DNA from: Myxacorys almedinensis A | GTDB taxonomy: Bacteria > Cyanobacteriota > Cyanobacteriia > Leptolyngbyales > Leptolyngbyaceae | DNA: 64,000 bases | NCBI RefSeq assembly: GCF_010091945.1 | Contig: NZ_WVIE01000003.1 | Span: 186,001 to 250,000, forward strand | Reading direction: 5' to 3' | Shown: positions 1-64,000 of the stretch, piece after piece | How positions within the stretch are numbered: the stretch's first letter is position 1 | Layout: every line of letters starts with the position of its first letter | Program-made: the position numbers and the translations under genes | Notes under the pieces: generated by a model | Databases searched by the model: none | What the model was told of the DNA's origin: nothing | The model's input: only the letters and a program-made list of their open reading frames with translations

Positions 1-3000
1 AGAATAGGGCGCAGTGGGTCAAAGGCTAGGGTGAGAACGGGTACGGCTTGGGCTTGGAGGGTCTGAGCGCATCGCCCGTTTGCTAAATCCCACAGCTTAA
101 TCACGCCATCTGCGCTACCGCTTGCTAGGGTTTTCCCATCGGGGCTAAATGCTGCACAGCGAACCCAACTGCGATGATCGGCGAGAACTTTGATGCAGCG
201 TCCGGTAGATAATTCCCACAGGCGAATCGTTGTGTCTTGGCTGCCACTGGCTAAGGTTTGCCCATCTGGACTCAGCGCGATCGCCCATACACCGCTGCGA
301 TGTCCCTCCAAAATCTGGCGACACTGAGTCGTCGGGATATCCCAGATCCGCAGTGTCCCATCAAGGCTGCCACTGATGAGCGTTTGTTTATCTTGGCTAA
401 ACACGACTGAAAGGACGGCATCACTGTGACCGTACAGCGTAGAGAGCAGTTTGCCAGTCTGAGCGTGCCACAGCCGGACGGTGCGATCTTCGCTGCCACT
501 CGCTAGCAGATCACGGTGAGGACTAAACGCCACTGACCACACCCAGCTTTCGTGTCCTCGCAGGATTTTTTGAGGCGACTGAGGCTCTTTTGACTCAGAA
601 GCATCCCAGGCAGGGAGATGCTGAAGCGACCAGAGGCGGATCTGACCGTCCTGATGTCCACTGGCTAACTGCCGAGTGTCAGGACTCAACGCAATCCCCC
701 AGACGCCGTTACTGTGTCCTCGAAAGGTCTTGATGCAGCGATGGCTATGACCTTCCCACAAGCGCACGGACTGATCTTCACTGGCGCTGGCAAGTACCTG
801 GGTGGCTGGGCAGATCGCGATCGCAGAAATCCAGCTTTGGTGTCCCTTCAGCACGCGCAGACATTCGCCCGTATAGTAGTTCCAAACCCGAAGGCGATGG
901 TCATCACAGCCAGTGACTAAGGTTTTGCCGTCCCTCGCAAAGGTGACAGCGCGAATCTGGTGAGGATGAGCCGCGATCGTAGCCTGACAGTGCCCAGACT
1001 CGACCTGCCACAGTTTGACGGTGCGATCGCGGCTACTGCTGGCTAACCAACGACCCTCCGGACTAAACGCCACCGAGAACACCCAGCCCGTGTGCGCCTT
1101 GAGAATCTTGAGGCACGTTCCACTTTGAACATCCCACAGCCGCACGGTGCGATCGAAACTGCCGCTTGCCAAAAGATATCCAGCGTTAGGAGACGGCGGC
1201 TGAGTCACGGCTGGATACCGATGAGGCGCAAAGGCAATCGATCGCACCTCACAATCATGCCCCTTGAGGACATGCACCAGTTTTTGGGTTTTGATCTCCC
1301 AAATGCGAATCAGCCGATCTTCGCTGCCGCTTGCTAACAGCCGACCATCCGGACTAAACGCTAGGGAAAACACGCGATCGGCATAGCCTTCAAACGTGTG
1401 CAAGCACTCTCCGGTTTGCACATCCCACAGGGCGACGGTGCGATTGGCGCTACTCGCTAGCCAGCGACCATCCGGGCTAAACGCCACCGACCATACCCAA
1501 CCCGCTTCCATGCGGCAGCTAAACAAGGGCTTCCCATCGATCACCTGCCGCACATGAATCTCGTGGTTGATATCTCCTGTTGCCAGGAGTTTGCCGTCCA
1601 GACTGAATGCGATCGCGAGAATTTGGCTAAAGGACTCCTTAAACGCCGTTTTTGAGACATCCGCTTGGCTGAGGTTGACGTGATGCAACACCGCTCCTCG
1701 CAAATCGGCTTGCCAGAGCGGGAGTTGAGAGAAGTCCCATCCGGTCAAGTCCACCTGAAGCTGAAGCAGCAGATTGAGCAGATTGCCACTGAGATAGCCC
1801 ACCTGCGTTTTGGGCTGTTCTCGAAATGCCTCCAAAGCCCGCCGCACTCCGGTTGTGAAATCCGCTAAACCTTGCTGGCTCAAGCATTGATCGACAATGG
1901 GCTGAAGCAGAAGGCGACGCTGCCAACCGCGAAGGTAGTCTGGGGCGTCTGCCTTTAAGAGGGCATGGGAGCGCAAGAGGTGAATGTGGGGATCTGCCTG
2001 CCCTAACGTCTCTAGCTCGTGGGATGCCTGCTTGATCAAGCCTTCAGTGAGGTATTCTAGCACCACAGGCTGAAGCGTAAACCGATTGGCTTTTCGTTCG
2101 ATCAGCGATCGCGCCTGTAAGGAATTTAACGCTTCGAGCAAATCGCCTAACCTCACCGAGGGCAGCAGATCCGATCGCAAGTCTGCCAGCGTTCCTGATT
2201 CCCGGTAAATGGCAAACCAGTACAGGACGTGCCGTTCTAGATCCGACAGTCGATCGATCTGTCCGGTGAGCAGTTGTCGGATATCGTCAAAGACAGACTG
2301 CCCCTGGATCAGCAAGTCTAGAAATGGCTCAATTTGTCCATCAAAACAGCGCCGAACCACCGCCGCTACCATCTTTAACGCCAGAGGATTGCCGCCGTAA
2401 TGGTTGACCAAAGTGTGCCACTGGTCAGCCGTGCCGATAAACTCTCCTTTCAGCTGTACGAGTTGCTGCCCAGTCTGAGGCGAAATTCCGTTGAGATAGA
2501 GCGATCGGATCGGGAGTGTTGTGCCTTCTTGGGTTGCCATCTCGCGAGGCTGTTCTCGACTTGTTAGCAACACCGCACTGCGATGGTCGCGATCGCACAG
2601 ATAGCGCCAAAGCTGACCATAGTTTTCGTATCCGACAGAATAATGTCCCGCCAGATGTCCTGCCTGCATAATCGTTTCGGCATTATCAAGAATCAGCAGC
2701 CCCCGTGAGTGGCGGAGAATGTCGAGCAATTGCCGGAGACCCGCCTCTACCGTATCGGGAAGGTCGGTTAGAGATTGAGGGCGAAGCGATCGCAGCAGAT
2801 CGCTGAGCAGATCTTGCAACGTCGGCATGTGTTGGAGCGATCGCCAAATTACCCAGTCAAAGCGATCTTGAAGTTGGCGTCCAAATTGGATGGTTAAGGC
2901 AGTTTTGCCAATGCCACCCATGCCCAAGATTCCGACAAACCGACAGCCTTCCTGCATCAGCCAGCCTTCTAGTTGCTCCAGTTCTGCCACTCGCCCATAA

Positions 3001-3329
3001 AAAATCGACGTGTCGGGCGCATCGCCCCAGTCTATCCGGGGTTGGGGCGTGAGAATGGCAGGAGGGGGGAGCGGTTTGCTCCGATCTTGACGCTGTAAAA
3101 CTTGATGCAGATTGTGTTTCGTGACCTTCTTCCCTAATTTCTGCGAAAGTTGCTGCCAGAGATGAGCGCCCGTTTGCTTCACATACCCCACTTCATATCC
3201 CGTGATGCTGGCAATTTCTTGATAAGACTGATCTTGCCAAGCATGGTGTAGGATAGCCATTTGCAGCCGATTGAGATGATGATCATCGAGAACCGTTTCA
3301 ATGAGTTCTAGGGCATCTTCAGACTTCAT
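1..3329 (-). CDS. NB-ARC ATPase / WD40 repeat protein (partial, 3' end off window)
   Basis: The frame is open from an ATG at 3329 to the left edge, giving 1109 residues with no stop. The N-terminus (about 1-90) resembles the helix-turn-helix domain found at the start of cyanobacterial NB-ARC/WD40 and vWA-MoxR-associated proteins. An NB-ARC nucleotide switch follows: P-loop GILGMGGIGKT at 133-143, Walker B LLILDN near 210, LLTSREQ near 255 and GGNPLALK near 315. After a helical region, WD40 repeats start near residue 560. I count 12 full blades and the start of a 13th, with the usual VAFSPDG...LASGSxD...RLWD pattern. Such STAND proteins are signal-sensing ATPase scaffolds; the ligand is unknown. 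The promoter region is divergent with the BMP operon. A NACHT-type call is less likely because the motifs are NB-ARC-like. Confidence 0.9.
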   Translation of the reverse strand, partial: MKSEDALELIETVLDDHHLNRLQMAILHHAWQDQSYQEIASITGYEVGYVKQTGAHLWQQLSQKLGKKVTKHNLHQVLQRQDRSKPLPPPAILTPQPRIDWGDAPDTSIFYGRVAELEQLEGWLMQEGCRFVGILGMGGIGKTALTIQFGRQLQDRFDWVIWRSLQHMPTLQDLLSDLLRSLRPQSLTDLPDTVEAGLRQLLDILRHSRGLLILDNAETIMQAGHLAGHYSVGYENYGQLWRYLCDRDHRSAVLLTSREQPREMATQEGTTLPIRSLYLNGISPQTGQQLVQLKGEFIGTADQWHTLVNHYGGNPLALKMVAAVVRRCFDGQIEPFLDLLIQGQSVFDDIRQLLTGQIDRLSDLERHVLYWFAIYRESGTLADLRSDLLPSVRLGDLLEALNSLQARSLIERKANRFTLQPVVLEYLTEGLIKQASHELETLGQADPHIHLLRSHALLKADAPDYLRGWQRRLLLQPIVDQCLSQQGLADFTTGVRRALEAFREQPKTQVGYLSGNLLNLLLQLQVDLTGWDFSQLPLWQADLRGAVLHHVNLSQADVSKTAFKESFSQILAIAFSLDGKLLATGDINHEIHVRQVIDGKPLFSCRMEAGWVWSVAFSPDGRWLASSANRTVALWDVQTGECLHTFEGYADRVFSLAFSPDGRLLASGSEDRLIRIWEIKTQKLVHVLKGHDCEVRSIAFAPHRYPAVTQPPSPNAGYLLASGSFDRTVRLWDVQSGTCLKILKAHTGWVFSVAFSPEGRWLASSSRDRTVKLWQVESGHCQATIAAHPHQIRAVTFARDGKTLVTGCDDHRLRVWNYYTGECLRVLKGHQSWISAIAICPATQVLASASEDQSVRLWEGHSHRCIKTFRGHSNGVWGIALSPDTRQLASGHQDGQIRLWSLQHLPAWDASESKEPQSPQKILRGHESWVWSVAFSPHRDLLASGSEDRTVRLWHAQTGKLLSTLYGHSDAVLSVVFSQDKQTLISGSLDGTLRIWDIPTTQCRQILEGHRSGVWAIALSPDGQTLASGSQDTTIRLWELSTGRCIKVLADHRSWVRCAAFSPDGKTLASGSADGVIKLWDLANGRCAQTLQAQAVPVLTLAFDPLRPI

Positions 3330-3456
3330 AGATGTGCGAAGCTCCGGTAGAGAGGCTCACCAACTAGCGGTTCTTTCAAAGTTGTGCGAATCGCCAGCAG
3401 CCTCTAGAGGACTTGATCCTACGCAGGTTCCGAACCCGAACTTTGTTATAGAAATT

Positions 3457-3491
3457 ACTTTTCTCGCACCTTGGGCTAACTTTTCTCGCAC
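3457..3491. repeat. 13-nt direct repeat pair in divergent promoter region
   Basis: ACTTTTCTCGCAC occurs at 3457-3469 and again at 3479-3491, 22 nt apart start to start, which is about two helical turns. The pair lies in the 245-bp region between the divergent NB-ARC/WD40 gene and the BMP transporter operon. The spacing suits a regulator binding one face of the helix. No known consensus (I looked for GTA-N8-TAC of NtcA) is evident nearby. Confidence 0.5.
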
Positions 3492-3574
3492 TTTTTCATA
3501 TTTCTAGACTCGGTTCACCCTGGTAAACTCTCCGTAATTTCAGCATCTCAATCTCTTTTCGGAGGGGAGTTAGC

Positions 3575-4747
3575 ATGACGCACAGACAGGCTTTCTATCT
3601 ATCACGGCGGCAGGTCATGCGGGGGCTGTTAGCCGCATCTGCCTTGGGGGTTGCTAAATTTGGGGCAGGTTGCACTTCTGTAAACAGCAACGCCACAGGC
3701 GGCAAGGGCGAGCCACTCACCGTCGGCTTTATCTACGTTGGACCGAAAGACGATTACGGCTATAGCCAAGCCCATGCTTTGGGGGCAGCCGCGATCGCTA
3801 AAATTCCGGGTATTCGGGTGGTGGAAGAAGCCAATGTTGCCGAAACTAATGCGGTGCAAGAAACGATGCGGAGCATGATTAATTTAGATGGCGCAACGGT
3901 GATATTTCCCACGTCCTTCGGCTATTTTGATCCTCATGTTTTGGCAGTGGCAAAGGAATTTCCCAAGGTGCAGTTCTTTCACGCGGGTGGGCTGTATCAA
4001 GAGGGGGTTCACCCAAATAATGTCGGCAGCTATTTTGGCTACATTGACGAAGCCCAATACATTGCGGGTATCGTCGCCGGACATGCAACTCAATCGAATA
4101 AGTTAGGGTTTGTGGCGGCTAAGCCCATTCCTCAAGTGTTGCGAAATATCAATAGCTTTACGCTGGGGGCACGCTCTGTCAATCCAACGGTGAAAACCCA
4201 AGTCATTTTTACAGGCGAATGGTCAGAACCCGTCAAGGAAGCTGAAACCACGAACAGCATGGCAGACCAAGGGGTCGATGTGGTGACCTGTCATGTGGAT
4301 AGCCCTAAAGTGATCATGGAAACGGCGGAGAAACGCGGCATTTATTGCTCTGGCTATCACGCGGATCAGGCGAGCCTTGCTCCTAAAGGCTATCTCACGG
4401 GCGCAGAGTGGGACTGGTCAAGCATCTACACTCAATATGCTCAAGAACTTTTAGCCGACAAAACCTTGATGGATGACAGTATTCCTCACTTGCTGCGGGG
4501 CGGTCTCTCTAGCCAATTCTGCAAGCTTTCCCCTTACGGTGCTGCGGTCACAGCAAAAGCGAAAGCAGATGCCGAGGCTGCCAAACAGCGATTGCTGAGC
4601 AACGAGGTGGCAATCTATAAGGGCGAAATCAAAGACAACACAGGCAAGGTGCAAATTCAAGCGCAGCAGGAAATGAAGCAGCAGGCGATTGAGCTAGAGA
4701 AGATGAATTGGCTGGTGGAAGGAGTTGACGGTAAGGTGACGGGATGA
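3575..4747 (+). CDS. BMP family ABC transporter substrate-binding lipoprotein
   Basis: This 390-residue protein is the periplasmic binding component of a BMP (Bmp/PnrA/NupN) importer. The N-terminus has a twin-arginine-like stretch SRRQVMRG and a lipobox GAGC with Cys33, so it is probably exported and lipid-anchored. The BMP fold begins near residue 48 (LTVGFIYVGPKDDYGYSQAH), as in PnrA/Med proteins. A strong ribosome site GGAGGGGAG lies just before the ATG. Family ligands are nucleosides or purines, and AtzT of the cyanuric acid operon is recalled as a relative. The two permeases follow directly and the ATPase lies downstream, so the importer is complete. The neighbouring amidohydrolases suggest a nitrogen-rich ligand rather than a nucleoside, but that is inference. 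Confidence 0.9.
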   Translation: MTHRQAFYLSRRQVMRGLLAASALGVAKFGAGCTSVNSNATGGKGEPLTVGFIYVGPKDDYGYSQAHALGAAAIAKIPGIRVVEEANVAETNAVQETMRSMINLDGATVIFPTSFGYFDPHVLAVAKEFPKVQFFHAGGLYQEGVHPNNVGSYFGYIDEAQYIAGIVAGHATQSNKLGFVAAKPIPQVLRNINSFTLGARSVNPTVKTQVIFTGEWSEPVKEAETTNSMADQGVDVVTCHVDSPKVIMETAEKRGIYCSGYHADQASLAPKGYLTGAEWDWSSIYTQYAQELLADKTLMDDSIPHLLRGGLSSQFCKLSPYGAAVTAKAKADAEAAKQRLLSNEVAIYKGEIKDNTGKVQIQAQQEMKQQAIELEKMNWLVEGVDGKVTG

Positions 4748-5814
4748 TGGTGAAACACTGGCGAAAAACCTTGGAAGCGATTTGTATCCCTATTGGGGCG
4801 TTGCTTGTTGCGCTCGTTCTGTTTGGTGGGTTCTGTGCGATCGCAGGTGCAAATCCATTCGGGGTGTATTCCTCGATTTATCGAGCGGCATTTGGCACCT
4901 GGAGTTCGTTTCAAAATACCTTGATTCGAGCCGCGCCCCTAATGCTCAGTTCGCTCTGTACAGCCCTTCCGGCACGGCTTGGACTGGTCATCATTGGCAA
5001 CGAAGGCGCGATCGTGATTGGCGGACTCAGTGCTGTCGCCGTTGGGCTGTTCCTAGATGGCAGTGCGCCGACGATCGTTCAGATTGGCATGGCGCTAGGC
5101 GGAATTGTGGCAGGTGGACTGTGGATTGCCCTGGTCGGGGCGCTCCGCCACTACCGAGCGGTCAACGAGACGATCAGTAGTTTGCTGCTGAACTATATTG
5201 CGATCGCTATTCTCAATCAGCTTGTCTCAGGTGTCATGCGCGATCCGAGTTCGCTCAACAAGCCCTCGACCTATCCCATTGGCATGGCGAGTATGTTGGG
5301 CACCCTGCCGGGGACGAGGGTGCATTACGGACTGCTATTTGGCATTGTTGCCTGTGGGCTGGCTTATCTGCTGATTCAGCGCACTACCTTTGGGTTTGCA
5401 GCCCGGATCGCGGGGGGAAATCTTCGCGCCGCTCGAATTGCGGGTCTGCCCGTTGGCAAATTAACGATGGCGATTTGTTTTTTGGGCGGAGCCTGTGCGG
5501 GCTTGGCTGGCATGGTCGAAGTGGCGGCTGTCCACGGACGGGCGAATGAATCTCTCAATGCTAACTATGGCTACGGCGGCGTGTTGGTGGCATTTGTGGC
5601 ACGGCACAATCCCTTGGCGGCTGTCTTGGTTTCGGTGTTGCTGGGCGGCATTCTCGCCAGTAGCGGAATTTTGCAACGCAGTCACAACTTGCCTGATGCG
5701 ACAGCGCTTGTTTTTCAGGGATTGGTATTTCTGGTGGTTCTCTACAGCGAATCTCTTTACGGAAAGTTTGAGATGTTTAAAGAACGGAGTGCGATCGCTC
5801 CGAGTGTGGCATAG
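4744..5814 (+). CDS. BMP-type ABC transporter permease 1
   Basis: This 356-residue integral membrane protein of the branched-chain amino acid/ribose permease superfamily (NupB/YufP type) has eight or more hydrophobic segments. Conserved stretches include IGNEGAIVIGG near residue 84 and NETISSLLLNYIAI near 140. The start ATG overlaps the stop of the binding-protein gene by 4 nt (ATGA), so translation is probably coupled. It would form the inner-membrane channel with permease 2, powered by the two-domain ATPase encoded at 8035-9573. Confidence 0.88.
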   Translation: MMVKHWRKTLEAICIPIGALLVALVLFGGFCAIAGANPFGVYSSIYRAAFGTWSSFQNTLIRAAPLMLSSLCTALPARLGLVIIGNEGAIVIGGLSAVAVGLFLDGSAPTIVQIGMALGGIVAGGLWIALVGALRHYRAVNETISSLLLNYIAIAILNQLVSGVMRDPSSLNKPSTYPIGMASMLGTLPGTRVHYGLLFGIVACGLAYLLIQRTTFGFAARIAGGNLRAARIAGLPVGKLTMAICFLGGACAGLAGMVEVAAVHGRANESLNANYGYGGVLVAFVARHNPLAAVLVSVLLGGILASSGILQRSHNLPDATALVFQGLVFLVVLYSESLYGKFEMFKERSAIAPSVA

Positions 5815-5890
5815 CCGTTTCCTGCGGAGTTGCGCTCTGCACTCATCGCGCCCACAGCTAAAAAGAACACTTAATCTGGAGAATTGGGTC

Positions 5891-6829
5891 ATGACGACTG
5901 AAGTTTTGGGGTGGTGGGGCGTTCCGCTCGGCATTGTGGCAGGAACTTTGCGCGGCAGTGCGCCGTTTCTGTTTGTTAGTTTGGGGGAATGTCTCACTGA
6001 AAAGAGTGGCAAGATTAACCTCGGTTTGGAAGGGACGCTGCTCATGGGCGCGATGAGTGCCTATGCCATTTCCTATCTCACCGGATCGCCGTGGCTTGGG
6101 GTAGGGGCGGCAGGGCTGGCGGGGCTGGGGTTTGGCTTAATTCACGGCATCGTTGCTCAGCGTCCTAGAGTCAATGATGTTGCGGTGGGCATCGCCATGA
6201 TTATCTTTGGTAGTGGCGTGGCATTCTTTTTGGGGAAACCTTTCATTCAGCCTTCTGCTCCCCAACTGCCGACGCTGGATTTTGGTGCTTGGAGCAGCCT
6301 GCCTGCGGTGGAGTCGGCGCTGAAAGTCAGCCCTTTGTTTTTGTTGGGGATTGCGATCGCGCCTCTGATGCAGTGGTTTTTTCGCTCGACCCGTTGGGGC
6401 TTGCTGATCCGAGCGGTGGGCGATAGTCCAGATGCCGCTCGTGCGATGGGAGTGTCGATCTATAACGTGCGGCTCTTGAGCATCATGGCGGGCAGTTTTC
6501 TAGCGGGCATTGGCGGCGCATCTCTTTCTCTGTTTTACCCCGGTAGCTGGACAGAACGCATTTCAAGTGGTCAGGGCTTGATGGCTGTGGCGCTCGTGAT
6601 TTTTGCCCGGTGGAATCCGATTCAATGCCTCTATGCTTCCCTGCTGTTTGGGGGCGCTCAGGCGATCGGGCCTGCCCTCCAATCGGTCGGCGTAGACTCT
6701 TACTATTACCTCTTCAACGCTTCTCCCTATATTTTGACGCTGCTGATTATGATCCTCACCTGCTCTCCCCAGCGAACCTTGGCGGGAGTGCCAGGAGCCT
6801 TAGGTAAGCCCAGCGAATCTCGATTGTAA
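5891..6829 (+). CDS. BMP-type ABC transporter permease 2
   Basis: This 312-residue permease is the NupC/YufQ-type partner of the preceding gene. The motif GECLTEKSGKINLGLEGTLL near the N-terminus is diagnostic of this subunit. The reading frame is open upstream to 5495, but that part overlaps permease 1 and does not look like protein of this family. The ATG at 5891 has a GGAG site about ten bases upstream and gives the expected length. The protein has about eight membrane segments. It ends one base before the GTG of the allophanate-hydrolase-like gene, consistent with one transcript. Confidence 0.88.
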   Translation: MTTEVLGWWGVPLGIVAGTLRGSAPFLFVSLGECLTEKSGKINLGLEGTLLMGAMSAYAISYLTGSPWLGVGAAGLAGLGFGLIHGIVAQRPRVNDVAVGIAMIIFGSGVAFFLGKPFIQPSAPQLPTLDFGAWSSLPAVESALKVSPLFLLGIAIAPLMQWFFRSTRWGLLIRAVGDSPDAARAMGVSIYNVRLLSIMAGSFLAGIGGASLSLFYPGSWTERISSGQGLMAVALVIFARWNPIQCLYASLLFGGAQAIGPALQSVGVDSYYYLFNASPYILTLLIMILTCSPQRTLAGVPGALGKPSESRL

Positions 6830-6830
6830 A

Positions 6831-7244
6831 GTGAGAGCCAAAACGATGCTCGATAGGGTGAACCTTGCGGTGAATGGTACGCTGATGCGCGGCTTGGAAC
6901 TCAACGGAAATTTGCTTGCCGTCGGAGCAACCTTTGAGCGAGACGCCCAGACCAAACCGACCTACCGACTGTGGTCAATTGGCGATCGCCATCCTGCGAT
7001 GATGCGCGTCACGGGTGGAGGTCAGGCGATCGCGCTCGAAGTTTGGAACGTTCCCCTCCAAGGACTCGGCACCATTCTTTTGCAAGAACCGCCAGGGCTG
7101 TGTATTGGAAAAGTCTGTCTAAACGATGGGGAGGAGGTTTTAGGCGTTTTGGGAGAAGCCGCCCTCTGTGAAACTGGCATCGAGATTACTCACTGGGGCG
7201 GCTGGCGGGCATATATCGCAGCGCGAGTGAAGGAGTCGAAATAA
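6831..7244 (+). CDS. Stand-alone allophanate hydrolase C-terminal domain-like protein
   Basis: This 137-residue protein matches the C-terminal domain of AtzF/DUR1,2-type allophanate hydrolases, a gamma-glutamylcyclotransferase-like fold. Recognisable stretches are the start ([16 protein letters not shown]), the YRLW strand, [14 protein letters not shown] and the end ([12 protein letters not shown]). In full enzymes this domain follows an amidase domain and decarboxylates the intermediate; no amidase domain is encoded in this window. The start is uncertain: a GTG at 6831 directly follows the permease stop, and an ATG lies at 6846. It sits between the transporter and a biuret-hydrolase-like gene, which fits a biuret/allophanate-type pathway. 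Function as a free domain is unproven. Confidence 0.75.
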
Positions 7245-7260
7245 ACATCGGAGAGACATC

Positions 7261-7947
7261 ATGAGCAAATTTGTTGCCGCAGACCCTTATCCCTATCCCT
7301 ATAACGGCGATTTGCGTCCTGAAAATACCGCGCTGATCATCATCGATATGCAGACTGACTTTTGTGGCATCGGGGGCTATGTCGATCGCATGGGCTATGA
7401 TCTGTCGCTGACCCGCGCCCCCATTGAGCCGATTAGCAAAGTCTTGTTTATGGCGCGGCAGCAAGGATTTCACATCATTCATACCCGCGAAGGACATCGC
7501 CCCGATCTCGCCGATTTGCCAGAAAATAAGCAGTGGCGATCGCGGCAGATTGGGGCAGGAATTGGCGATCCGGGTCCTTGCGGTCGAATTTTGGTGCGGG
7601 GAGAACCCGGCTGGGAAATTATTCCAGAATTAGCGCCCCTAGAGGGAGAGGTGATTATCGACAAACCTGGAAAGGGATCATTTTACGCCACCGATCTCGA
7701 TCTGATTCTGAAGCGTCAGGGCATTCAAAACATCCTGCTCACCGGGATCACAACCGATGTCTGCGTCCACACGACGATGCGAGACGCCAACGATCGCGGC
7801 TATGAATGTCTGCTGCTCTCAGACTGCACCGGAGCCACCGATTATGGCAATCATTTAGCCGCTCTCAAGATGGTGAAGATGCAGGGCGGTGTTTTTGGGG
7901 CTGTAGCTGATTCATCTGCTTTGTTAGAAGCCATAAATTTTGTGTAG
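7261..7947 (+). CDS. biuH: Biuret hydrolase-like cysteine hydrolase (isochorismatase family)
   Basis: This 228-residue cysteine amidohydrolase has the family triad at Asp29 (IIIDMQ), Lys135 (IDKPGKGSF) and Cys168 (TGITTDVCV). These sit at a constant offset of seven from the residues I recall for Rhizobium biuret hydrolase (D36, K142, C175). The N-terminal [18 protein letters not shown] and the segment [15 protein letters not shown] also look like that enzyme. Biuret hydrolase yields allophanate and ammonia. The adjacent allophanate-hydrolase-like domain and importer support a role in nitrogen scavenging. Triuret or ureido-compound hydrolysis is an alternative. GGAGAG precedes the ATG. Confidence 0.8.
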
Positions 7948-8034
7948 TTTTGAAATTCATAAAACCATAGTAAGACTGATTCTTATTCTGAATAACTTTT
8001 GATTCACTTAAGTATTTCATCTGGAGATCTCGTG

Positions 8035-9573
8035 ATGCTCTCTGACCTTTACTCTTCAACTCAAACGCCGGATTTGAAAGTGATTGACCTCGCCAAACAA
8101 TTTGGTAGCTTGATCGCCCTCGATCGCGTCTCCCTACACCTACAACCCGGCAGTTTTCACGCTCTACTCGGTGAAAATGGGGCTGGAAAAAGCACGCTTG
8201 TGAAGTGCATCATGGGCTTCTATCAACCGACCTCTGGTGAGATCTTGATTGAGGGGCGATCGCAGGAGATCAAAAGTCCTTCTGTCGCTCATCAGTTCGG
8301 CATTGGCATGGTCTACCAGCACTTTACGTCGGTTCCAGCGATGACCGTGGCGGAAAATTTGGTGCTATCGCGATTTGACAGTCCCAAACTGATCAACTGG
8401 CGGCAGGAAATGGAGCAACTTCAGGCATTTATGGAGGCTGCCCCGTTCCAGATCCCCTTGACTCGACCGGTTTCTCAACTCGCCGCCGGAGAAAAGCAGA
8501 AGCTCGAAATTTTGAAGCAGCTTTATCTCAAAAGCCGAGTGTTGATTTTAGATGAACCGACCTCGGTGCTAACGCCCGGAGAAGCAGATGAAATTTTGGG
8601 TCTGTTGCGAAAAGAAGTCACCGCAGGGCATTTGAGCGTGCTGATGATTTCTCACAAGTTTCGCGAGGTGATGGCGTTTGCGGATGAAGTCACGGTCTTG
8701 CGAAAGGGACGGCTAGCAGGGCAGGGTTTCGTCAAGGAGTTAACGATCGCTGCGATGGCGCAAATGATGCTCGGAGAAGAGCGAACGGCAAAGACTGTCG
8801 CCAAGGCAACGTTGATCGCCGAGACGCCCGTACTAGAAATTCACAATCTCTGTGCGGATAAAGATAATGGGCTGCCTGCGATCGCAACCCTAAACCTAAG
8901 CGTTCACAGTGGCGAAATTGTTGGCATTGCCGGGGTGTCTGGCAATGGTCAGAAAGAATTGGTGGAATCGTTGGCAGGTCAGCGGGTGCCGACGGCGGGG
9001 CAGATTTGCGTCAACGGCGAACCGTATACTGCCACTCGCGCTCAGATGTTTCGGCATCAGGTCTTTGTGCTGCCCGAAGAGCCGCTGCAAAATGCCTGTG
9101 TTTCCCACATGAGCGTCTCCGAAAATCTAGCGCTACGCACGTTCGATCGTCCGCCGCAATCCAAGCAAGGATTTCTACTGCTGCGCGTCATGCGGCAGAT
9201 GGCACAGACTTTGGTGCAAACGTTCTCCATTCGCACCCCTTCAGTCAACACGCCCGTTGGCAACCTGTCAGGGGGCAACGTCCAGCGAACGGTCTTAGCG
9301 CGAGAGCTATCCTCCGATCAAATTCGGTTATTGATTGCGTCCAATCCCTGCTTTGGTCTGGACTTTGCGGCGGTAGAGTACATTCACAGCGAAATTGTCG
9401 CCGCCCGAAATCGAGGGGTTGCCGTCTTACTGGTGAGTGAAGATTTAGACGAATTGCTCACCCTCGCCGATCGCATCTTGGTGATGAGCGACGGGAAACT
9501 GGTTTATGAAGGTGCGATCGCAGAGGTCGATCTCACAACAATTGGTCGTCGGATGGCAGGTCACTCCTCTTAA
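8035..9573 (+). CDS. BMP-type ABC transporter ATP-binding protein (two fused ATPase domains)
   Basis: This 512-residue NupA/YufO/RbsA-like protein has two nucleotide-binding domains. Domain 1 has Walker A GENGAGKST, signature LAAGEKQKLEI and Walker B VLILDEPTS. Domain 2 has a degenerate P-loop (GVSGNGQKE) and signature LSGGNVQR, as is normal in this family where the second site is weakened. I chose the ATG at 8035 because GGAG lies eight bases upstream. An upstream in-frame TTG at 7999 would add 12 residues without a clear ribosome site. The cupin gene starts 8 nt after its stop. Confidence 0.88.
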   Translation: MLSDLYSSTQTPDLKVIDLAKQFGSLIALDRVSLHLQPGSFHALLGENGAGKSTLVKCIMGFYQPTSGEILIEGRSQEIKSPSVAHQFGIGMVYQHFTSVPAMTVAENLVLSRFDSPKLINWRQEMEQLQAFMEAAPFQIPLTRPVSQLAAGEKQKLEILKQLYLKSRVLILDEPTSVLTPGEADEILGLLRKEVTAGHLSVLMISHKFREVMAFADEVTVLRKGRLAGQGFVKELTIAAMAQMMLGEERTAKTVAKATLIAETPVLEIHNLCADKDNGLPAIATLNLSVHSGEIVGIAGVSGNGQKELVESLAGQRVPTAGQICVNGEPYTATRAQMFRHQVFVLPEEPLQNACVSHMSVSENLALRTFDRPPQSKQGFLLLRVMRQMAQTLVQTFSIRTPSVNTPVGNLSGGNVQRTVLARELSSDQIRLLIASNPCFGLDFAAVEYIHSEIVAARNRGVAVLLVSEDLDELLTLADRILVMSDGKLVYEGAIAEVDLTTIGRRMAGHSS

Positions 9574-9581
9574 GCAACGTC

Positions 9582-9968
9582 ATGCTGCACTCGCTCACTT
9601 TCCAACAGTGTCTAACCATTGCCCATCATCAAAACGACTTGCCCTGGCAACCGTTTCGTCCGGGTGTCGAAATCTATCGCTTTTATGAAGACGAAACGGG
9701 CGCATCTGCCGCTGCCCTTTTACGCTATCAGCCCGGTGCCCAAGTTCCCCATCATAGCCACCCTGGATTTGAGCATATTTTAGTTCTGTCCGGGTCGCAA
9801 CAAGATCAGCGCGGCAGCTATGAAACCGGAACGTTGGTGATTAATCCTCCAGACACCCAGCACAGCGTCACCAGCAAAGACGGCTGCATTGTTTTAGTGA
9901 TCTGGGAAAAGCCCGTCATCATCCATGACCCTGATTCGCCCTCCTTGCCCCTCGCTCACGAACCATGA
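9582..9968 (+). CDS. Cupin domain protein (ChrR-like)
   Basis: This 128-residue single-domain cupin has motif 1 [15 protein letters not shown] (metal-ligand His and Glu) and motif 2 NPPDTQHSV (last ligand His). The fold resembles the ChrR cupin of anti-sigma factors, but the zinc-binding anti-sigma part is absent, so it is more likely a small metal-dependent enzyme or sensor. It starts eight bases after the ATPase stop, and its stop overlaps the next start by 4 nt (ATGA). It therefore belongs to the transporter/amidohydrolase operon and probably acts on the same substrate or senses it. Specific reaction unknown. Confidence 0.75.
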
Positions 9969-10672
9969 ACCCCATTCCAGCCCAACCTTACGACTATCCT
10001 CTGCCCGAACATCCGAAACTTGCCCTTGTGATTATTGACATGCAGCGAGACTTTTTAGAACCCGGTGGTTTTGGGGATGCGTTGGGAAATGATGTCAAAC
10101 GACTCCAAGCGATCGTACCCGCGCTCAAGCAACTATTAGACGCATTCCGTGCCCTGAACCTCCCAATTATCCACACCCTCGAAGGTCATCAAAGCGATCT
10201 GTCCGATTGCCCTGTAGCCAAGCAGCAGCGAGGAACAGGCAATCTAAAAATTGGGGATGCAGGACCGATGGGACGAATTCTGGTGCTAGGAGAACCCGGC
10301 AACCAAATTATTCCAGAACTCGCCCCCCAACTGGATGAACTCGTAATTCCCAAGCCTGGAAAGGGAGCGTTTTATAAGACGCCGTTGGAGGAGCATTTGC
10401 GCGATCGCGGCATCACTCATCTACTGATCACCGGGGTCACCACAGAAGTTTGTGTCCAAACGACCCTACGAGAAGCCAACGATCGCGGCTACGAATGCCT
10501 GTTGGTCGAAGACGCAACGGAAAGCTATTTTCCGCACTTCAAGCAAGCCACCTTAGAGATGGTGCGATCGCAAGGTGGCATCATTGGTTGGACAGCCTCG
10601 ACCAATGCGATATTATCTGCTCTAGAGTCGTTTCCATCTGCTAATAGCAGTTCTCAGTTGAGTTCGGTATAG
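9965..10672 (+). CDS. Second isochorismatase-family amidohydrolase
   Basis: This 235-residue paralogue of the biuret-hydrolase-like protein upstream has its triad at Asp25 (IIDMQ), Lys130 (PKPGKGAFY) and Cys163 (TGVTTEVCV). The substrate-facing segment differs: [15 protein letters not shown] replaces [15 protein letters not shown], and a ten-residue region before the glycine-rich loop is changed. It may therefore take a related but different substrate, for example triuret or a ureido acid; this is inference. The overlapping ATGA with the cupin gene implies coupled translation. It is the last gene of the operon. Confidence 0.8.
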
Positions 10673-10793
10673 GTCGTGAGGAGAGGGACGCTTGCGGCAA
10701 CGCTTGGTAAGGATGAAGGACGGTTTGAACGCTATCCTAGAGATCAGACTAGGTTCAGCGTACTACCTTAGATGAAACTGCTCCTCACCGACG

Positions 10794-11420
10794 ATGAATA
10801 CTCAAGCTCGAAATCCGGTTGTGCTGGTTCACGGCATCACCGACACGGCTGCCATCTTTCAATTGATGACCACCCGATTAAAGCAACTGGGCTGGACGGT
10901 CTACAGCTTAGATCTGATTCCGGCTAACGGCGATCGCACCCTCGATTTTCTCGCCCATCAGCTTGCCGATTTCGTCAATGCAAAGCTGCCAGACTCACAG
11001 CCTTTTGATCTAATTGGATTCAGCATGGGCGGACTGGTGAGCCGATATTACGTGCAGCGCTTGGGAGGGGTGAATCGGGTGCAGCGTTTTATCACCATTT
11101 CATCGCCTCACAATGGCACGCTGACCGCCTTTTTATCTCAGCGTCCAGGATGTTTACAAATGCGTCCTCAGAGCGCTTTTCTTACCGATCTCAATCAAGA
11201 TTTGTCAGCGCTAGAGTGCATCAATTTCACATCGATTTGGACACCGTTAGACACCATGATTTTGCCTGCCCGGAGTTCGCAGCTACCCGTGGGGCGAGAG
11301 ATGCAAGTGCGAGTGCCGCTTCATGCTTGGATGGTGACCGATTCGAGAGCATTTAATGTAATTCTTGAAAGCTTAATGGAGCCAGTTGCTGCTGTCCTTC
11401 AAGAGCCGATCAACCCTTAA
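10794..11420 (+). CDS. Alpha/beta hydrolase, lipase-like
   Basis: This 208-residue member of the LipA/EstA-type triacylglycerol lipase group shows the oxyanion start VVLVHGITDT, nucleophile elbow GFSMGG with Ser77, acid Asp153 (TPLDTMI) and base His177 (VPLHAWM). No signal peptide is visible, so it is probably cytoplasmic. The substrate is an ester or lipid, not more precisely known. A 121-bp gap separates it from the amidohydrolase operon, so it may be transcribed separately. It converges with the VOC gene, only 18 bases away. Confidence 0.82.
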   Translation: MNTQARNPVVLVHGITDTAAIFQLMTTRLKQLGWTVYSLDLIPANGDRTLDFLAHQLADFVNAKLPDSQPFDLIGFSMGGLVSRYYVQRLGGVNRVQRFITISSPHNGTLTAFLSQRPGCLQMRPQSAFLTDLNQDLSALECINFTSIWTPLDTMILPARSSQLPVGREMQVRVPLHAWMVTDSRAFNVILESLMEPVAAVLQEPINP

Positions 11421-11438
11421 GGGCTAAGAGCGCGATTG

Positions 11439-11879
11439 CTACGCAAACTCCGAAGGATCGCCGATTTGAGAAAACTCGCGATCGCCAAAAATTGCTGAAG
11501 GGTAAGCGTAATATTTATATTCCATCAAATTGAAAAACGGATCGACTAAGAAAAATGTCCGGTGTTCGAGGGGCGTGCCGACAAAGCGCTGCTTCGATGG
11601 TTGGTAAAACGCTAACTGCTGCTGCTGCGCCCGTTCTAAAAGATTTTTCCAATCTGATTCGTCGGTAAACACCAGCCCAAAATGGCGCGGATAGATGCCG
11701 CGTTGGGTCGTCAACGGCTCATCCGTAACGTGAGCAACTAGCTGATGACCATATAAATTCAGAATCACAGAATGCGCGTTTTCTCGCCCCAAGCCACAGC
11801 CCAAACCCTCGACATAATATTTTTTAGTCTGAAAAATATCGCTGACGGGAAACGAAAGATGAAATAGCGTTGACGACAT
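11439..11879 (-). CDS. VOC family (glyoxalase/dioxygenase fold) protein
   Basis: This 146-residue protein has two beta-alpha-beta-beta-beta modules. LFHLSFPVSDIFQTKKYYVE opens the first, RHFGLVFTDESDWKNLL is central, and FLVDPFFNLMEYKYY near the end supplies the typical D-P-x-x-N-x-x-E metal-site signature. Members include glyoxalases, dioxygenases and resistance proteins; conserved cyanobacterial members of this type are uncharacterised. It is divergent from the VTE6-like gene and convergent with the lipase-like gene. Confidence 0.75.
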   Translation of the reverse strand: MSSTLFHLSFPVSDIFQTKKYYVEGLGCGLGRENAHSVILNLYGHQLVAHVTDEPLTTQRGIYPRHFGLVFTDESDWKNLLERAQQQQLAFYQPSKQRFVGTPLEHRTFFLVDPFFNLMEYKYYAYPSAIFGDREFSQIGDPSEFA

Positions 11880-11961
11880 AAAAAATAAAGATGAATGGCA
11901 AAAAGATGAACTGTAAAACAGAGAGTGTCAAAATAATTATGGCGAATTTCTGGTGGACGCA

Positions 11962-12732
11962 ATGTCAGAGCTTGTTCAAATTCCAACCCTGCTAGATGGG
12001 ACTGTTGCTGTCGTCCTGAATTCTGCTCTTTTAGGACTCGCGGCTATTGCGCCCAAAAAATTACTCACTACCGCAGGGTTAGTCCATGCTTGGGTTCTAG
12101 GGGTGTTGCTGTGGCTGTGCCTCGGTTGGCAAGGCTATCTGTTGGTAATGTTCTATTTTTTGGCAGGGTCGGGCGTCACATTTATCGGCAAGACACAGAA
12201 AGAGGAATTGGGAATTGCAGAGGCGCGATCGGGCGCACGAGGACCGGGCAATGTCTGGGGTTCGGCGCTGGTTGGGGCGATCTGTGCGATCGCAGTGCTC
12301 TATCTAGCGGTGCAACAACAGCACGCCAATTGGATTTCGCTGTTGCTATTGGGATTTGTGGCAAGTTTTTGCACAAAATTATCAGATACGTGCGCTACGG
12401 AAATTGGGAAAGCCTACGGGCAGCGCACCTTTTTGATCACAACATTGAAGGCTGTGCCACGGGGAACAGAAGGCGCAGTGAGTTTGGAAGGAACCTTGGC
12501 AGGGGTTGTGGGAGCGGTGGCGATCGCGCTAGTTGGCTGGATCGTGGGATTGATCGCCCCTCTGGGAATTGTGATTTGCGCGATCGCAGCCTTGGTTGCC
12601 ACCACGATCGAAAGCCTGATCGGAGCCACAATCGAAGATAAAATTCCGTTTTTGACGCATGATGTCGTGAATATTGTGAACACGCTGATCGGTGCCATCG
12701 TCGCGATCGCCTTAGGCTCAATTTGGTTTTGA
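11962..12732 (+). CDS. DUF92/VTE6-type phytyl phosphate kinase homologue
   Basis: This 256-residue membrane protein has about six hydrophobic helices. The DUF92 signatures are clear: SDTCATEIGKAYG in the middle, VPRGTEGAVSLEGTLAG after it, and a C-terminal HDVVNIVNTLIGA. Plant VTE6 and its cyanobacterial orthologue make phytyl diphosphate from phytyl phosphate for tocopherol synthesis from recycled chlorophyll phytol. The ATG at 11962 is preferred; an in-frame GTG lies three codons upstream. Confidence 0.82.
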   Translation: MSELVQIPTLLDGTVAVVLNSALLGLAAIAPKKLLTTAGLVHAWVLGVLLWLCLGWQGYLLVMFYFLAGSGVTFIGKTQKEELGIAEARSGARGPGNVWGSALVGAICAIAVLYLAVQQQHANWISLLLLGFVASFCTKLSDTCATEIGKAYGQRTFLITTLKAVPRGTEGAVSLEGTLAGVVGAVAIALVGWIVGLIAPLGIVICAIAALVATTIESLIGATIEDKIPFLTHDVVNIVNTLIGAIVAIALGSIWF

Positions 12733-12766
12733 TTCATCGGTTTACACCGGTGTGGCGCGTACCGAA

Positions 12767-13636
12767 TTAGGGACTGACGTAACGGCGCATAAAATTCTCT
12801 AACGATTCCAGTTTGAACCCATAAACTGATTCAATTCGCGCCACTTCTTCGGGCGTGATGTAAAACTCGTTTGCCAACAACGTTCGCAGCGTTCCCAACG
12901 ATTCCTTAACGGTCGGATTGAGGAGACCAATCGCAGTTCGCAGCCCATCAAATGCCAACAAAGGAGGATTGAGAATGATCGGCTCGCGATCGTAAATCCG
13001 TCCAAAAATTTGCGGAATGGCTTGGCGTTGCAAAATCTCTGGACCCCCGATCGAAAAAATTTGGTGATATGCAGCTTCGAGGGTCGGAGACGCGATCGCA
13101 ATGCGCGCTAAATCATCGGTGCTCACAATCGATGAGCGACTTTGCGGATCGCCAATCAACAAATACACTCCGGTACGCTGAAATTGCTCTGCCAAGGAAA
13201 TCAAATTTGAGGCAAACCCAGAGGGGCGAAGGATCGTAAAGTTAAGTCCACTCGCTTGTAAATATTTTTCAACTTCCCGTTTCGCCTTAAAAGTCGGCGC
13301 ATCTTCGTAGCCACGATCCGTTCCCAAAACAGAAATAAATACAAAATGCTGAACACCATGTTCTTTCGCGGCATCAATCAAGTCAATATTGGCACGGTAA
13401 TTGAGTGCTTCACGTTCACCACCATGAGCGCTAATCACAAATTGAACCCCTCGCACCGCTTTTTCAATGTCCCGAACCTGGGTTAGTTCTCCGATAAAAA
13501 TTTCGGCTCCTCGGTTCTCTAGCTCAGAATAGTCTGACCTCAAACGCACAAACGCCCGAACACAAGACTCTTGTAATCTTAATTGCCGCACGATGCGCCG
13601 CCCAAGTTGTCCGGTTGCTCCAGTAACGAGAAACAT
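12767..13636 (-). CDS. NmrA/Ycf39-like NAD(P)-binding reductase
   Basis: This 289-residue atypical short-chain dehydrogenase has an N-terminal Rossmann motif VTGATGQLGRRIV. It also has the HFVFISVLGTDR strand and the LRPSGFASNL segment typical of NmrA-like proteins. The catalytic Tyr-x3-Lys of classical SDRs is not evident; the corresponding region reads PTFKAKREVEKYL. Relatives bind NAD(P) and act as regulators, assembly factors or reductases (Ycf39 and HCF173 in photosystem II assembly). Function here is not fixed by the sequence. Confidence 0.78.
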   Translation of the reverse strand: MFLVTGATGQLGRRIVRQLRLQESCVRAFVRLRSDYSELENRGAEIFIGELTQVRDIEKAVRGVQFVISAHGGEREALNYRANIDLIDAAKEHGVQHFVFISVLGTDRGYEDAPTFKAKREVEKYLQASGLNFTILRPSGFASNLISLAEQFQRTGVYLLIGDPQSRSSIVSTDDLARIAIASPTLEAAYHQIFSIGGPEILQRQAIPQIFGRIYDREPIILNPPLLAFDGLRTAIGLLNPTVKESLGTLRTLLANEFYITPEEVARIESVYGFKLESLENFMRRYVSP

Positions 13637-13689
13637 AATAATTTGCTCTTAATTGCCACTTACGTTAACAAAGTAAGCCAAGTTTTTCC

Positions 13690-14475
13690 CTAAAATTCTA
13701 CGATGACAGGCGCGTGATCGCTGGGCTGTTCAAGCTTGCGGGGTTCTTTGTCGATGACACACGAGATCGCACGGTCATACAAATCAGGCGTCAGGTAGTG
13801 ATGGTCAATCCGCCAGCCTGCATCTCGCCGAAACGCCCCCGATCGGTAGTCCCACCAGCTAAAATATCCACCTTCCGTCGTAAATTTGCGAAACCCATCG
13901 CACAAGCCAAGTTCCAAGACGCTGCTTAACGCTTCTCGCTCAGCATCCGTCGCCATAACTTGTTTTTCGCGCCCCTTCGGATTGTGAATATCAATATCTT
14001 CTAGCGCAACATTAAAGTCACCACACACGAGCAAACTCGGCGATTTTGCCAGTAAGACTTGCAAATATTCTCGTAAAACTTTTAGCCAGCGCAGTTTATA
14101 AATGTACTTGTCGCTATCCAACGATGACCCGTTGGGAACATATAGGTTAACGACCTGGATGCCTGCTATTACCCCCGTGATCACCCGCTTTTGCTCATCC
14201 AAGTCGCCGACCAAACTCTCTGGCAACACGGCTCCAAAGCCCATCTGAACCGCGTCCAACGGCAATCGGCTCAGCAGCGCCACGCCGTTATAACTTTTCT
14301 GACCATAAACATAACTGCGATATCCCACCTCAGCAAAAGCAGCCTGCGGAAACAAATCATCGGTGACTTTCGTTTCTTGCAAACACAGGACATCAGCAGA
14401 ACTTGCCGTTAACCAGGCTGTCACATGGGCGAGGCGAGTGCGGACAGAGTTAACATTCCAAGTGGCGATTTTCAT
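13690..14475 (-). CDS. xth: Exodeoxyribonuclease III
   Basis: This 261-residue Xth/AP-endonuclease I enzyme removes nucleotides 3' to 5' and cuts abasic sites in base-excision repair. Recognisable parts are MKIATWNVNSVRTRL at the start, LCLQETKV (catalytic Glu), VNLYVPNG, LLVCGDFNVALEDIDIHNP and the terminal SDHAPVIVEF. The frame extends 15 residues upstream to 14520, but the family begins at MKIATWNVNS, so I place the start at 14475. No strong ribosome site is visible there. Confidence 0.9.
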   Translation of the reverse strand: MKIATWNVNSVRTRLAHVTAWLTASSADVLCLQETKVTDDLFPQAAFAEVGYRSYVYGQKSYNGVALLSRLPLDAVQMGFGAVLPESLVGDLDEQKRVITGVIAGIQVVNLYVPNGSSLDSDKYIYKLRWLKVLREYLQVLLAKSPSLLVCGDFNVALEDIDIHNPKGREKQVMATDAEREALSSVLELGLCDGFRKFTTEGGYFSWWDYRSGAFRRDAGWRIDHHYLTPDLYDRAISCVIDKEPRKLEQPSDHAPVIVEF

Positions 14476-14622
14476 GAAGAAGCTGAGAAGTGGGTTGAGG
14501 GCGCTACCCCGAATTAGCATTCTAAAGAAGAAAGCTCTTCGAGAAAAGGGGTCGGGGAAAGTTTACCTCCCTTATCGCACTGGTCAGACCTTTGATGCTT
14601 TGAGTCAGAGCAGCCTTGGCTC

Positions 14623-15078
14623 TCACAGGTCTTCTAGCGCTGTTTGAGGATTGAGTGCAGAGTCAACCCCTGTAGCCAACGGAGCCGCGCGATCGCAGCG
14701 ATTCGCAGGATTGCCCATGCCCGGTATTCTTGATAGAAGCAGGGAAGCTGCCGAAGGTTTGTCGCGCTCTGACGGAGCCGCAGCAAAGTGAATCTGAATA
14801 TTTGGTCCAGAACGGGCTAAGCGAATAATCATACCGTCTTGAGCCGAGACTTGAGCAATGCGCTTGCCGTCTACATACGTGCCATTTGCACCCAGACTCA
14901 CCACTTGCCACCCCGAATCAACGTGCTGCATCTCGACGTGATAGCGAGACACAACAGCACTATACAGAACAACATGATTTTCGGTTGAGCGTCCAATCCG
15001 TAAGATTGGCTCTGTCTCAAACGTCCAATGTTGAACAGGGGTTAACTGAACAGGATGCAATAGGGTTAGTGTAATCAC
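14623..15078 (-). CDS. FHA domain protein (short)
   Basis: In this 151-residue protein the first 100 residues form a forkhead-associated domain: LRIGRSTENHVVL, the SRYHVEM core and the loop GANGTYVDGKRI. FHA domains bind phosphothreonine peptides, so the protein probably reads Ser/Thr kinase signalling. The last 45 residues are low complexity without a domain. It is followed upstream (in transcription order) by another FHA protein gene, with a gap of about 90 bases, suggesting a shared origin or operon. Confidence 0.8.
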   Translation of the reverse strand: MITLTLLHPVQLTPVQHWTFETEPILRIGRSTENHVVLYSAVVSRYHVEMQHVDSGWQVVSLGANGTYVDGKRIAQVSAQDGMIIRLARSGPNIQIHFAAAPSERDKPSAASLLLSRIPGMGNPANRCDRAAPLATGVDSALNPQTALEDL

Positions 15079-15171
15079 ACAGTCACACCAGAAGCTCTGA
15101 TGGGGATTCCGTTTCTCTTATACCCAAAATTCGCCGTTTGATCCCGTAGGCGCGGTTCCCCATTACAAATT

Positions 15172-15897
15172 TCACGCCATTTGAAACAAGAATGTCACTT
15201 TATCGCCTTTACCCAGGGAGATGCGATCGCCAGCCCTGAGCCGATGCCGATCTCCCATGGGCAGGGGCACATTATTGATATACGTCCCGTTCGAGCTTCC
15301 CACATCCTCAATGTAGTAAGCATCACCCTCAGCACGAATATCGGCATGAATGCGAGAGACAATTTCCGAGTCAGGATAGCCCGACACATCAATATCGGGA
15401 GGAATGCGATCGTTGGGTTTGCCGATGTGAATTACCGGAAGCCCAGGCGGAAGTTCAACCACATTAGTAGTTTGCAGGTGCAAAAGCCGCGCGGAAAATT
15501 GCTGTAGCTGCGTCGTCATTGCCGGAGCAGAATTGGCTGACGTCATAGCCAAAGGATGGGGCTGAGCGCCTGAAGCAAGGGACGGCAAACCTTCCGGGGT
15601 ATTCTCGCCCATAGCCGAATCAGGAAACACGAGTGGATCAGGCGGGATCAACGGATCAGGCACGATTGGTTCAGGGGGCATCGGTTGCGATTCGGGCGTT
15701 TCAGAAGGATTAGGCATCGTGGAAGTTCCTGTTACGGTTTTCAAGTTAAAGCCGCACTGTCCACAAAAACTAGCATCGGTTTGCACCGTTGCCCCACAGT
15801 TTGGACATTTTATGGTTGCGGGGAGGGGCGTATAGCACGCCTCACACTGGATTGCCCCAGAAGGGTTTTGGTGATTGCAGTTAGGACAAACAAGCAT
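15172..15897 (-). CDS. Zinc-ribbon FHA domain protein
   Basis: This 241-residue protein begins with two zinc ribbons (CPNC...CEAC, then CPNC...CGQC) within residues 1-55. A Pro-rich linker of about 90 residues comes next, followed by a C-terminal FHA domain with IVSRIHADI and DVGSSNGTYINN. This architecture is common in cyanobacteria for phosphothreonine-dependent adaptor proteins. The partner kinase is not in this window. It starts at an ATG followed by LVCPNCNHQNP. Confidence 0.82.
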   Translation of the reverse strand: MLVCPNCNHQNPSGAIQCEACYTPLPATIKCPNCGATVQTDASFCGQCGFNLKTVTGTSTMPNPSETPESQPMPPEPIVPDPLIPPDPLVFPDSAMGENTPEGLPSLASGAQPHPLAMTSANSAPAMTTQLQQFSARLLHLQTTNVVELPPGLPVIHIGKPNDRIPPDIDVSGYPDSEIVSRIHADIRAEGDAYYIEDVGSSNGTYINNVPLPMGDRHRLRAGDRISLGKGDKVTFLFQMA

Positions 15898-16137
15898 GGA
15901 ATACGGGTGTGGTTCGTGATTCGCACAGGGGGCGAAGAGGGCTTAGACGCCGAAGAAAAGAGGAGGACGATCTTGTGTCTCTCTGTATCCTTCACTGGCT
16001 CAGCCCAAAAATCCGCATGCGGCGGAAATCCAATTCGCCACTTGCCCAATCTTAATGTTCTCAATCGTAAATTGTAAGGTTAGTCGCTCAAAGCGTTGGA
16101 TTTTCGTACTCGATTGCAGCAACTTTAAATTCAAAAG

Positions 16138-16425
16138 CTAAGAGGAATCAGTAGATTGAGCAGGCAGGGAGTCAGAGAGCATGAAATCAAGTAGCTGTTG
16201 CCAGCTTTCAAACCAGAGGTACTTGGTCAAGGCGAGGATATCTTGGAAAAAGCCCTTGCGGGTTCCTCGCTTCTGACGAATCTGCTGATACGAGTCGTCT
16301 ACAAGATGCAAGACGGTGTGAAAGAGAAACGCCAAGAGATTGAGGGTGAGTAGACTGGAGGCTAAATGGTGTTGTCCATGTCCAAAGTTGTGTTCGAGGT
16401 GATAGCCCTTACGTCTTGAGGACAT
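16138..16425 (-). pseudogene. Transposase C-terminal fragment
   Basis: These 95 residues match the C-terminal tail of a cyanobacterial DDE transposase family: GYHLEHNFGHGQHHLASSLLT, then a hydrophobic helix and a basic stretch ending in YLWFESWQQLLDFM. The catalytic domain is missing, so this is a remnant of an insertion sequence. It lies immediately outside the 3' end of hsdR, at the edge of the restriction-modification island. I could not identify terminal inverted repeats. Confidence 0.65.
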
Positions 16426-16490
16426 TATGATTTTCGTTCTCGGTTTTCCAACGGCTTCTGCCTGCGCTAACGACCTCTACTTTACTGAGA

Positions 16491-18833
16491 TTACGCTGCG
16501 TCTTTCTGAGAGTACAGATACTGCTGAAACCCAATGAACACGGTTCTGATCTCGTTCACGCTGCCCAAGTCGGACACTGCGTCTCTAATGTTGTGATATT
16601 TTAGCTCCAGCAGTTGAGGCAGCTTATCTTGATCGAGTTCTCTGACTCCTGCTTTGATGTACTGCTCCAGTACAAAGTCTAGAAATTCTTGCTGCTTGCC
16701 GAAATACCGGGAGAAGATTAAGGCTTTGTGAGCCATGACGCGATCGCGACGGCTAATCGGTTCAGACGCATAGGCGATATAAGTCAGCACGTCATACAGG
16801 TCGCTTTTCTCAGCGTCGATCAGTCGGCTGATTTCAATCAGTTGTTCGTTGCCGTATCCTTTCTCAGCGAGTCCTTCCAGTAACGCTTTACGAGTGTCGG
16901 GGCGGCTCCAGAGCGATCGCAGTTCATCTTCATTCTTGAACAGTGCTGGAATCTCACCAAATAAGCGTTCTACAAACTCGGCTGCGGTCATTGGTTTGCC
17001 ATCTGGACTCCAAAAGCTGGTAGACATTTGGTGCTGGAGGGTGCGATTTTTGCCATCCGCCAGCTTAATTTTGATGATCTCAGGATGATGGTGAACTGTC
17101 GTGGTTTCATCCCCTTCATCGCCTACAGTCGTGGTGCGATCGCGGTTTCCATTTCCTAATTCACGCGGACGAGCAATGACGGGAACAGATTCAGCAGGCT
17201 CACCATCCCATTCTCGGTCGTTGAAGTGTTCATAAGCTTTGACGAAATCGTAGATGGTGAAGTAGTCTTTGCCCTCGAACAGACGAGTACCACGACCGAC
17301 GATTTGTTTGAACTCGATCATTGTGTTGATTGGGCGCATCAGCACGATATTGCGAACGTTTCGCGCATCAACTCCGGTTGAGAGTTTTTGGGAGGTGGTG
17401 AGAATTGTGGGAATGTTTTTCTCGTTGTCTTGAAACGTGCTGAGGTGCTGTTCGCCGAGTTTGCCATCGTCAGCAGTGACGCGGACGCAATAGTTTGGTT
17501 CGGTGCTAACCTTCATTTGATTGATCAAATCCCGCACAGCGAGAGCATGATCTTGAGTGGCGCAAAAAACGAGGGTCTTCTGATTTTGGTCGATTGCTTC
17601 CATGAATAGCTGGACTCGGTAGCGTTCGCGATCGACAATCTCAATAATGCGGTTGAAGTCTACTTCGGTGTAAGTCCTGGCTTCGTCGATCGCACCTTCA
17701 ATCAGTTCGTCTTCGGGGCTGTAAACGTAGTCGTCTAGATTGGTGTCGATTTGCCTAACTTTGAAGGGGGTGAGGAAACCGTCGTTGATGCCATCTTTGA
17801 GGGCATAGGTGTAGACCGGATCGCCGAAATAGGCGTAGGTATCAGCGTTGTTAGCACGTCTTGGGGTGGCGGTGAGTCCCAACTGTACAGCAGGTGAGAA
17901 ATATTCTAGAATGCCGCGCCAGTTGCTTTCGTCGCTGGCTCCGCCACGGTGACACTCATCAATGATGATGAAGTCGAAGAAGTCAGGAGGATAGTCGCCA
18001 AAGTTGGGGGTTGGGTTGCCTGCGTCGTCGCCGCCTGCCATGAAGGTCTGGAAGATGGTAAAGAAGACGCTACCGTTTTTGGGAACTCTGCCGCGTTTCT
18101 TGATCACTTCAGGATCAATCCGCACGAGGGCATCATCTGGGAAGGCGGAAAAAGCGTTGTATGCCTGATTTGCCAGAATATTGCGATCGGCGAGAAAGAG
18201 AATTCGGGGGCGGCGCGTGGGTTGGCGGCTGAGGTTCCAGCGGCTTTGGAAGAGTTTCCAGGTGAGTTGGAAGGCGACGAGGGTTTTGCCTGTGCCTGTT
18301 GCCATTGTGAGGAGAATGCGATCGCGTCCCTCAGTGATTGCTTCTAGAACGTGTTTGATGGCGTTGTGCTGGTAGTAGCGAGTTTCCCAGGTGCCGCTGC
18401 GGGTTTCAAAGGGGATGTCGGCAAAGCGATCGCGCCATTGGTTGGTTTCGCTGAAGGTGGCGTTCCAAAGTTCATCGGGGCTGGGATACTGACTGACGTA
18501 GCTTTCTGCTCCCGTTCGCATATCGATCTGATAGATGCGATCGCCGTTTGTGGAGTAGGCGAATCGGGCTTCTAGTTTTTCGGCGTATTTCTTGGCTTGA
18601 CCCACACCCGCAGTATCAGGCAGGCTGCGTTTTTTGGCTTCGATGATGGCGAGTTTTTCGCCCCGATAGACCAGGACATAATCAGCAATGTCTGATTGAG
18701 TGCGTTTGCCGCTGCCAACTAAGCGACCGGGGGCGATGACTTCCCGACGGATGCGGCTACCTTCGACAACTCCCCAGCCTGCGGCTTTGAGGGCGGGATC
18801 AATCAGTTCGGCGCGGGTTTCGGCTTCGTTCAC
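16491..18833 (-). CDS. hsdR: Type I restriction enzyme R subunit
   Basis: This 780-residue subunit translocates and cleaves DNA. Its N-terminal nuclease has Asp51 (QSDIADY) and the E-x-K pair Glu65/Lys67 (AIIEAKK). The SF2 helicase motor has Walker A MATGTGKT at about 177-184, DECH at 292-295, a TAT-type motif LGLTATPRR and motif VI region VGRGTRLF. The C-terminus resembles the EcoEI-type R subunit. Its ATG overlaps the stop of brnA by 4 nt, so the toxin-antitoxin pair and the restriction subunit appear to be translationally coupled. It would act with HsdM and HsdS encoded upstream on the same strand. Confidence 0.92.
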   Translation of the reverse strand: MNEAETRAELIDPALKAAGWGVVEGSRIRREVIAPGRLVGSGKRTQSDIADYVLVYRGEKLAIIEAKKRSLPDTAGVGQAKKYAEKLEARFAYSTNGDRIYQIDMRTGAESYVSQYPSPDELWNATFSETNQWRDRFADIPFETRSGTWETRYYQHNAIKHVLEAITEGRDRILLTMATGTGKTLVAFQLTWKLFQSRWNLSRQPTRRPRILFLADRNILANQAYNAFSAFPDDALVRIDPEVIKKRGRVPKNGSVFFTIFQTFMAGGDDAGNPTPNFGDYPPDFFDFIIIDECHRGGASDESNWRGILEYFSPAVQLGLTATPRRANNADTYAYFGDPVYTYALKDGINDGFLTPFKVRQIDTNLDDYVYSPEDELIEGAIDEARTYTEVDFNRIIEIVDRERYRVQLFMEAIDQNQKTLVFCATQDHALAVRDLINQMKVSTEPNYCVRVTADDGKLGEQHLSTFQDNEKNIPTILTTSQKLSTGVDARNVRNIVLMRPINTMIEFKQIVGRGTRLFEGKDYFTIYDFVKAYEHFNDREWDGEPAESVPVIARPRELGNGNRDRTTTVGDEGDETTTVHHHPEIIKIKLADGKNRTLQHQMSTSFWSPDGKPMTAAEFVERLFGEIPALFKNEDELRSLWSRPDTRKALLEGLAEKGYGNEQLIEISRLIDAEKSDLYDVLTYIAYASEPISRRDRVMAHKALIFSRYFGKQQEFLDFVLEQYIKAGVRELDQDKLPQLLELKYHNIRDAVSDLGSVNEIRTVFIGFQQYLYSQKDAA

Positions 18834-19069
18834 TGGGCTTCGTTGATGGCTAAATGCTCAGCCAGAGAGGTTTGAATGATTGTTTGAGGCGTTACCCCTA
18901 AACGGCTGGCTTCTTGATCGATTCGCTCAAGCATCCAGACTGGTAGATCGATGCTGATAGTCTTTTGCTCAGACTGATAGCGTTTAGCTTTAGATAGGTC
19001 AAGTGCTTGGGTAATGTTTTCCCCATCGTCAAATTTTCGATCGAATTCTTCAGCTTTCATATAGGGCAA
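18830..19069 (-). CDS. brnA: BrnA-type antitoxin (ribbon-helix-helix)
   Basis: In this 79-residue protein the C-terminal half has the CopG/BrnA ribbon-helix-helix pattern: TISIDLPVWMLERIDQEASR followed by a second helix. The N-terminal acidic part would contact the toxin. It overlaps brnT by 20 nt upstream and hsdR by 4 nt downstream. In the family, BrnA neutralises BrnT and represses the operon. Confidence 0.8.
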   Translation of the reverse strand: MPYMKAEEFDRKFDDGENITQALDLSKAKRYQSEQKTISIDLPVWMLERIDQEASRLGVTPQTIIQTSLAEHLAINEAQ

Positions 19070-19313
19070 CCTCTTCTATGCGCGATCGACGGACGGAGAT
19101 GATCCGAATGTTTTGACCTCGGTAGGTGATGACCGCTGACCAATGCTTGTCCTCTATTTTACCCACGATCAAAAACCTTGTCTCGTCTTGGGTTCTGGCA
19201 GGGATTTCTAGCAGGTTGGGGGTGTTCCATAGCTTTTGTGCTTCTATGAAGTCGATCCCATGTTTGGCGAGGTTGGATTGACTTTTGTTTTCGTCATATT
19301 CAAAAACGGGCAT
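19050..19313 (-). CDS. brnT: BrnT-type toxin
   Basis: This 87-residue BrnT (RelE-like fold ribonuclease) has the family layout: FEYDENKSQSNLAKHGIDF at the start, a central DETRFLIVGKI strand, and IRIISVRRSRIEE near the end, with the conserved Arg pair. It would cleave RNA when free of BrnA. The order toxin then antitoxin is usual for brnTA. Its position between hsdS and hsdR is unusual. Confidence 0.82.
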   Translation of the reverse strand: MPVFEYDENKSQSNLAKHGIDFIEAQKLWNTPNLLEIPARTQDETRFLIVGKIEDKHWSAVITYRGQNIRIISVRRSRIEEVALYES

Positions 19314-19352
19314 GATCTAAAGCTTGCGATCGATGTTTATATCCACACCTTC

Positions 19353-19577
19353 TCACATTTCTGAAAGCGGAATGATTTGCCCTGCTAAAGCTTCGCGTAA
19401 GCCTTGATGAATTCCTTCGATCGCAATTTCGGTCGGTGTTTCGTCGGGGTCGGCTTCGTCATCTTCGGAAATTAAGATGATGAGGCGAACGCGCTGCGGT
19501 TTGATTACGCCAAGCGATCGATCGAGCGTCAGTTGCCCATTTTTATCAATGGTTGCTGTGGTTTCAATTGCTTTCAT
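19353..19577 (-). CDS. Small antitoxin-like protein, no toxin partner visible
   Basis: This 74-residue protein, MKAIETTATIDKNGQLTLDR then an acidic EDDEADPDETPTE stretch and a short C-terminal helix, resembles the AbrB/VapB-like antitoxins common in cyanobacteria. No toxin gene directly follows; the next gene is brnT, which already has brnA. It could be an orphan left after loss of a toxin, or an additional regulator. Identity rests on general resemblance only. Confidence 0.5.
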   Translation of the reverse strand: MKAIETTATIDKNGQLTLDRSLGVIKPQRVRLIILISEDDEADPDETPTEIAIEGIHQGLREALAGQIIPLSEM

Positions 19578-19624
19578 ACAGAGTGATGATGTGGTTAAAC
19601 ATTGAGCTAATTCAGTCTGATTCT

Positions 19625-20938
19625 TTAGGCGGCGATCGCTTCCTCCGCTTTTTTTGTCGTCTGGTTAGCGGTATCGGCGGTAAGTTCGCCTGTGAAGGCT
19701 TTTTGCAGGATGGATTGTTTGAGTTCGTTGAGAGCAGCGAGTTTTTGGCGGTAGATGGCTTCGAGGCGTTGGGTTACGATAGCTAGTTCATCAATACTTG
19801 CGACAATGTTATTTTGTTCTATAAAGGAAGGAAAACTTACCGTAATTAGTGAAAGCCCTTGCTGATTAAGGCTACTAATATTAATTCCGCCTCCACTCTC
19901 TGTTAGCTGTTTTCGCAACTCTCTAGATTTTAGAAAGTGAACGATAAACGGAAGATGAATATCCTCTCTTTCGATGCGAAGTCTAATTGTAAATCCAGAG
20001 TGCGAGGTTCTTTCGGAAAGATCACCCACCAATACACAACGTCCAATTAATTCTCTGTTTCCATTCGATCTGACAGTTAATATGTCTCCTTTCCGCAAAG
20101 CATCTATCTCTTTTAACTCTCCATCTAGTGTCACAGACTCTAGTTGATCTTCCTGAATCCAGAAATTGTTCTGAAAATCTTTAACGCCAACAATTCTGAT
20201 TGATTCACCTTTACTATTTTTCGTAAAATTGAGACCGTTTCTAAATGCCGCTATATCCCCTAACTTTTTCTCTATCCACCCATCACCTTTCTGGGTGAAA
20301 ATCTCATTCAGATGGCTCTCAAAAAGTTCGCGGGCGTTGGTGAGGTTCTTTTTGGTGTTGGCGATCGCTCTATCAATCCCCTCAAATGCCTGGTCTACGA
20401 TCGACACAATCTGCTTCTGTTCAGGAAGTAGAGGAATGGGAATTGTGATATTTAGTATTCTCTTTGGAGCTGTATGGCGAACCATTGTCCCTGTAGCTGT
20501 CTCTTTTACTTTGTCTGCAACCGTTTTTGTTTGAAGGAAGTAATAAAGATATTTTGGATTTATTGATTCATCTTGAAAAAGAATTCGTCCAATTCGTTGG
20601 TTGTGCAAGATGTTGGGATGGTTAATGAATGCAGGTTTCCCTAAAATCTTCATTTTTGAAGAAAGATCGGTCATAACTACTGTTAAATCACCTACATCGA
20701 AAAAGTAACCGTCTGGCGGAACTTTACCGACTAATCGCTTTGTGTTTTGTGCAGTGAAGTATAATTCACCATTCTCCGAATAGTTCCCTGGTGTGAGAAC
20801 AATTGGCTTTTCTAAGTCATCGCTTCTATTAAAGTCACATCCTTTGAATGCGTATCCGTGCGAGATACCAATCAAGTCAGCTAATTTCTGCTCAACCCAT
20901 CCCTCTGGCAACTGCTTATCATTAATCTTTAACGACAT
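19625..20938 (-). CDS. hsdS: Type I restriction enzyme specificity subunit
   Basis: This 437-residue protein has two target-recognition halves. Each begins with a W-x-x-K-x-L-x-D signature (GWVEQKLADLIG and GWIEKKLGDIAAF) and ends with a conserved helix (PLLPEQKQIVSIVDQAFE; the second is SFIEQNNIVASIDELA). The two helices form the spacer that sets the gap in the bipartite target. Its start overlaps the end of a duplicated hsdM tail by 10 nt, the arrangement expected if hsdM once lay directly upstream. Target sequence cannot be predicted. Confidence 0.9.
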   Translation of the reverse strand: MSLKINDKQLPEGWVEQKLADLIGISHGYAFKGCDFNRSDDLEKPIVLTPGNYSENGELYFTAQNTKRLVGKVPPDGYFFDVGDLTVVMTDLSSKMKILGKPAFINHPNILHNQRIGRILFQDESINPKYLYYFLQTKTVADKVKETATGTMVRHTAPKRILNITIPIPLLPEQKQIVSIVDQAFEGIDRAIANTKKNLTNARELFESHLNEIFTQKGDGWIEKKLGDIAAFRNGLNFTKNSKGESIRIVGVKDFQNNFWIQEDQLESVTLDGELKEIDALRKGDILTVRSNGNRELIGRCVLVGDLSERTSHSGFTIRLRIEREDIHLPFIVHFLKSRELRKQLTESGGGINISSLNQQGLSLITVSFPSFIEQNNIVASIDELAIVTQRLEAIYRQKLAALNELKQSILQKAFTGELTADTANQTTKKAEEAIAA

Positions 20939-21003
20939 ACCATTCCCCCAATTCCAGCCAAAATTTCTGCGCTCTCCGCATCCGATGCCGCGATCAAAGC
21001 CGC
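20929..21003 (-). pseudogene. Duplicated hsdM 3' end between hicA and hsdS
   Basis: Read on the minus strand, this piece encodes ..DAESAEILAGIGGMVCR and a stop, closely matching the last residues of HsdM (DAESAEILAGIDGLLCGR). At DNA level 20949-20995 aligns with 21541-21587 with about eight mismatches. Its TAA overlaps the hsdS start by 10 nt. It begins just after the hicA stop and has no start of its own. It looks like the remnant of an hsdM-hsdS junction separated from hsdM by the hicBA cassette. Confidence 0.75.
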
Positions 21004-21010
21004 TATTTTT

Positions 21011-21250
21011 CTACACCTGCTCATAAGCGGCAATAAAATCATCTCGTGAAATACCAGATTGAGTGCAGATACTTCTGAGCGTAGAGCCTTTGATGCGCTT
21101 GTGATTTGGCAACGTTAAAGGAGTGCTAGTTCCGTCAGAGTTTTGCCGAATCATAGAGATATGCTCCTTCTCCCTAACAATCTCAAACCCAAAACCCTCA
21201 AGCACTCTAATCACCTTTGCTTTGGTCGCATCAGCCGGAAGCTTTGCCAT
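21011..21250 (-). CDS. hicA: HicA-type toxin
   Basis: This 79-residue mRNA interferase has a double-stranded RNA-binding-like fold. Family features are the N-terminal helix VIRVLEGFGFEIVREKEHISM with the active His, then LTLPNHKRIKGSTLRSI and a C-terminal ISRDDFIAAY helix. The ATG overlaps the hicB stop by one base, so the pair is coupled. Confidence 0.85.
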   Translation of the reverse strand: MAKLPADATKAKVIRVLEGFGFEIVREKEHISMIRQNSDGTSTPLTLPNHKRIKGSTLRSICTQSGISRDDFIAAYEQV

Positions 21251-21468
21251 TAAACGTTTGCCTCTGCCACAAAGGCTTCGAGGATTGAGGAATCAGATTC
21301 AAGTACCGACTGCCCAAAGGTTTCGACATGAAACAAAATCGCCGATCGAACATCATTTAAGGCTTCTTCATAAGTGTCACCTTCACCCACTACCACCCCT
21401 TGAATTCCGAGCGGATAAGCAACATAGCCGTCAGAGTGCTTCTCTACAATGATTTTGATGTTTTTCAT
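21250..21468 (-). CDS. hicB: HicB-type antitoxin
   Basis: This 72-residue protein has the partial RNase H-like HicB fold: IKIIVEKHSDGYVAYPLGIQGVV, then GDTYEEALNDVRSAI. I chose the start at 21468 because GGAGAG lies about eight bases upstream; the frame is open to 21543, but that extension is not family-like. It lacks the C-terminal DNA-binding domain of longer HicB proteins, so repression of the operon may be weak. It is transcribed between hsdM and hsdS. Confidence 0.83.
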   Translation of the reverse strand: MKNIKIIVEKHSDGYVAYPLGIQGVVVGEGDTYEEALNDVRSAILFHVETFGQSVLESDSSILEAFVAEANV

Positions 21469-21517
21469 ATTCAACTCTCCCAAATTATTTCTAAAACTCA
21501 AAGCTAGCCGCCACAGC

Positions 21518-22978
21518 TTATCGACCGCATAGCAGTCCGTCAATTCCAGCTAAAATTTCTGCACTCTCTGCGTCCAAGGTCGCGATCGCATCCATAATTT
21601 CTTGTGGCTCTCGAAGTGCGACTTCTTCTCCTTTGCTCGGATTCTTCACCGACAGATCAAAGGAGTGTTGCTCCACATCAGCAATATCCACCAACCAGGA
21701 TGCTTCCGTCTCAGCAAAAGTCGTCTGTAGCTCGACAAACTTCCGTAGGTCATCATCATTCAGAGCATTCGTCTTACCCATACTCCGCCCTGGGTCAAGT
21801 TGGTAATACCAGATTTTTTGGGTTCGCGTCCCTTTCTCAAAGAACAGCACCACCGTTTTCACCCCAGCCCCAATAAACGTGCCGCTAGGACAATCTAGGA
21901 TCGTATGCAGGTTGCAGATCGTGAGCAATTCCTGGCGCAAAGCACGAGAGGCGTTGTCTGAATTGGATAGAAAAGTATTTTTAATCACCACTCCGGCTCT
22001 GCCGCCCACTTTCAGAATTTTGATGAAATGCTGCAAAAACAAAAATGCCGTCTCTCCAGTTTTGATTGGAAAGTTTTGCTGCACCTCCTTGCGTTCCTTG
22101 CCCCCAAACGGCGGATTTGCCAAAATCAGATCAAATCGATTTTTGTCTTGAATATCGCTCAGGTTTTCCGTCAGCGTATTGGTATGAATGATGTTTGGCG
22201 CATCGATGCCATGCAAAATCATGTTCATGATCGCAATCACATACGCCAGACTCTTCTTCTCCTTACCCGTAAACGTTTCGGTCTGGAGTTGCTCAAGCTG
22301 CTTTGTCGTCAGCTTTCCTTGGCGCAGATAATCATAGCTCTCACACAAAAAACCCGCCGATCCGCAAGCTCCGTCATAAATGCGATCGCCGATCTTCGGC
22401 TTCAACACCTGCATGATCGCTCGAATCAGCGGACGCGGCGTGTAATACTCCCCACCATTGCGCCCCGCATTGCCCATGTTCTTAATTTTGGCTTCGTAGA
22501 GATGCGATAGCTCATGCTTCTCCTGCTGAGACCGAAACCGCAACTCGTCCACATATTCCAGCGCATCCCGCAGGCTATAGCCACTCTGGAACTTGTTCTT
22601 AATCTCGCTGAAAATCTCGCCGATTTTATATTCGATCGTGTTCGGGCTGCTGGCTCGCTGCTTAAATCCTTGAAGATAGGGAAATAGCTCGCGGTTGACA
22701 TAATCGATCAGGTCATCACCAATCAACGCATTATCATGATCCAGCTTGCCCTCTGCCGTCTTCGGTGCCGCCCAAACCGACCAGCGATACTTCTCATCCA
22801 AAATGAATGTATGGGGCTTACCGACCAACTCAGCTTCCAGTGCCTTCTCCTGCTCTAAATCATCCAGATATTTCAGAAACAGCAGCCAAGACGTTTGCTC
22901 GGTATAGTCTAGTTCCGTAGTACAGCCTGCCTCTTTCCAGAGAACGTCATCAATGTTTTTGAAAGTTTGCTCAAACAT
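21518..22978 (-). CDS. hsdM: Type I restriction-modification methyltransferase subunit
   Basis: This 486-residue N6-adenine methyltransferase has an N-terminal helical HsdM_N region (residues 1-150) and a GGEYYTPRPL motif at 175-184. SAM motif I is YDGACGSAGFL at 201-211, where the usual Pro is Gly. The catalytic NPPF is at 288-291. With HsdS it methylates the recognition site and protects it from HsdR. It is first in the minus-strand island, followed by hicBA, a second copy of its own tail, and hsdS. The first base of its tail duplicate lies about 590 nt further on. Confidence 0.93.
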   Translation of the reverse strand: MFEQTFKNIDDVLWKEAGCTTELDYTEQTSWLLFLKYLDDLEQEKALEAELVGKPHTFILDEKYRWSVWAAPKTAEGKLDHDNALIGDDLIDYVNRELFPYLQGFKQRASSPNTIEYKIGEIFSEIKNKFQSGYSLRDALEYVDELRFRSQQEKHELSHLYEAKIKNMGNAGRNGGEYYTPRPLIRAIMQVLKPKIGDRIYDGACGSAGFLCESYDYLRQGKLTTKQLEQLQTETFTGKEKKSLAYVIAIMNMILHGIDAPNIIHTNTLTENLSDIQDKNRFDLILANPPFGGKERKEVQQNFPIKTGETAFLFLQHFIKILKVGGRAGVVIKNTFLSNSDNASRALRQELLTICNLHTILDCPSGTFIGAGVKTVVLFFEKGTRTQKIWYYQLDPGRSMGKTNALNDDDLRKFVELQTTFAETEASWLVDIADVEQHSFDLSVKNPSKGEEVALREPQEIMDAIATLDAESAEILAGIDGLLCGR

Positions 22979-23178
22979 CTAAATTTTCTATCAGAATCCT
23001 GGGTAGAACGCTTAAACTAATTTGGATTATAAATCTCTCACAGATTTTAAGCCCATGCTGGTTTTAGAATCTAATCATCACAATATTGCCCATCGGGTTG
23101 CTGATTCTAGGGGCAGAAGTTTTATGAATCAAGCTACCCTAAACCAATTCCGCGATCGTATTTAGGCTCACGCTGCTG

Positions 23179-23726
23179 CTAATTCGCCTGCTTAAACCGC
23201 TGTTGCACTTGGTTGAGATGCTGCTGCAAGTCCTCATTCCAGTCCTTCGCAGTAGGAGACTATCGATCGCAATTCGGCAACGCCTGCCCAATTCGCTGTG
23301 CCGTCGCTTCACCCGACTCGTCTCGGTCAAACGCCAGAATCACCTAGGGATTTGGCGAAGCTGTTCCCCTGGCGCGTTCCCCGCTCCATCGGTCGAGACA
23401 TACAGCGTCTTGTGCCGCGTCGGGTGCAACACCGCATAGGAGAGGGTATCAATTGCCGATTCGCACACGACGACTTGCTGCACATCACCTGCATGATTCG
23501 ATTTAACGTAAAACCAGCCCCCAAAGCGTCGAGAGCCAGCCGCTAATCCTTTGAATCTATTACTCGCTCCCAAAGTTGCCACGCAACGCAGCGCCGGTAA
23601 TTTCGGGTGCTGTTGATCCTGCAATCAGAAGTGATCGCCGTAAGATAACGCCGGTTTGATAGAGCCAAAATTTGCCCTCCTCTTTAAAGCCGTGGCTCCC
23701 GACAGCAACGATGGAATGAGCGCGAT
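23179..23726 (-). pseudogene. Broken Toprim/DUF3991-like gene
   Basis: The longest clean piece reads ..FKGLAAGSRRFGGWFYVK.. and VVVCESAIDTLSYAVLHP, then STDGAG. This is the pattern of Toprim-like domains in plasmid-type DUF3991 proteins. After LRQIP a one-base shift near 23343 is needed to continue into VILAFDRDESGEATAQRIG (Toprim D-x-D). An in-frame stop follows NCDR near 23264. A further frame change near 23620 leads to an upstream GSHGFKEEGKFWLYQTG segment. With at least two frameshifts and one stop it is non-functional. It suggests a former plasmid- or mobile-element-derived gene. Confidence 0.65.
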
Positions 23727-23744
23727 CGCACTTGCTTTAACCTA

Positions 23745-24461
23745 TCAAAGGTTTTTGCCAGCCCCATGATCGAGCAGCCACCACAGTTCGCCCTGGGGCT
23801 GAATGAGACGCGAGGGATAGGTCATCGGATCGGCATCGGGTGCAAAAATGTGGGAGAGCGCCTCTTGTTTACTGTCGCCTGCCACCATAAACAAATTGGT
23901 GCGTGCCTGGTTAATCAACGGTACGGTGAAGGTGATGCGGGGGGTTCCATCTTTGTTGCCCACGGTGATCAGGCGATCGCTAACCTTCAGGGCGTCTGTA
24001 TGGGGAAACAGCGACGCGGTATGAGCATCATCGCCAATGCCCAGCAAGATCACATCAAAGGCAGGAAATTCTCCCGGCTTGGTGCCGAAGAATGCGTGCA
24101 ACTCGGCTTCGTGTTTTTGAGCCGCGATCGCAGGATCATCCTCATCGGTTGGCATCGGATGCACATTCTTGGCAGGAATCGGCACTTTATCCAACCAAGC
24201 CAGCCTTGCCATTCGATAATTACTATCTGCGTGATCGGGCGGCACATACCGTTCGTCCCCCCAAAAGATATGCAGCTTATCCCAGGGCAAATCTTGTGCG
24301 GCGAGTTTTTCGTATAAAGGGGTGGGTGTGCTGCCACCAGAGAGCGCGATCGTAGCTTGGTCGCGCTGTGCGATCGCATCGCGCAATTTATCGAGAACCA
24401 ATTCCAAAGACCGATCGACGAGGGCATCGAAACTAGGCAAAACTTCAATGTGTCTATCCAT
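23745..24461 (-). CDS. pgl: 6-phosphogluconolactonase
   Basis: This 238-residue enzyme of the oxidative pentose phosphate pathway has the family motifs LSGGSTP near the N-terminus, IFWGDERYVP in the middle and DVILLGIGDDAHTASLFP. It ends with the PQGELWWLLD segment. I place the start at MDRHIEVLPSF (24461), which gives the normal length; an in-frame ATG at 24491 would add ten residues. The first 93 bp around the start exist as a second copy 333 bp upstream. Confidence 0.9.
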   Translation of the reverse strand: MDRHIEVLPSFDALVDRSLELVLDKLRDAIAQRDQATIALSGGSTPTPLYEKLAAQDLPWDKLHIFWGDERYVPPDHADSNYRMARLAWLDKVPIPAKNVHPMPTDEDDPAIAAQKHEAELHAFFGTKPGEFPAFDVILLGIGDDAHTASLFPHTDALKVSDRLITVGNKDGTPRITFTVPLINQARTNLFMVAGDSKQEALSHIFAPDADPMTYPSRLIQPQGELWWLLDHGAGKNL

Positions 24462-24540
24462 GCCATTACGATTAATCACTCCACTCAGCATAGAAGAAGA
24501 TGGGCAGTTGCTCGGCTTCCTTTAGAGGCATGTCAAGAAG

Positions 24541-24663
24541 TTAGCCTAAATCTTGTGGCTCGGTGAGTAATGTCAGTCCTGCCAAAATTTGCTGCACTCG
24601 TTGTCTTGAAAGCTGACCAATTCTCTCAGTTAGAAGAGACTTAGCCACCGTGATACCAAATTA
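24541..24663 (-). pseudogene. MazF/PemK-like toxin C-terminal remnant
   Basis: A short minus-strand frame between stops encodes ITVAKSLLTERIGQLSRQR and then VQQILAGLTLLTEP, which resembles the last helix of MazF-type toxins (IGxLS followed by an amphipathic helix). No start or catalytic part is present, so it is a fragment. It lies between the pgl gene and the duplicate of its 5' end, in a stretch otherwise without genes. Confidence 0.4.
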
Positions 24664-24735
24664 ATCTGTAAATGCTATAGATGTGCGACCTCCCCCAACC
24701 CCTCCTTAGTAAAGCGGGGAGCCGGAAAGTCCCTT

Positions 24736-24828
24736 TCCAAAGACCGATCGACGAGGGCATCGAAACTGGGCAAAACTTCAACGTGCTTATCCATGCCATT
24801 ACGGTTAATCACTCCACTCAACATAGAA
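24736..24828 (-). repeat. 93-bp duplicate of the pgl 5' region
   Basis: Positions 24736-24828 match 24403-24495, the start region of pgl, with six mismatches by hand count (about 94% identity) over 93 bp. The duplicate keeps the frame MLSGVINRNGMDKHVEVLPS and then SFDALVDRSLE, where it joins unrelated sequence containing a CCCCAACCCCTCC-type dispersed repeat. The region 24496-24920 holds no intact gene. Confidence 0.85.
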
Positions 24829-24920
24829 AATATGCACTCCTGCGGAATTTTCTTTGTCAAGCGAATCGATCGGCTCTTTTTAAGATGGATCTAAAAAGTT
24901 AATTCAGAAAGAAAGTGATT

Positions 24921-25454
24921 TTAGCCTGGTTTTGTCGCACTCATATTGACACTGATGAGGGTTTCCAATAAACGCATATTACTACAATCGCTAAATAGTC
25001 CAAATTCATCTACAGTCGCGCAGTCAACAAATCCGACTTCTTGCAAATAGGATGCTAAGGTTTCTGGATCAAAACCAACGCGATGCACATCATACTCATT
25101 CATATGTCCACCAAACATGATTCGCATAACGTGGTGACGTTGCAGTAGGTCAAGTACAGGATTCATGTACAACCAGCACAAAACCTGTAGATTAGGAACG
25201 CTAACCATCAGTTTTCCGCCTGGTTGTAAAACTCGAAACCACTCTGAGAGAGTTCTTAACAGTTCATTATTAAGCCCATAGTGAAAGTGTTCTAAGATGT
25301 GACTCGCGTAGATGGTCTCTACTGAATTGTCTAAAAACTGGCTCAAATTCGCAGCGTCAGTGATGATGTCCACTTCTGGACGTTCTTCGATGTCTACAAT
25401 CTTCCAATCTGGATGAGCTTCTTTACCACCAAGGTGTAGCTTAATTGGGGGCAT
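24921..25454 (-). CDS. SAM-dependent methyltransferase (class I, small)
   Basis: This 177-residue protein starts LHLGGKEAHPDWKIVDIEE, where a compact SAM loop is followed by the acidic strand end. ASHILEHFHY, FRVLQPGGKLMVSVPN and a C-terminal GFVDCATVDEFG follow. This is the layout of predicted methyltransferases often located with glycan or surface-polymer genes. The substrate is unknown. It is not close to the neighbouring genes in spacing, so a single-gene transcript is likely. Confidence 0.75.
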   Translation of the reverse strand: MPPIKLHLGGKEAHPDWKIVDIEERPEVDIITDAANLSQFLDNSVETIYASHILEHFHYGLNNELLRTLSEWFRVLQPGGKLMVSVPNLQVLCWLYMNPVLDLLQRHHVMRIMFGGHMNEYDVHRVGFDPETLASYLQEVGFVDCATVDEFGLFSDCSNMRLLETLISVNMSATKPG

Positions 25455-25679
25455 GGGGGTGACCTCACTAATGTGTTAAATAGAATTCCCACATTTGCTT
25501 GTGAACCGGAACAAGTAGAACTAGAAGTAGCAGACCTGAGACAGTAATCTTATCGTGCCAATTTGAAGAAGCCTCCCTTCAAGCAGCCTGATCTTCGGAT
25601 AACCTTTGCGTGATCAAAGGCGTGATCAACCTTGCATCAATCTTGGTGCGTTTGCAAAGTGTTGCAGCAAATGGAGAAA

Positions 25680-26768
25680 TTAATCGGCTTCTCCGCACTG
25701 CCCGCGTTGCCTCAAGAAATGATCGCATAAGACCAATGCCACCATTGCTTCAACCATTGGTACGGCTCTGGGCAAAACACACGGGTCATGACGACCTTTA
25801 GCAGCAAGCGTAACTTCCTCTCCCACATTGGTCACGGTGCGCTGCTCTTTGCGAATGGTTGCAGTCGGCTTGAAGGCAATTCGCAGGATGATGTGTTCGC
25901 CGTTGGAGATGCCGCCTTGCACGCCACCCGATCGGTTGGTTACAGTGCGAATCGTGCCTTGATCTGAATAATATTCGTCGTTGTGTTGGCTGCCAGTCAG
26001 GAGGGTTCCGGCAAACCCTGAGCCAATCTCGAAGCCTTTGGTAGCAGGCAAAGACATCACGGCTTTCGCCAAGTCTGCTTCTAGCTTGTCAAAGACAGGA
26101 TCGCCCAAGCCTAAGGGAACACCTCTGGCGACACATTCTACAACGCCGCCGATCGAGTCCCCCTGATTGCGGACATGCTCAATCAGATCGATCATCCGAT
26201 CGCTGCATTCTGCATCGGGGCACCGCACAATAGTGCTCTCAACCTGATCCATCGTCACCGTACCAGGCTCGATCACCGCTTCGATATCTTTAATGCGCTT
26301 GACGTAGGCAATAATTTCAACCCCCGCCGCTTCTTTAAGGATTTTTTTGGCGATCGCGCCTGCTGCCACTCGTCCAATCGTTTCTCGCGCCGATGAGCGT
26401 CCGCCGCCTTGCCAGTTGCGAATGCCGTACTTTGCGTCGTAAGTCGCATCGGCGTGAGAGGGGCGATATTTCACTGCCATTTCGTCATAGTCTTGCGATC
26501 GCTGATCTTTATTTCGCACGACGATCGCGATCGGCGTTCCCAGCGTCTTTCCCTCAAACACGCCCGACAAAATTTCACACTGATCCGCTTCTTTACGAGG
26601 CGTCGTAATTTTGCTCTGCCCCGGACGCCGCCGATCTAGCTCCACCTGAATCTCTTCTGCTGAAATCTCAAGGCGTGGCGGGCACCCATCGATCACCACA
26701 CCCACGCCGCCGCCGTGCGATTCCCCAAAGGTGCTGATGCGAAACAGATGCCCAAAGGTGCTGCCCAT
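25680..26768 (-). CDS. aroC: Chorismate synthase
   Basis: This 362-residue FMN-dependent enzyme makes chorismate from EPSP, the last step of the shikimate pathway. The three family signatures are visible: [14 protein letters not shown] near residue 16, [18 protein letters not shown] near 122, and the C-terminal [19 protein letters not shown]. Length is normal. The start is the ATG at 26768 with the canonical [15 protein letters not shown]. Confidence 0.96.
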
Positions 26769-26893
26769 AAGTGTCTACTACGAAAGGAGTCTTTCATCGT
26801 ACCGGAAAAAGAATTCGTAGCCCATACCTCGTATCGGAAAACCTCCTAAGAACGAGTGACAGACTACGAATACATACAAACCATTAGGATTTA

Positions 26894-26965
26894 TGGGTCG
26901 CCCGGGATTCGAACCCGGGACCAGTCGGTTAAAAGCCGAATGCTCTACCGCTGAGCTAGCGACCC
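26894..26965 (-). tRNA. trnK: tRNA-Lys (UUU)
   Basis: The 72-nt minus-strand cloverleaf has acceptor arms GGGTCGC/GCGACCC and D-arm GCTC/GAGC. The anticodon loop is CTTTTAA with anticodon TTT. The T-arm is CCGGG-TTCGAAT-CCCGG. The first pair of the anticodon stem (T/C) is mismatched. The discriminator is A, and CCA is not encoded. Confidence 0.93.
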
Positions 26966-27549
<584 letters not shown>

Positions 27550-27600
27550 AAGCAAGCCTCTTACGGCAATCATTTTCATTCATGTGGGTTCAAAGTTTAC

Positions 27601-27628
27601 AGGAGGCAAACGCGCCTCCTTTTTTTTT
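27601..27628 (+). terminator. Rho-independent terminator after psaC
   Basis: AGGAGGC, loop AAACGC, GCCTCCT, then eight T residues. The seven-pair GC-rich stem plus T-run is a classical intrinsic terminator for psaC transcription. Confidence 0.9.
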
Positions 27629-27693
27629 CGACGCAGTGATGAAGAGGTTGAGACCGGTATCCATAACCTTGCGATACTTCATCTCGCAACCTA

Positions 27694-27738
27694 ATGACTA
27701 TCAATACGATGACTATCAATACGATGACTATCAATACG
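27694..27738. repeat. Three tandem 15-nt repeats
   Basis: ATGACTATCAATACG is repeated three times without change, followed by a partial ATGA. It lies in the 330-bp gap between the psaC terminator and glmS. Being a multiple of three, it appears as a repeat HRIDS in a minus-strand frame, but no gene is supported there. The rest of the gap holds the glmS leader. Confidence 0.85.
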
Positions 27739-27881
27739 ATGAACGCCCAATGAAATAAATGCTTCTGAAGCAACAATCATGTTTTTTGGATGTCTTTTGT
27801 TGAACTGGTGTCTGGCAGCGATGATAAAAGTCAGGCTACAGTAGCGGTTACGATCGCCATCTAGCAAGGAGTGAACGTTTA

Positions 27882-29783
27882 ATGTGCGGAATTGTCGGCT
27901 ACATCGGAACAAACGAAGCAAGCGGTATTTTACTGGAAGGGCTACGGAAACTGGAATATCGCGGCTACGATTCTGCCGGAATTGCAACCGTTTTGGAGGG
28001 TGAAATTCACTGTGTGCGGGCAAAGGGTAAACTGCATAACCTCGAAGAAAAATTGGCAGGTGAAACGAATCCGGCGCGGCTTGGCATTGCTCATACGCGC
28101 TGGGCAACCCACGGCAGACCCGAAGAATATAATGCTCATCCCCATATGGACATGGCAAAGCGGATTGCCGTCATTCAAAACGGCATTATTGAAAACTACC
28201 GGGAATTGCGCGAAGAGTTGAAACGTCGTGGCTGTGAGTTTCGCTCGGACACCGATACCGAAGTGATTCCTCACTTGATTGCTGAAGAACTCGGCAAAGC
28301 CGAAACGGTAGCAGACGAGCCATTGATGGAAGCGGTGCGGCAGGTGGTGCAGAAATTACAAGGAGCCTTTGCGATCGCGGTCATTTGCGCCGACTATTCT
28401 GATGAACTAATCGTTGCCCGGCAACAAGCCCCCGTTGTTCTCGGCTTTGGGCAAGGAGAATTTTACTGCGCCTCTGATACCCCCGCCCTCATCCCCTACA
28501 CCCGTGCCATTCTCACCTTAGAGAACGGTGAACTTGCCCGCATGACTCCCTTAGGCGTCGAGATTTACAGTTTCGAGGGGCAACGCCTGAAAAAAGCACC
28601 GCGCACCCTAGATGTGAACCCTGTCATGGTGGAAAAACAAGGGTTCAAACACTTCATGCTCAAGGAAATTTATGAGCAACCTGGTGTGGTGAGAGCCTGT
28701 TTAGAGGCTTACTTCGATGGAGATTGGACAGCCGCAGATGCCGCGATCGACAAGCCCCCCACGCATCTTGGGTTACCGCCTGACCTTTTTGCCAATTTGC
28801 AGCAGATTGAGATAGTGGCGTGTGGCACAAGCTGGCACGCCGGATTGGTCGGTAAATATTTGCTCGAACAGTTGGCAGGAGTGACTACGACGGTTCACTA
28901 TGCCTCAGAATGCCGCTATGCGCCTCCTCCAATCGCGCCGAATACGCTAATAATTGGCGTAACTCAGTCGGGAGAAACGGCAGACACGCTAGCCGCTTTG
29001 GAAATGGAAAAAAAGCGCCGCTCCGGATTTGATCAAAACCCAGAGTTGCTACCCCGTCTGCTCGGAATTACAAACCGCCCAGAAAGTTCTTTGGGCAATT
29101 TAGTAGCAAGCATTATTGATACCCATGCCGGAATTGAAATCGGAGTTGCCGCCACCAAAACCTTTGTTGCTCAAGTTATGGCGTTTTATGCGCTGGCGAT
29201 CGATCTTACCTATCGGCGGCAAGCAAAGTCTCCAGAGCAGCTAGAGCAGATGTTGGTTGGGCTGAGGCAACTTCCGGCGCACATGGAACTGGTGCTAGAA
29301 AGCCAAGAGCGCTATATCGAAGAACTCGCTCACGACTTTGCCGAAACTCAAGATTTCATTTTCTTGGGGCGCGGCATCAACTTCCCGATCGCACTAGAAG
29401 GGGCACTAAAACTCAAGGAAATCAGCTACATTCATGCCGAAGGGTATCCGGCAGGGGAGATGAAACACGGTCCGATCGCGCTGTTGGATGCCAAAGTCCC
29501 GGTCGTGACGATCGCGATGCCAGGATCTGTGTTTGAGAAGGTTCTTTCTAATGCTCAAGAAGCCAGAGCACGAGATGCGCGGCTCATCGGGGTGACGCCC
29601 ATGGATGAGCAAGACGCCGCAGACACATTTGATACGCTAATTCCGGTTCCGCACATCGACGAAATGCTATCTCCCATTCTGACGGTGATTCCCCTACAGT
29701 TGTTGGCATACCATATTGCCGCAAGGCGCGGTCTAGATGTCGATCAACCCCGTAACTTAGCAAAGTCGGTAACGGTCGAATAG
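27882..29783 (+). CDS. glmS: Glutamine-fructose-6-phosphate aminotransferase (isomerizing)
   Basis: This 633-residue enzyme makes glucosamine-6-phosphate for peptidoglycan and lipopolysaccharide. The N-terminal glutaminase domain has catalytic Cys2 (MCGIVGYIG), LRKLEYRGYDSAG and HTRWATHGRP. Two SIS domains follow (VACGTSWHAGLVGKY, TQSGETADT; then FLGRGINFPIALEGALKLKE), and the C-terminus ends LAKSVTVE. AAGGAG lies about 11 bases before the ATG. No glmS ribozyme features are visible upstream. Confidence 0.96.
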   Translation: MCGIVGYIGTNEASGILLEGLRKLEYRGYDSAGIATVLEGEIHCVRAKGKLHNLEEKLAGETNPARLGIAHTRWATHGRPEEYNAHPHMDMAKRIAVIQNGIIENYRELREELKRRGCEFRSDTDTEVIPHLIAEELGKAETVADEPLMEAVRQVVQKLQGAFAIAVICADYSDELIVARQQAPVVLGFGQGEFYCASDTPALIPYTRAILTLENGELARMTPLGVEIYSFEGQRLKKAPRTLDVNPVMVEKQGFKHFMLKEIYEQPGVVRACLEAYFDGDWTAADAAIDKPPTHLGLPPDLFANLQQIEIVACGTSWHAGLVGKYLLEQLAGVTTTVHYASECRYAPPPIAPNTLIIGVTQSGETADTLAALEMEKKRRSGFDQNPELLPRLLGITNRPESSLGNLVASIIDTHAGIEIGVAATKTFVAQVMAFYALAIDLTYRRQAKSPEQLEQMLVGLRQLPAHMELVLESQERYIEELAHDFAETQDFIFLGRGINFPIALEGALKLKEISYIHAEGYPAGEMKHGPIALLDAKVPVVTIAMPGSVFEKVLSNAQEARARDARLIGVTPMDEQDAADTFDTLIPVPHIDEMLSPILTVIPLQLLAYHIAARRGLDVDQPRNLAKSVTVE

Positions 29784-29979
29784 TGAAAGCCTAGTGCAGC
29801 ATAGGCTGATCAATGAAAATAATGTCCTTTACTAACTGGCGCAGAACACAAATACTCACTCTCGTTCGTAACAATCTGCTCACGAAAGGTTGGAGTAGCA
29901 AGGGCGGTTTTGAGACGATCGCTATCCATTGCTAAATCCAGTTGGTTGGGCGTTGTTGAATCTGAGTATGCATCGCAGA

Positions 29980-30075
29980 TCTGACCTCTCCCTAACCCTC
30001 TCCCAAAAAGAGAGGGAACAAGAATTTTAGCTCTCTTCTCCCCAAGGAAAAGAGTTGGGGAGAAGGGCAAATCAT
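29980..30075. repeat. Cyanobacterial dispersed repeat with hairpins, downstream of glmS
   Basis: This is a CT/GA-rich repeat of the kind scattered in cyanobacterial genomes (CCTCTCCCTAACCCTCTCCC). It holds a weak hairpin CCCTCTC/GAGAGGG near 29996-30015. A strong one follows with 11-base arms CTTCTCCCCAA (30035-30045) and TTGGGGAGAAG (30055-30065). It occupies the 380-bp gap between glmS and hisH, where I see no gene, and may act as a transcription end. Confidence 0.65.
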
Positions 30076-30166
30076 ACTTGCATTTAGTAACGCCCCTTAT
30101 GTCTCTAACGTATTGGTTCTAAACCCACTACAATTTTAAGTGTCGCGACGCGCAAGGATTGAAGCT

Positions 30167-30808
30167 ATGGCAGTGATCGCTGTGATTGACTACGATATGG
30201 GGAACCTGCACTCGGCATGTAAAGGGTTGGAAAATGCAGGTGCAACGCCGCTTGTGACCGATTCGTCGCGGGAGCTTGAACGGGCTGATGCCGTCGTGCT
30301 TCCGGGGGTTGGCTCGTTTGACCCGGCAGTGCAGCACCTGCGATCGCGGCACCTAGAACAGCCGATCAAAGCTGCGATCGCAGGGGGCAAACCGTTTTTA
30401 GGCATCTGTCTCGGCTTGCAAATTTTGTTTGACTCTAGCGAAGAAGGAACCGAAGCGGGGCTAGGCATTATTCCGGGCGTTGTGCGGCGGTTTCGTCCAG
30501 AACCAGAGATTACAATTCCGCACATGGGTTGGAATCAGCTAGATCAATCTCAGGTTGATCATCCCCTCTGGCAAAAGCTTCCAAGCAATCCTTGGGTGTA
30601 TTTTGTGCATTCCTATTATGTTGATCCTCTTGATCCAAAAGTGCGATCTGCCACAATCACTCATGGAACTCAAACAATTACGGCTGCTATTGCAAAAGAT
30701 AATCTAATGGCGGTTCAGTTTCATCCTGAAAAATCATCGATCGCAGGCTTGCAAATTTTGTCGAATTTTGTTGAACTGGTGCACTCTCATTCTGCTGTTA
30801 GCGTTTGA
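30167..30808 (+). CDS. hisH: Imidazole glycerol phosphate synthase, glutaminase subunit
   Basis: This 213-residue glutamine amidotransferase of histidine synthesis supplies ammonia to HisF. Triad residues are Cys81 (GICLGLQ), His186 and Glu188 (VQFHPEKS). The motif DYDMGNLHS at the N-terminus is typical. The start at 30167 is preferred over an in-frame GTG at 30140 because the family begins right before IAVIDY. hisF is not adjacent, as is usual in cyanobacteria. Confidence 0.95.
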   Translation: MAVIAVIDYDMGNLHSACKGLENAGATPLVTDSSRELERADAVVLPGVGSFDPAVQHLRSRHLEQPIKAAIAGGKPFLGICLGLQILFDSSEEGTEAGLGIIPGVVRRFRPEPEITIPHMGWNQLDQSQVDHPLWQKLPSNPWVYFVHSYYVDPLDPKVRSATITHGTQTITAAIAKDNLMAVQFHPEKSSIAGLQILSNFVELVHSHSAVSV

Positions 30809-30818
30809 GGTTGACAAT

Positions 30819-32246
30819 CTACTGGTTTGACGTTCTAACTTTGCGATGTAATTGTTCAGTTTCGATTGCCAATTGCTCGATACCAATTTCACCAATCTCA
30901 CGAACGTAATTAATTTTAATTTCTTCTAACATATCAATCAGTAATGATTCGATCTCTCTAGTGTTGTGTTTCTTTTGCAACTCCTGTTCTAAAGCATCTC
31001 GAACGTTTCGGCTCAGGCGTGTAGTAATTTCAGCGGCAACTGGATCTTCGAGTGTTTGCACTAAGTTGGCATAAGCGATGTGGGAGAGGGCTTTTGCCAA
31101 ATTATCTGCGATTTGCTGCGGCAGATAACTAATGCCCGGAAGCTGCTGGAGTTGCTGATAGCCTGGAAGTTGCTTAACAGTTGTGACAACGCTATGGTGA
31201 ACCAAAGCTTGAATGTCGGGCTGCACTTGGGGCAGCACATTTTTGACTCCGATATTGACTAAGCGAGCCGCGATCGCGCTGACTTCGTTTTGCCCATTCA
31301 CCTGAACATAGTCGCCGCGTGTTTCTGGATACAATAGCCACCGCATGATGTCTCCCCGCCGGATCGACGCTTGCAGTTGATCGATCGCCTGAACTCCTAC
31401 CATTTCCGTTAATTCGGCAGCAAACCCGATCACAAAGTCGTGCTGGGCTTCGGCTCGCAAAGGTTCGAGGTCGAGCAAATCTGCCTGATAGAGACGAACA
31501 GAGACGGGCAACACTCGCAGCCATCGCCAAAACGGCAGCAGCAGAAAGAAATCATACCACCGCCGCAGCGACGCCTCTAGCCAACTTAGCTCTGGCTGAC
31601 GCTGCCCAATCGCCCGAATCCGGCTCAATGTATCCACGGCAAACAGCAAGATAAACGGCAGATCAATCAGCCAAAAATAATCGACAAAATGCCCAAACCG
31701 ATCTACCTGGCGGTAGTAATTGGCAGCCAGTAAGGGGCGAATTTGAGTATTCCAGAAGGCGATCGCAGCTTGCCAGCCCGTTTGCGTCAGGTAGGGTTGG
31801 CTCCAGAAGCGATCGTAGGCTTCGCGATCAGATGTTGCCCCGGTGCGCGCCTTCAGCGTTTGGTTGATCGTTGCTATGGCATCGCTACGAGAGTCTCCTG
31901 CAAACCCATTCTCCTGACTTAGCCCTTGACTCCGCGCCTCCCTTCGCAACTTTGTGAGCGCTGTTTCAACGTCGGCTGACTGTAACCCAAACTGCACAAC
32001 ATGCGACTCTAATGCTGCTACTTGGTCTAAATAAGCCTGAGTTTCAGGGTAAGGGCGAATTCCCTTCACAAAATCATACTTCTGAACCAATTGTGGTGAA
32101 ACTTGGAGATAAAACGATCGCGCATACAAATAGCTTAGATCGAAAAAGACCAATGCTAAATTGATTGCAGCTAGAACTGCGATCGCGCGTTCTAGCCAAT
32201 AGCGACGATGACGGACTGGTTGATGTCCTGGCAATAACAGTGACAT
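30819..32246 (-). CDS. Conserved cyanobacterial membrane protein of unknown function
   Basis: This 475-residue protein has an N-terminal membrane helix (about 20-45) and a second helical hairpin near 200-250 (FGHFVDYFWLIDLPFILLFAVD). The long C-terminal half is rich in helices (QLQQLPGISYLPQQIADNLA) and ends in a charged coiled stretch. I recognise no domain or motif. It starts six bases after a 46-residue single-helix protein, so the two are probably co-expressed. Nothing indicates the reaction or partner. Confidence 0.75.
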   Translation of the reverse strand: MSLLLPGHQPVRHRRYWLERAIAVLAAINLALVFFDLSYLYARSFYLQVSPQLVQKYDFVKGIRPYPETQAYLDQVAALESHVVQFGLQSADVETALTKLRREARSQGLSQENGFAGDSRSDAIATINQTLKARTGATSDREAYDRFWSQPYLTQTGWQAAIAFWNTQIRPLLAANYYRQVDRFGHFVDYFWLIDLPFILLFAVDTLSRIRAIGQRQPELSWLEASLRRWYDFFLLLPFWRWLRVLPVSVRLYQADLLDLEPLRAEAQHDFVIGFAAELTEMVGVQAIDQLQASIRRGDIMRWLLYPETRGDYVQVNGQNEVSAIAARLVNIGVKNVLPQVQPDIQALVHHSVVTTVKQLPGYQQLQQLPGISYLPQQIADNLAKALSHIAYANLVQTLEDPVAAEITTRLSRNVRDALEQELQKKHNTREIESLLIDMLEEIKINYVREIGEIGIEQLAIETEQLHRKVRTSNQ

Positions 32247-32251
32247 AAGAG

Positions 32252-32392
32252 TTAGATCTGGTTGAGGTCTTGAGTTTCAATGCGACCTGGCTCTGCCACA
32301 GGGCGATTTTGAATCCATGCAAAGAGGGCTGCCGCACTCACCAATATCACGGTTATAAAACCAACGAGTTGAAGCATGATACTATAGCGCAT
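32252..32392 (-). CDS. Small single-pass membrane protein (46 residues)
   Basis: The frame encodes MRYSIMLQLVGFITVILV then a hydrophobic helix and the tail RPVAEPGRIETQDLNQI. There is one membrane helix at about residues 5-28 with a short hydrophilic C-terminus. GGAAAAAC precedes the ATG weakly. It lies directly upstream of, and almost touching, the 475-residue membrane protein gene on the same strand, so it may be a subunit or leader. It is not one of the photosystem small subunits I can recognise. Confidence 0.55.
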   Translation of the reverse strand: MRYSIMLQLVGFITVILVSAAALFAWIQNRPVAEPGRIETQDLNQI

Positions 32393-32434
32393 TGTTTTTC
32401 CAGCCTTTCTAAATCCGTGTATTTATCGGTGTAG

Positions 32435-33772
32435 TTAAGCGAGGTCATAGTGTTCCATATGAACGTTTGTGACCGGCACCTTTAGATCATGCAACGCTCG
32501 CTCTACTTGATCCATCATTTTTGGAACCGCGCAGATAAAGTAATGCCGTGTCCCGCGCCGGGCAGGAATGTAGCGCGCCAGCAGATCCTGATCGACGTAG
32601 CCTTTCTCCCCGTCCCAATCGTCGGCAGGCTCTCTCAGCACATGCACGATCGTCAAGTCCAACCGTTCGTTGAGGTCATCTAGCGCTTCCCGGTAGGTAA
32701 TGTCTTCCCACGTTTTGCTGGAATAGATGAGCAGGTAGGGGCGATCGTCTCCCCGTTCGGCGGCGGTCACCAAAATACTCATCAACGGCGTGATCCCAAT
32801 TCCTCCAGCGATCAGCACAAATCCGGCAGAATCTTCGTAGCGATCGCTCGTAAACACCCCATACGGACCATCTAAATACGCCTTTGTTCCGGGCTTGTAA
32901 TCCTTAATCTTGCTGGTAAAGTCGCCCACTGCCTTGATGCCAAACTCTAACCGTTCAGAATGCTCCCCGCTCGACGACATCGAAAACGGGTGTTCTCGCA
33001 TACTGAGCGGCGTAATGTTGAGCGTAATCCAAGAAAACTGACCCGGCTGGAAGCGAAAACCCTCATGCCCAACCGGGCGGAGCGCCAACGTCCAAACGTC
33101 TCCCCGTTCGGGCGTCACTTCTTCGACCAGGTAAGTTTTTTTGGTCATCAGCCAAGGCTTAACCAACCGGACATAAACAATCAGCCAGAGCGCCACCAGT
33201 GCGATCGCACTCCACAATACCGCTTTCCAAAACAAGCCTAAATAATTTCCCACCCCGATCGCATGCCCCAGCCCCAATCCCACCGCAAGAACCGACAGAA
33301 TAGAATGCGACAAGCGCCACGGCTCGTAGGGAATCTTCAATTGTTTGCGCCACACCGTAGTGACAATCAGCATGATAAATGCCAGCGTTGCTAAAACCGC
33401 CAACCTCGCTCGCCAAGGGGCTTCGGGAAAGTTTAAAAGCTGGATCGTATCGGGCTGTACCCAAAACAAAACCAGTGGATGCACTAACACCATTGCGAAT
33501 GCAACGAATGATGTATAGCGATGAAATTGCAAAATCAAATCAATGCCATAGGATGCCTCGACACGATTAATACGCGCAGTCAACGCAAACTGCAATGCCA
33601 TTAATGCCAGCCCAATAAATCCTAACGCAACGGAAAATTCAACCCAAAATCCCCGCTCTCCTGGGGGCGGATAAATCAACAAAACAAGCAATGGCAACAG
33701 GGTAAACAGTAAAAATGCAAGAATCCAACAGAGCGCAACGACAATCGGGCTGTGCATCAACAGGTTTCGCAT
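32435..33772 (-). CDS. Ferric reductase-like transmembrane flavohaem oxidoreductase
   Basis: This 445-residue membrane oxidoreductase has six or so N-terminal helices that carry His pairs for haem (LQFHRYTS and LVHPLVLFW; WRLSHSILS and LGLGHAIGVG). The cytoplasmic part has an FAD site (REHPFSMSSSG) and a nucleotide site (LIAGGIGITPLMSIL), ending in the YFICAVPKMM strand. It would move electrons from NAD(P)H across the membrane, for ferric or oxygen reduction. It is followed upstream by an exported superoxide dismutase with a gap of 17 bases, suggesting a shared transcript and linked oxygen chemistry. Confidence 0.85.
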   Translation of the reverse strand: MRNLLMHSPIVVALCWILAFLLFTLLPLLVLLIYPPPGERGFWVEFSVALGFIGLALMALQFALTARINRVEASYGIDLILQFHRYTSFVAFAMVLVHPLVLFWVQPDTIQLLNFPEAPWRARLAVLATLAFIMLIVTTVWRKQLKIPYEPWRLSHSILSVLAVGLGLGHAIGVGNYLGLFWKAVLWSAIALVALWLIVYVRLVKPWLMTKKTYLVEEVTPERGDVWTLALRPVGHEGFRFQPGQFSWITLNITPLSMREHPFSMSSSGEHSERLEFGIKAVGDFTSKIKDYKPGTKAYLDGPYGVFTSDRYEDSAGFVLIAGGIGITPLMSILVTAAERGDDRPYLLIYSSKTWEDITYREALDDLNERLDLTIVHVLREPADDWDGEKGYVDQDLLARYIPARRGTRHYFICAVPKMMDQVERALHDLKVPVTNVHMEHYDLA

Positions 33773-33789
33773 GGCAGTTCTCCGGCAAT

Positions 33790-34587
33790 TTAGCGAGGTT
33801 GCGAGGCTTGAGTACGACGATTCACTTCATCCCAATTAACCACGTTCCACCAGTTGTTGAGATATTGAGCGCGTTGGTTTTGGTATCTCAAATAATAGGC
33901 GTGTTCCCACACATCATTTCCCATGATCGGGTAGCTGCCATCGCTAATGGGGTTGTCTTGATTGGGAGTAGAAACGATTTGCAACTGCCCTTGAGGATTG
34001 CGAACCAGCCACACCCACCCACTGCCAAAGCGATCGCTGCCAGCGGCATTAAACTGCTTGCGAAACTCCTCAAAACTACCAAAGGTTTGATTGATTTCCT
34101 GAGCGATCGCTCCGGTCGGTTGCCCACCGCCATTGGGAGCCATGATTTGCCAAAAAATGGTGTGGTTTAGGTGCCCACCCGCATTGTTTCGCACCGTTTG
34201 ACGAATCGCTTCTGGCACTTGGTTGAGGTCACGTAGCATGGCTTCCACGCTCAGTTTCTGCACATTGGGCTGATCTTTTAGCGCATCGTTGATGTTATCA
34301 ACATAGGTTTGGTGATGGCGATCGTGGTGGATCTGCATCGTTTGTGCGTCGATCGCTTGATTTAGTGCGTTCGCTGCGTAAGGCAATGGCGGCAATTGCG
34401 CGGGTGAAGCGCTTAGTTCGCGATCGGGGTAAGCCACCGGAAGCGTAGTTACTGCCGGGGACGGAGAAGCAGTTGGGGATTGAGATCCGACCGGCTGGGT
34501 GGGTTGGCAAGCCACTACGATCGCGCTCAACACCACACCGAGCAAGGCAGTGATTGGATGTCGCAGAAATGTTTTCATTCTTTTCAA
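33790..34587 (-). CDS. sodA: Exported manganese superoxide dismutase (lipoprotein)
   Basis: This 265-residue protein has a signal peptide with lipobox VVAC at Cys27, then a Pro/Ser-rich linker, then a full SOD domain. Metal ligands are His87 (MQIHHDRHH), His142 (HLNHTIFW), Asp225 and His229 (DVWEHAYY). Gln210 in PNQDNP and the Gly-Gly before HLNH point to the Mn type rather than Fe. Location would be the periplasmic face of a membrane. The next gene downstream is the ferric-reductase-like oxidoreductase. Confidence 0.92.
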
Positions 34588-34669
34588 TTCAAGATTTACA
34601 ACTTGGAAACGCGGGAGGAATCAAAGTCCTTAGTTTATCAAGTTAGTGGTGAAAAATTATCGAACAAAA

Positions 34670-35011
34670 TTATCGAACAATGGATAACAGGAGCGAATTA
34701 ATAATTGTCAGCGCAAGTGAGCCAAGGAGCGCACTCCAAAAGCCGTACCGCAGCCGGAAGCCATTTACGATCGCAGCCGCAATTCCAAAGATAATGGCAT
34801 TTAGAACAAATAAAAATAAGCCAAAAGTAATAATAATAAACGGGAGACCGAGGATAACAAGAATGGGTCTTAGAATAGCATTAAGAACGCCAAATACCGC
34901 CGCAGAAAGGGCTGCTTTGCCAAATCCATCAATCTCAACCCCGATCGGTAGTCGAGAAATAATTAAAAAGGTTACGGTTGTAACTAGCCAAGTGATCAGT
35001 AGATTCGTCAT
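34670..35011 (-). CDS. Phage holin family 4-like (DUF/PF04020) membrane protein
   Basis: This 113-residue protein has four hydrophobic helices: LLITWLVTTVTFLIISRLP, ALSAAVFGVLNAILRPIL, a third around FGLFLFVLNAIIFG, and a fourth at the end. The pattern NAILRPILVILGLP is the family hallmark. These proteins are widespread in cyanobacterial chromosomes and are not evidence of a prophage. I take the ATG at 35011 with GAGGT five bases upstream; the frame runs on to 35068. Confidence 0.75.
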   Translation of the reverse strand: MTNLLITWLVTTVTFLIISRLPIGVEIDGFGKAALSAAVFGVLNAILRPILVILGLPFIIITFGLFLFVLNAIIFGIAAAIVNGFRLRYGFWSALLGSLALTIINSLLLSIVR

Positions 35012-35265
35012 CATGACCTCATCTAAACGAAATGAGCAGGGAAACAACCCGGTGTCTAGCTTCAGCATCGAAACTAAAAGTGACTCAAAAATGACAGCAG
35101 GTTCAACCTAAGTTGAGACCTATCGCATCTCAAAATTTGGTCAGGTTTGGTAAGAACAGCAGGAATAGGGTCTGTTTTTCTAGGGGCAAACTCAGCAGCA
35201 CTGGCTGCCTAACTCCGACATCTCCGCAGATAGAGGCTATCGATACGCAGATCTGCAAAACTGCC

Positions 35266-35291
35266 ACAATATATATCAATATATATATTGT
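35266..35291. promoter_or_regulatory. 26-nt AT palindrome upstream of AI-2E-type transporter
   Basis: Perfect 11-base arms (ACAATATATAT and ATATATATTGT) flank CAAT. It sits 37 bases before the start of the AI-2E family gene, in the 317-bp divergent region shared with the holin-like gene. No other element is clear there. It may be an operator or an mRNA hairpin in the leader. Confidence 0.55.
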
Positions 35292-35328
35292 CAGCGACAG
35301 ATATTGGAGGAAAACCCGCAAAAATACT

Positions 35329-36366
35329 ATGAATGAGCCAACTAAAAATTTTTGGGATCAACTCCACAACGCAAAGCTCGTTCGCTACTTGTTGTTGTTT
35401 GCGCTAGCGTGGGCGATCGTACAAGTATTGGCATATTTTGAAAGTGTTATTATTATTTTTGTCTTTGCCGCAATTTTTGCATTTCTGCTAAATTTTCCGG
35501 TACGTTGGGCATCGCGCATCATGCCGCGGGGACTCGCGGTCACGCTAGTATTTTTGCTAAGTTTACTCGTCGTGGGTGGCATTCTGGCAACCTTGGGTAT
35601 TGCCGCCGTCTCCCAAGCGCAACAACTTGTGAACCAAGCTCCGCAGTTGCTCACCTCCGCGATCGCGTTACTAGACAGTCTACAAAACCTGTTGCAGCGA
35701 TGGAACTTTAGCGTTGACTTTAGTGAAATTGAGGCGCAGCTTCGTGACCAAGCACTCAACACGTTAGGGTTTGGGTTTACAACGCTCCAGAGTTTGCTCT
35801 TTAGCTTATTGGATCTGGTGCTCATTGCTGTCGTTGCGTTTTTTATGTTGCTAGATGGTAAACGCTTGTGGAATCTAGTTCTCAAGATCTTCCCAAGGCG
35901 GGTTCGCACTCAAGTCACCACTGCCGTTCGTGAAAATTTTCTTGGCTTTTTCTGGGGACGCTTTTTGCTATCCGTTTTCTTTGCGGTTTCAACGTTTATT
36001 GTTTTTATTGTGTTGGGTATTCCCTATGCGTTAGGATTAGCCGCGATCGCAGGTGTGTTTGATCTGATTCCTGGTATAGGTGCAACCCTTGGCATTAGCT
36101 TAATCTCGCTGATTGTCTTGCCTCAAGGAATTTTAGTAAGTTTAAAAGTTTTAATTGGCTGTGTGCTGCTTCAGCAGGTTGAAGAAAATTTGCTAATGCC
36201 ACGGATTATGCAAGGCTCGATCAACATGAATCCGGTGGTGATGTTTTTTGCATTGCTGATTGGTGCTAGAGTTGCAGGACTCGTTGGCGTGTTTCTCTCC
36301 ATTCCGATCGCAGGGGTGCTGATCAGTTTGTTTGAAGTGGAAGAAATGCAAGGGACAACAGACTGA
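35329..36366 (+). CDS. AI-2E family transporter
   Basis: This 345-residue membrane protein of the TqsA/PerM family has two N-terminal helices, a central soluble segment (VNQAPQLLTSAIALLDSLQNLL), and then five or more helices with the signature FDLIPGIGATLGIS. It ends with FFALLIGARVAGLVGVFLSIP. Members export signals or ions; the substrate here is unknown. The frame is open from 35113, but the ATG at 35329 fits the family start and follows GGAGG. Confidence 0.83.
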   Translation: MNEPTKNFWDQLHNAKLVRYLLLFALAWAIVQVLAYFESVIIIFVFAAIFAFLLNFPVRWASRIMPRGLAVTLVFLLSLLVVGGILATLGIAAVSQAQQLVNQAPQLLTSAIALLDSLQNLLQRWNFSVDFSEIEAQLRDQALNTLGFGFTTLQSLLFSLLDLVLIAVVAFFMLLDGKRLWNLVLKIFPRRVRTQVTTAVRENFLGFFWGRFLLSVFFAVSTFIVFIVLGIPYALGLAAIAGVFDLIPGIGATLGISLISLIVLPQGILVSLKVLIGCVLLQQVEENLLMPRIMQGSINMNPVVMFFALLIGARVAGLVGVFLSIPIAGVLISLFEVEEMQGTTD

Positions 36367-36429
36367 TGCTGAGGGGCAATGGCTTGGGTAACACAGGGAA
36401 ACGATGGGGTGAAAGGGGGTGCTATAAGA

Positions 36430-37446
36430 TTAGCGTGGCGGAATGGAGGGTACGACACGGCGAACTTCTTCAACTTGCCCCACCTGAAAAACTAGCGTAA
36501 ATGGCTGCTCCATTTCGCGACTGATGAACTCTTCTAGCAACTCCACTTGGCGCGGGGTGACGACTTCTTTAGCACGCACATTGAGGTACACTTCAGGAGG
36601 GTTAGAAAGCCAGTTAACCTCGCTGCGTAACAGTTCTAATTGCTGAAATGTCACCGTGCGATTGAGTAGTGCCTGCTCAATGCTGATTCGCAGTTGCGCT
36701 TGGCGAACTAACCGAGCAAAACTAATGCCTAGCGGGATGAGTAGCAGCAACGTTAGTACTGCTGTCCAGGTTAGGGCTTTGCGGGCACGACGCACAGGGA
36801 TGTAGCCAGCAATTAGAAACGTCAGCATACACGACAACGTAATACCCAACAAATTGGTGAGGTAAAGCAGACCTGCACCCAAACTCAGCGACCCATTCAG
36901 TTGCGCCAAACCCAGCCCAACCACACAAATAGGAGGCATCAGTGCCACTGCGATCGCAGTTCCTGCCAAACTGCCTGCAATCTTCGGCTTAATTTTGGCA
37001 TAGCCGCTAATGCCGCCAGCGGCAACCGCAATTCCTAAATCGAGCAGGTTTGGTTCAGAGCGCGCCCAAACTTCGCTACCGTAGCTGGGCAGCCCAACCA
37101 AGAGTCCCAAACTGTAGGAAATTGCAACCGACAGCAGCGTTCCGATCAAGACTGAAATTGCACCTTCTCGAAACAGAGCCACCCGACCAACCAATGCCCC
37201 CAAAGCAAGCCCACGAATGGGTAGCATCAACGGAGCCACAATCATCGCCCCGATGATGACTGCCGCGCTATTGCTCAGCAAACCAAACGTGGCGATCGCG
37301 CAAGACCCCACAATCAAAACCAAGTAGCTGACATCTATGCAAGATTCGGCTAACAAGTCAGACACAATCTGCTGAAGCTCAGCGCGCGTTGCCCGCCGCC
37401 GCCGAAAATTTTTGAATCGATTACGAACGTCTCGGATGATCGTCAT
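36430..37446 (-). CDS. DUF389 family membrane protein
   Basis: This 338-residue protein (TIGR00341-type) has a cytosolic N-terminus and about seven hydrophobic segments. Hallmark motifs are NSAAVIIGAMIVAPLMLPI near residue 60 and GTAIAVALMPPICVVG near 165. The C-terminal 90 residues form a soluble domain. Function of the family is unknown. It converges with the AI-2E-type gene, whose stop is about 60 bases away. Confidence 0.82.
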   Translation of the reverse strand: MTIIRDVRNRFKNFRRRRATRAELQQIVSDLLAESCIDVSYLVLIVGSCAIATFGLLSNSAAVIIGAMIVAPLMLPIRGLALGALVGRVALFREGAISVLIGTLLSVAISYSLGLLVGLPSYGSEVWARSEPNLLDLGIAVAAGGISGYAKIKPKIAGSLAGTAIAVALMPPICVVGLGLAQLNGSLSLGAGLLYLTNLLGITLSCMLTFLIAGYIPVRRARKALTWTAVLTLLLLIPLGISFARLVRQAQLRISIEQALLNRTVTFQQLELLRSEVNWLSNPPEVYLNVRAKEVVTPRQVELLEEFISREMEQPFTLVFQVGQVEEVRRVVPSIPPR

Positions 37447-37672
37447 TCAGTGTTCAAACTTGAGAGGAATTAGACTGCTTGCATCAATTTATGGGCAACA
37501 GATCAGATAGCAGAGGTAGCGGATGAGAAGAGTTTGATCTGACGTTTTATTCATTCAATCCGTTCCATCCGATCCTTCATCCGGTGTCACTCCACGTTTG
37601 CAAGCCGTCTACTGTATTTGGGCTTCCTGTATTTTAAATGCACCTCGCATAACGGAATCTCTACCAATTTTT

Positions 37673-40600
37673 CTACCGAGGCTTCCTGAGTGACCAGAGG
37701 CGGATCGTCGTGTTATAGCCTACGCCTTTGCTGTCCATCACTGCCTGCCACCAACTCTGCGTCTTTTCGGTCAGTCGTTGATCGAGGCTGGTTGTAACGT
37801 CATCGTCAAGCCCACCCGAAAACTGGTCGAGCCAGTAAATCTTAGCATCAGCAGTGGTGTGATCTACCAGCAAAAGCACACTGTGGTATCCGTCCAGAAT
37901 CGATAGGGCAAACGCAAACCAGCATCCCTCCGTCTGAGATGCTGCCAGCACTGCATCTTGGACGCTGACCTTCAGCCGTTCAGGTTTAAGCGTTCCGGCT
38001 GTACGATCGCGGCGGTCGTAGAAATTGATCTCCGTCGGGGCAACGGTAAAACCCGCTTTGCGGAGTTGCTCCATCGCCTTTTCAATGGTCTGGGTCGTCA
38101 GGTTCGCCATCTGGACGCGGCGGCGGCTTGCCCCCCGTGCACGATTTTGCTTTAGACGCAGGGGCAAGAGTTGCCCAAGGGCGACGTTCAGCATGACAAT
38201 ACAGCTACAGCGATCGACACTGTTGGCACTGGCAGCCACTGCATTATCTTCATAGACCTGTCGGACTCTGGCAATATCTGCTGCCGAGAAACATTTTGTC
38301 CACCGCCGCCGCCGCGCTTGCTCTCCGGAGAGCAACTCCTCCTCAGCCATAATTCTCTCTGTCAAAGCGATGAGCAGAGGATCGTCTAGCTCGCGTGCTT
38401 CAGTGCGATCGCGGCTCTCTTCCGCTTCCAAAGACTCGATGATCTGTTCTTCCGCATCGGGCATCGTTTCATCGTCGAATTGCTCAACTGCTTCAGACTC
38501 CACCGCCAACGTCTCATCCTCTTCCCTAGGAGGTGGGGTTGGGGTGGTACCGTTGCCAAGGGCATTGAGCATCTGCACCACGCGCCGCTTAAACAGGCGT
38601 CCATAGCGCTCCGAACCACTGACCCGCCGCCCAACAAAGTAAATCGAGCCTCGTGCCGTCCCATTTAAGATGGTTGCATCCAGCGGCAGGGCGAGATAAT
38701 TACCGCTATGGCGGCTATGCAGACGAACCCCAAGCGCCGGAATAATCAGATCGGTTTCTTGAAAGAGCCGATCCCAATCGGCATTCGTCGTCACGGTGGC
38801 AATGCGCTCCGAGTCTTGCCCTGCCCAGCGTCGCCGATAGTCTGCAATCACGGGATGGGCAATAGGATGATTCTGTATGTACTCGATCAGATGCTTGTAA
38901 GCAGCGCGAAACGTGGTTTGAATGATGCCCCGCCCCCGGAATTTGAAAAAGTCGGCTTCTAGAATAATGCCGCTCGTTGCCGGATCGGTAGAGGTGGGAA
39001 AATCGTTTTGTGGGTATTGGTCGCCACCCCAGCGTGCATCGGTCGTATTGCGGATGCGATCGCTGAGCGGCAAGTGCCCATGAGCCGCCAGAAAGTCGCG
39101 ATCGTTGAACAGGGCAAGGGCAGTCCGATTGCTGCTACTGGTGTTGTACGATCGTTTGACATCGGAAATTCGATCAAAGGCGTAGGCAATGCCAGGATGC
39201 CCAGTGCGCCCAACCCGCTCACTGAGCGGCAGTAATGAACCGCCGGTTTCGTTAATGATGATGCTCATCAAGCTTAAGAACTGAAACAAATTGATGGAGG
39301 GCACACCAAACATGTCAGGGATGCGATCCCAAAGGCGGGTAAATCGCCCTTTCACCGCTGCGGCGTCGCCCCGTGCCCCGATGCGCTTGCCGCGCCAATC
39401 TCCCTGCCCACCGATCCGCGCATTAAACCAGTCCACAAAGTCAGCCCTGGTGGTGCGCTGAAAGAAATCATTAATCTCCCTGCCGTTGCTGAAGGTGATG
39501 GGTGACACAAGGGCAACAAACGCAGGCGATACATCGGTTGCTGGAGTTGCCGGAGGAGAAACAGGGGTTACAGGCGTTGGGGTGACGGGGGTTGGGGTGG
39601 GGCTTCCGCCACCCGGTGATCCAGGAGGCGAGGGTGCTCCTGCCGCCACCAGAGCCGCTTCGGTCTGAGTGCCAACGATGCCATCTACCGTTAGCCCACG
39701 GCGGCGCTGAAAGGTGCGAACGGCAGCGCGGGTGCGCGAACCGCTGATGCCATCTACCGCTAATCCAGCATTATTGATCTGATTTAGTGATGCTTGCACC
39801 CATCGAATGTAATCGGGGCTGCGGCGATTGATCGTTGTACTTGCTGGAGTGGTTGGTGTTGGGATTGGTGTTGGGATTGGTGTTGGGATTGCACCCGGAG
39901 TTCCAGCCCCCGCGCCGACCAGCCCATGTTCTTGCAGGTGCAGCAGGTAGCGGGTTGGGTTGAGCAGGTTCGATGGGCGGGGAGAACCTTTCAACCACTG
40001 AGCATTCCTGCGCGTTCCTGGAGTGTAGACTTCAAAGTGAATCATGGTGCTGCCACCGGGATTACGCCCAACATAGGCGATAATCTGCCCTGCCCGCACC
40101 CGCGATCCACGACTTAACCCAGTGCGCCGCAGCGAGTCAGGAGCAACTTCGCCATAATTCACAACCACGTTAGAGTGGGCAACAAACAGAGCATTTGTGG
40201 TCTTGTTCTCGCCACAGCAAAAGGGGTAGAAGCTGATAATCTCACCGTCTTCGATCGCGACTACGGGGTCGCCGTAGTTGGCAAACAGATCAATCCCGGC
40301 GTGATAGCGCGTTCTGTTAGAACGATCTGCTAGCCAGCGTCGTCCCTGATGCCCAATATTGCTGCCATCATCGGCGGTATAGCTGACTGTGCGCCCCTGT
40401 CTGTGGTTGGTGATAATAGGCCAGTAGCTACCCGCTGGGGGTAGGGGCGCAAAGGGGGCTGGGCTGCCTACCGGCAAAGCCATTGGCGGTTTGGTTGGGG
40501 TTAGAGGGGGGGGATTGGTCTCGAAGATGTCGATCATCGATTCGCTTTCGTTGTCATCTTCAAGTCCTAGCCATTCATCAATGTCTTCGGGCAGAATCTG

Positions 40601-43024
40601 CTCTTCGGGCAGAACATGCTCACCAATCTGTTCACCAATCTGTTCACCAATCTGTTCACCAATCATCTGGTCAACCTGTTCACCTATTGGGGCACGGCGC
40701 ACCCGCAGAATTAGCTGATTTGATGGCACCACACGGCGCGCATTCAGGATGCGGCGGGCATAGCGTTGAGCGGCGCGATGGGGGCAGGCTCCGGCTTCGA
40801 CGACAATGCCGTAATAGCCAGGGCGCGCTGCTTCTAGCGTCCACCCTTGGGCGATCGCTTGTTCAGGCTGGAGCAGATTCTCAGAGCCGATAAACGCCAC
40901 ATGGATATATCCTTCGCCAGGAATGTGCCGCAGCAACACGTCGCCAGGGCGCAGGCTGCCCGTGAGGACGCTACCAGGACCTGCGATCGCATCCAACCCA
41001 CCGGATAACGGCGGCTGAGCAACCGCCGTCGGACGGGCAAAGCTCATAAACAAATCGCGCAGCGAACCGACACTCGGCAGACCAGAACGTTGAAGGACTT
41101 GGTGCAAATGGGTGTGAACGGGCAATTGAGACGCGATCGCACTCTCCACTGTCTCCAACCATTCAGAGTCTAATGTCGCTTCGCCCACGGCGGTTTCATG
41201 CAGGTTCGTTTGCATATCAGTTCTCCCTGGAATATAAGATGGGTTAGAAGGTGCGCTCGGCACAGGTGCAGCAAGGGATTGCTTCAAAAAGTGGCGGGTA
41301 GCATCAAGCGCGGCGTCTATGGTTAATCTGCCGCTGCCGATGCGGTAGATTTCATTTTCCTCGGCATCTACCGGGGTCGTGCTACTCAACAGCAGATTGC
41401 GCGTGTCGTTAATGGCTAGGGTCTGATTGCATCGGTTAGCCAGATCAAACATCAAAGCCACCGTCCCCGCCACATGGGGAGCCGCCATACTCGTGCCAGA
41501 TTTTCGCACTAAAAACCGTTGGGATACGTTGGCATCCCGCGACCTAGAACGAGCCGCCTGAACCGCTACCCCAGGTGCAACCAACTCGGGTTTGGGGCGC
41601 TGATCTCGCGTTGGTCCAGAACTGCTGAATCGCCCCATTCGTCGTGCCGGATCGTGGGCATTATAGGCACCCACGGCAATGGTACGCAGACCATTACATA
41701 TCGTGCCCGTGGTATTTAATGGCACTGCGTATGAGCTTGAAAACTGGGACTGGCAATCGCGACAAGTGGCATCTCGCTCGATCCAAATGTTAAAGCGCCC
41801 ATCCACAACATCAACCCCGGTTAAACTGACTTCCCACCGTCCTGCGGGTGCGCCCTGCTCGATGTAAATGTGGCAGTTGTTGTCTAGGTTATTGGGTTCT
41901 CGCGCTCGGTGATAAACTTTGCACACCACCTGATGGTTCACCTGGATGGTCGCCTGATCGTCTAACCCAGTTCGCTTAGACATCAGCCCGTTAGGCGTCA
42001 GCACCGCAATCTCTAAAACATCCCGCCCAGAGTACCAAATCTCCATTTCATTGGGGGTCACATCTGCTTCGCTGACCACAAATGGAATGGTTAGCACCTG
42101 CCCTGGCAAGACGCGCCCTGCACTGTGCGCCATGCGATCGTAATAGTTGCCCGTGCTCTGGATGATGGCGCAACCGGGCTTAGCGCTCACAATGGCATCG
42201 AAGCCCTGTTCCACTAAGGTCGAACCGTCATGGGGTCCCATTTGCCGCCCCATGCTGAAATTCATCACCACGGGGCGCTCTTGAGCCGTCGCCAAGATGA
42301 AGTCAGCGGCTTCTAAGACTGCCACAGAATCCCCTAAATTGACTTGGGCAGGAAACGCCCGATGGTATAGATGGACAAAAACCAGATCAGCCTCTGGCGC
42401 AACGCCCACCGGGTCGCCAACGCTGCCATTGCCCGCCGCAATATCAAGGACGTGAGTGCCGTGGGTGCCGCTTCCTGTAGGGTCAGACTGAGAGAAAAAG
42501 TAGCCCAATGTTGCCAGTGGATCTACTGAGGCTAGGGCATGGTTAATCTCTTGGGCGCTGTGAATCACCCCATAGCCATAACGATTGGGGCGGGCAGCCT
42601 GGTAGGGGGCGCTTTGATCCCATAATGCCAGGAGCCGCGTTGTCCCGTCGTGATGGCGAAAGTTAGGGTGAGTAAAGTCGCAGCCCCAATCTACGACCCC
42701 CACCACCACGTTTTTGCCTGTGATGCCTACATTTCTGCGGGGGCGGCGGTTGTCACTTTCAAGTTCAGGCAAGGATTGGCTTTCGTCGTCGATCGGCACC
42801 TCGTCGCCTGGGGTCAACAGGTCGGGTGCTTTCATACTGGCGACGGTCTCATGATTGCGGATCTCTACGATCGCACCGCGTTGCAGCCTGCCCGTAACGA
42901 TGTTGCCAAACCGCGCGACAACATGGACGTTAGGCGGGATCATATCGGGTCGATGGAGCCGGATAATAGTGCCGACTTCTTCGTTGGCATCGCCCTCGGC
43001 TAGCTCCCAGAGAGCAGGTTCCAT
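37673..43024 (-). CDS. Giant multi-domain hydrolase: subtilisin, NlpC-like, M23-like, PG-binding, GH19-like, Cys peptidase-like
   Basis: 1783 residues without a clear signal peptide. The subtilisin S8 domain (about 100-575) has triad Asp112 (VVDWGC), His188 (GTHGTH) and Ser512 (SGTSMAAPH). Residues 680-775 look like a permuted NlpC/P60-type fold (LRPGDVLLRH, His708, Cys747). An M23-like domain spans 870-1030, with His908, Asp912 and His996 kept but the two catalytic His positions apparently replaced. A peptidoglycan-binding domain lies at 1068-1128. A GH19/lysozyme-like domain follows at 1175-1490 (Glu1259 in NETGG, GRGIIQT). The C-terminal domain (1575-1783) has CSC at 1606-1608, His1714 and Asp1733, and resembles papain-like enzymes. 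Acidic and Pro-rich linkers join the parts. It is the last gene of a five-gene operon. Confidence 0.85.
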   Translation of the reverse strand: MEPALWELAEGDANEEVGTIIRLHRPDMIPPNVHVVARFGNIVTGRLQRGAIVEIRNHETVASMKAPDLLTPGDEVPIDDESQSLPELESDNRRPRRNVGITGKNVVVGVVDWGCDFTHPNFRHHDGTTRLLALWDQSAPYQAARPNRYGYGVIHSAQEINHALASVDPLATLGYFFSQSDPTGSGTHGTHVLDIAAGNGSVGDPVGVAPEADLVFVHLYHRAFPAQVNLGDSVAVLEAADFILATAQERPVVMNFSMGRQMGPHDGSTLVEQGFDAIVSAKPGCAIIQSTGNYYDRMAHSAGRVLPGQVLTIPFVVSEADVTPNEMEIWYSGRDVLEIAVLTPNGLMSKRTGLDDQATIQVNHQVVCKVYHRAREPNNLDNNCHIYIEQGAPAGRWEVSLTGVDVVDGRFNIWIERDATCRDCQSQFSSSYAVPLNTTGTICNGLRTIAVGAYNAHDPARRMGRFSSSGPTRDQRPKPELVAPGVAVQAARSRSRDANVSQRFLVRKSGTSMAAPHVAGTVALMFDLANRCNQTLAINDTRNLLLSSTTPVDAEENEIYRIGSGRLTIDAALDATRHFLKQSLAAPVPSAPSNPSYIPGRTDMQTNLHETAVGEATLDSEWLETVESAIASQLPVHTHLHQVLQRSGLPSVGSLRDLFMSFARPTAVAQPPLSGGLDAIAGPGSVLTGSLRPGDVLLRHIPGEGYIHVAFIGSENLLQPEQAIAQGWTLEAARPGYYGIVVEAGACPHRAAQRYARRILNARRVVPSNQLILRVRRAPIGEQVDQMIGEQIGEQIGEQIGEHVLPEEQILPEDIDEWLGLEDDNESESMIDIFETNPPPLTPTKPPMALPVGSPAPFAPLPPAGSYWPIITNHRQGRTVSYTADDGSNIGHQGRRWLADRSNRTRYHAGIDLFANYGDPVVAIEDGEIISFYPFCCGENKTTNALFVAHSNVVVNYGEVAPDSLRRTGLSRGSRVRAGQIIAYVGRNPGGSTMIHFEVYTPGTRRNAQWLKGSPRPSNLLNPTRYLLHLQEHGLVGAGAGTPGAIPTPIPTPIPTPTTPASTTINRRSPDYIRWVQASLNQINNAGLAVDGISGSRTRAAVRTFQRRRGLTVDGIVGTQTEAALVAAGAPSPPGSPGGGSPTPTPVTPTPVTPVSPPATPATDVSPAFVALVSPITFSNGREINDFFQRTTRADFVDWFNARIGGQGDWRGKRIGARGDAAAVKGRFTRLWDRIPDMFGVPSINLFQFLSLMSIIINETGGSLLPLSERVGRTGHPGIAYAFDRISDVKRSYNTSSSNRTALALFNDRDFLAAHGHLPLSDRIRNTTDARWGGDQYPQNDFPTSTDPATSGIILEADFFKFRGRGIIQTTFRAAYKHLIEYIQNHPIAHPVIADYRRRWAGQDSERIATVTTNADWDRLFQETDLIIPALGVRLHSRHSGNYLALPLDATILNGTARGSIYFVGRRVSGSERYGRLFKRRVVQMLNALGNGTTPTPPPREEDETLAVESEAVEQFDDETMPDAEEQIIESLEAEESRDRTEARELDDPLLIALTERIMAEEELLSGEQARRRRWTKCFSAADIARVRQVYEDNAVAASANSVDRCSCIVMLNVALGQLLPLRLKQNRARGASRRRVQMANLTTQTIEKAMEQLRKAGFTVAPTEINFYDRRDRTAGTLKPERLKVSVQDAVLAASQTEGCWFAFALSILDGYHSVLLLVDHTTADAKIYWLDQFSGGLDDDVTTSLDQRLTEKTQSWWQAVMDSKGVGYNTTIRLWSLRKPR
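39845..39893 (-). repeat. 12-nt tandem repeats coding for a Pro-Thr linker
   Basis: The unit GTTGGGATTGGT is repeated about three times on the plus strand, giving IPTP repeats in the giant protein just before its peptidoglycan-binding domain. Units of 12 nt let the linker grow or shrink without a frameshift. Confidence 0.7.
40618..40665 (-). repeat. Four 12-nt tandem repeats in giant hydrolase gene
   Basis: Four units of TGTTCACCAATC (the first with one change) encode repeated IGEQ in the linker between the NlpC-like and M23-like domains. Too short and regular to be a CRISPR; it is an in-frame coding repeat. Confidence 0.85.
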
Positions 43025-43108
43025 GGCTACTTTTCCCCAACAGTAGGATTGAGGCTAATCAATATTGCAGGTGCGTTTAATCGGCTATTGAGGCAGACGC
43101 CACCGGCA

Positions 43109-43645
43109 TCAGTTTTTCATAAACCGTCGAGACAACAGCCTGAATAGATGATGTCGGAGCCACAACAGGTATCTGGCTCCCCTGCGCCTACGCCTAGGTG
43201 GAATGCCGCTTCCAGAGGAATTTATAGAGTCTTGAATGTCGCGCAGGGTCGCCAAAATCTTGTCAGAGGTGTTTTGTGAACCGACTAGCTCACTGACCCC
43301 AGCTTCAAGCTTCACGATCCGATCGTTGAGCCTTTCAACCCTGTCCCCGATCTGGTCAATCTGGGCTGTCGCACGGATCGCGGCGGCGGCGGTCTCCTGA
43401 GCCTGTTGGACTGCCTGCTGAACCTTGTCTATAAGCTGAGCTTGGGGATCAGGTTGCTCGGCTGATAACTGCATTGCATCAAAACGTGCTAGCTCAGCCA
43501 CCAACAGGATGCTGGCTGGCGACCCACCCAGGAGCGTCAGCACAATACCCCATTGGGTCGCTTGTGAAGACTTCAGTCCGACCTGTTCGGCAAGCAGTCT
43601 GCCAACGATAAACGCTCTAATTCGCTGATTCGCTGTCGTTGGCAT
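43109..43645 (-). CDS. Coiled-coil protein with hydrophobic N-terminal segment
   Basis: This 178-residue protein has a hydrophobic segment at about 30-52 (QWGIVLTLLGGSPASILLVA), then a long heptad-like region from 75 to 140 (IDKVQQAVQQAQETAAAAI, VERLNDRIVKLEAGV). A very basic tail (PPRRRRRGARYLLWLRHH) follows. I recognise no family. It could be a membrane-tethered structural or docking protein. It starts 14 bases after the preceding gene and lies 84 bases before the giant hydrolase gene. Confidence 0.65.
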   Translation of the reverse strand: MPTTANQRIRAFIVGRLLAEQVGLKSSQATQWGIVLTLLGGSPASILLVAELARFDAMQLSAEQPDPQAQLIDKVQQAVQQAQETAAAAIRATAQIDQIGDRVERLNDRIVKLEAGVSELVGSQNTSDKILATLRDIQDSINSSGSGIPPRRRRRGARYLLWLRHHLFRLLSRRFMKN

Positions 43646-43659
43646 TGCCTATTGCTGGG

Positions 43660-44370
43660 TTAAAGCCCGCCGTTAGACATCATCATCATCACCAGAATTA
43701 GCATTGTCGGATCGAGTCCGCCCGAAGAGGATTGCCCAGGGGTGCCCGTTTGTTGTTGCTGTTGCTGCATTAACAGTAAGAGGACAATGGGCATGTTGTC
43801 ACCCATGCCGCCGCCCGCCCGTCCTGGCTTGCCAATGTTGCGCCCCATCGACATGAACAGTACGAGGGGCAGAATATCGAGTTTTGAACTGACGCCAGAA
43901 ACCGTGCTGACGACGCCCGGACCTACGGGGGCAGTGGTGGGTTCGAGCCGTGGGCTAGATTCCCCTTGTGAAGTAAGGGTCAAATTTTGGCGTTGGATAT
44001 CGAGCGATCGCGGCAGCAACATCGAAATGAGCGAGATCTGGCGCAAACTCGCTAGGTCGGCATTCACCTTTTTAAGCCGAGTATCAACATCGCCAAGGTC
44101 TTCTTTAGCAGTGCTGACTTCCCGCGCTAACTGCTTATCACGGGCACGGGCGGCTTCAGCTTCGCGCTTGAGTTGAGCCGCCGTCCGCCCTCCTCCTTGG
44201 CTCGGTGCTGGTTGACGCCGCCACGCCGCACCAGACGTGCGTACACCCTGACGGCGGGGACGACGACGGCGGCGACGACGGCGGGATTCATCAAACTCTA
44301 GGTCTTCAAAATCAGATTCAAAATCGCTCTCATCGTACTCATCATAGGTTTCAAGCATTTCATCCAACAT
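43660..44370 (-). CDS. Acidic/Arg-rich, Gln-rich protein of unknown function
   Basis: In this 236-residue protein, residues 1-29 are acidic and Tyr/Phe-rich, with EYDES at 11-15 and EFDES at 25-29. A run of about ten Arg follows, then a coiled segment (70-120). The C-terminus has hydrophobic runs around a poly-Gln stretch (IVLLLLMQQQQQQ; LILVMMMMSNGGL). Such composition suggests a structural or assembly role rather than an enzyme. It overlaps the upstream zinc-knuckle gene by 11 nt, so translation is probably coupled. No family recognised. Confidence 0.6.
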   Translation of the reverse strand: MLDEMLETYDEYDESDFESDFEDLEFDESRRRRRRRRPRRQGVRTSGAAWRRQPAPSQGGGRTAAQLKREAEAARARDKQLAREVSTAKEDLGDVDTRLKKVNADLASLRQISLISMLLPRSLDIQRQNLTLTSQGESSPRLEPTTAPVGPGVVSTVSGVSSKLDILPLVLFMSMGRNIGKPGRAGGGMGDNMPIVLLLLMQQQQQQTGTPGQSSSGGLDPTMLILVMMMMSNGGL

Positions 44371-44896
44371 GTTGGGGTTCCTCCCTTGTTTTCGGTTGAG
44401 TAACAGTGGCTTGCCGCTCTAGGTGCTGTCGTTTGAGTTCCCGCGCTGCTCGCACAGCAGGAAGCACCCATTCTTCAAACAACGCCCAATCCAGCGCCAT
44501 AGTCCCAGGCTTACCCTTGCCATGGCACTCTGGGCAGTGCGAATCTTGCCCCCAGCACAGATAGCAAGCACCGAGCGCGGCAGCTAGTTCGTCGTTGTGA
44601 GTTTCCAGTTCCTCGATCTGCTGTTGCAGGAGTTCAATCTGTTGTTGCATCGCTGTGAACCGCGATCGCAGGCGTTTAATCGCCCGACGGCGGCGCGACG
44701 GTGCCTCGTCGTCATCGTCTAGATCGATCTCGTGATCCTCGTCTTTCTGAGCGTTGCTGGTGGAAAGAGCTTGAGAAAGCACCATGCGCGCCATGGGGTC
44801 AAGATCACTGTTATCGTTGAGCATCTCTTCAAGGTTTGCCTGCCCCCCCTGCCCAGACAACAACATATTCATCAGGATCTGGTTCATATCACTCAT
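44360..44896 (-). CDS. Coiled-coil protein with C-x2-C-x6-C-x2-C zinc knuckle
   Basis: This 178-residue protein has a Met/Asp-rich N-terminus and an acidic stretch (EIDLDDDDEAPS), followed by Arg-rich helix and coiled coil (MQQQIELLQQQIEELETHND). Next is CYLCWGQDSHCPECHGKGKP, which resembles half a DnaJ zinc centre. The C-terminal helix is basic. The knuckle likely binds zinc, but the partner is unknown. It is second in the operon, 35 bases after the glycine-zipper gene. Confidence 0.62.
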   Translation of the reverse strand: MSDMNQILMNMLLSGQGGQANLEEMLNDNSDLDPMARMVLSQALSTSNAQKDEDHEIDLDDDDEAPSRRRRAIKRLRSRFTAMQQQIELLQQQIEELETHNDELAAALGACYLCWGQDSHCPECHGKGKPGTMALDWALFEEWVLPAVRAARELKRQHLERQATVTQPKTREEPQHVG

Positions 44897-44931
44897 GCAG
44901 CCCTCCTCGGCGGTGACGGTAGCGATCGCTT

Positions 44932-45861
44932 CTAAGCTTCGGCATACTCGAAGTCGTCTAGCATTTCGTAGAACGACTCATCAAACTCAACAACTTCGTC
45001 GTAGTCGTTGTAGCGTTCGTCATCTTCATCATCAAAGGTTTCGTCATCAAAGGTTTCGTCGTCATAAAAGGCTTCGTCATCTTCAATGAAGAGAGATTCG
45101 TTAGCCTGGTAAAGGGTTTCCAGAATATAGCTAGACTGCTCATCGGGATTGGCAGGATCAAAGACCGATTCACTCGATAGGGTATCGATCCTTTCGCCTA
45201 CCATCTCGTATTCCTCAGCGACGCGCGTGGCTAATGTGCCGAGGGCAGCCAAGATAGATTGGATGGGCAGGGATTGGTTGCCCACCCGGACGCTTCGAGA
45301 TCCGGCATTACCGGCTAAGGCATTGAGCACCGCCTGCTGGGTTTGGGGCTGGGCTAGCAACGCCGCCAACTGACCCCTAGCTCCGTGTTGCCCACGGCTC
45401 AGTGCGCCCATGGCAGTCTGCCCGACCTGCCCAATTAATCCAGCAGTTCCGCCGCGACGCCCCAGTGCGCCCAAGGCTTGCCCCCCGACCTGCCGAGCAA
45501 TATTGGTCGCTGAGGTTCCCGGTTGGGGGCGATAGGTGACCCCTCCAAGCGTGCCCCCTGCGATCGCGCCTCCAAGCGCGCCAAACGGTCCTAGGGCGGC
45601 TCCTGTGGTTGCCCCGGTGACGGCACCAGAAACAATTCCCGGTGCACGACGACCGATCTCACGACCAACCTTACCGAGGGAACGCCCAATGTTGCGAAAG
45701 AAGCTTTCGGCTTCCTCTGGAGACAGGTCGGGGAAGGTTTCAATGAGGAGAGATTCAACCTCTTCGGTAGGGAGGTAACGGTACTGGGGATCTAAAAACT
45801 GGCGGGTTGCGTAGTAGGGATCAGTTGATTCGTCATACTCAACCAGGGGATCATAAGACAT
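44932..45861 (-). CDS. Glycine-zipper protein with acidic motif tails
   Basis: In this 309-residue protein the N-terminus carries EYDES (8-12). A basic helix and then a glycine-zipper hairpin (GAVTGATTGAALGPFGALGG, about 78-108) would insert in or pack against a membrane. The central third is Gly/Ala/Gln-rich. The last 60 residues are strongly acidic (EDDEAFYDDETFDDETFDDE) and end with EFDES (292-296) near the C-terminus. I recognise no described family. First gene of the operon, so it may be the scaffold or pore component. Confidence 0.62.
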   Translation of the reverse strand: MSYDPLVEYDESTDPYYATRQFLDPQYRYLPTEEVESLLIETFPDLSPEEAESFFRNIGRSLGKVGREIGRRAPGIVSGAVTGATTGAALGPFGALGGAIAGGTLGGVTYRPQPGTSATNIARQVGGQALGALGRRGGTAGLIGQVGQTAMGALSRGQHGARGQLAALLAQPQTQQAVLNALAGNAGSRSVRVGNQSLPIQSILAALGTLATRVAEEYEMVGERIDTLSSESVFDPANPDEQSSYILETLYQANESLFIEDDEAFYDDETFDDETFDDEDDERYNDYDEVVEFDESFYEMLDDFEYAEA

Positions 45862-46516
45862 GACATCCTGTTCTCCTTATCGCGATATGTTTGTCTTTAT
45901 TGAGCTATTTAGGATTGTTTAGCTAGATACGTTGAGCCTCTAAAAAAATGAGTGAGCACAAAAGATACCTGAAACCATCTGATAACAAATCAAGCACGGG
46001 TTCAAATAGACATGGGTTCAAATAGACATTACCTGGAGCAAAAAATCACTTATGCTTTATGCGATCGCAAAGAAGATCCCATAAAGCTAAAATCATTAAC
46101 CTTTCTAACTCAATCGATCGCAGTGATGCCTGAAGCTGACCATTTATTGACTGGTCTTAATACCTTCTGGCAAATCACGCAAAAAACGAAAACATCTTAG
46201 AAGAGTAGATGCTTTAATGAGGACAACGCTGGTCAGACTTTACGATCGCTATTAGTGTTGGCCTATACCAAATATAAGTACTAAATAGCCGTATTACCCC
46301 GATATTTGGATTTCTTAATAGATATGATCCTAAGAGAATGTTTGAAACAGGATCGCTCATCGCATTCAGTCGCCCACGAACCAATGGTAGGCAGGACAAC
46401 AACGCCATCCGCAAACCATTAGAGATCGGCACACCTGTTGAAACATTCCGAAGATTTTTGTAGATCATTTTGTAGATCCTAAGAAACCTCTCACTTCGTC
46501 ATTCTTTTGGTATGTA
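45862..46516. other. Gene-free stretch with a 16-nt tandem duplication
   Basis: 655 bp between the divergent glycine-zipper operon and the histidine kinase. A 16-nt unit with core GGGTTCAAATAGACA is present twice in tandem near 45995-46026 (one base differs). The short frames at 46012-46200 and 46214-46468 lack any family resemblance or ribosome site. Both flanking promoters must lie here. Confidence 0.5.
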
Positions 46517-48055
46517 ATGGCAGCTACCTCCTCCAAATCTAGCCCTTTAACCAAACCCCCACAGAGGTTGAAACGTTTCTTTGGAGAAGCCCGCACTCAA
46601 ATCTTGCTCTGGTATCTCCTGCTGTTTTTGGGGTTTGTCGCGATCGCGCTGCCGTTAATGCGCTATTTCATCTTTGCCAAAGTCAATGAGCGAGTCCGTA
46701 AAGATTTATTTGAGGAAGTCAAAGATTTTCAGGCATTAATGGCAGGTCAGTTGACCCCCAGCGATCGCGTCACCATCAGGCGAATGCGAGAAGACGGCAG
46801 ACCAGACTTTACCCTCCGCCCCCAAACTCCTAGAGAAGTTGAAGGCGTGTTTGAGGTCTTTTTTGCACGACGAGTGCCAGAAGACGACACGTTTTTGATT
46901 GGAATTGTCGATCAAAAATATTATAAATCTAGCCCCAGAGCGCTGCCCGATAAACTGCAACCCGGCAAGCCTCTGATGCTGCGATGGCAATCTATGACGC
47001 AACTGCCGCAAACAGAGCCAGAAATTTCTGACTCCACGATCCAGGGCGTTCTTTATATTGCAGAACCAATTGAAGTCGATGGTAAGACGGTCGGTATGCT
47101 AGTTGTTGCTCACACGGCTGAAGGCGAACGGAAAGAGGCACTAGAAGCGCTGATCGTGGTGATGGAAGTGATTGGGCTGGCGCTGGTGCTGGTGCTGCTG
47201 GCAGCGTGGTGGGTGTCGGGGCGAGTGTTGGCTCCCCTGCGCGGATTGGTGAAAACGGCACACCAGATCAGCGAATCAGATCTGACGGCACGCATTCCGG
47301 TGGTGGGAGACGGTGAGATTGCTGACCTCGCCAAAACGTTTAATGAAATGATGGATCGAGTCGAGGAGTCTTTTGCCACCCAGCGCATGTTTATCAACGA
47401 TGCAGGGCACGAATTACGCACCCCGATCACGATTATTCAGGGAAACCTGGAAGTGATGGGAGACGACCCCGCCGATCGGCAAGAAACCTTGGTGCTGGTG
47501 ATGGATGAACTCGATCGCATGGCACGAATGGTAGACGATTTGATGATGTTAGCAAAATCAGAACGACCCGATTTTTTGCGACCTGAAATTGTGGACATAG
47601 CGGCATTTACAGAAGAGTTGTTGGCCAAGGTAAAAGCGCTGGGCGATCGCACCTGGCACCTCGATGCAGCGGCACTTGGCTCGGTGATCTTGGATCGTCA
47701 GCGCATCACTGAAGCGGTGATCAACCTGGCGCAAAACGCGGTTCAGCATACGGCGGTGGGTCAGATCATTGCGATCGGGTCGGCGATGGATAGAACCCAT
47801 TTGCGGCTGTGGGTGCGCGATCGCGGAGAAGGCATTGCTCCTAACGATCAAGTTCGCATTTTTGAGCGGTTTGCTCGTGCGGCTAAAACTCGTCGCAAAT
47901 CAGATGGGGCTGGGTTAGGGCTGTCGATTGTCCGGGCGATCGCAGAAGCCCATCATGGCACCATTGCGCTGCACTCCCACGTTGCCCGAGGATCAACCTT
48001 CACGCTAATTTTGCCGATTCGCCCTTTGCCCAGCACCCTAGCTAGGAGACCGTGA
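46517..48055 (+). CDS. Sensor histidine kinase (HAMP, two membrane helices)
   Basis: This 512-residue kinase has a membrane helix at 28-53, a periplasmic sensor of about 155 residues, a second helix at 212-236, HAMP (ALVLVLLAAWWVSGRVLAPL onward) and the H-box FINDAGHELRTPIT with His298. An HATPase domain follows with N-box NLAQNAVQH, G1 DRGEGI, and G2 GAGLGLSIV. It should phosphorylate the response regulator whose gene begins 3 bases after its stop. The stimulus cannot be told from the sequence. Confidence 0.92.
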   Translation: MAATSSKSSPLTKPPQRLKRFFGEARTQILLWYLLLFLGFVAIALPLMRYFIFAKVNERVRKDLFEEVKDFQALMAGQLTPSDRVTIRRMREDGRPDFTLRPQTPREVEGVFEVFFARRVPEDDTFLIGIVDQKYYKSSPRALPDKLQPGKPLMLRWQSMTQLPQTEPEISDSTIQGVLYIAEPIEVDGKTVGMLVVAHTAEGERKEALEALIVVMEVIGLALVLVLLAAWWVSGRVLAPLRGLVKTAHQISESDLTARIPVVGDGEIADLAKTFNEMMDRVEESFATQRMFINDAGHELRTPITIIQGNLEVMGDDPADRQETLVLVMDELDRMARMVDDLMMLAKSERPDFLRPEIVDIAAFTEELLAKVKALGDRTWHLDAAALGSVILDRQRITEAVINLAQNAVQHTAVGQIIAIGSAMDRTHLRLWVRDRGEGIAPNDQVRIFERFARAAKTRRKSDGAGLGLSIVRAIAEAHHGTIALHSHVARGSTFTLILPIRPLPSTLARRP

Positions 48056-48057
48056 CC

Positions 48058-48729
48058 ATGCCCCATATTTTGATCGCTGAAGACGAACCCCGCATCTCTG
48101 GATTTATTGAAAAAGGGTTGAAAGCCAATGGTTTCACCGCCGCGATCGCAGAGGATGCAGATACCGCCCTAGACCTGGCGCTAGGGGGCAATTTTGACCT
48201 GATGATCTTAGATTTAGGGCTGCCTGGAAAAGATGGGCTAGAGGTGCTAGAACACTTGCGCGGGCAAGGAGAGCGCCTCCCCATCATTATTTTGACTGCC
48301 CGCGACGATATTCAATACAAAGTGGCTGGGTTTGAGGGAGGAGCCGATGATTACCTCACCAAGCCATTTCGGTTTGAGGAACTGTTGGTGCGAATTAAGG
48401 CTCGGTTGCGCGATCATCTCAGTGCCTCTGTGCAAGAAGAAACAGTGTTGCAAGCGGGAGATATTCAGCTAGATTTGCGAACCCGGCAGGCAAAGGTTGG
48501 CGATGTGTGGGTTGAGTTGCCCTCTCGCGAGTTTATTTTGGCAGAAATGTTTTTTCGGTATCCGGGGCGGGTGTTGAGCCGAGAGCAGTTGCTCGATCGG
48601 GTGTGGGGCTATGACTACGACCCCGGCTCTAATATTGTGGATGTGTATGTAGGCTATTTGCGAAAAAAACTGGGCAGCAGCCTGATCGAAACTGTGCGCG
48701 GCATGGGCTACCGGCTGCGAAATGGGTAG
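48058..48729 (+). CDS. OmpR/PhoB-family response regulator
   Basis: This 223-residue protein has a receiver domain with Asp52 (LDLGLPGKDG), acidic pocket EDE at 8-10, Thr (IILTARDD) and Lys (LTKPFRFEEL). The C-terminal winged helix has REFILAEMFFRYPGRVLSREQLLD and ends YRLRNG. I prefer the ATG at 48058 because AGGAG lies nine bases upstream; a GTG at 48052 also overlaps the kinase stop. PhoB-type direct repeats just downstream of the gene suggest a target upstream of the glycosyltransferase genes. Confidence 0.93.
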   Translation: MPHILIAEDEPRISGFIEKGLKANGFTAAIAEDADTALDLALGGNFDLMILDLGLPGKDGLEVLEHLRGQGERLPIIILTARDDIQYKVAGFEGGADDYLTKPFRFEELLVRIKARLRDHLSASVQEETVLQAGDIQLDLRTRQAKVGDVWVELPSREFILAEMFFRYPGRVLSREQLLDRVWGYDYDPGSNIVDVYVGYLRKKLGSSLIETVRGMGYRLRNG

Positions 48730-48815
48730 CTGCGATCGCGGCTCTAGCCTTACTTACCCTCGCTGGTAGCAGACTCAGTTTCTAGGAGATTGTTCCTAAA
48801 CTTTCATGAGACTTC

Positions 48816-48845
48816 CCTCATCAAAGTTTCATGAATGTTTCATCA
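48816..48845. promoter_or_regulatory. Three PhoB-type direct repeats, 11-bp spacing
   Basis: CCTCATCA (48816), TTTCATGA (48827) and TTTCATCA (48838) are spaced exactly 11 bp, and a further TTTCATGA lies at 48802. OmpR/PhoB regulators bind such repeats on one helix face. The site is in the 355-bp gap (48730-49084) between the regulator and the glycosyltransferase operon. The rest of the gap is AT-rich without genes. Confidence 0.55.
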
Positions 48846-49084
48846 AAATTTGTAAAACTAATAAACAACTTAAACTAGGAAAATTGACCCTATAAACCAG
48901 TGGTGCACTGTTAGCATTTGCCAGTATTCGATGGAATTAAAGTCATTAAATTAAACTGCGATCGCTCAGCCAGTTAAACACTTCAAAATTAATTGTTAAA
49001 CGCTTCGTTAAACGCTCTAGATGAAGTAATGCGATCGCACTAGGCACAACTTTGAAATCATCGACCCATTACTTGGAAACTGCC

Positions 49085-50440
49085 ATGCGAATCATGGTCT
49101 ACTCTCATGATGCATACGGCTTGGGCAACGTTCGTCGCATGTTAGCCATTTGCGAATACCTGCTAGATGCCATCCCCGATCTTTCGATCCTGCTGCTGTC
49201 TGGATCGCCCATGCTGCAAAGCTTTCGCCTCCCGCAAAGGCTCGACTACATCAAACTTCCCTGCCTAAACCGCGACGAATCGGGGCAACTATCTACCAAA
49301 TATCTCAGCACCGATTTAGAGATGCTCCTCACGTTGCGTGCAGACATCATGTTAGCTGCCGCACGCAACTTTCAACCCGATCTGCTAATGGTAGATAAAA
49401 AGCCCTATGGCTTACGAGACGAGTTGAAAACCACCGTTCGCTACCTCAAGGTAACTCAGCCCCAAACTCGCTTTGTGCTGCTGCTGCGCGATATTCTCGA
49501 CACCCCAGCAACCACGATTCGAGAATGGCAAACCCACGGCTATTACGCCGCGATCGCAGATTACTATGACCAAATTCTGGTGGTCGGAATGCCGGAAATT
49601 TTCGACCCCCGTCACGAGTATGCCTTGCCCCCAGACATTGCGGCTAAGATAATCTTTTGTGGCTATGTGCAGAAAGCACCGGGACACCGCCAACCCCACG
49701 CGATTCGCCAAGAGTTGGGAGTTGCTGCCGCAGAACGCTTGGTGCTCGTGACAACCGGGGGCGGCGCAGATGGCTATCCCCTCGTGGCAGCCTACCTCGA
49801 TGGTCTCACCAGCAGGCTCTCTGCGAACCCGCCGTTTAAAACCCTAGTGATCACGGGGTCAGAAATGCCCGTTGACCAGCAGCAAAAGATTCAGGAAAAG
49901 GCGCGATCGCTGCCCCAGGTTCAGGTGTTGGAATTTACCAACGATCCCATGAGCTATATTGCCGCCGCCGATCTGGTGGTTTGTATGAGCGGTTACAACA
50001 CCATTACAGAAGTCTTGTCTCAAGCCAAACGAGCGATCGTGGTGCCGCGCACAAAACCCGGTCAAGAGCAGTTGATTCGGGCTGAGCGAATGCAGAAGTT
50101 TAATTTGCTGGTGGCAATTGAGCCAGAATTGCTAACACCAGAGTTGCTCAGAAGCACCGTTGAACGCGAGTTACAGACTCTTGGTACATCCCGTGCTGCC
50201 CTCTGCTTAGATTTGGGTGCACTGCCTCAGGTGGCTCAAACCATTTCTGACTTGTTGCCTCATACTTACAGCGCGATCGCGGCTTTGCCTCCTGCCGAAG
50301 GAAATGCTACCTATCCGCTCCAATATGTGCCCCAATATGTGCCCCAGAGCCGCGATCGCAATTTTTTAGCGCGTCTCGATACCAACTCGTCGCCCCCAGC
50401 CTTCCTTTCGCAAAGAACCATGTCACACAGGATAGAGTAA
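49085..50440 (+). CDS. Glycosyltransferase, GT28/MurG-like (COG4671 type) 1
   Basis: This 451-residue protein has an N-terminal Rossmann half (MRIMVYSHDAYGLGNVRRML, with a GLGNVRR loop as in MurG-like enzymes). The C-terminal half has LVTTGGGADGYP and the donor-site region MSYIAAADLVVCMSGYNTITEVL, plus PGQEQLIRAERM. The last 60 residues are extra and low in complexity. The sugar and acceptor are unknown. The frame is open to 49052, but ATG 49085 begins the fold. Its paralogue starts three bases after its stop. Confidence 0.82.
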   Translation: MRIMVYSHDAYGLGNVRRMLAICEYLLDAIPDLSILLLSGSPMLQSFRLPQRLDYIKLPCLNRDESGQLSTKYLSTDLEMLLTLRADIMLAAARNFQPDLLMVDKKPYGLRDELKTTVRYLKVTQPQTRFVLLLRDILDTPATTIREWQTHGYYAAIADYYDQILVVGMPEIFDPRHEYALPPDIAAKIIFCGYVQKAPGHRQPHAIRQELGVAAAERLVLVTTGGGADGYPLVAAYLDGLTSRLSANPPFKTLVITGSEMPVDQQQKIQEKARSLPQVQVLEFTNDPMSYIAAADLVVCMSGYNTITEVLSQAKRAIVVPRTKPGQEQLIRAERMQKFNLLVAIEPELLTPELLRSTVERELQTLGTSRAALCLDLGALPQVAQTISDLLPHTYSAIAALPPAEGNATYPLQYVPQYVPQSRDRNFLARLDTNSSPPAFLSQRTMSHRIE

Positions 50441-50442
50441 CC

Positions 50443-51642
50443 ATGAAACGGCTCATGTTTTATTGCCAACACATCCTTGGGATGGGGCACTTGGTTCGCA
50501 GCATGGAAATTGTACGCGGACTCACTCCAACCTTTCAAGTGTGCTTTATCAACGGCGGCGAAATTATCAATGGCTTCGCAATTCCTGATGGCATTGAAAT
50601 AGTCAATCTTCCTGCCATCAAAACCGACTCAGAATTTCGCACCTTGCAAGCGGTGGATAGTAATCAGGATTTAGCCATCCTGCAAGAAGTTCGCAAAACC
50701 CAACTGCTCGCGGTTTTCAAGCAGTTTCAGCCGGATGTGCTAATGGTAGAGCTATTCCCATTTGGGCGGCGCAAATTTTCGTTTGAATTGATTCCGTTAC
50801 TCGAAGAGATTCGGGCACAGGGCAAGCAAACCAAGGTGGTGTGCAGTTTGCGAGATATTGTTGTCACCAAACAAAACCGTGATCAGCACGAAGAAAAAGT
50901 GTGCACCCTGATGAATCAGTATTTTGATTTGCTGCTAATTCACGGCGACGCTCAGTTTCAACCGATCGAGGAAACCTTTTCGCGCATTCACGAATTGCGC
51001 TGCCCGGTTCACTACACTGGTTACGTGGTGCAATCTCAAAGGGTGCAATCTCAGCCCGAATCGGCGATTTGTGACACCTCCCAAGAGACCGTGCTCACCC
51101 TTCCTCAGCCGTTGATTTTGGCTACGGTGGGCGGCGGACGCTTTGGGCACGAATTGCTCAATGCCGTCGTTGATACTGCCCCCATTTTAGAAGTGGCGTT
51201 GCCCCACCACATTCAAGTCTTCACCGGCCCTTTTTTCCCCGACAAACAGTTTGCCGATCTGCAAGCTAAAGCCGTGCAATGTGGCAATCTCACTGTCGAT
51301 CGCTTTACCCCAAACCTGTTGCCCTATATGCAGAAGGCGGATTTGTCGATCAGCATGTCGGGCTACAACACCACTATGAACGTGCTGACAACAGGCACTC
51401 GCGCTCTGCTGCTAGCCTTTACCGGCAACGACGATCAAGAGCAGCGCATCCGCTCGGAAAAGCTTGCCAAATTGGGCGTGGTGGATACGATTCAGCCCGA
51501 TCAACTAGAGCCGCATCGCTTTGCCCTACATGTGATGACCTGTCTGCAAAAACAGCCTACCACCCTGGAATTTGATTTCAATGGGGTGACCAAAACTGCT
51601 GCTCTGTTACAGCACCTCGTTGCCGATCAGCAAGTTGCCTGA
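50443..51642 (+). CDS. Glycosyltransferase, GT28/MurG-like (COG4671 type) 2
   Basis: This 399-residue paralogue of the preceding gene starts MKRLMFYCQHILGMGHLVRSM. It has SLRDIVVTKQN, the LATVGGGRFGHELL strand, LPYMQKADLSISMSGYNTTM and DDQEQRIRSEKL. It lacks the C-terminal extension. The tight spacing suggests that both act together, perhaps transferring successive sugars. A starting lipid or small acceptor is plausible because GT28 enzymes often use lipid acceptors, but this is inference. Confidence 0.82.
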   Translation: MKRLMFYCQHILGMGHLVRSMEIVRGLTPTFQVCFINGGEIINGFAIPDGIEIVNLPAIKTDSEFRTLQAVDSNQDLAILQEVRKTQLLAVFKQFQPDVLMVELFPFGRRKFSFELIPLLEEIRAQGKQTKVVCSLRDIVVTKQNRDQHEEKVCTLMNQYFDLLLIHGDAQFQPIEETFSRIHELRCPVHYTGYVVQSQRVQSQPESAICDTSQETVLTLPQPLILATVGGGRFGHELLNAVVDTAPILEVALPHHIQVFTGPFFPDKQFADLQAKAVQCGNLTVDRFTPNLLPYMQKADLSISMSGYNTTMNVLTTGTRALLLAFTGNDDQEQRIRSEKLAKLGVVDTIQPDQLEPHRFALHVMTCLQKQPTTLEFDFNGVTKTAALLQHLVADQQVA

Positions 51643-51736
51643 CCACCGCTTGTTGTTCTAACTGATCCCGTTCATGTTCTCTTCAAACGAGAGCAGACCT
51701 TGAATTTATCCCCCGCCAACTAGTTTCTTCATCATC

Positions 51737-53008
51737 ATGAACACCAGTCTGAACACGAATCTGAACACCAGTCTGAACACCAGTCTGAACACCAGTCTGA
51801 AAAATGGCAAAATCTGCATTACCACCCTAGAATTTCCTCCAGATGTTGGGGGGGTAGGAGAATCGGTTTCTCGCATTGCCAAATTACTCACCCACGAAGG
51901 CTATGAAGTGCATGTGGCAGTGTTTCGCTCGAAGCAGCGCCTAGTGCCCGATGGAGTGCGCCGCCAAGCAAGCTGCAAAACGACCCTGCAAGAAGGGATT
52001 CATGTGCATCGCATTCAGTCAGCCGCGCGGGAAGCCGTTCCCGAAATTCAAGATTTTTTTAGCGAAGTTTATTTTTATCTACGGCAACTGCACGAACGCC
52101 ACAGCTTTGATGTCTTTCACGCTTTTTTTCTGAATGAAACAGGCTATGTGACAACGCTGCTAGCGAAAGAATTTAACGTTCCAGTGATCAACAGCGTGCG
52201 CGGCAGCGATTTGCACAAGCATATTTTTAATCCTAAAACCCACGGGCAAATCGCCTGGATGCTAGACAACTCTAGCTGGACAACGTTTGTCAGTCGTGAT
52301 TTACAGCGACGTGCGATCGCGCTGGTGCCCAACGTGCGCTCTAAATCCTCGGCGTTCTGGAATTCGATTGTGCCGTTTGAGTTTGCGCCGCTGCCTAAGC
52401 CTGCACTGCTAGCGCAACGCTCTGGGATCGTTATCGGCTCGACCGGGCGGTTTCGTGACAAAAAAGGGATCGAGTATCTGCTGCAAGCCTGCGCCAAACT
52501 TAGCCACGAGATCCCTCTTACGCTGCTGCTCGTGGGAGATTTTGTAGACAAAGAGCGTGCTTACTGGGAGCAGCAGGTGCGATCGAGCGGGATCGGCGAT
52601 CGTCTCTGTGTAACGGGCATCATCAGCCGCGAGGAAGCCCTCTCCTATCTGCCTCACCTCGATATTTACGCCATTCCTTCGCTCCATGATGGCTGCCCCA
52701 ACGCTATGCTAGAAGCCATGTTGGCAGGCTGCCCGGTGGTGGGAAGCAAGGTCGATGCGATCGGGGAAATTTTGGCAGATGGCACGTCTGGTTTGGTAGT
52801 TGAGCCTGCCAACGTCGAAGAGCTAACTCAGGCGTTGCGGCAATTAGTAACTCAACCAACCTTGCGGCAACGGTTGGGCAAGGGGGCACGGCAAAAAGTC
52901 CTGACTGAGCTTGCACCTACGGTGGAGAAAGCAAACTGGCTGACGGTGTATCACCACATTTTGCAGAGTCAGACTGATGATGCACGTCCAAATCTAGCGA
53001 TCGTTTAA
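51737..53008 (+). CDS. Glycosyltransferase family 4
   Basis: This 423-residue GT-B enzyme begins, after a repetitive N-terminus (residues 2-21), with KICITTLEFPPDVGGVGES. The donor half has VIGSTGRFRDKKGIEYLLQA, IPSLHDGCPNAMLEAMLAG with the conserved Glu pair, and GTSGLVVEPANVEEL. It likely transfers a nucleotide-sugar residue to a glycan or lipid. The start is at the ATG before five 12-nt repeats; KICITTLEF is where family similarity begins. Confidence 0.85.
   Translation: MNTSLNTNLNTSLNTSLNTSLKNGKICITTLEFPPDVGGVGESVSRIAKLLTHEGYEVHVAVFRSKQRLVPDGVRRQASCKTTLQEGIHVHRIQSAAREAVPEIQDFFSEVYFYLRQLHERHSFDVFHAFFLNETGYVTTLLAKEFNVPVINSVRGSDLHKHIFNPKTHGQIAWMLDNSSWTTFVSRDLQRRAIALVPNVRSKSSAFWNSIVPFEFAPLPKPALLAQRSGIVIGSTGRFRDKKGIEYLLQACAKLSHEIPLTLLLVGDFVDKERAYWEQQVRSSGIGDRLCVTGIISREEALSYLPHLDIYAIPSLHDGCPNAMLEAMLAGCPVVGSKVDAIGEILADGTSGLVVEPANVEELTQALRQLVTQPTLRQRLGKGARQKVLTELAPTVEKANWLTVYHHILQSQTDDARPNLAIV
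51740..51799 (+). repeat. Five 12-nt tandem repeats at the GT4 start
   Basis: Five units of AACACCAGTCTG (the second reads AACACGAATCTG) directly follow the ATG and encode Asn-Thr-Ser-Leu repeats. Being in frame, they allow length change of the N-terminus without loss of the gene. Confidence 0.9.
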
Positions 53009-53107
53009 GTCGAAATTCTCAATTGTCTTCACGATGTGGCATCGATTTCTGTTCCGATTATTTTTTCAATTCATCTTGATGTTTATGTGTTTCAAGGAGT
53101 TTTTATT

Positions 53108-54181
53108 ATGTCTCAACCTCGCGTCACGATCGTTATCTCCCCCCGTGAACGATTCAGTTTCACCCAGCAAAATCTAGAAAGCATTTACGACCATACTCAG
53201 ACTCCTTTTGAATTGATTTATGTTGATGGGGGTTCGCCTGCTCCGATCCAGCACTATTTGCAAACGCAAGCCCATTCTAAAGGCTTCAAACTGATCCGAT
53301 CTGAGCAGTATCTTGCGCCTAATCAGGCGCGAAATTTAGCAATTCCTCAAATCAAAACCGAGTATTTGCTGTTTGTCGATAACGATGTGTTGGTTAGTCC
53401 AGCATGGCTTGATCGGTTGGTGCAATGCGCCGACGAAACAGGAGCCTCGGTTGTGTGCCCGCTCACCTGCATTGGCAAAACGGTAAACGACACAATTCAT
53501 CTCGCGGGGGGTGAAGCGCATATCTATGAAGAACCACTCGAAGATGGCAGTGTTGCCCGCAAAGTTCATGAGAAACATTACTTTGTGAATCGCCCGGTTG
53601 CAGAAGTGAAAGACCAACTGCATCGCCAGCAGTGCGAGTTTGCTGAGTTTCACTGCATGTTGGTTCGCACAGAAATTTTTGCGCGGATTGGGCTGCTAGA
53701 TGAAGGGTTTCTCAGCACTCGCGAACACATTGACTTTTGCATGAGCGTTGCCAATGTAGGTGGCACGCTTTACTGTGAACCCGATTCGGTTGTGACTTAT
53801 GTGCCCGAACTGCCGTTAAATTGGGCAGATGTATCGTTCTTTCTCCTGCGCTGGAGCGATGCATGGGAGATGTCTAGCTTGGAACATTTTCAAACCAAGT
53901 GGAATTTGACTCAGAAAGATAAGTATTTCAAAAAGCGATACAAGCGGTTGGGGCATCGCCGTCATCATGCGTTTTTGCGCCCTTTGGTGCGGCAGATGCC
54001 CTTTGGCAAGGATAATGCCTGGCTAGAGCAGCAGGCGATTAAGCTAGAGCGTGTGGTAAATCGTTGGATTACTAAACGCTATGCGAATAAGTACAGCAAC
54101 CAAACTAGTATTCCTCATGATGTGATTGATAGCATCTATGCTACTGATACAGAGTATGAATTGGTAAAAGCTCGGCGATAG
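53108..54181 (+). CDS. Glycosyltransferase family 2
   Basis: This 357-residue GT-A enzyme starts VTIVISPRERFSFTQQNLES. It has LFVDNDVLVSPAWL for the DxD site (here DND), CPLTCIGK, and a C-terminal ISTREHIDFCMSV-like region (LSTREHIDFCMS). The start ATG at 53108 follows AAGGAG at ten bases; the frame extends upstream but is not family-like. It is followed by a 334-bp gap, so it may end the glycosyltransferase transcript. Confidence 0.86.
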   Translation: MSQPRVTIVISPRERFSFTQQNLESIYDHTQTPFELIYVDGGSPAPIQHYLQTQAHSKGFKLIRSEQYLAPNQARNLAIPQIKTEYLLFVDNDVLVSPAWLDRLVQCADETGASVVCPLTCIGKTVNDTIHLAGGEAHIYEEPLEDGSVARKVHEKHYFVNRPVAEVKDQLHRQQCEFAEFHCMLVRTEIFARIGLLDEGFLSTREHIDFCMSVANVGGTLYCEPDSVVTYVPELPLNWADVSFFLLRWSDAWEMSSLEHFQTKWNLTQKDKYFKKRYKRLGHRRHHAFLRPLVRQMPFGKDNAWLEQQAIKLERVVNRWITKRYANKYSNQTSIPHDVIDSIYATDTEYELVKARR

Positions 54182-54515
54182 ATTTGCTTTGTGATTGCTA
54201 AATTGATGGATTTACGCCACTTGAAGTTGTATCAGACTTACTACTTTGCTGCTGGACAAACCACAGTTGTGGGGAGATGGGTCGGGGGGTGGCTTAAGTC
54301 AGTGAGAACGGTGTAATGAGTTGGTCATTGGATTGGTGCGACTTTTGGGCTAGCCCCCTGTGGCGCGAGAAAGCGAAGACTTGGGTTTGGTAAGCGAGCG
54401 ATTTGGGCGAGTAGATTTAGAGGTTGTCAGCCAATCCTAATCTGTTATCACTTTATCTGTTATCACCCAATCATTAAATCATTGTTGTTTCTGTATATTT
54501 TATTTTTTATCTGCC
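54182..54515. other. Gene-free stretch before the ABC exporter
   Basis: 334 bp. I see no coding frame, hairpin or repeat that I can name. It presumably contains the exporter promoter. Confidence 0.5.
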
Positions 54516-56360
54516 ATGAATCGTGATTCTAAACGTGATCCTAAAAGTATACGAGCAGCGATTCCTGGAATGGGAAGAATTTTGAAACGATTTGCCCCCC
54601 AAGTTCTTCAGCAAAAGCGGTTACTCGGCTTGTCTTTTTTGGCATTGATGGCGGAAATTGTTCTGCACCTGCTAGAACCCTGGACTCTCAAATTTATTTT
54701 TGACTATATTTTGATCGATCGCACCTCTGTGCAAAACGTTCCGGCTCTCTTCCAAAGCGCTTCGCCGCTCGTGCTGATTACCGCATTAACCGGGGCAATG
54801 CTGGCGATCGTAGCGCTCCGGGCAATGGCAGCTTACTTTAGCGTGGCAGGCATGGCGCAAGCGGCGACGTACATTCTTACCGATATTCGGGCAGAGCTTT
54901 ATAGCCATATTCAGCGACTATCGCTCTCGTTTCACCACAAGGCTAAAAGCGGCGATTTGCTAACCCGCGTCACCTCAGATATTGATCGTCTGCGCGAAGT
55001 CACGGTAATGGCAGTGCTGCCCCTGCTGGCACACTCCCTCACGCTGCTGGGCATGATTGGCGTGATGGTTTGGATGAATTGGGAATTGGCAGTAATTGCG
55101 ATCGCAGTGATTCCCCTATTCATCTTCTTTACGTTTCGCCTTTCTAAACGCATTCGCACCGAGGTGAAAACCCAGCGACAGCGCGAAGGCGCGATGGCAG
55201 CAACCGCCGCCGAATCGATCGGCGCAATCAAGCTTGTGCAAGCCCTCTCACTGCAAAGCTTACTAGAAGATACATTCCTGCATCACAACCGCCATAGCTT
55301 AGATGCGAGTGTGCGATCGCAAAAACTAGCGGCAGGGTTAGAGCGCTCGGTAGAACTGCTGGTGGGCATTGCCACGGCGCTGGTGCTGTGGCGCGGCGTG
55401 CAACTGGTGCTGGCTCAGGTGTTGACTCCGGGCGATTTGCTGGTGTTTGTCAACTACCTGCGAATTGCCTTTAAGCCGATGCGCCAACTAGCAAAATACA
55501 CGGGGCAAATTGCCAAAGCTACCGCGTCAGGAGAGCGGATTTTAGAGGTGTTGGAGGCGGTGCCAGAGGTGCGGGATCGGCGCGGCGCGATCGCGGCTCC
55601 GCCATTTCAAGGGTTAGTAGAGTTTGAACACGTCACCTTTGCTTACGAAGCCGAAACGGGCATTTTGCAAAACCTGAATTTGACCGTGCAACCGGGCGAT
55701 CGCGTGGCGCTAGTTGGGGCGTCGGGGGGCGGCAAATCAACCCTGGTTAGCCTATTATTGCGCCTCTACGACCCGCTCGAAGGTCGGATCTGCATCGATG
55801 GGCAAGACATCCGCGCCTATCAGTTGCAGTCGTTGCGCCGCCAAATTAGCGTGGTGCTGCAAGATAGCCTGCTGTTTGCCTCCACCGTGCGGGACAATAT
55901 CGCCTATGGGGGTTTGGGCGTTTCTGAAGCAGAGATCATGACGGCTGCCAAACTTGCCAACGCTCACGACTTTATCATGCAGATGCCCCAAGGCTACGAC
56001 ACGGTGCTAGCCGAACGCGGAGCTACCTTGTCGGGCGGTCAGCGCCAACGCCTTGCGATCGCACGGGCGGCGGTGCGTCATGCCCCAATCATTATTCTTG
56101 ATGAACCGACCACCGGGCTAGATCAAGAAAACGAACATGCCGTCATCGAAGCCCTTGATCGCCTCACCCAGGGGTGCACCACGTTTTGGATTTCTCACAA
56201 CCTAAAATCTGTCTGCACTGCCGATCTGATTGTTTACCTGGAAAATGGCACCATTTTGGAACGCGGAACCCATCAGGAACTCCTGCACCAAGGGGGGCGC
56301 TATGCCGCGATGTGTGCCCTCCAAACAGCAGTTCCTACCCTGTTTCCCCAGCAGATCTAA
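54516..56360 (+). CDS. ABC exporter (fused membrane and ATPase domain)
   Basis: This 614-residue ABCB/MsbA-type half transporter has six membrane helices in residues 30-330 and the coupling helix LLTRVTSDIDRLRE. Its ATPase domain has Walker A LVGASGGGKST, signature LSGGQRQRLAIARA and Walker B IIILDEPTTGLD. It functions as a homodimer exporting lipids, glycolipids, peptides or drugs. Next to four glycosyltransferases, a glycolipid or saccharide substrate is plausible but not proven. A phosphatase gene begins 22 bases after its stop. Confidence 0.9.
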   Translation: MNRDSKRDPKSIRAAIPGMGRILKRFAPQVLQQKRLLGLSFLALMAEIVLHLLEPWTLKFIFDYILIDRTSVQNVPALFQSASPLVLITALTGAMLAIVALRAMAAYFSVAGMAQAATYILTDIRAELYSHIQRLSLSFHHKAKSGDLLTRVTSDIDRLREVTVMAVLPLLAHSLTLLGMIGVMVWMNWELAVIAIAVIPLFIFFTFRLSKRIRTEVKTQRQREGAMAATAAESIGAIKLVQALSLQSLLEDTFLHHNRHSLDASVRSQKLAAGLERSVELLVGIATALVLWRGVQLVLAQVLTPGDLLVFVNYLRIAFKPMRQLAKYTGQIAKATASGERILEVLEAVPEVRDRRGAIAAPPFQGLVEFEHVTFAYEAETGILQNLNLTVQPGDRVALVGASGGGKSTLVSLLLRLYDPLEGRICIDGQDIRAYQLQSLRRQISVVLQDSLLFASTVRDNIAYGGLGVSEAEIMTAAKLANAHDFIMQMPQGYDTVLAERGATLSGGQRQRLAIARAAVRHAPIIILDEPTTGLDQENEHAVIEALDRLTQGCTTFWISHNLKSVCTADLIVYLENGTILERGTHQELLHQGGRYAAMCALQTAVPTLFPQQI

Positions 56361-56382
56361 CCCCTTTTACCCCAACCTGTCT

Positions 56383-57537
56383 ATGAACACCCGCATTTTG
56401 CTGATCCGCCACGGACAAAGCACCTACAACGCTCAAGGACTCTATCAAGGCTGTTGCGATGATTCGGTATTGACGGAGAAAGGTCGGCTGACAGCGTATC
56501 AAACGGGCATCGAATTGAGCCATTATCCCCTTGCCGCTCTCTATAGCAGCCCGTTGCAGCGCACCCAAGAAACGGCACAGGAAGTGTTGAGTGCGATCTC
56601 ATCTGTCACCCACCAAACGCCGCCGCTGCACCCCCACCCCAAGCTGAGAGAAGTCAATTTGCCAGCATGGCAGGGCTTGCCGTTTCAGCAGGTGCGCGAG
56701 CAGTTTGTTCAAGATTATCGCTGCTGGAGAGAGCGCCCCCATGAGTTTTCTATAGCGATCGCGCCAGATCTGCCTGTTGGTGATGGTGCTGATGTGGCAA
56801 CTGTGAGCCAATCCATCACCTTTCCTGTGCAAGAGCTTTACCAACACGCTTATCAGTTTTGGCAAGAAATTGTGCCTCGTCATGCGGGGGAAACGATCGC
56901 CATCGTCAGCCATGGTGGGATGATTCGGGCGTTGATTGGCGCAGCAATGGGCATGGGCTGCACTCACTTTCACGCGCTGCAACAGTCTAACTGTGGGATG
57001 AGCCTGCTCGACGTTTCGCCCGCTCAGGCAACCCTCACGGCAATGAACGTCACAGCGCATCTAGGCGAAGTGCTGCCCAAGCTAAAAGACGGCAAACAAG
57101 GCATGCGGCTGCTATTGTTGCCCATTGAAGCAGAACTGACTGCCCCGCTCAAAGCTCGCCTCAACCAAGTTCCCCTAGAGGTGTGCTTAACGGGCGAAGC
57201 CGACCGTGCCCGATCGATGGTTGAGGAAATTGGGCGATCGCGCCACCTCTCGTCAGCCCAATCGCATCCTCACCCGATGGTGCATTTGCCCATTGCTCAT
57301 CCCGATTTTCTGCACATTTGGCATCGTTCGCTCTGTGCCCAATCTCAAACCTGCCCCAACCTTTGCACGGGGCTAGTGATTGCAGAAGCGGCGCAAATTA
57401 CATCCCTGCTCAACCAAGTATTGGGATTGTCAAATCCTAAAAACAAGTTAGCGATCGCACCCAACGGCATCAGCATTCTCTACTATCCTAAAGCGGCTCC
57501 TGCGCCTGTGCTGCAATCGCTAAATCTAACAAATTAG
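56383..57537 (+). CDS. Two-domain histidine phosphatase family protein
   Basis: In this 384-residue protein, the N-terminal phosphoglycerate mutase-like domain has the phosphorylated His in LIRHGQST. It also has YSSPLQRTQETA, the Glu loop and HGGMIRALIG. The C-terminal 150 residues form a second region (LLLLPIEAELTAPLKARL, LVIAEAAQITSLLN) seen in cyanobacterial members only. Possible roles are sugar-phosphate dephosphorylation, such as glucosyl-3-phosphoglycerate; this is not determined. The start at 56383 matches the family; the open frame upstream lies in the ABC exporter gene. Confidence 0.85.
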   Translation: MNTRILLIRHGQSTYNAQGLYQGCCDDSVLTEKGRLTAYQTGIELSHYPLAALYSSPLQRTQETAQEVLSAISSVTHQTPPLHPHPKLREVNLPAWQGLPFQQVREQFVQDYRCWRERPHEFSIAIAPDLPVGDGADVATVSQSITFPVQELYQHAYQFWQEIVPRHAGETIAIVSHGGMIRALIGAAMGMGCTHFHALQQSNCGMSLLDVSPAQATLTAMNVTAHLGEVLPKLKDGKQGMRLLLLPIEAELTAPLKARLNQVPLEVCLTGEADRARSMVEEIGRSRHLSSAQSHPHPMVHLPIAHPDFLHIWHRSLCAQSQTCPNLCTGLVIAEAAQITSLLNQVLGLSNPKNKLAIAPNGISILYYPKAAPAPVLQSLNLTN

Positions 57538-57717
57538 ACTAACAAATTAGAACGCTAGTGGTGATTAATATAGATCAAGTTTAGGAGCGCAAATATAAAC
57601 GTTTTAGTTCAAAGTGATGGTAGATAAATCAAACTAACGGGCAATCCCGGTGATCCTGGGGACGCTCAACAACTGCACAAGTTACCAAAGACTCGAAGCA
57701 TTTGCCCAACTTTCAGT

Positions 57718-57742
57718 TTTAATGATAATAAGTATCATTAAA
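57718..57742. promoter_or_regulatory. Fur-box-like perfect palindrome
   Basis: TTTAATGATA and TATCATTAAA are perfect ten-base inverted arms around ATAAG. This closely resembles Fur binding sites (GATAAT-type repeats). It lies in the 216-bp gap between the ends of two convergent genes (phosphatase and MFS exporter), 11 bases beyond the MFS stop. No gene starts here, so its target is unclear. Confidence 0.6.
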
Positions 57743-57753
57743 TATTCTATGGT

Positions 57754-59031
57754 CTAGAAAGATTCGTCGGAGTGGTGAATATTAGAAAAATAGCCGTAGA
57801 GTGCGATCGCAATCATACTCAACGAGCAAACCGTATAGATCAAGGCAAACCCTGCTCCAGAACTTGCGCCAAAAATCCATCGTGCTAAACCCGTTGGGGA
57901 AGCCATTGCAGGTTCGACAACGCGATCTGCTTTAGCAGATATCTCTGCGAAATCGCCTAGCGGTCCTGCGATGAGGAATGCGATCGCAGATAGACATTGT
58001 GCTAATAACAAATTGGCTGCAAAGACTCTGCCTTGGGCTTCCGATTTAACTTGGGTCATCCAAATTGCGGTTTCAGAACTCTCCATCAGCGGGAAGTTAA
58101 AGGAAGAGCAAAACTGGGCAGGTAGCCAGACTTGGGCAGATCGCCCTAGCCCGACCGTCATTTTGCTCAACCCTGCGCCAATCATACTGACGAATACGCC
58201 ACGGATGGGTTGCCTAAACCCTCCCCAAACGCTGACGACGATCGCACCCGTCACCCCGCCAATTCCTGCTGCAATGCCAATCTGTCCCAACACCGTGGCG
58301 CTACCATTTGTCCGAGCTAAAACCATGGGACCATACAGTGCTTCGCCCAAATCATGGACAAATCCGAACGGTAAGGTGAGCATCAGTAGGTTTCGCAAGG
58401 AAGGATGATTGAAGAGGAGACGAAAGCCCACCCATAAATCATGCCAAAGATGAGTCGGGGTTCCAGTCTTCTCCGGTTGGGGAATTCGGCGCGGAAGCAG
58501 GGTGGAGAGTGCAATCAAAAACGTGAAGCAATCTATTCCCAAAATGCCATTCACGCCAATGATCGGATAGAGACTTGCTGCGATCGCGGGTGCAATAATT
58601 AAGGAACCATAGTGTAATGCAGAACCCATGCTGCTTGCGCGCGTATAGTGCTGTTGGGGAACAAGCAAGCTGATTGATGCAGAGTATGACAGTTCTTGGA
58701 GTTGGCTAAAGACGCTCGTAATCGCCGTCATGAGATACAAGTGCCAGAGTTGCAGAGTCTGAGTGAGCGAGAGGAAAAGGAGGAGCAGGCTGGTGAGGGC
58801 AGCGATCGCATCTCCGAGCAGCATGAGATGTTTTCGATTAAAGCGATCGACAATGATTCCAGAAACCAGGTTAATTAGAATGCGAGGAGCTTGGAAAAAG
58901 AAGCCGATGAGCGCGAGGGGAGTCGCAGATCCTGTTAATTCCCAAGCCCAAAGTTCGAGGGCGAATCCGGTCATGTAAGTGCCGATCGTTGAAGCAAGCT
59001 GACCCAGCCAGAGAATGATAAAGGTACGCAC
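57754..59031 (-). CDS. MFS transporter, EntS-like (siderophore exporter candidate)
   Basis: This 425-residue protein has about twelve helices. The start TFIILWLGQLASTIGTYMTG and the loop GIIVDRFNRKHLMLLGD are typical of MFS group 3 (EntS, MefA). Linkage to a ferri-siderophore receptor and binding protein supports siderophore export, while drug export is the alternative. The gap to the binding-protein gene is 61 bases, same strand, so one transcript is likely. Confidence 0.8.
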   Translation of the reverse strand: MRTFIILWLGQLASTIGTYMTGFALELWAWELTGSATPLALIGFFFQAPRILINLVSGIIVDRFNRKHLMLLGDAIAALTSLLLLFLSLTQTLQLWHLYLMTAITSVFSQLQELSYSASISLLVPQQHYTRASSMGSALHYGSLIIAPAIAASLYPIIGVNGILGIDCFTFLIALSTLLPRRIPQPEKTGTPTHLWHDLWVGFRLLFNHPSLRNLLMLTLPFGFVHDLGEALYGPMVLARTNGSATVLGQIGIAAGIGGVTGAIVVSVWGGFRQPIRGVFVSMIGAGLSKMTVGLGRSAQVWLPAQFCSSFNFPLMESSETAIWMTQVKSEAQGRVFAANLLLAQCLSAIAFLIAGPLGDFAEISAKADRVVEPAMASPTGLARWIFGASSGAGFALIYTVCSLSMIAIALYGYFSNIHHSDESF

Positions 59032-59092
59032 AGAAAATTTGTGGGTGAATTGTATTCAGAGCAACTGTAGGCTGCGTGAATGGAAAAGTCTG

Positions 59093-60130
59093 CTAGTCTA
59101 ATAGACTCAGATTCGGCGACCGTAGAAGAGAGGGCAGTTGTTCTAAGATCAGAGAATCGGCGAGAGGGGGCATCGTTACCCCGATCCAGAGATAGTAATC
59201 TACAAAGTAAACGCGCTTTTCTTTCCAAGCTCGCGAGGTATGTAACAGAGGTTGTTTAGCCCATTGTTGCTGAAGGTCTCGAAGGGGGACTTGGTAAGCC
59301 GATCGACCATCCCAGTTGTCGAGCCGCCAACTATTGACGAGAATGATGTCCGCATCGATTTGAGCTAGGGTTTCTAAATCAATTTGGAACCGTTCTGCCG
59401 ATGATGGATCAATCGTAGGGAGAGCTACAGGTTGAAAGCCTATTTTCTCCAGTAACCTGATTGCATTACCTCCATAATCAACACTGATGTGATCCATCGT
59501 AGGACTGGCGACCACATTCAAAATCTTGGGATGGGTTCCAACCAATGAAGACAGTTGAGCGCGGACTTGATCGAGGGCTTGCTGATGGGACGTTAAAACA
59601 GCTTCAACATTTTTCTCTTGATCGAGAGCTTGAGCTACGATTTTGAGATTACTTTGCCAAGCTTTGTCAATGTCGATCGAGACGGTTGGCGCGATCGACG
59701 AAAGTAATGGATTTTTCCGCCAACTGACATCCAAAATCAAGTCAGGTTTGAGTAACGTCAGGAGTTCTAGCGAGGGTGTATCGCGATCGCCCAAATTAAT
59801 AGGCTGACTGGTCACAAACTGACCCAGATAGGGAATCTGTTGACTCGGATTATCGAACCGTGGCGATCGCACAGTGTAGTAATCGGCATAGGCAGCAGGC
59901 TGAACTCCAAGCGCCAATGCCATACTCAGTAACTTAGGTTCAAGGATTGCGACCTTCTGGGGTTTGCCACAAATTTGAGTCCTACCACCCTCATGTTCGA
60001 CGATGCGACAATTGGCTGAAGTTACAGACTGCTCAAGCGGTGCATTCTGAAGAATATGAGGCTGGCAGGCAATGAGAATTGCGACCAGAAAAAACAACCC
60101 AAGCGATCGCAGGAAATTACGCATTACCAA
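59093..60130 (-). CDS. Iron-siderophore ABC transporter substrate-binding lipoprotein
   Basis: This 345-residue protein has a signal peptide with lipobox LIAC at Cys22. The FecB/FhuD fold (PF01497) follows: KVAILEPKLLSMALALG, LLTLLKPDLILDVSW and DADIILVNSWRLDN. It would hand the ferri-siderophore from the outer-membrane receptor to an inner-membrane ABC permease, which is not in this window. It overlaps the TonB receptor gene by 7 nt. Confidence 0.88.
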   Translation of the reverse strand: MVMRNFLRSLGLFFLVAILIACQPHILQNAPLEQSVTSANCRIVEHEGGRTQICGKPQKVAILEPKLLSMALALGVQPAAYADYYTVRSPRFDNPSQQIPYLGQFVTSQPINLGDRDTPSLELLTLLKPDLILDVSWRKNPLLSSIAPTVSIDIDKAWQSNLKIVAQALDQEKNVEAVLTSHQQALDQVRAQLSSLVGTHPKILNVVASPTMDHISVDYGGNAIRLLEKIGFQPVALPTIDPSSAERFQIDLETLAQIDADIILVNSWRLDNWDGRSAYQVPLRDLQQQWAKQPLLHTSRAWKEKRVYFVDYYLWIGVTMPPLADSLILEQLPSLLRSPNLSLLD

Positions 60131-62685
60131 CTCCAGCGATACGTTAGCGTATACGCTCTCCCTCTAGAAGCAGCCCCAAAAGAATCATCAAACCCTGCAT
60201 TCAGTTGATTTCCAATATTGAGATATTGATTGTTGAGGAGGTTTTTCACCCCCAAGCTGAGCGTCCCGTTGCCTAATTTGAGGCTGCTGATCAGATCAAC
60301 GACCAGAAAACTCTCGATCCCAATCGGATCAATTCCTGCATTAAAGGCTCGATTACGGCGACCGATGTACACTGCCTGAAGTCGATTGTTCCAACCTGGT
60401 AAAGTTTCATTCTCAAGATAAGCAGAGAGCTTTAACGGCGAGACTTCAGATCCTGTAATGGCAAGGAATTCTTGTGTTTCTGAATCTTCTCTTTCGCCTT
60501 CAGTCCAAGTCAATGTGCTACCTACCTTCCAGCGATCGCTGGGTTGCCAATCTACCGCGAGTTCTACCCCATAGTTGCGCTGAGGAGAACGAACGATCCT
60601 AAACTCGCCAATATCTGTAAATTCGACGGTCGTACCTAAACTCGAATAGCTATAGAATCCAGCAAGAGAGGCTTGAACATTTCTCCACTGACCGCGAATG
60701 CCTATTTCATAACTATCCACTTTTTGAGGTGCAGATAACGTCACATCTTCAGCAAAGTTAAATCCCTCAGCGGGTCGCTGCAAAATCCGGGACAGATTCG
60801 GAAGGGAAAAACCTTGAGCAAAGTTCGTAAATAAACTAACTTGCGGAGTGACCTTATAGACAATCCCTGCGTTAAACACAACATCACTGAGCGTCTTGTC
60901 TCCACCTTGGGCTGCAAACCCAGTTGCGCCATCAATCCAACTATCGACTACAGAAACATTAAAGTTGTCGTAACGCACTCCACCACTGAGAGCAAGCTTT
61001 TCGCTCACATCCCATTGAAGTTGAGAAAAGAGTCCCAGATTCTTGATCGTAAATGGTGCAATCCGAATCGCTGAACCAATTCTCCGCGCTCTTCTACCTC
61101 CACTGTTATCAAACTCATTCACATCAAAGACATCGAGGTTGCCTTCACTATCTTCGCTGGAGTAGTCTGCACCCCAGAGCAGACTCAGATTAGAAGCCAA
61201 TGCCGTTTCTAGCTGCAATCGTCCGCCAAATCGCTCGGAAGTAACAACAGAGCGCGCAAGATCTAAGGGGCTATCTGCATCAAAGACACGCTCATCAACC
61301 AGAGAGGCTGCGGTTTTGGTTTCTCGATAGTAGGCTTGCGCCTGCAATTTACTATTCAGCACTCGATCGTGGCGATAGTCAAATTGAAACAGGGTTCCCC
61401 GATTAAACGGATCGCTGGAATCAATGAACTCCACAGGTCTATCTAGGAACCGTGCCTTCTGATTCCCAGGGATTTCGCCTACGGTTAGATCATAGTCTCC
61501 ATCCTGACTTTGTGCATCGTTAAAGTAGTTCGCAGTGATCTGTAATCGCTGCTGTGGGTCTAGCTGAACTCCTAATTTTCCAAATAAATTCACCGAAGCA
61601 CTGTTCGCTTCCGAATCCGCAAAGATTGGCGGACGATCGCCTTCTGCATCAAACGGTGTGCCAAAACTATCGCGAGTAATCGAGGCTGCAAAATCGACAA
61701 TGCCCTGTTGTCCAGAGAATCCATACTGAAGCAGATTGCCAAAACTTCCCGATCGCAGATTGCCGACCGATCTCACTCCAAGTTCCGCAGTCGAGACAAT
61801 TCCATTCTGATCGGGGCGGCGAGTAATAATATTGATCACACCACCAGATGCACCATCGCCATAGATTGCACTCGGTCCTCGAACAACTTCTACTCGCTCG
61901 ATCGAGGCGATATCAATCCGGCGGAGGTTCGCGACTGAAGTGTCATTGTCAATATTCGAGCTAATCGGCACACCATCCACTAGGACTAGGGGCGAACGTC
62001 CTCGAAGGGTTTGCGTAAAGCTTTGTTGACCCTCAGAACTTGCTCCTAAACCAGGAACTAGGCTTCCAAGGATAGAAGTCAAATCTCGATTCACGTTTGA
62101 CTGTGTTTGAATTTGGTCGCGAGTAATAACCGTGATCGATCGCGGAACATTCTGCACACCTTCCTCTGTCCGGGTGGCGGTCACGACCACTTCTTCTTCT
62201 TCGGCTTCTTCTTCCTCATTCAGTGCGTAGCTCTGCTGACCTGATTTCAGAGTAACGAGTGTTTGAGGCAGTGCATTCTTACCCGTTACGATCACTCGAA
62301 TTTGATTGCTATCTTGTACAACCTGAACCGATGCAATATCCGCTGTTGGGTTCTCTGCCTGAAAGCTCTGTCCTTCTGGTAAGGCTAATGCTGCATTTGG
62401 AATTTCAGCAATGAAGCGATCGCGCTCTGAACGAATCGCACCAATTTTAAGGGGCTTTCCATCTGCGGTTTCGAGGATAATATCAAGTTCAGTCTCACTG
62501 CGCTCTAACTTCACCGCAGTTACTTGCACCGTTGCCGCTTCGATCTGAGCCATCCACTCAGTCACACTCGTCGCAGGTTGATGCTGCTTGAGATCAACCC
62601 TCTCTGTTGCATTGACAAGCTGAGTTGTCACCAGAATCGAAACGACACCACTCCACCACGCCACCGCCAATAACTGTAACTTCAT
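60124..62685 (-). CDS. TonB-dependent siderophore receptor with AMIN domain
   Basis: This 853-residue protein has a signal peptide (residues 1-25), an AMIN domain at about 45-150 and an acidic Glu-rich segment. A TonB box region (EEVVVTATRTEEG) leads into the plug (RGRSPLVLVDGVPI, VEVVRGPSAIYGDGASGG). A 22-stranded barrel ends in an aromatic C-terminal residue (YTLTYRWSW). The AMIN-TonB fusion is typical of cyanobacteria. It imports ferric siderophore across the outer membrane and probably needs low-iron induction, although I see no Fur box directly upstream. Confidence 0.92.
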   Translation of the reverse strand: MKLQLLAVAWWSGVVSILVTTQLVNATERVDLKQHQPATSVTEWMAQIEAATVQVTAVKLERSETELDIILETADGKPLKIGAIRSERDRFIAEIPNAALALPEGQSFQAENPTADIASVQVVQDSNQIRVIVTGKNALPQTLVTLKSGQQSYALNEEEEAEEEEVVVTATRTEEGVQNVPRSITVITRDQIQTQSNVNRDLTSILGSLVPGLGASSEGQQSFTQTLRGRSPLVLVDGVPISSNIDNDTSVANLRRIDIASIERVEVVRGPSAIYGDGASGGVINIITRRPDQNGIVSTAELGVRSVGNLRSGSFGNLLQYGFSGQQGIVDFAASITRDSFGTPFDAEGDRPPIFADSEANSASVNLFGKLGVQLDPQQRLQITANYFNDAQSQDGDYDLTVGEIPGNQKARFLDRPVEFIDSSDPFNRGTLFQFDYRHDRVLNSKLQAQAYYRETKTAASLVDERVFDADSPLDLARSVVTSERFGGRLQLETALASNLSLLWGADYSSEDSEGNLDVFDVNEFDNSGGRRARRIGSAIRIAPFTIKNLGLFSQLQWDVSEKLALSGGVRYDNFNVSVVDSWIDGATGFAAQGGDKTLSDVVFNAGIVYKVTPQVSLFTNFAQGFSLPNLSRILQRPAEGFNFAEDVTLSAPQKVDSYEIGIRGQWRNVQASLAGFYSYSSLGTTVEFTDIGEFRIVRSPQRNYGVELAVDWQPSDRWKVGSTLTWTEGEREDSETQEFLAITGSEVSPLKLSAYLENETLPGWNNRLQAVYIGRRNRAFNAGIDPIGIESFLVVDLISSLKLGNGTLSLGVKNLLNNQYLNIGNQLNAGFDDSFGAASRGRAYTLTYRWSW

Positions 62686-62803
62686 GACTCACACCATTAA
62701 ACTATTTCAAAGCAATATCCTGCATTCGATTTAGCAGGAATTACTCTCAACAAAATACCGAAGTTGGAACTGATACCAAAAGCCTAAATGACCCCAATCC
62801 GGA

Positions 62804-62838
62804 TTATTTTTCGACCCAAATCCGGATCAGCGCGATAG
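62804..62838. repeat. 35-bp direct repeat, left copy
   Basis: The 35 bp from 62804 to 62838 are identical to 63573-63607. The two copies bracket the VapBC cassette. The right copy covers the 3' end of the AraC-type regulator gene, so the left copy is the likely duplicate. Confidence 0.92.
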
Positions 62839-62928
62839 ACTGGGGCGATGGTCGCAGACCGGTCGTAGATCAACGAGAATGTTAGGATGAGAGAAGGCTG
62901 CTAGACGGCAACCTCGTCGGTGACTGTT

Positions 62929-63162
62929 ATGGAACAAATCTTAGATGAATTGCGTTCTGCCCAGTTTGTGGTGGATGAGTCGGGGCGGCGAACAGGCGCG
63001 TTGTTAGATATCAAGGTGTGGGAGAAGTTGCTGAGTTGGGTCGAAGCCCAAGAACGGACGGTAACTCTGCCTTCTGTGCGCGGTCACCTAGCCTCGGTAA
63101 CAGATCGATCGCTTTCCGAAGAATTGATTCAGGAACGTCGAAAAGCTGTTGATGATGAATAG
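62929..63162 (+). CDS. vapB: VapB-like antitoxin
   Basis: This 77-residue antitoxin from the ATG (a GTG three codons upstream is possible) has an N-terminal helix MEQILDELRSAQFVVDESGR, typical of cyanobacterial antitoxins paired with PIN toxins. Its C-terminal part (SLSEELIQERRKAVDDE) is the acidic tail expected to bind the toxin. The stop overlaps the toxin start by several bases. The toxin is frameshifted. Confidence 0.7.
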   Translation: MEQILDELRSAQFVVDESGRRTGALLDIKVWEKLLSWVEAQERTVTLPSVRGHLASVTDRSLSEELIQERRKAVDDE

Positions 63163-63554
63163 CTGTGTCTTAGATGCCTCGGCTATATTAGCTTATCTGC
63201 AGGATGAATCAGGGGCATTGCTGGTGGAAGAGGCATTGGCAAATGGCGCGGCGATGAGTTCGGTGAATTGGGCGGAAGTATTGTCTAAAAGTGGCTGAAG
63301 TGGACAATCCTCAGACGCTGATACAAACGATGAAAAACCAAGGTGTATTGGGTCAGCAGCTTCAAATCTATGAATTTTCGGCTGAGGATGCCTTGGCAAT
63401 CGCGGTTTTGAGACCAATCACCAAAAGTATCGGACTATCCTTAGGCGATCGGGCTTGTTTGGCATTGGCGCAGAGATTAGGCTTGCCAGCCATGACGGCT
63501 GATCGGATTTGGCAGCAAGTTCAGATCGGCGTAGTGGTTCAACTGATACGTTAG
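63152..63554 (+). pseudogene. vapC: VapC-like PIN toxin, frameshifted at AAAA
   Basis: The first part reads NSCVLDASAILAYLQDESG with the first acidic residue, through AEVLSK. At the run AAAA (63287-63290) one extra base ends the frame at a TGA (SGstop). The second part (VAEVDNPQTLIQTM and on to LSLGDRACLALAQRLGLP, then AMTADR) continues in the other frame. All four PIN acidic positions survive across the two pieces, so only the shift breaks it. A programmed shift or assembly error is possible. Confidence 0.78.
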
Positions 63555-63572
63555 GTCCCGTACGATGCTGCT

Positions 63573-63607
63573 TATTTTTCGACCCAAATCCGGATCAGCG
63601 CGATAGG
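63573..63607. repeat. 35-bp direct repeat, right copy
   Basis: Identical to 62804-62838. It overlaps the last codons and stop of the AraC regulator gene (stop at 63595-63597) and extends beyond it. Confidence 0.92.
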
Positions 63608-64000
63608 CTAACGATTCCATGTTGCTGCTGATACGCTTTGGGGCTGACCCCAAATTGCCGTTTGAACAATTCTGCAAACTGGCTTGCCTTGCGATAGCCC
63701 ACCGTTTCAGCCACGTCTTTCACTTTCATCGCCGAATCGATCAACAGCGATCGCGCTAATTCCATCCGCTGCCCTTGCAAATATCCTAAAACACTGGTGC
63801 CAAAACAAATGCGAAAGCCAAACTTCAACTTGTAATCATTCAATCCGACCTGACGCGCTAATGCTAGCAGCGAGGGTGGATCGCTCAAATGTTCCTTCAG
63901 AATATCTCTCGCCCAGTAGATGCGCTCAACTTCATCGGATTTAAGCTGCGGAATCGGCTTTGGCTCGAACGCTTCCCCCAATGTCGCGAGGCGTAGCGCA
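63595..64000 (-). CDS. AraC family transcriptional regulator (partial, 5' end off window)
   Basis: The frame is open to the right edge, giving at least 135 residues. The C-terminal pair of helix-turn-helix domains is clear: LALARQVGLNDYKLKFGFR and then VKDVAETVGYRKASQFAELF, FKRQFGVSPKAYQQQHG. The DNA-binding half belongs to the PchR-like group that controls siderophore receptor genes in response to the ferri-siderophore. It likely regulates the TonB receptor on the same strand. Its stop lies inside the right 35-bp repeat. Confidence 0.85.
   Translation of the reverse strand, partial: ALRLATLGEAFEPKPIPQLKSDEVERIYWARDILKEHLSDPPSLLALARQVGLNDYKLKFGFRICFGTSVLGYLQGQRMELARSLLIDSAMKVKDVAETVGYRKASQFAELFKRQFGVSPKAYQQQHGIVSLSR

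Follow-up and report, generated by a model that had tools for sequence, protein, structure and literature searches.

The window, a stretch of 64,000 nucleotides from a contig of Myxacorys almedinensis A, carries five genes on the minus strand, namely one for a giant multi-domain hydrolase and four small ones, designated g2 to g5 (Table 1). Going from the giant gene to g5, the open reading frames (ORFs) are separated by gaps of 84 and 14 nt, an 11-nt overlap, and a gap of 35 nt, in agreement with the first-pass annotation, which had proposed a five-gene operon with a six-domain hydrolase. The glycine zipper, coiled coils, zinc knuckle, poly-Arg, and poly-Gln ascribed there to the small proteins were all found again. 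Since homologs occur in many phyla and dN was well below dS towards the nearest relative for g5, g3, and g2 (dN/dS values of 0.17/2.4, 0.19/1.7, and 0.42/1.5, respectively; dS not computable for g4), the small ORFs are taken to be real genes.

Table 1. Features of the operon and their positions in the window
Feature	Position	Strand	Evidence
Giant multi-domain hydrolase, 1783 aa	37673-43024	minus	ORF, Pfam
C-terminal cysteine-peptidase-like region, residues 1556-1783 (candidate C1608, H1714, D1733)	37676-38359	minus	alignment, no Pfam peptidase match
GH19/lysozyme-like region, residues 1165-1489	38558-39532	minus	motif level, no Pfam match
PG_binding_1, residues 1073-1125	39650-39808	minus	Pfam 1.9e-14
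Peptidase_M23 region, residues 907-1005	40010-40306	minus	Pfam 6.4e-11
LD domain, residues 677-775, between protease and payload	40700-40996	minus	profile, AF2
Csp-like subtilase part, residues 1-580 (D112, H188, N293, S512)	41285-43024	minus	PDB sequence matches, alignment
g2, 178 aa	43109-43645	minus	ORF, g2 profile (14 ORF hits in locus set)
g3, 236 aa	43660-44370	minus	ORF, g3 profile (48 ORF hits in locus set)
g4, 178 aa	44360-44896	minus	ORF, motif, alignment
g5, 309 aa	44932-45861	minus	ORF, g5 profile (51 ORF hits in locus set)

Protease core of the operon

The predicted subtilisin region was matched by Pfam Peptidase_S8 (2.6e-28), and its four catalytic residues (Table 1) were invariant in 51 of 51 aligned operon copies, the broken copy of locus L039 being excluded from this alignment. 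Searching the PDB by sequence resulted in a list topped by Csp protease chains, the nearest solved relatives. The NCBIfam model for CspBA matched with an E value of 7.5e-40 and 136.4 bits against a family cut-off of 1250, and that for CspC with 97.8 bits against 675, so that neither curated cut-off was reached. An assignment to the mycosins of type VII secretion was rejected (35.7 bits against a cut-off of 278.75). Like CspB, CspBA, and CspC, the operon protease is a subtilase of similar sequence, but it has no Csp match before profile position c. 102. PMC3567191 gives a jellyroll insertion and a retained inhibitory prodomain as features of the Csp family, and PMC5241399 and PMC3567191 describe the proteolytic activation of the cortex hydrolase SleC by CspB. 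In the Csp/SleC system of Clostridia, as in the operon, a protease is tied to peptidoglycan hydrolases, whereas the payload of the operon is fused through the LD domain. Furthermore, the hosts of the operon are presumably mostly non-spore-formers, unlike those of Csp proteases, and we know of no member of the four companion families in the Csp system.

Conservation of the gene set and its small proteins

A subtilase-domain scan of GTDB contigs, together with the window and three plasmid loci, yielded 67 loci. At least one of g3, g4, and g5 was recognised in 52 of them, all with the order g5-g4-g3-(g2)-protease on a single strand, and these operon loci span eight phyla, namely cyanobacteria, Chloroflexota, Planctomycetota, Bacteroidota, Pseudomonadota, Actinomycetota, Gemmatimonadota, and Nitrospinota. 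The set recurs as a unit outside Myxacorys almedinensis A, and the small genes, whose conservation next to the giant gene elsewhere the first-pass annotation had named as decisive, are kept in place. Their absence from other genomes had been suggested by the closest genomes (g5 in 1 of 58, the window's own), which reflects a patchy distribution. Within the 52 loci, the profiles missed g3 in four, g4 in three, and g5 in two, and in three of the four loci lacking a g3 match an unmatched acidic/Arg-rich ORF occupies the g3 position.

Among 291 genomes of the class, the g3 profile matched only the five with a strong protease match, and the g4 profile these five and one weak extra, i.e., 6 of 291 as compared to 2 of 386 genomes in a search with the single g4 protein. 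The g5 profile matched 31 of the 291 genomes at E<=1e-5 and just five below 1e-30. Its weaker matches (1e-5 to 3e-8) centre on the glycine-zipper/Ala-rich stretch (profile positions c. 56–199), so g5 alone is not diagnostic. Divergence of the protease and of the small proteins was correlated in 30 loci, none of 2000 permutations being as high for each pair. Phyla are interleaved in the protease tree and operon copies also lie on plasmids, which together argue for horizontal transfer; plasmid records were searched with g5 alone, resulting in one match from Cupriavidus. Since several S8 relatives occur without the operon (L029, L030, L032, L036, L037, L084, and L090–L100), the protease family extends beyond the operon system.

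The small proteins revealed characteristic architectures. G5 consists of a helical N-terminus, a glycine-zipper stretch with G79, G83, G87, G91, G98, G102, and G106 invariant across 6 alignment rows, a second helical block, and an acidic tail; its AF2 model (mean pLDDT 62.7) is confident only at residues c. 11–60 and 161–220. G4 combines a coiled-coil-like stretch with the zinc-knuckle-like motif GAC-x2-C-x-G-x4-C-x2-C-x-G-x-G, which may bind zinc. Its cysteines C111, C114, C121, and C124 were invariant in 30 rows, and the motif was present in 48 of 49 members; the remaining one (L055) starts at a contig end. G3 harbors an acidic N-terminus, poly-Arg, a coiled-coil-like stretch, and Met/Leu-rich hydrophobic segments separated by Gly/Asn/Gln-rich linkers. 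In g2, a hydrophobic N-terminal segment is followed by a variable tail, coiled-coil-like here and PASTA in several relatives (7 of 10 g2 or g2-position proteins tested, several of which were chosen for a PASTA-like look). A comparison of the g2 profile with 15 Bacteroidota g2-position ORFs gave a probability of 46% (reversed control 0.6%), which is only suggestive of homology. Searches with the small proteins against family libraries, the PDB, and, for g4 and g5, phage or virus sequences resulted in no recognised relative; in the PDB, no sequence scored below E 0.01 with the profiles of g4, g5, and g3.

A crude hydropathy screen revealed no evident signal peptides in the operon families: 0 of 53 S8 ORFs, 0 of 49 g4, 0 of 48 g3, 0 of 14 g2, and 1 of 51 g5 were flagged, the latter (L085) probably owing to a mis-set start. 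Maxima on the Kyte-Doolittle scale (19 residues) were mostly below 2. As the segments in question are, in most copies, short and of no more than moderate hydrophobicity, membrane association of the small proteins is a guess. Many operon loci are adjoined by transcription regulators, and no immunity-gene candidate stood out in a neighbour clustering that was not designed for such genes.

Exchangeable payloads and the LD domain

Downstream of the protease, Pfam matched the M23-like and the peptidoglycan-binding region as claimed, the former reading STMIHFE, in which the first His of the usual HxHFE motif is missing, and left the regions called NlpC-, GH19-, and Cys-peptidase-like unmatched. The GH19-like assignment is based on an F-x-G-R-G-x-x-Q-x-T stretch at residues 1362–1371, which we take to be a GH19-like motif, and on 39.6% identity of the region to an unannotated Nostoc carneum plasmid protein (E 7e-61). 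The C-terminus shares 37% identity (208 columns) with a protein from another cyanobacterium, and the three candidate residues are aligned. Each of these two regions is thus supported by a motif and a single homolog, but not by Pfam, and the six domains resolve into three seen by Pfam, two motif-level assignments, and the unnamed recurrent domain LD.

The NlpC-like region of the first-pass annotation corresponds to LD, a distinct recurrent domain with no conserved Cys in 22 alignment rows. It was detected in 34 ORFs (about 8 partial), of which 28 encode the protease and 6 do not, and at other loci it also occurs close to the N-terminus of payload proteins encoded separately. AF2 modelled it well (construct 650–790, mean pLDDT 87.5), but the fold searches named no family: Foldseek gave no match at E<=0.001, and in VIA, CHAP domains reached a Z of about 5 and the best look-alike, the translocation-signal region of TraI, 6.0 (rmsd 4.3, 85 aligned). 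A Z under 8 may reflect a widespread arrangement, and the CHAP-type rows differ from TraI by no more than 1 Z. The likeness to TraI and the occurrence of LD on fused and separate payloads alike would fit a dedicated export machine, in which g5, g3, and g2 would build a channel that passes signal-less hydrolases, with LD as the export signal. We regard this as improbable, since the structural likeness is of the non-specific order just described, membrane signals are weak, and the constant gene set contains no ATPase or other energising component.

Payload domains are exchangeable and either fused behind LD or encoded in a separate gene. In 32 payload C-terminal parts, Pfam (E<=0.01) detected PG_binding_1 (11), OmpA (5), PG_binding_3 (5), M23 (4), Phage_lysozyme2 (3), Amidase_2 (2), VanY (2), and seven others (1 each), while 10 of 22 C-termini scanned individually had zero Pfam match. 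All five separate downstream proteins tested carried VanY, muramidase, M15, or PG_binding_1. Flavobacterium loci encode a protease of 557 aa without a fused payload, followed by a gene for a PG_binding_1 protein (one tested). An esterase-like stretch was also read by eye in this protein. The recognised payload domains are envelope-directed, in line with the action on envelopes proposed initially. The emphasis on a giant hydrolase has to be shifted: the constant enzyme of the operon is the subtilase, whereas the wall hydrolases differ from locus to locus and can have genes of their own.

Comparison with known systems and possible function

No confirmed copy of g4 or g5 was found in phage records, and membership of the operon in a known phage-tail or secretion system, named beforehand as an objection, was not supported. 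Tblastn with g4 and g5 against 50,697 phage records gave no match, none of the pattern matches on viral contigs (27 for the protease, 218 for g4) was confirmed, and PHROGs revealed just weak matches for the small proteins (best E 0.0064, g4), so a phage tail or lysis module was rejected. The protease part matched six fecal phage records at 24–31% identity, which we read as members of the wider subtilase family.

Phage lysis cassettes resemble the operon in that genes for small hydrophobic proteins adjoin those for wall hydrolases without signal peptides, whereas the constant enzyme of the operon is a protease. A self-directed variant would be that a signal lets the protease activate hydrolases, which then breach the wall of the producer itself for dispersal, product release, or altruistic lysis, with g5, g3, and g2 being holin-like. 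The lack of evident signal peptides, a trait shared with endolysin cassettes, the hydrophobic or glycine-zipper character of the small proteins, the adjacent regulators, and the self-directed activation in the Csp-SleC analogy are consistent with it. Payloads differ between relatives, though, strongly hydrophobic segments are few, and four small proteins exceed what holin function needs, so we consider self-lysis rather unlikely, if worth keeping in mind.

With PADLOC, the 'subtilase' model matched the protease (1.6e-21), as might be expected of a defence or surveillance complex in which phage infection or an envelope breach triggers the protease and the cell is executed. The patchy distribution, the plasmid copies, and the proteolytic core point in the same direction. 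However, the match covers the subtilase domain alone; apart from it, matches were weak, namely two to IetS in the giant protein and those to LmuB in g2 (E 0.0026) and g4 (E 0.0087), with g3 and g5 unmatched. Known PADLOC anti-phage systems were rejected, as the companion genes matched no system-specific models beyond the weak LmuB hits. Peptidoglycan payloads are, to our knowledge, unusual among defence effectors, and a defensive role seems doubtful to us.

Extracellular contractile injection systems are, like the proposed product of the operon, made in the cytoplasm from several signal-less proteins, and a contractile-sheath locus starts c. 20 kb beyond the operon on the same contig. A whole-genome search revealed three sheath places, none in the operon and the nearest c. 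34 kb away. Of the 5 operon cyanobacteria, 3 had a sheath match over the cut-off, as did 7 of the 21 operon genomes that were traced from the loci (the two sets share one genome), which would suit a cargo or accessory of such systems. Against this, 2 of the 5 and 10 of the 21, in assemblies of unequal quality, had no sheath match, sister genome G001 has a sheath without g4, and the stretches around two sheath loci gave no operon-family match. As sheath genes neither lie inside or next to the operon nor co-occur with it obligately, a cargo or accessory role is very improbable.

According to PMC7159879 (eLife 2020), conflict systems of multicellular bacteria use PASTA and OmpA effector domains near the membrane, domains also found in the operon, and are built on NTPases (vWA-MoxR, iSTAND, GTPases), whereas the constant gene set here has no recognised NTPase. 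No description of the operon was found in open-licence PMC literature using narrow word combinations, and the initial statement that no system with this set had been described stands for the libraries and papers searched.

We tentatively favour, as possible though short of probable, a horizontally spread, regulated complex made in the cytoplasm, in which a Csp-like protease and a scaffold carry, and probably activate, envelope hydrolases. The Csp-like subtilase would be the enzymatic core of this dedicated complex, g5, g4, g3, and g2 a scaffold, probably membrane- and wall-associated, and C-terminal peptidoglycan binders or hydrolases the payload, attached via LD or as separate LD/PG-binding proteins. 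Reaching an envelope by cell lysis or some other route, the complex would free or activate its payload by proteolytic cutting, and the payload would open a wall, most likely that of another cell. Going further, the operon might stand for a novel class of particle or envelope machine, non-contractile and assembled in the cytoplasm, which has spread horizontally over at least eight phyla and carries an exchangeable LD-attached wall-hydrolase payload that its Csp-like protease releases; this extension is speculative and unlikely.

If real, such a complex would represent a new inter-bacterial wall attack or a new lysis programme, and it would suggest that wall hydrolases are under Csp-type proteolytic control in contexts other than spore germination. 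The operon may encode an undescribed molecular machine acting on cell envelopes. It ties four protein families without a recognised relative to a catalytically intact protease and exchangeable wall hydrolases, and with the g4 cysteine motif and the LD domain as clear markers it can be searched for in any genome.

Gene set and relatives of the protease

The five minus-strand genes described in the first-pass annotation, together with the gaps between them, were recovered exactly, and they are transcribed in the order g5, g4, g3, g2, and the gene for the giant 1783-residue hydrolase. In the giant, Pfam recognised a subtilase domain, a peptidase domain of the M23 family, and PG_binding_1. None of the four small proteins passed the curated threshold of any Pfam or NCBIfam family, and comparison with PHROGs gave weak matches only, leaving them without a name in the curated family libraries searched. 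No account of the operon was found in the open-licence papers searched. Altogether, the enzymes belong to known types, and neither the system nor the four small-protein families appear to have been described.

The nearest solved structures to the protease (giant residues 1–580) were the Csp germination proteases of Clostridia, which are distinguished by a jellyroll insertion and by retention of the prodomain (PMC3567191). Residues D112, H188, N293, and S512 were invariant in 51 aligned operon copies. Csp-like subtilases with 24–31% identity were also present in MT838392.1 and five other unannotated records labelled phage from human fecal samples.

Positions of the operon genes and of further features mentioned in the text
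Feature	Sequence	Position	Strand	Remark
g5	window	44932-45861	minus	first gene of the operon, then g4, g3, g2, giant
Giant	window	37673-43024	minus	last gene of the operon
Histidine-kinase-like gene (by eye) and OmpR-type response regulator	window	46517-48729	plus	divergent from the operon
Genes resembling a type I restriction-modification set (HsdR, HsdS, HsdM; by eye)	window	16491-22978	minus
Second, shorter g5	L022 (Cupriavidus)	6105-6653	minus	beside the full operon
Separate LD/PG-binding-like protein	L022 (Cupriavidus)	3682-6111	minus	after the second g5, beside the full operon
1536-aa protein with the giant's C-terminal cysteine-peptidase-like domain	L031 (another cyanobacterium)	8036-12646		outside the operon
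Contractile injection-type locus (L121, L122)	window's own genome G000, contig C33	~252,350-274,000		two tandem sheath genes (Pfam), baseplate-like genes (by eye)

Conservation and spread of the operon

Among 291 genomes of the class, the giant was matched at 1e-10 in 17, but strongly in only five (E ≤ 6e-174, the next best being 5e-98). The g3 profile hit precisely these five genomes and none else, and the g4 profile hit the same five plus one weakly (1e-8), so that co-occurrence with the giant yielded Fisher p values of 6e-11 and 4e-10, respectively, for genomes that are not independent. At these cut-offs, g3, g4, and the giant were all absent from the sister genome G001.

A single scan of GTDB species contigs with an alignment of eight subtilases resulted in 63 loci; the window and three loci on plasmids (Cupriavidus, Gemmatirosa, and Streptomyces) brought the set to 67. 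The plasmid loci were retained for their operon-like look from six fetched out of 67 matching records; two others (L036 and L037) carried a subtilase without small genes, and the sixth (L023) matched a payload region, i.e., one of the exchangeable envelope-directed domains, with no match to any profile. Profiles for the small genes, seeded with five or six sequences and then iterated, matched 49 ORFs for g4, 51 for g5 (one being the second copy in the Cupriavidus locus), 48 for g3, and 14 for g2. In 52 of the 67 loci, many of them from Flavobacterium species, the protease strand carried one or more of g3, g4, and g5, and in 52/52 the recognised genes were ordered g5-g4-g3-(g2)-protease. All five genes were found in 13 of these loci and, with a broken protease, in one further (L039); 30 were without a recognised g2, four without g3, and two without g4, while two were shortened by a contig end. 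Three of the 15 loci without small genes have little upstream contig (L045, 383 nt; L059, 845 nt; L061, 2157 nt) and fall among the operon rows in the tree; the remaining loci encode less closely related subtilases, and in some of these, too, the upstream contig is short. Since loci L062 and L063 share an identical protease though binned as MAGs to different families, the assignment of at least one is doubtful, with contamination likely in at least one.

Based on record titles, several of them of MAGs, the operon occurs in Cyanobacteriota, Chloroflexota, Planctomycetota (Brocadia), Bacteroidota, Pseudomonadota, Actinomycetota, Gemmatimonadota, and Nitrospinota, the last with g3 only, at a contig start. 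In a tree of 50 subtilases (17 of the 67 loci being omitted, namely 12 further Flavobacterium-type ones, L096–L098, L100, and the broken L039), the window protease clustered with one cyanobacterium (support 100/100) and a Chloroflexota copy (99/94), and the Cupriavidus plasmid protease with four other cyanobacteria (100/96). The operon rows did not form one clade, the operon label taking four changes versus a shuffled mean of 10.1. This mixing of phyla, together with the plasmid-borne copies in Cupriavidus, Streptomyces, and Gemmatirosa, indicates spread by horizontal transfer. Pairwise distances of the protease, g5, g4, and g3 correlated (Spearman 0.35–0.76; 0/2000 permutations as high for any pair) in 30 of the 52 loci, i.e., those with all four families minus 15 (further Flavobacterium-type loci, L039, L050, and L062), as expected for a unit inherited together.

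LD, payload, and small proteins

Behind the protease lies a domain of about 100 residues (LD; giant residues 677–775), which was detected in 28 protease proteins and six other ORFs, about eight of the 34 matches being partial; one of the six, in L039, is probably a fragment of the broken giant. Near the N-terminus of a separate protein it was found in Cupriavidus, Brocadia, and a Saprospiraceae MAG. LD occurred once per genome in 5/5 operon cyanobacteria and in 0/2 other cyanobacteria searched. Its AlphaFold model was mostly beta (mean pLDDT 87.5) and resulted in no Foldseek hit at E ≤ 0.001 against the PDB and viral models; a second structural comparison listed CHAP domains at Z about 5 and, at Z 6.0, the translocation-signal region of TraI; at both scores the program cautions that the arrangement may be a common one.

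The payload differed between loci. In 32 C-terminal parts (E ≤ 0.01; L062 and L063 both counted, as were three loci lacking small genes), we identified PG_binding_1 (11), OmpA (5), PG_binding_3 (5), M23 (4), Phage_lysozyme2 (3), Amidase_2 (2), VanY (2), and seven families once each. Single scans of 22 of these parts left 10 without any Pfam match, and some matches were below the curated cut-off. Five separate downstream proteins revealed a muramidase plus VanY, VanY, M15_4 plus VanY, PG_binding_1, and M15_4, respectively. The usual M23 motif is HxHFE; the M23-like stretches of the window giant (residues 992–1001), L038, L048, and L050 read MIHFE, the first His missing in 4/4.

As for the small proteins, an invariant four-cysteine motif was present in 48/49 g4 members, the exception starting at a contig end. 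PASTA was recognised on 7/10 g2 tails tested, several of which had been picked for a PASTA-like look, and Pfam found no PASTA match in the window's g2. A crude hydropathy screen, not a dedicated signal-peptide predictor, flagged N-terminal signals in 0/53 S8 ORFs, 0/49 g4, 0/48 g3, 0/14 g2, and 1/51 g5, the single one probably due to a start set too far upstream.

Regulation, possible function, and contractile loci

Neighbours were clustered for 44 of the 67 loci (23 omitted: 12 further Flavobacterium-type and 11 distant or short). A response-regulator-like and, by eye, a histidine-kinase-like cluster each appeared in 9/44 loci, mostly of Bacteroidota, and a third cluster in 6/44, all six being BTAD activators by Pfam. 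Four more neighbours tested comprised two LuxR-type, one AraC-type, and one OmpR-type (the window's) regulators; all ten had been selected for a regulator-like look. Such adjacent regulators fit inducible production. By eye, no histidine-kinase-like/OmpR pair was seen beside the nearest relative, L038.

In all, the operon couples a Csp-like protease to domains that bind or cut the wall, either within one protein or as separate proteins encoded downstream. The protease may process the payload, LD may dock it onto the complex, and the small proteins may form a scaffold. Because the proteins seem to be without signal peptides, they would be expected to build up in the cytoplasm and then be freed by lysis or another route. 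The variable payload on a fixed core, the horizontal spread, and the regulation fit antagonism somewhat better than self-lysis, both being conceivable.

A contractile-sheath locus, its other genes read by eye, starts about 20 kb past the operon on the same contig, outside the window. Neither the sequence retrieved at this locus nor that surrounding a second sheath gene matched the operon families. Since a sheath match was missing in 2/5 operon cyanobacteria and in 10/21 locus-derived operon genomes of unknown completeness (one genome in both), the operon is not an obligate part of contractile systems; in some strains, such systems could still use its products as cargo. The other sheath gene of G000 is located on contig C15 (L123).
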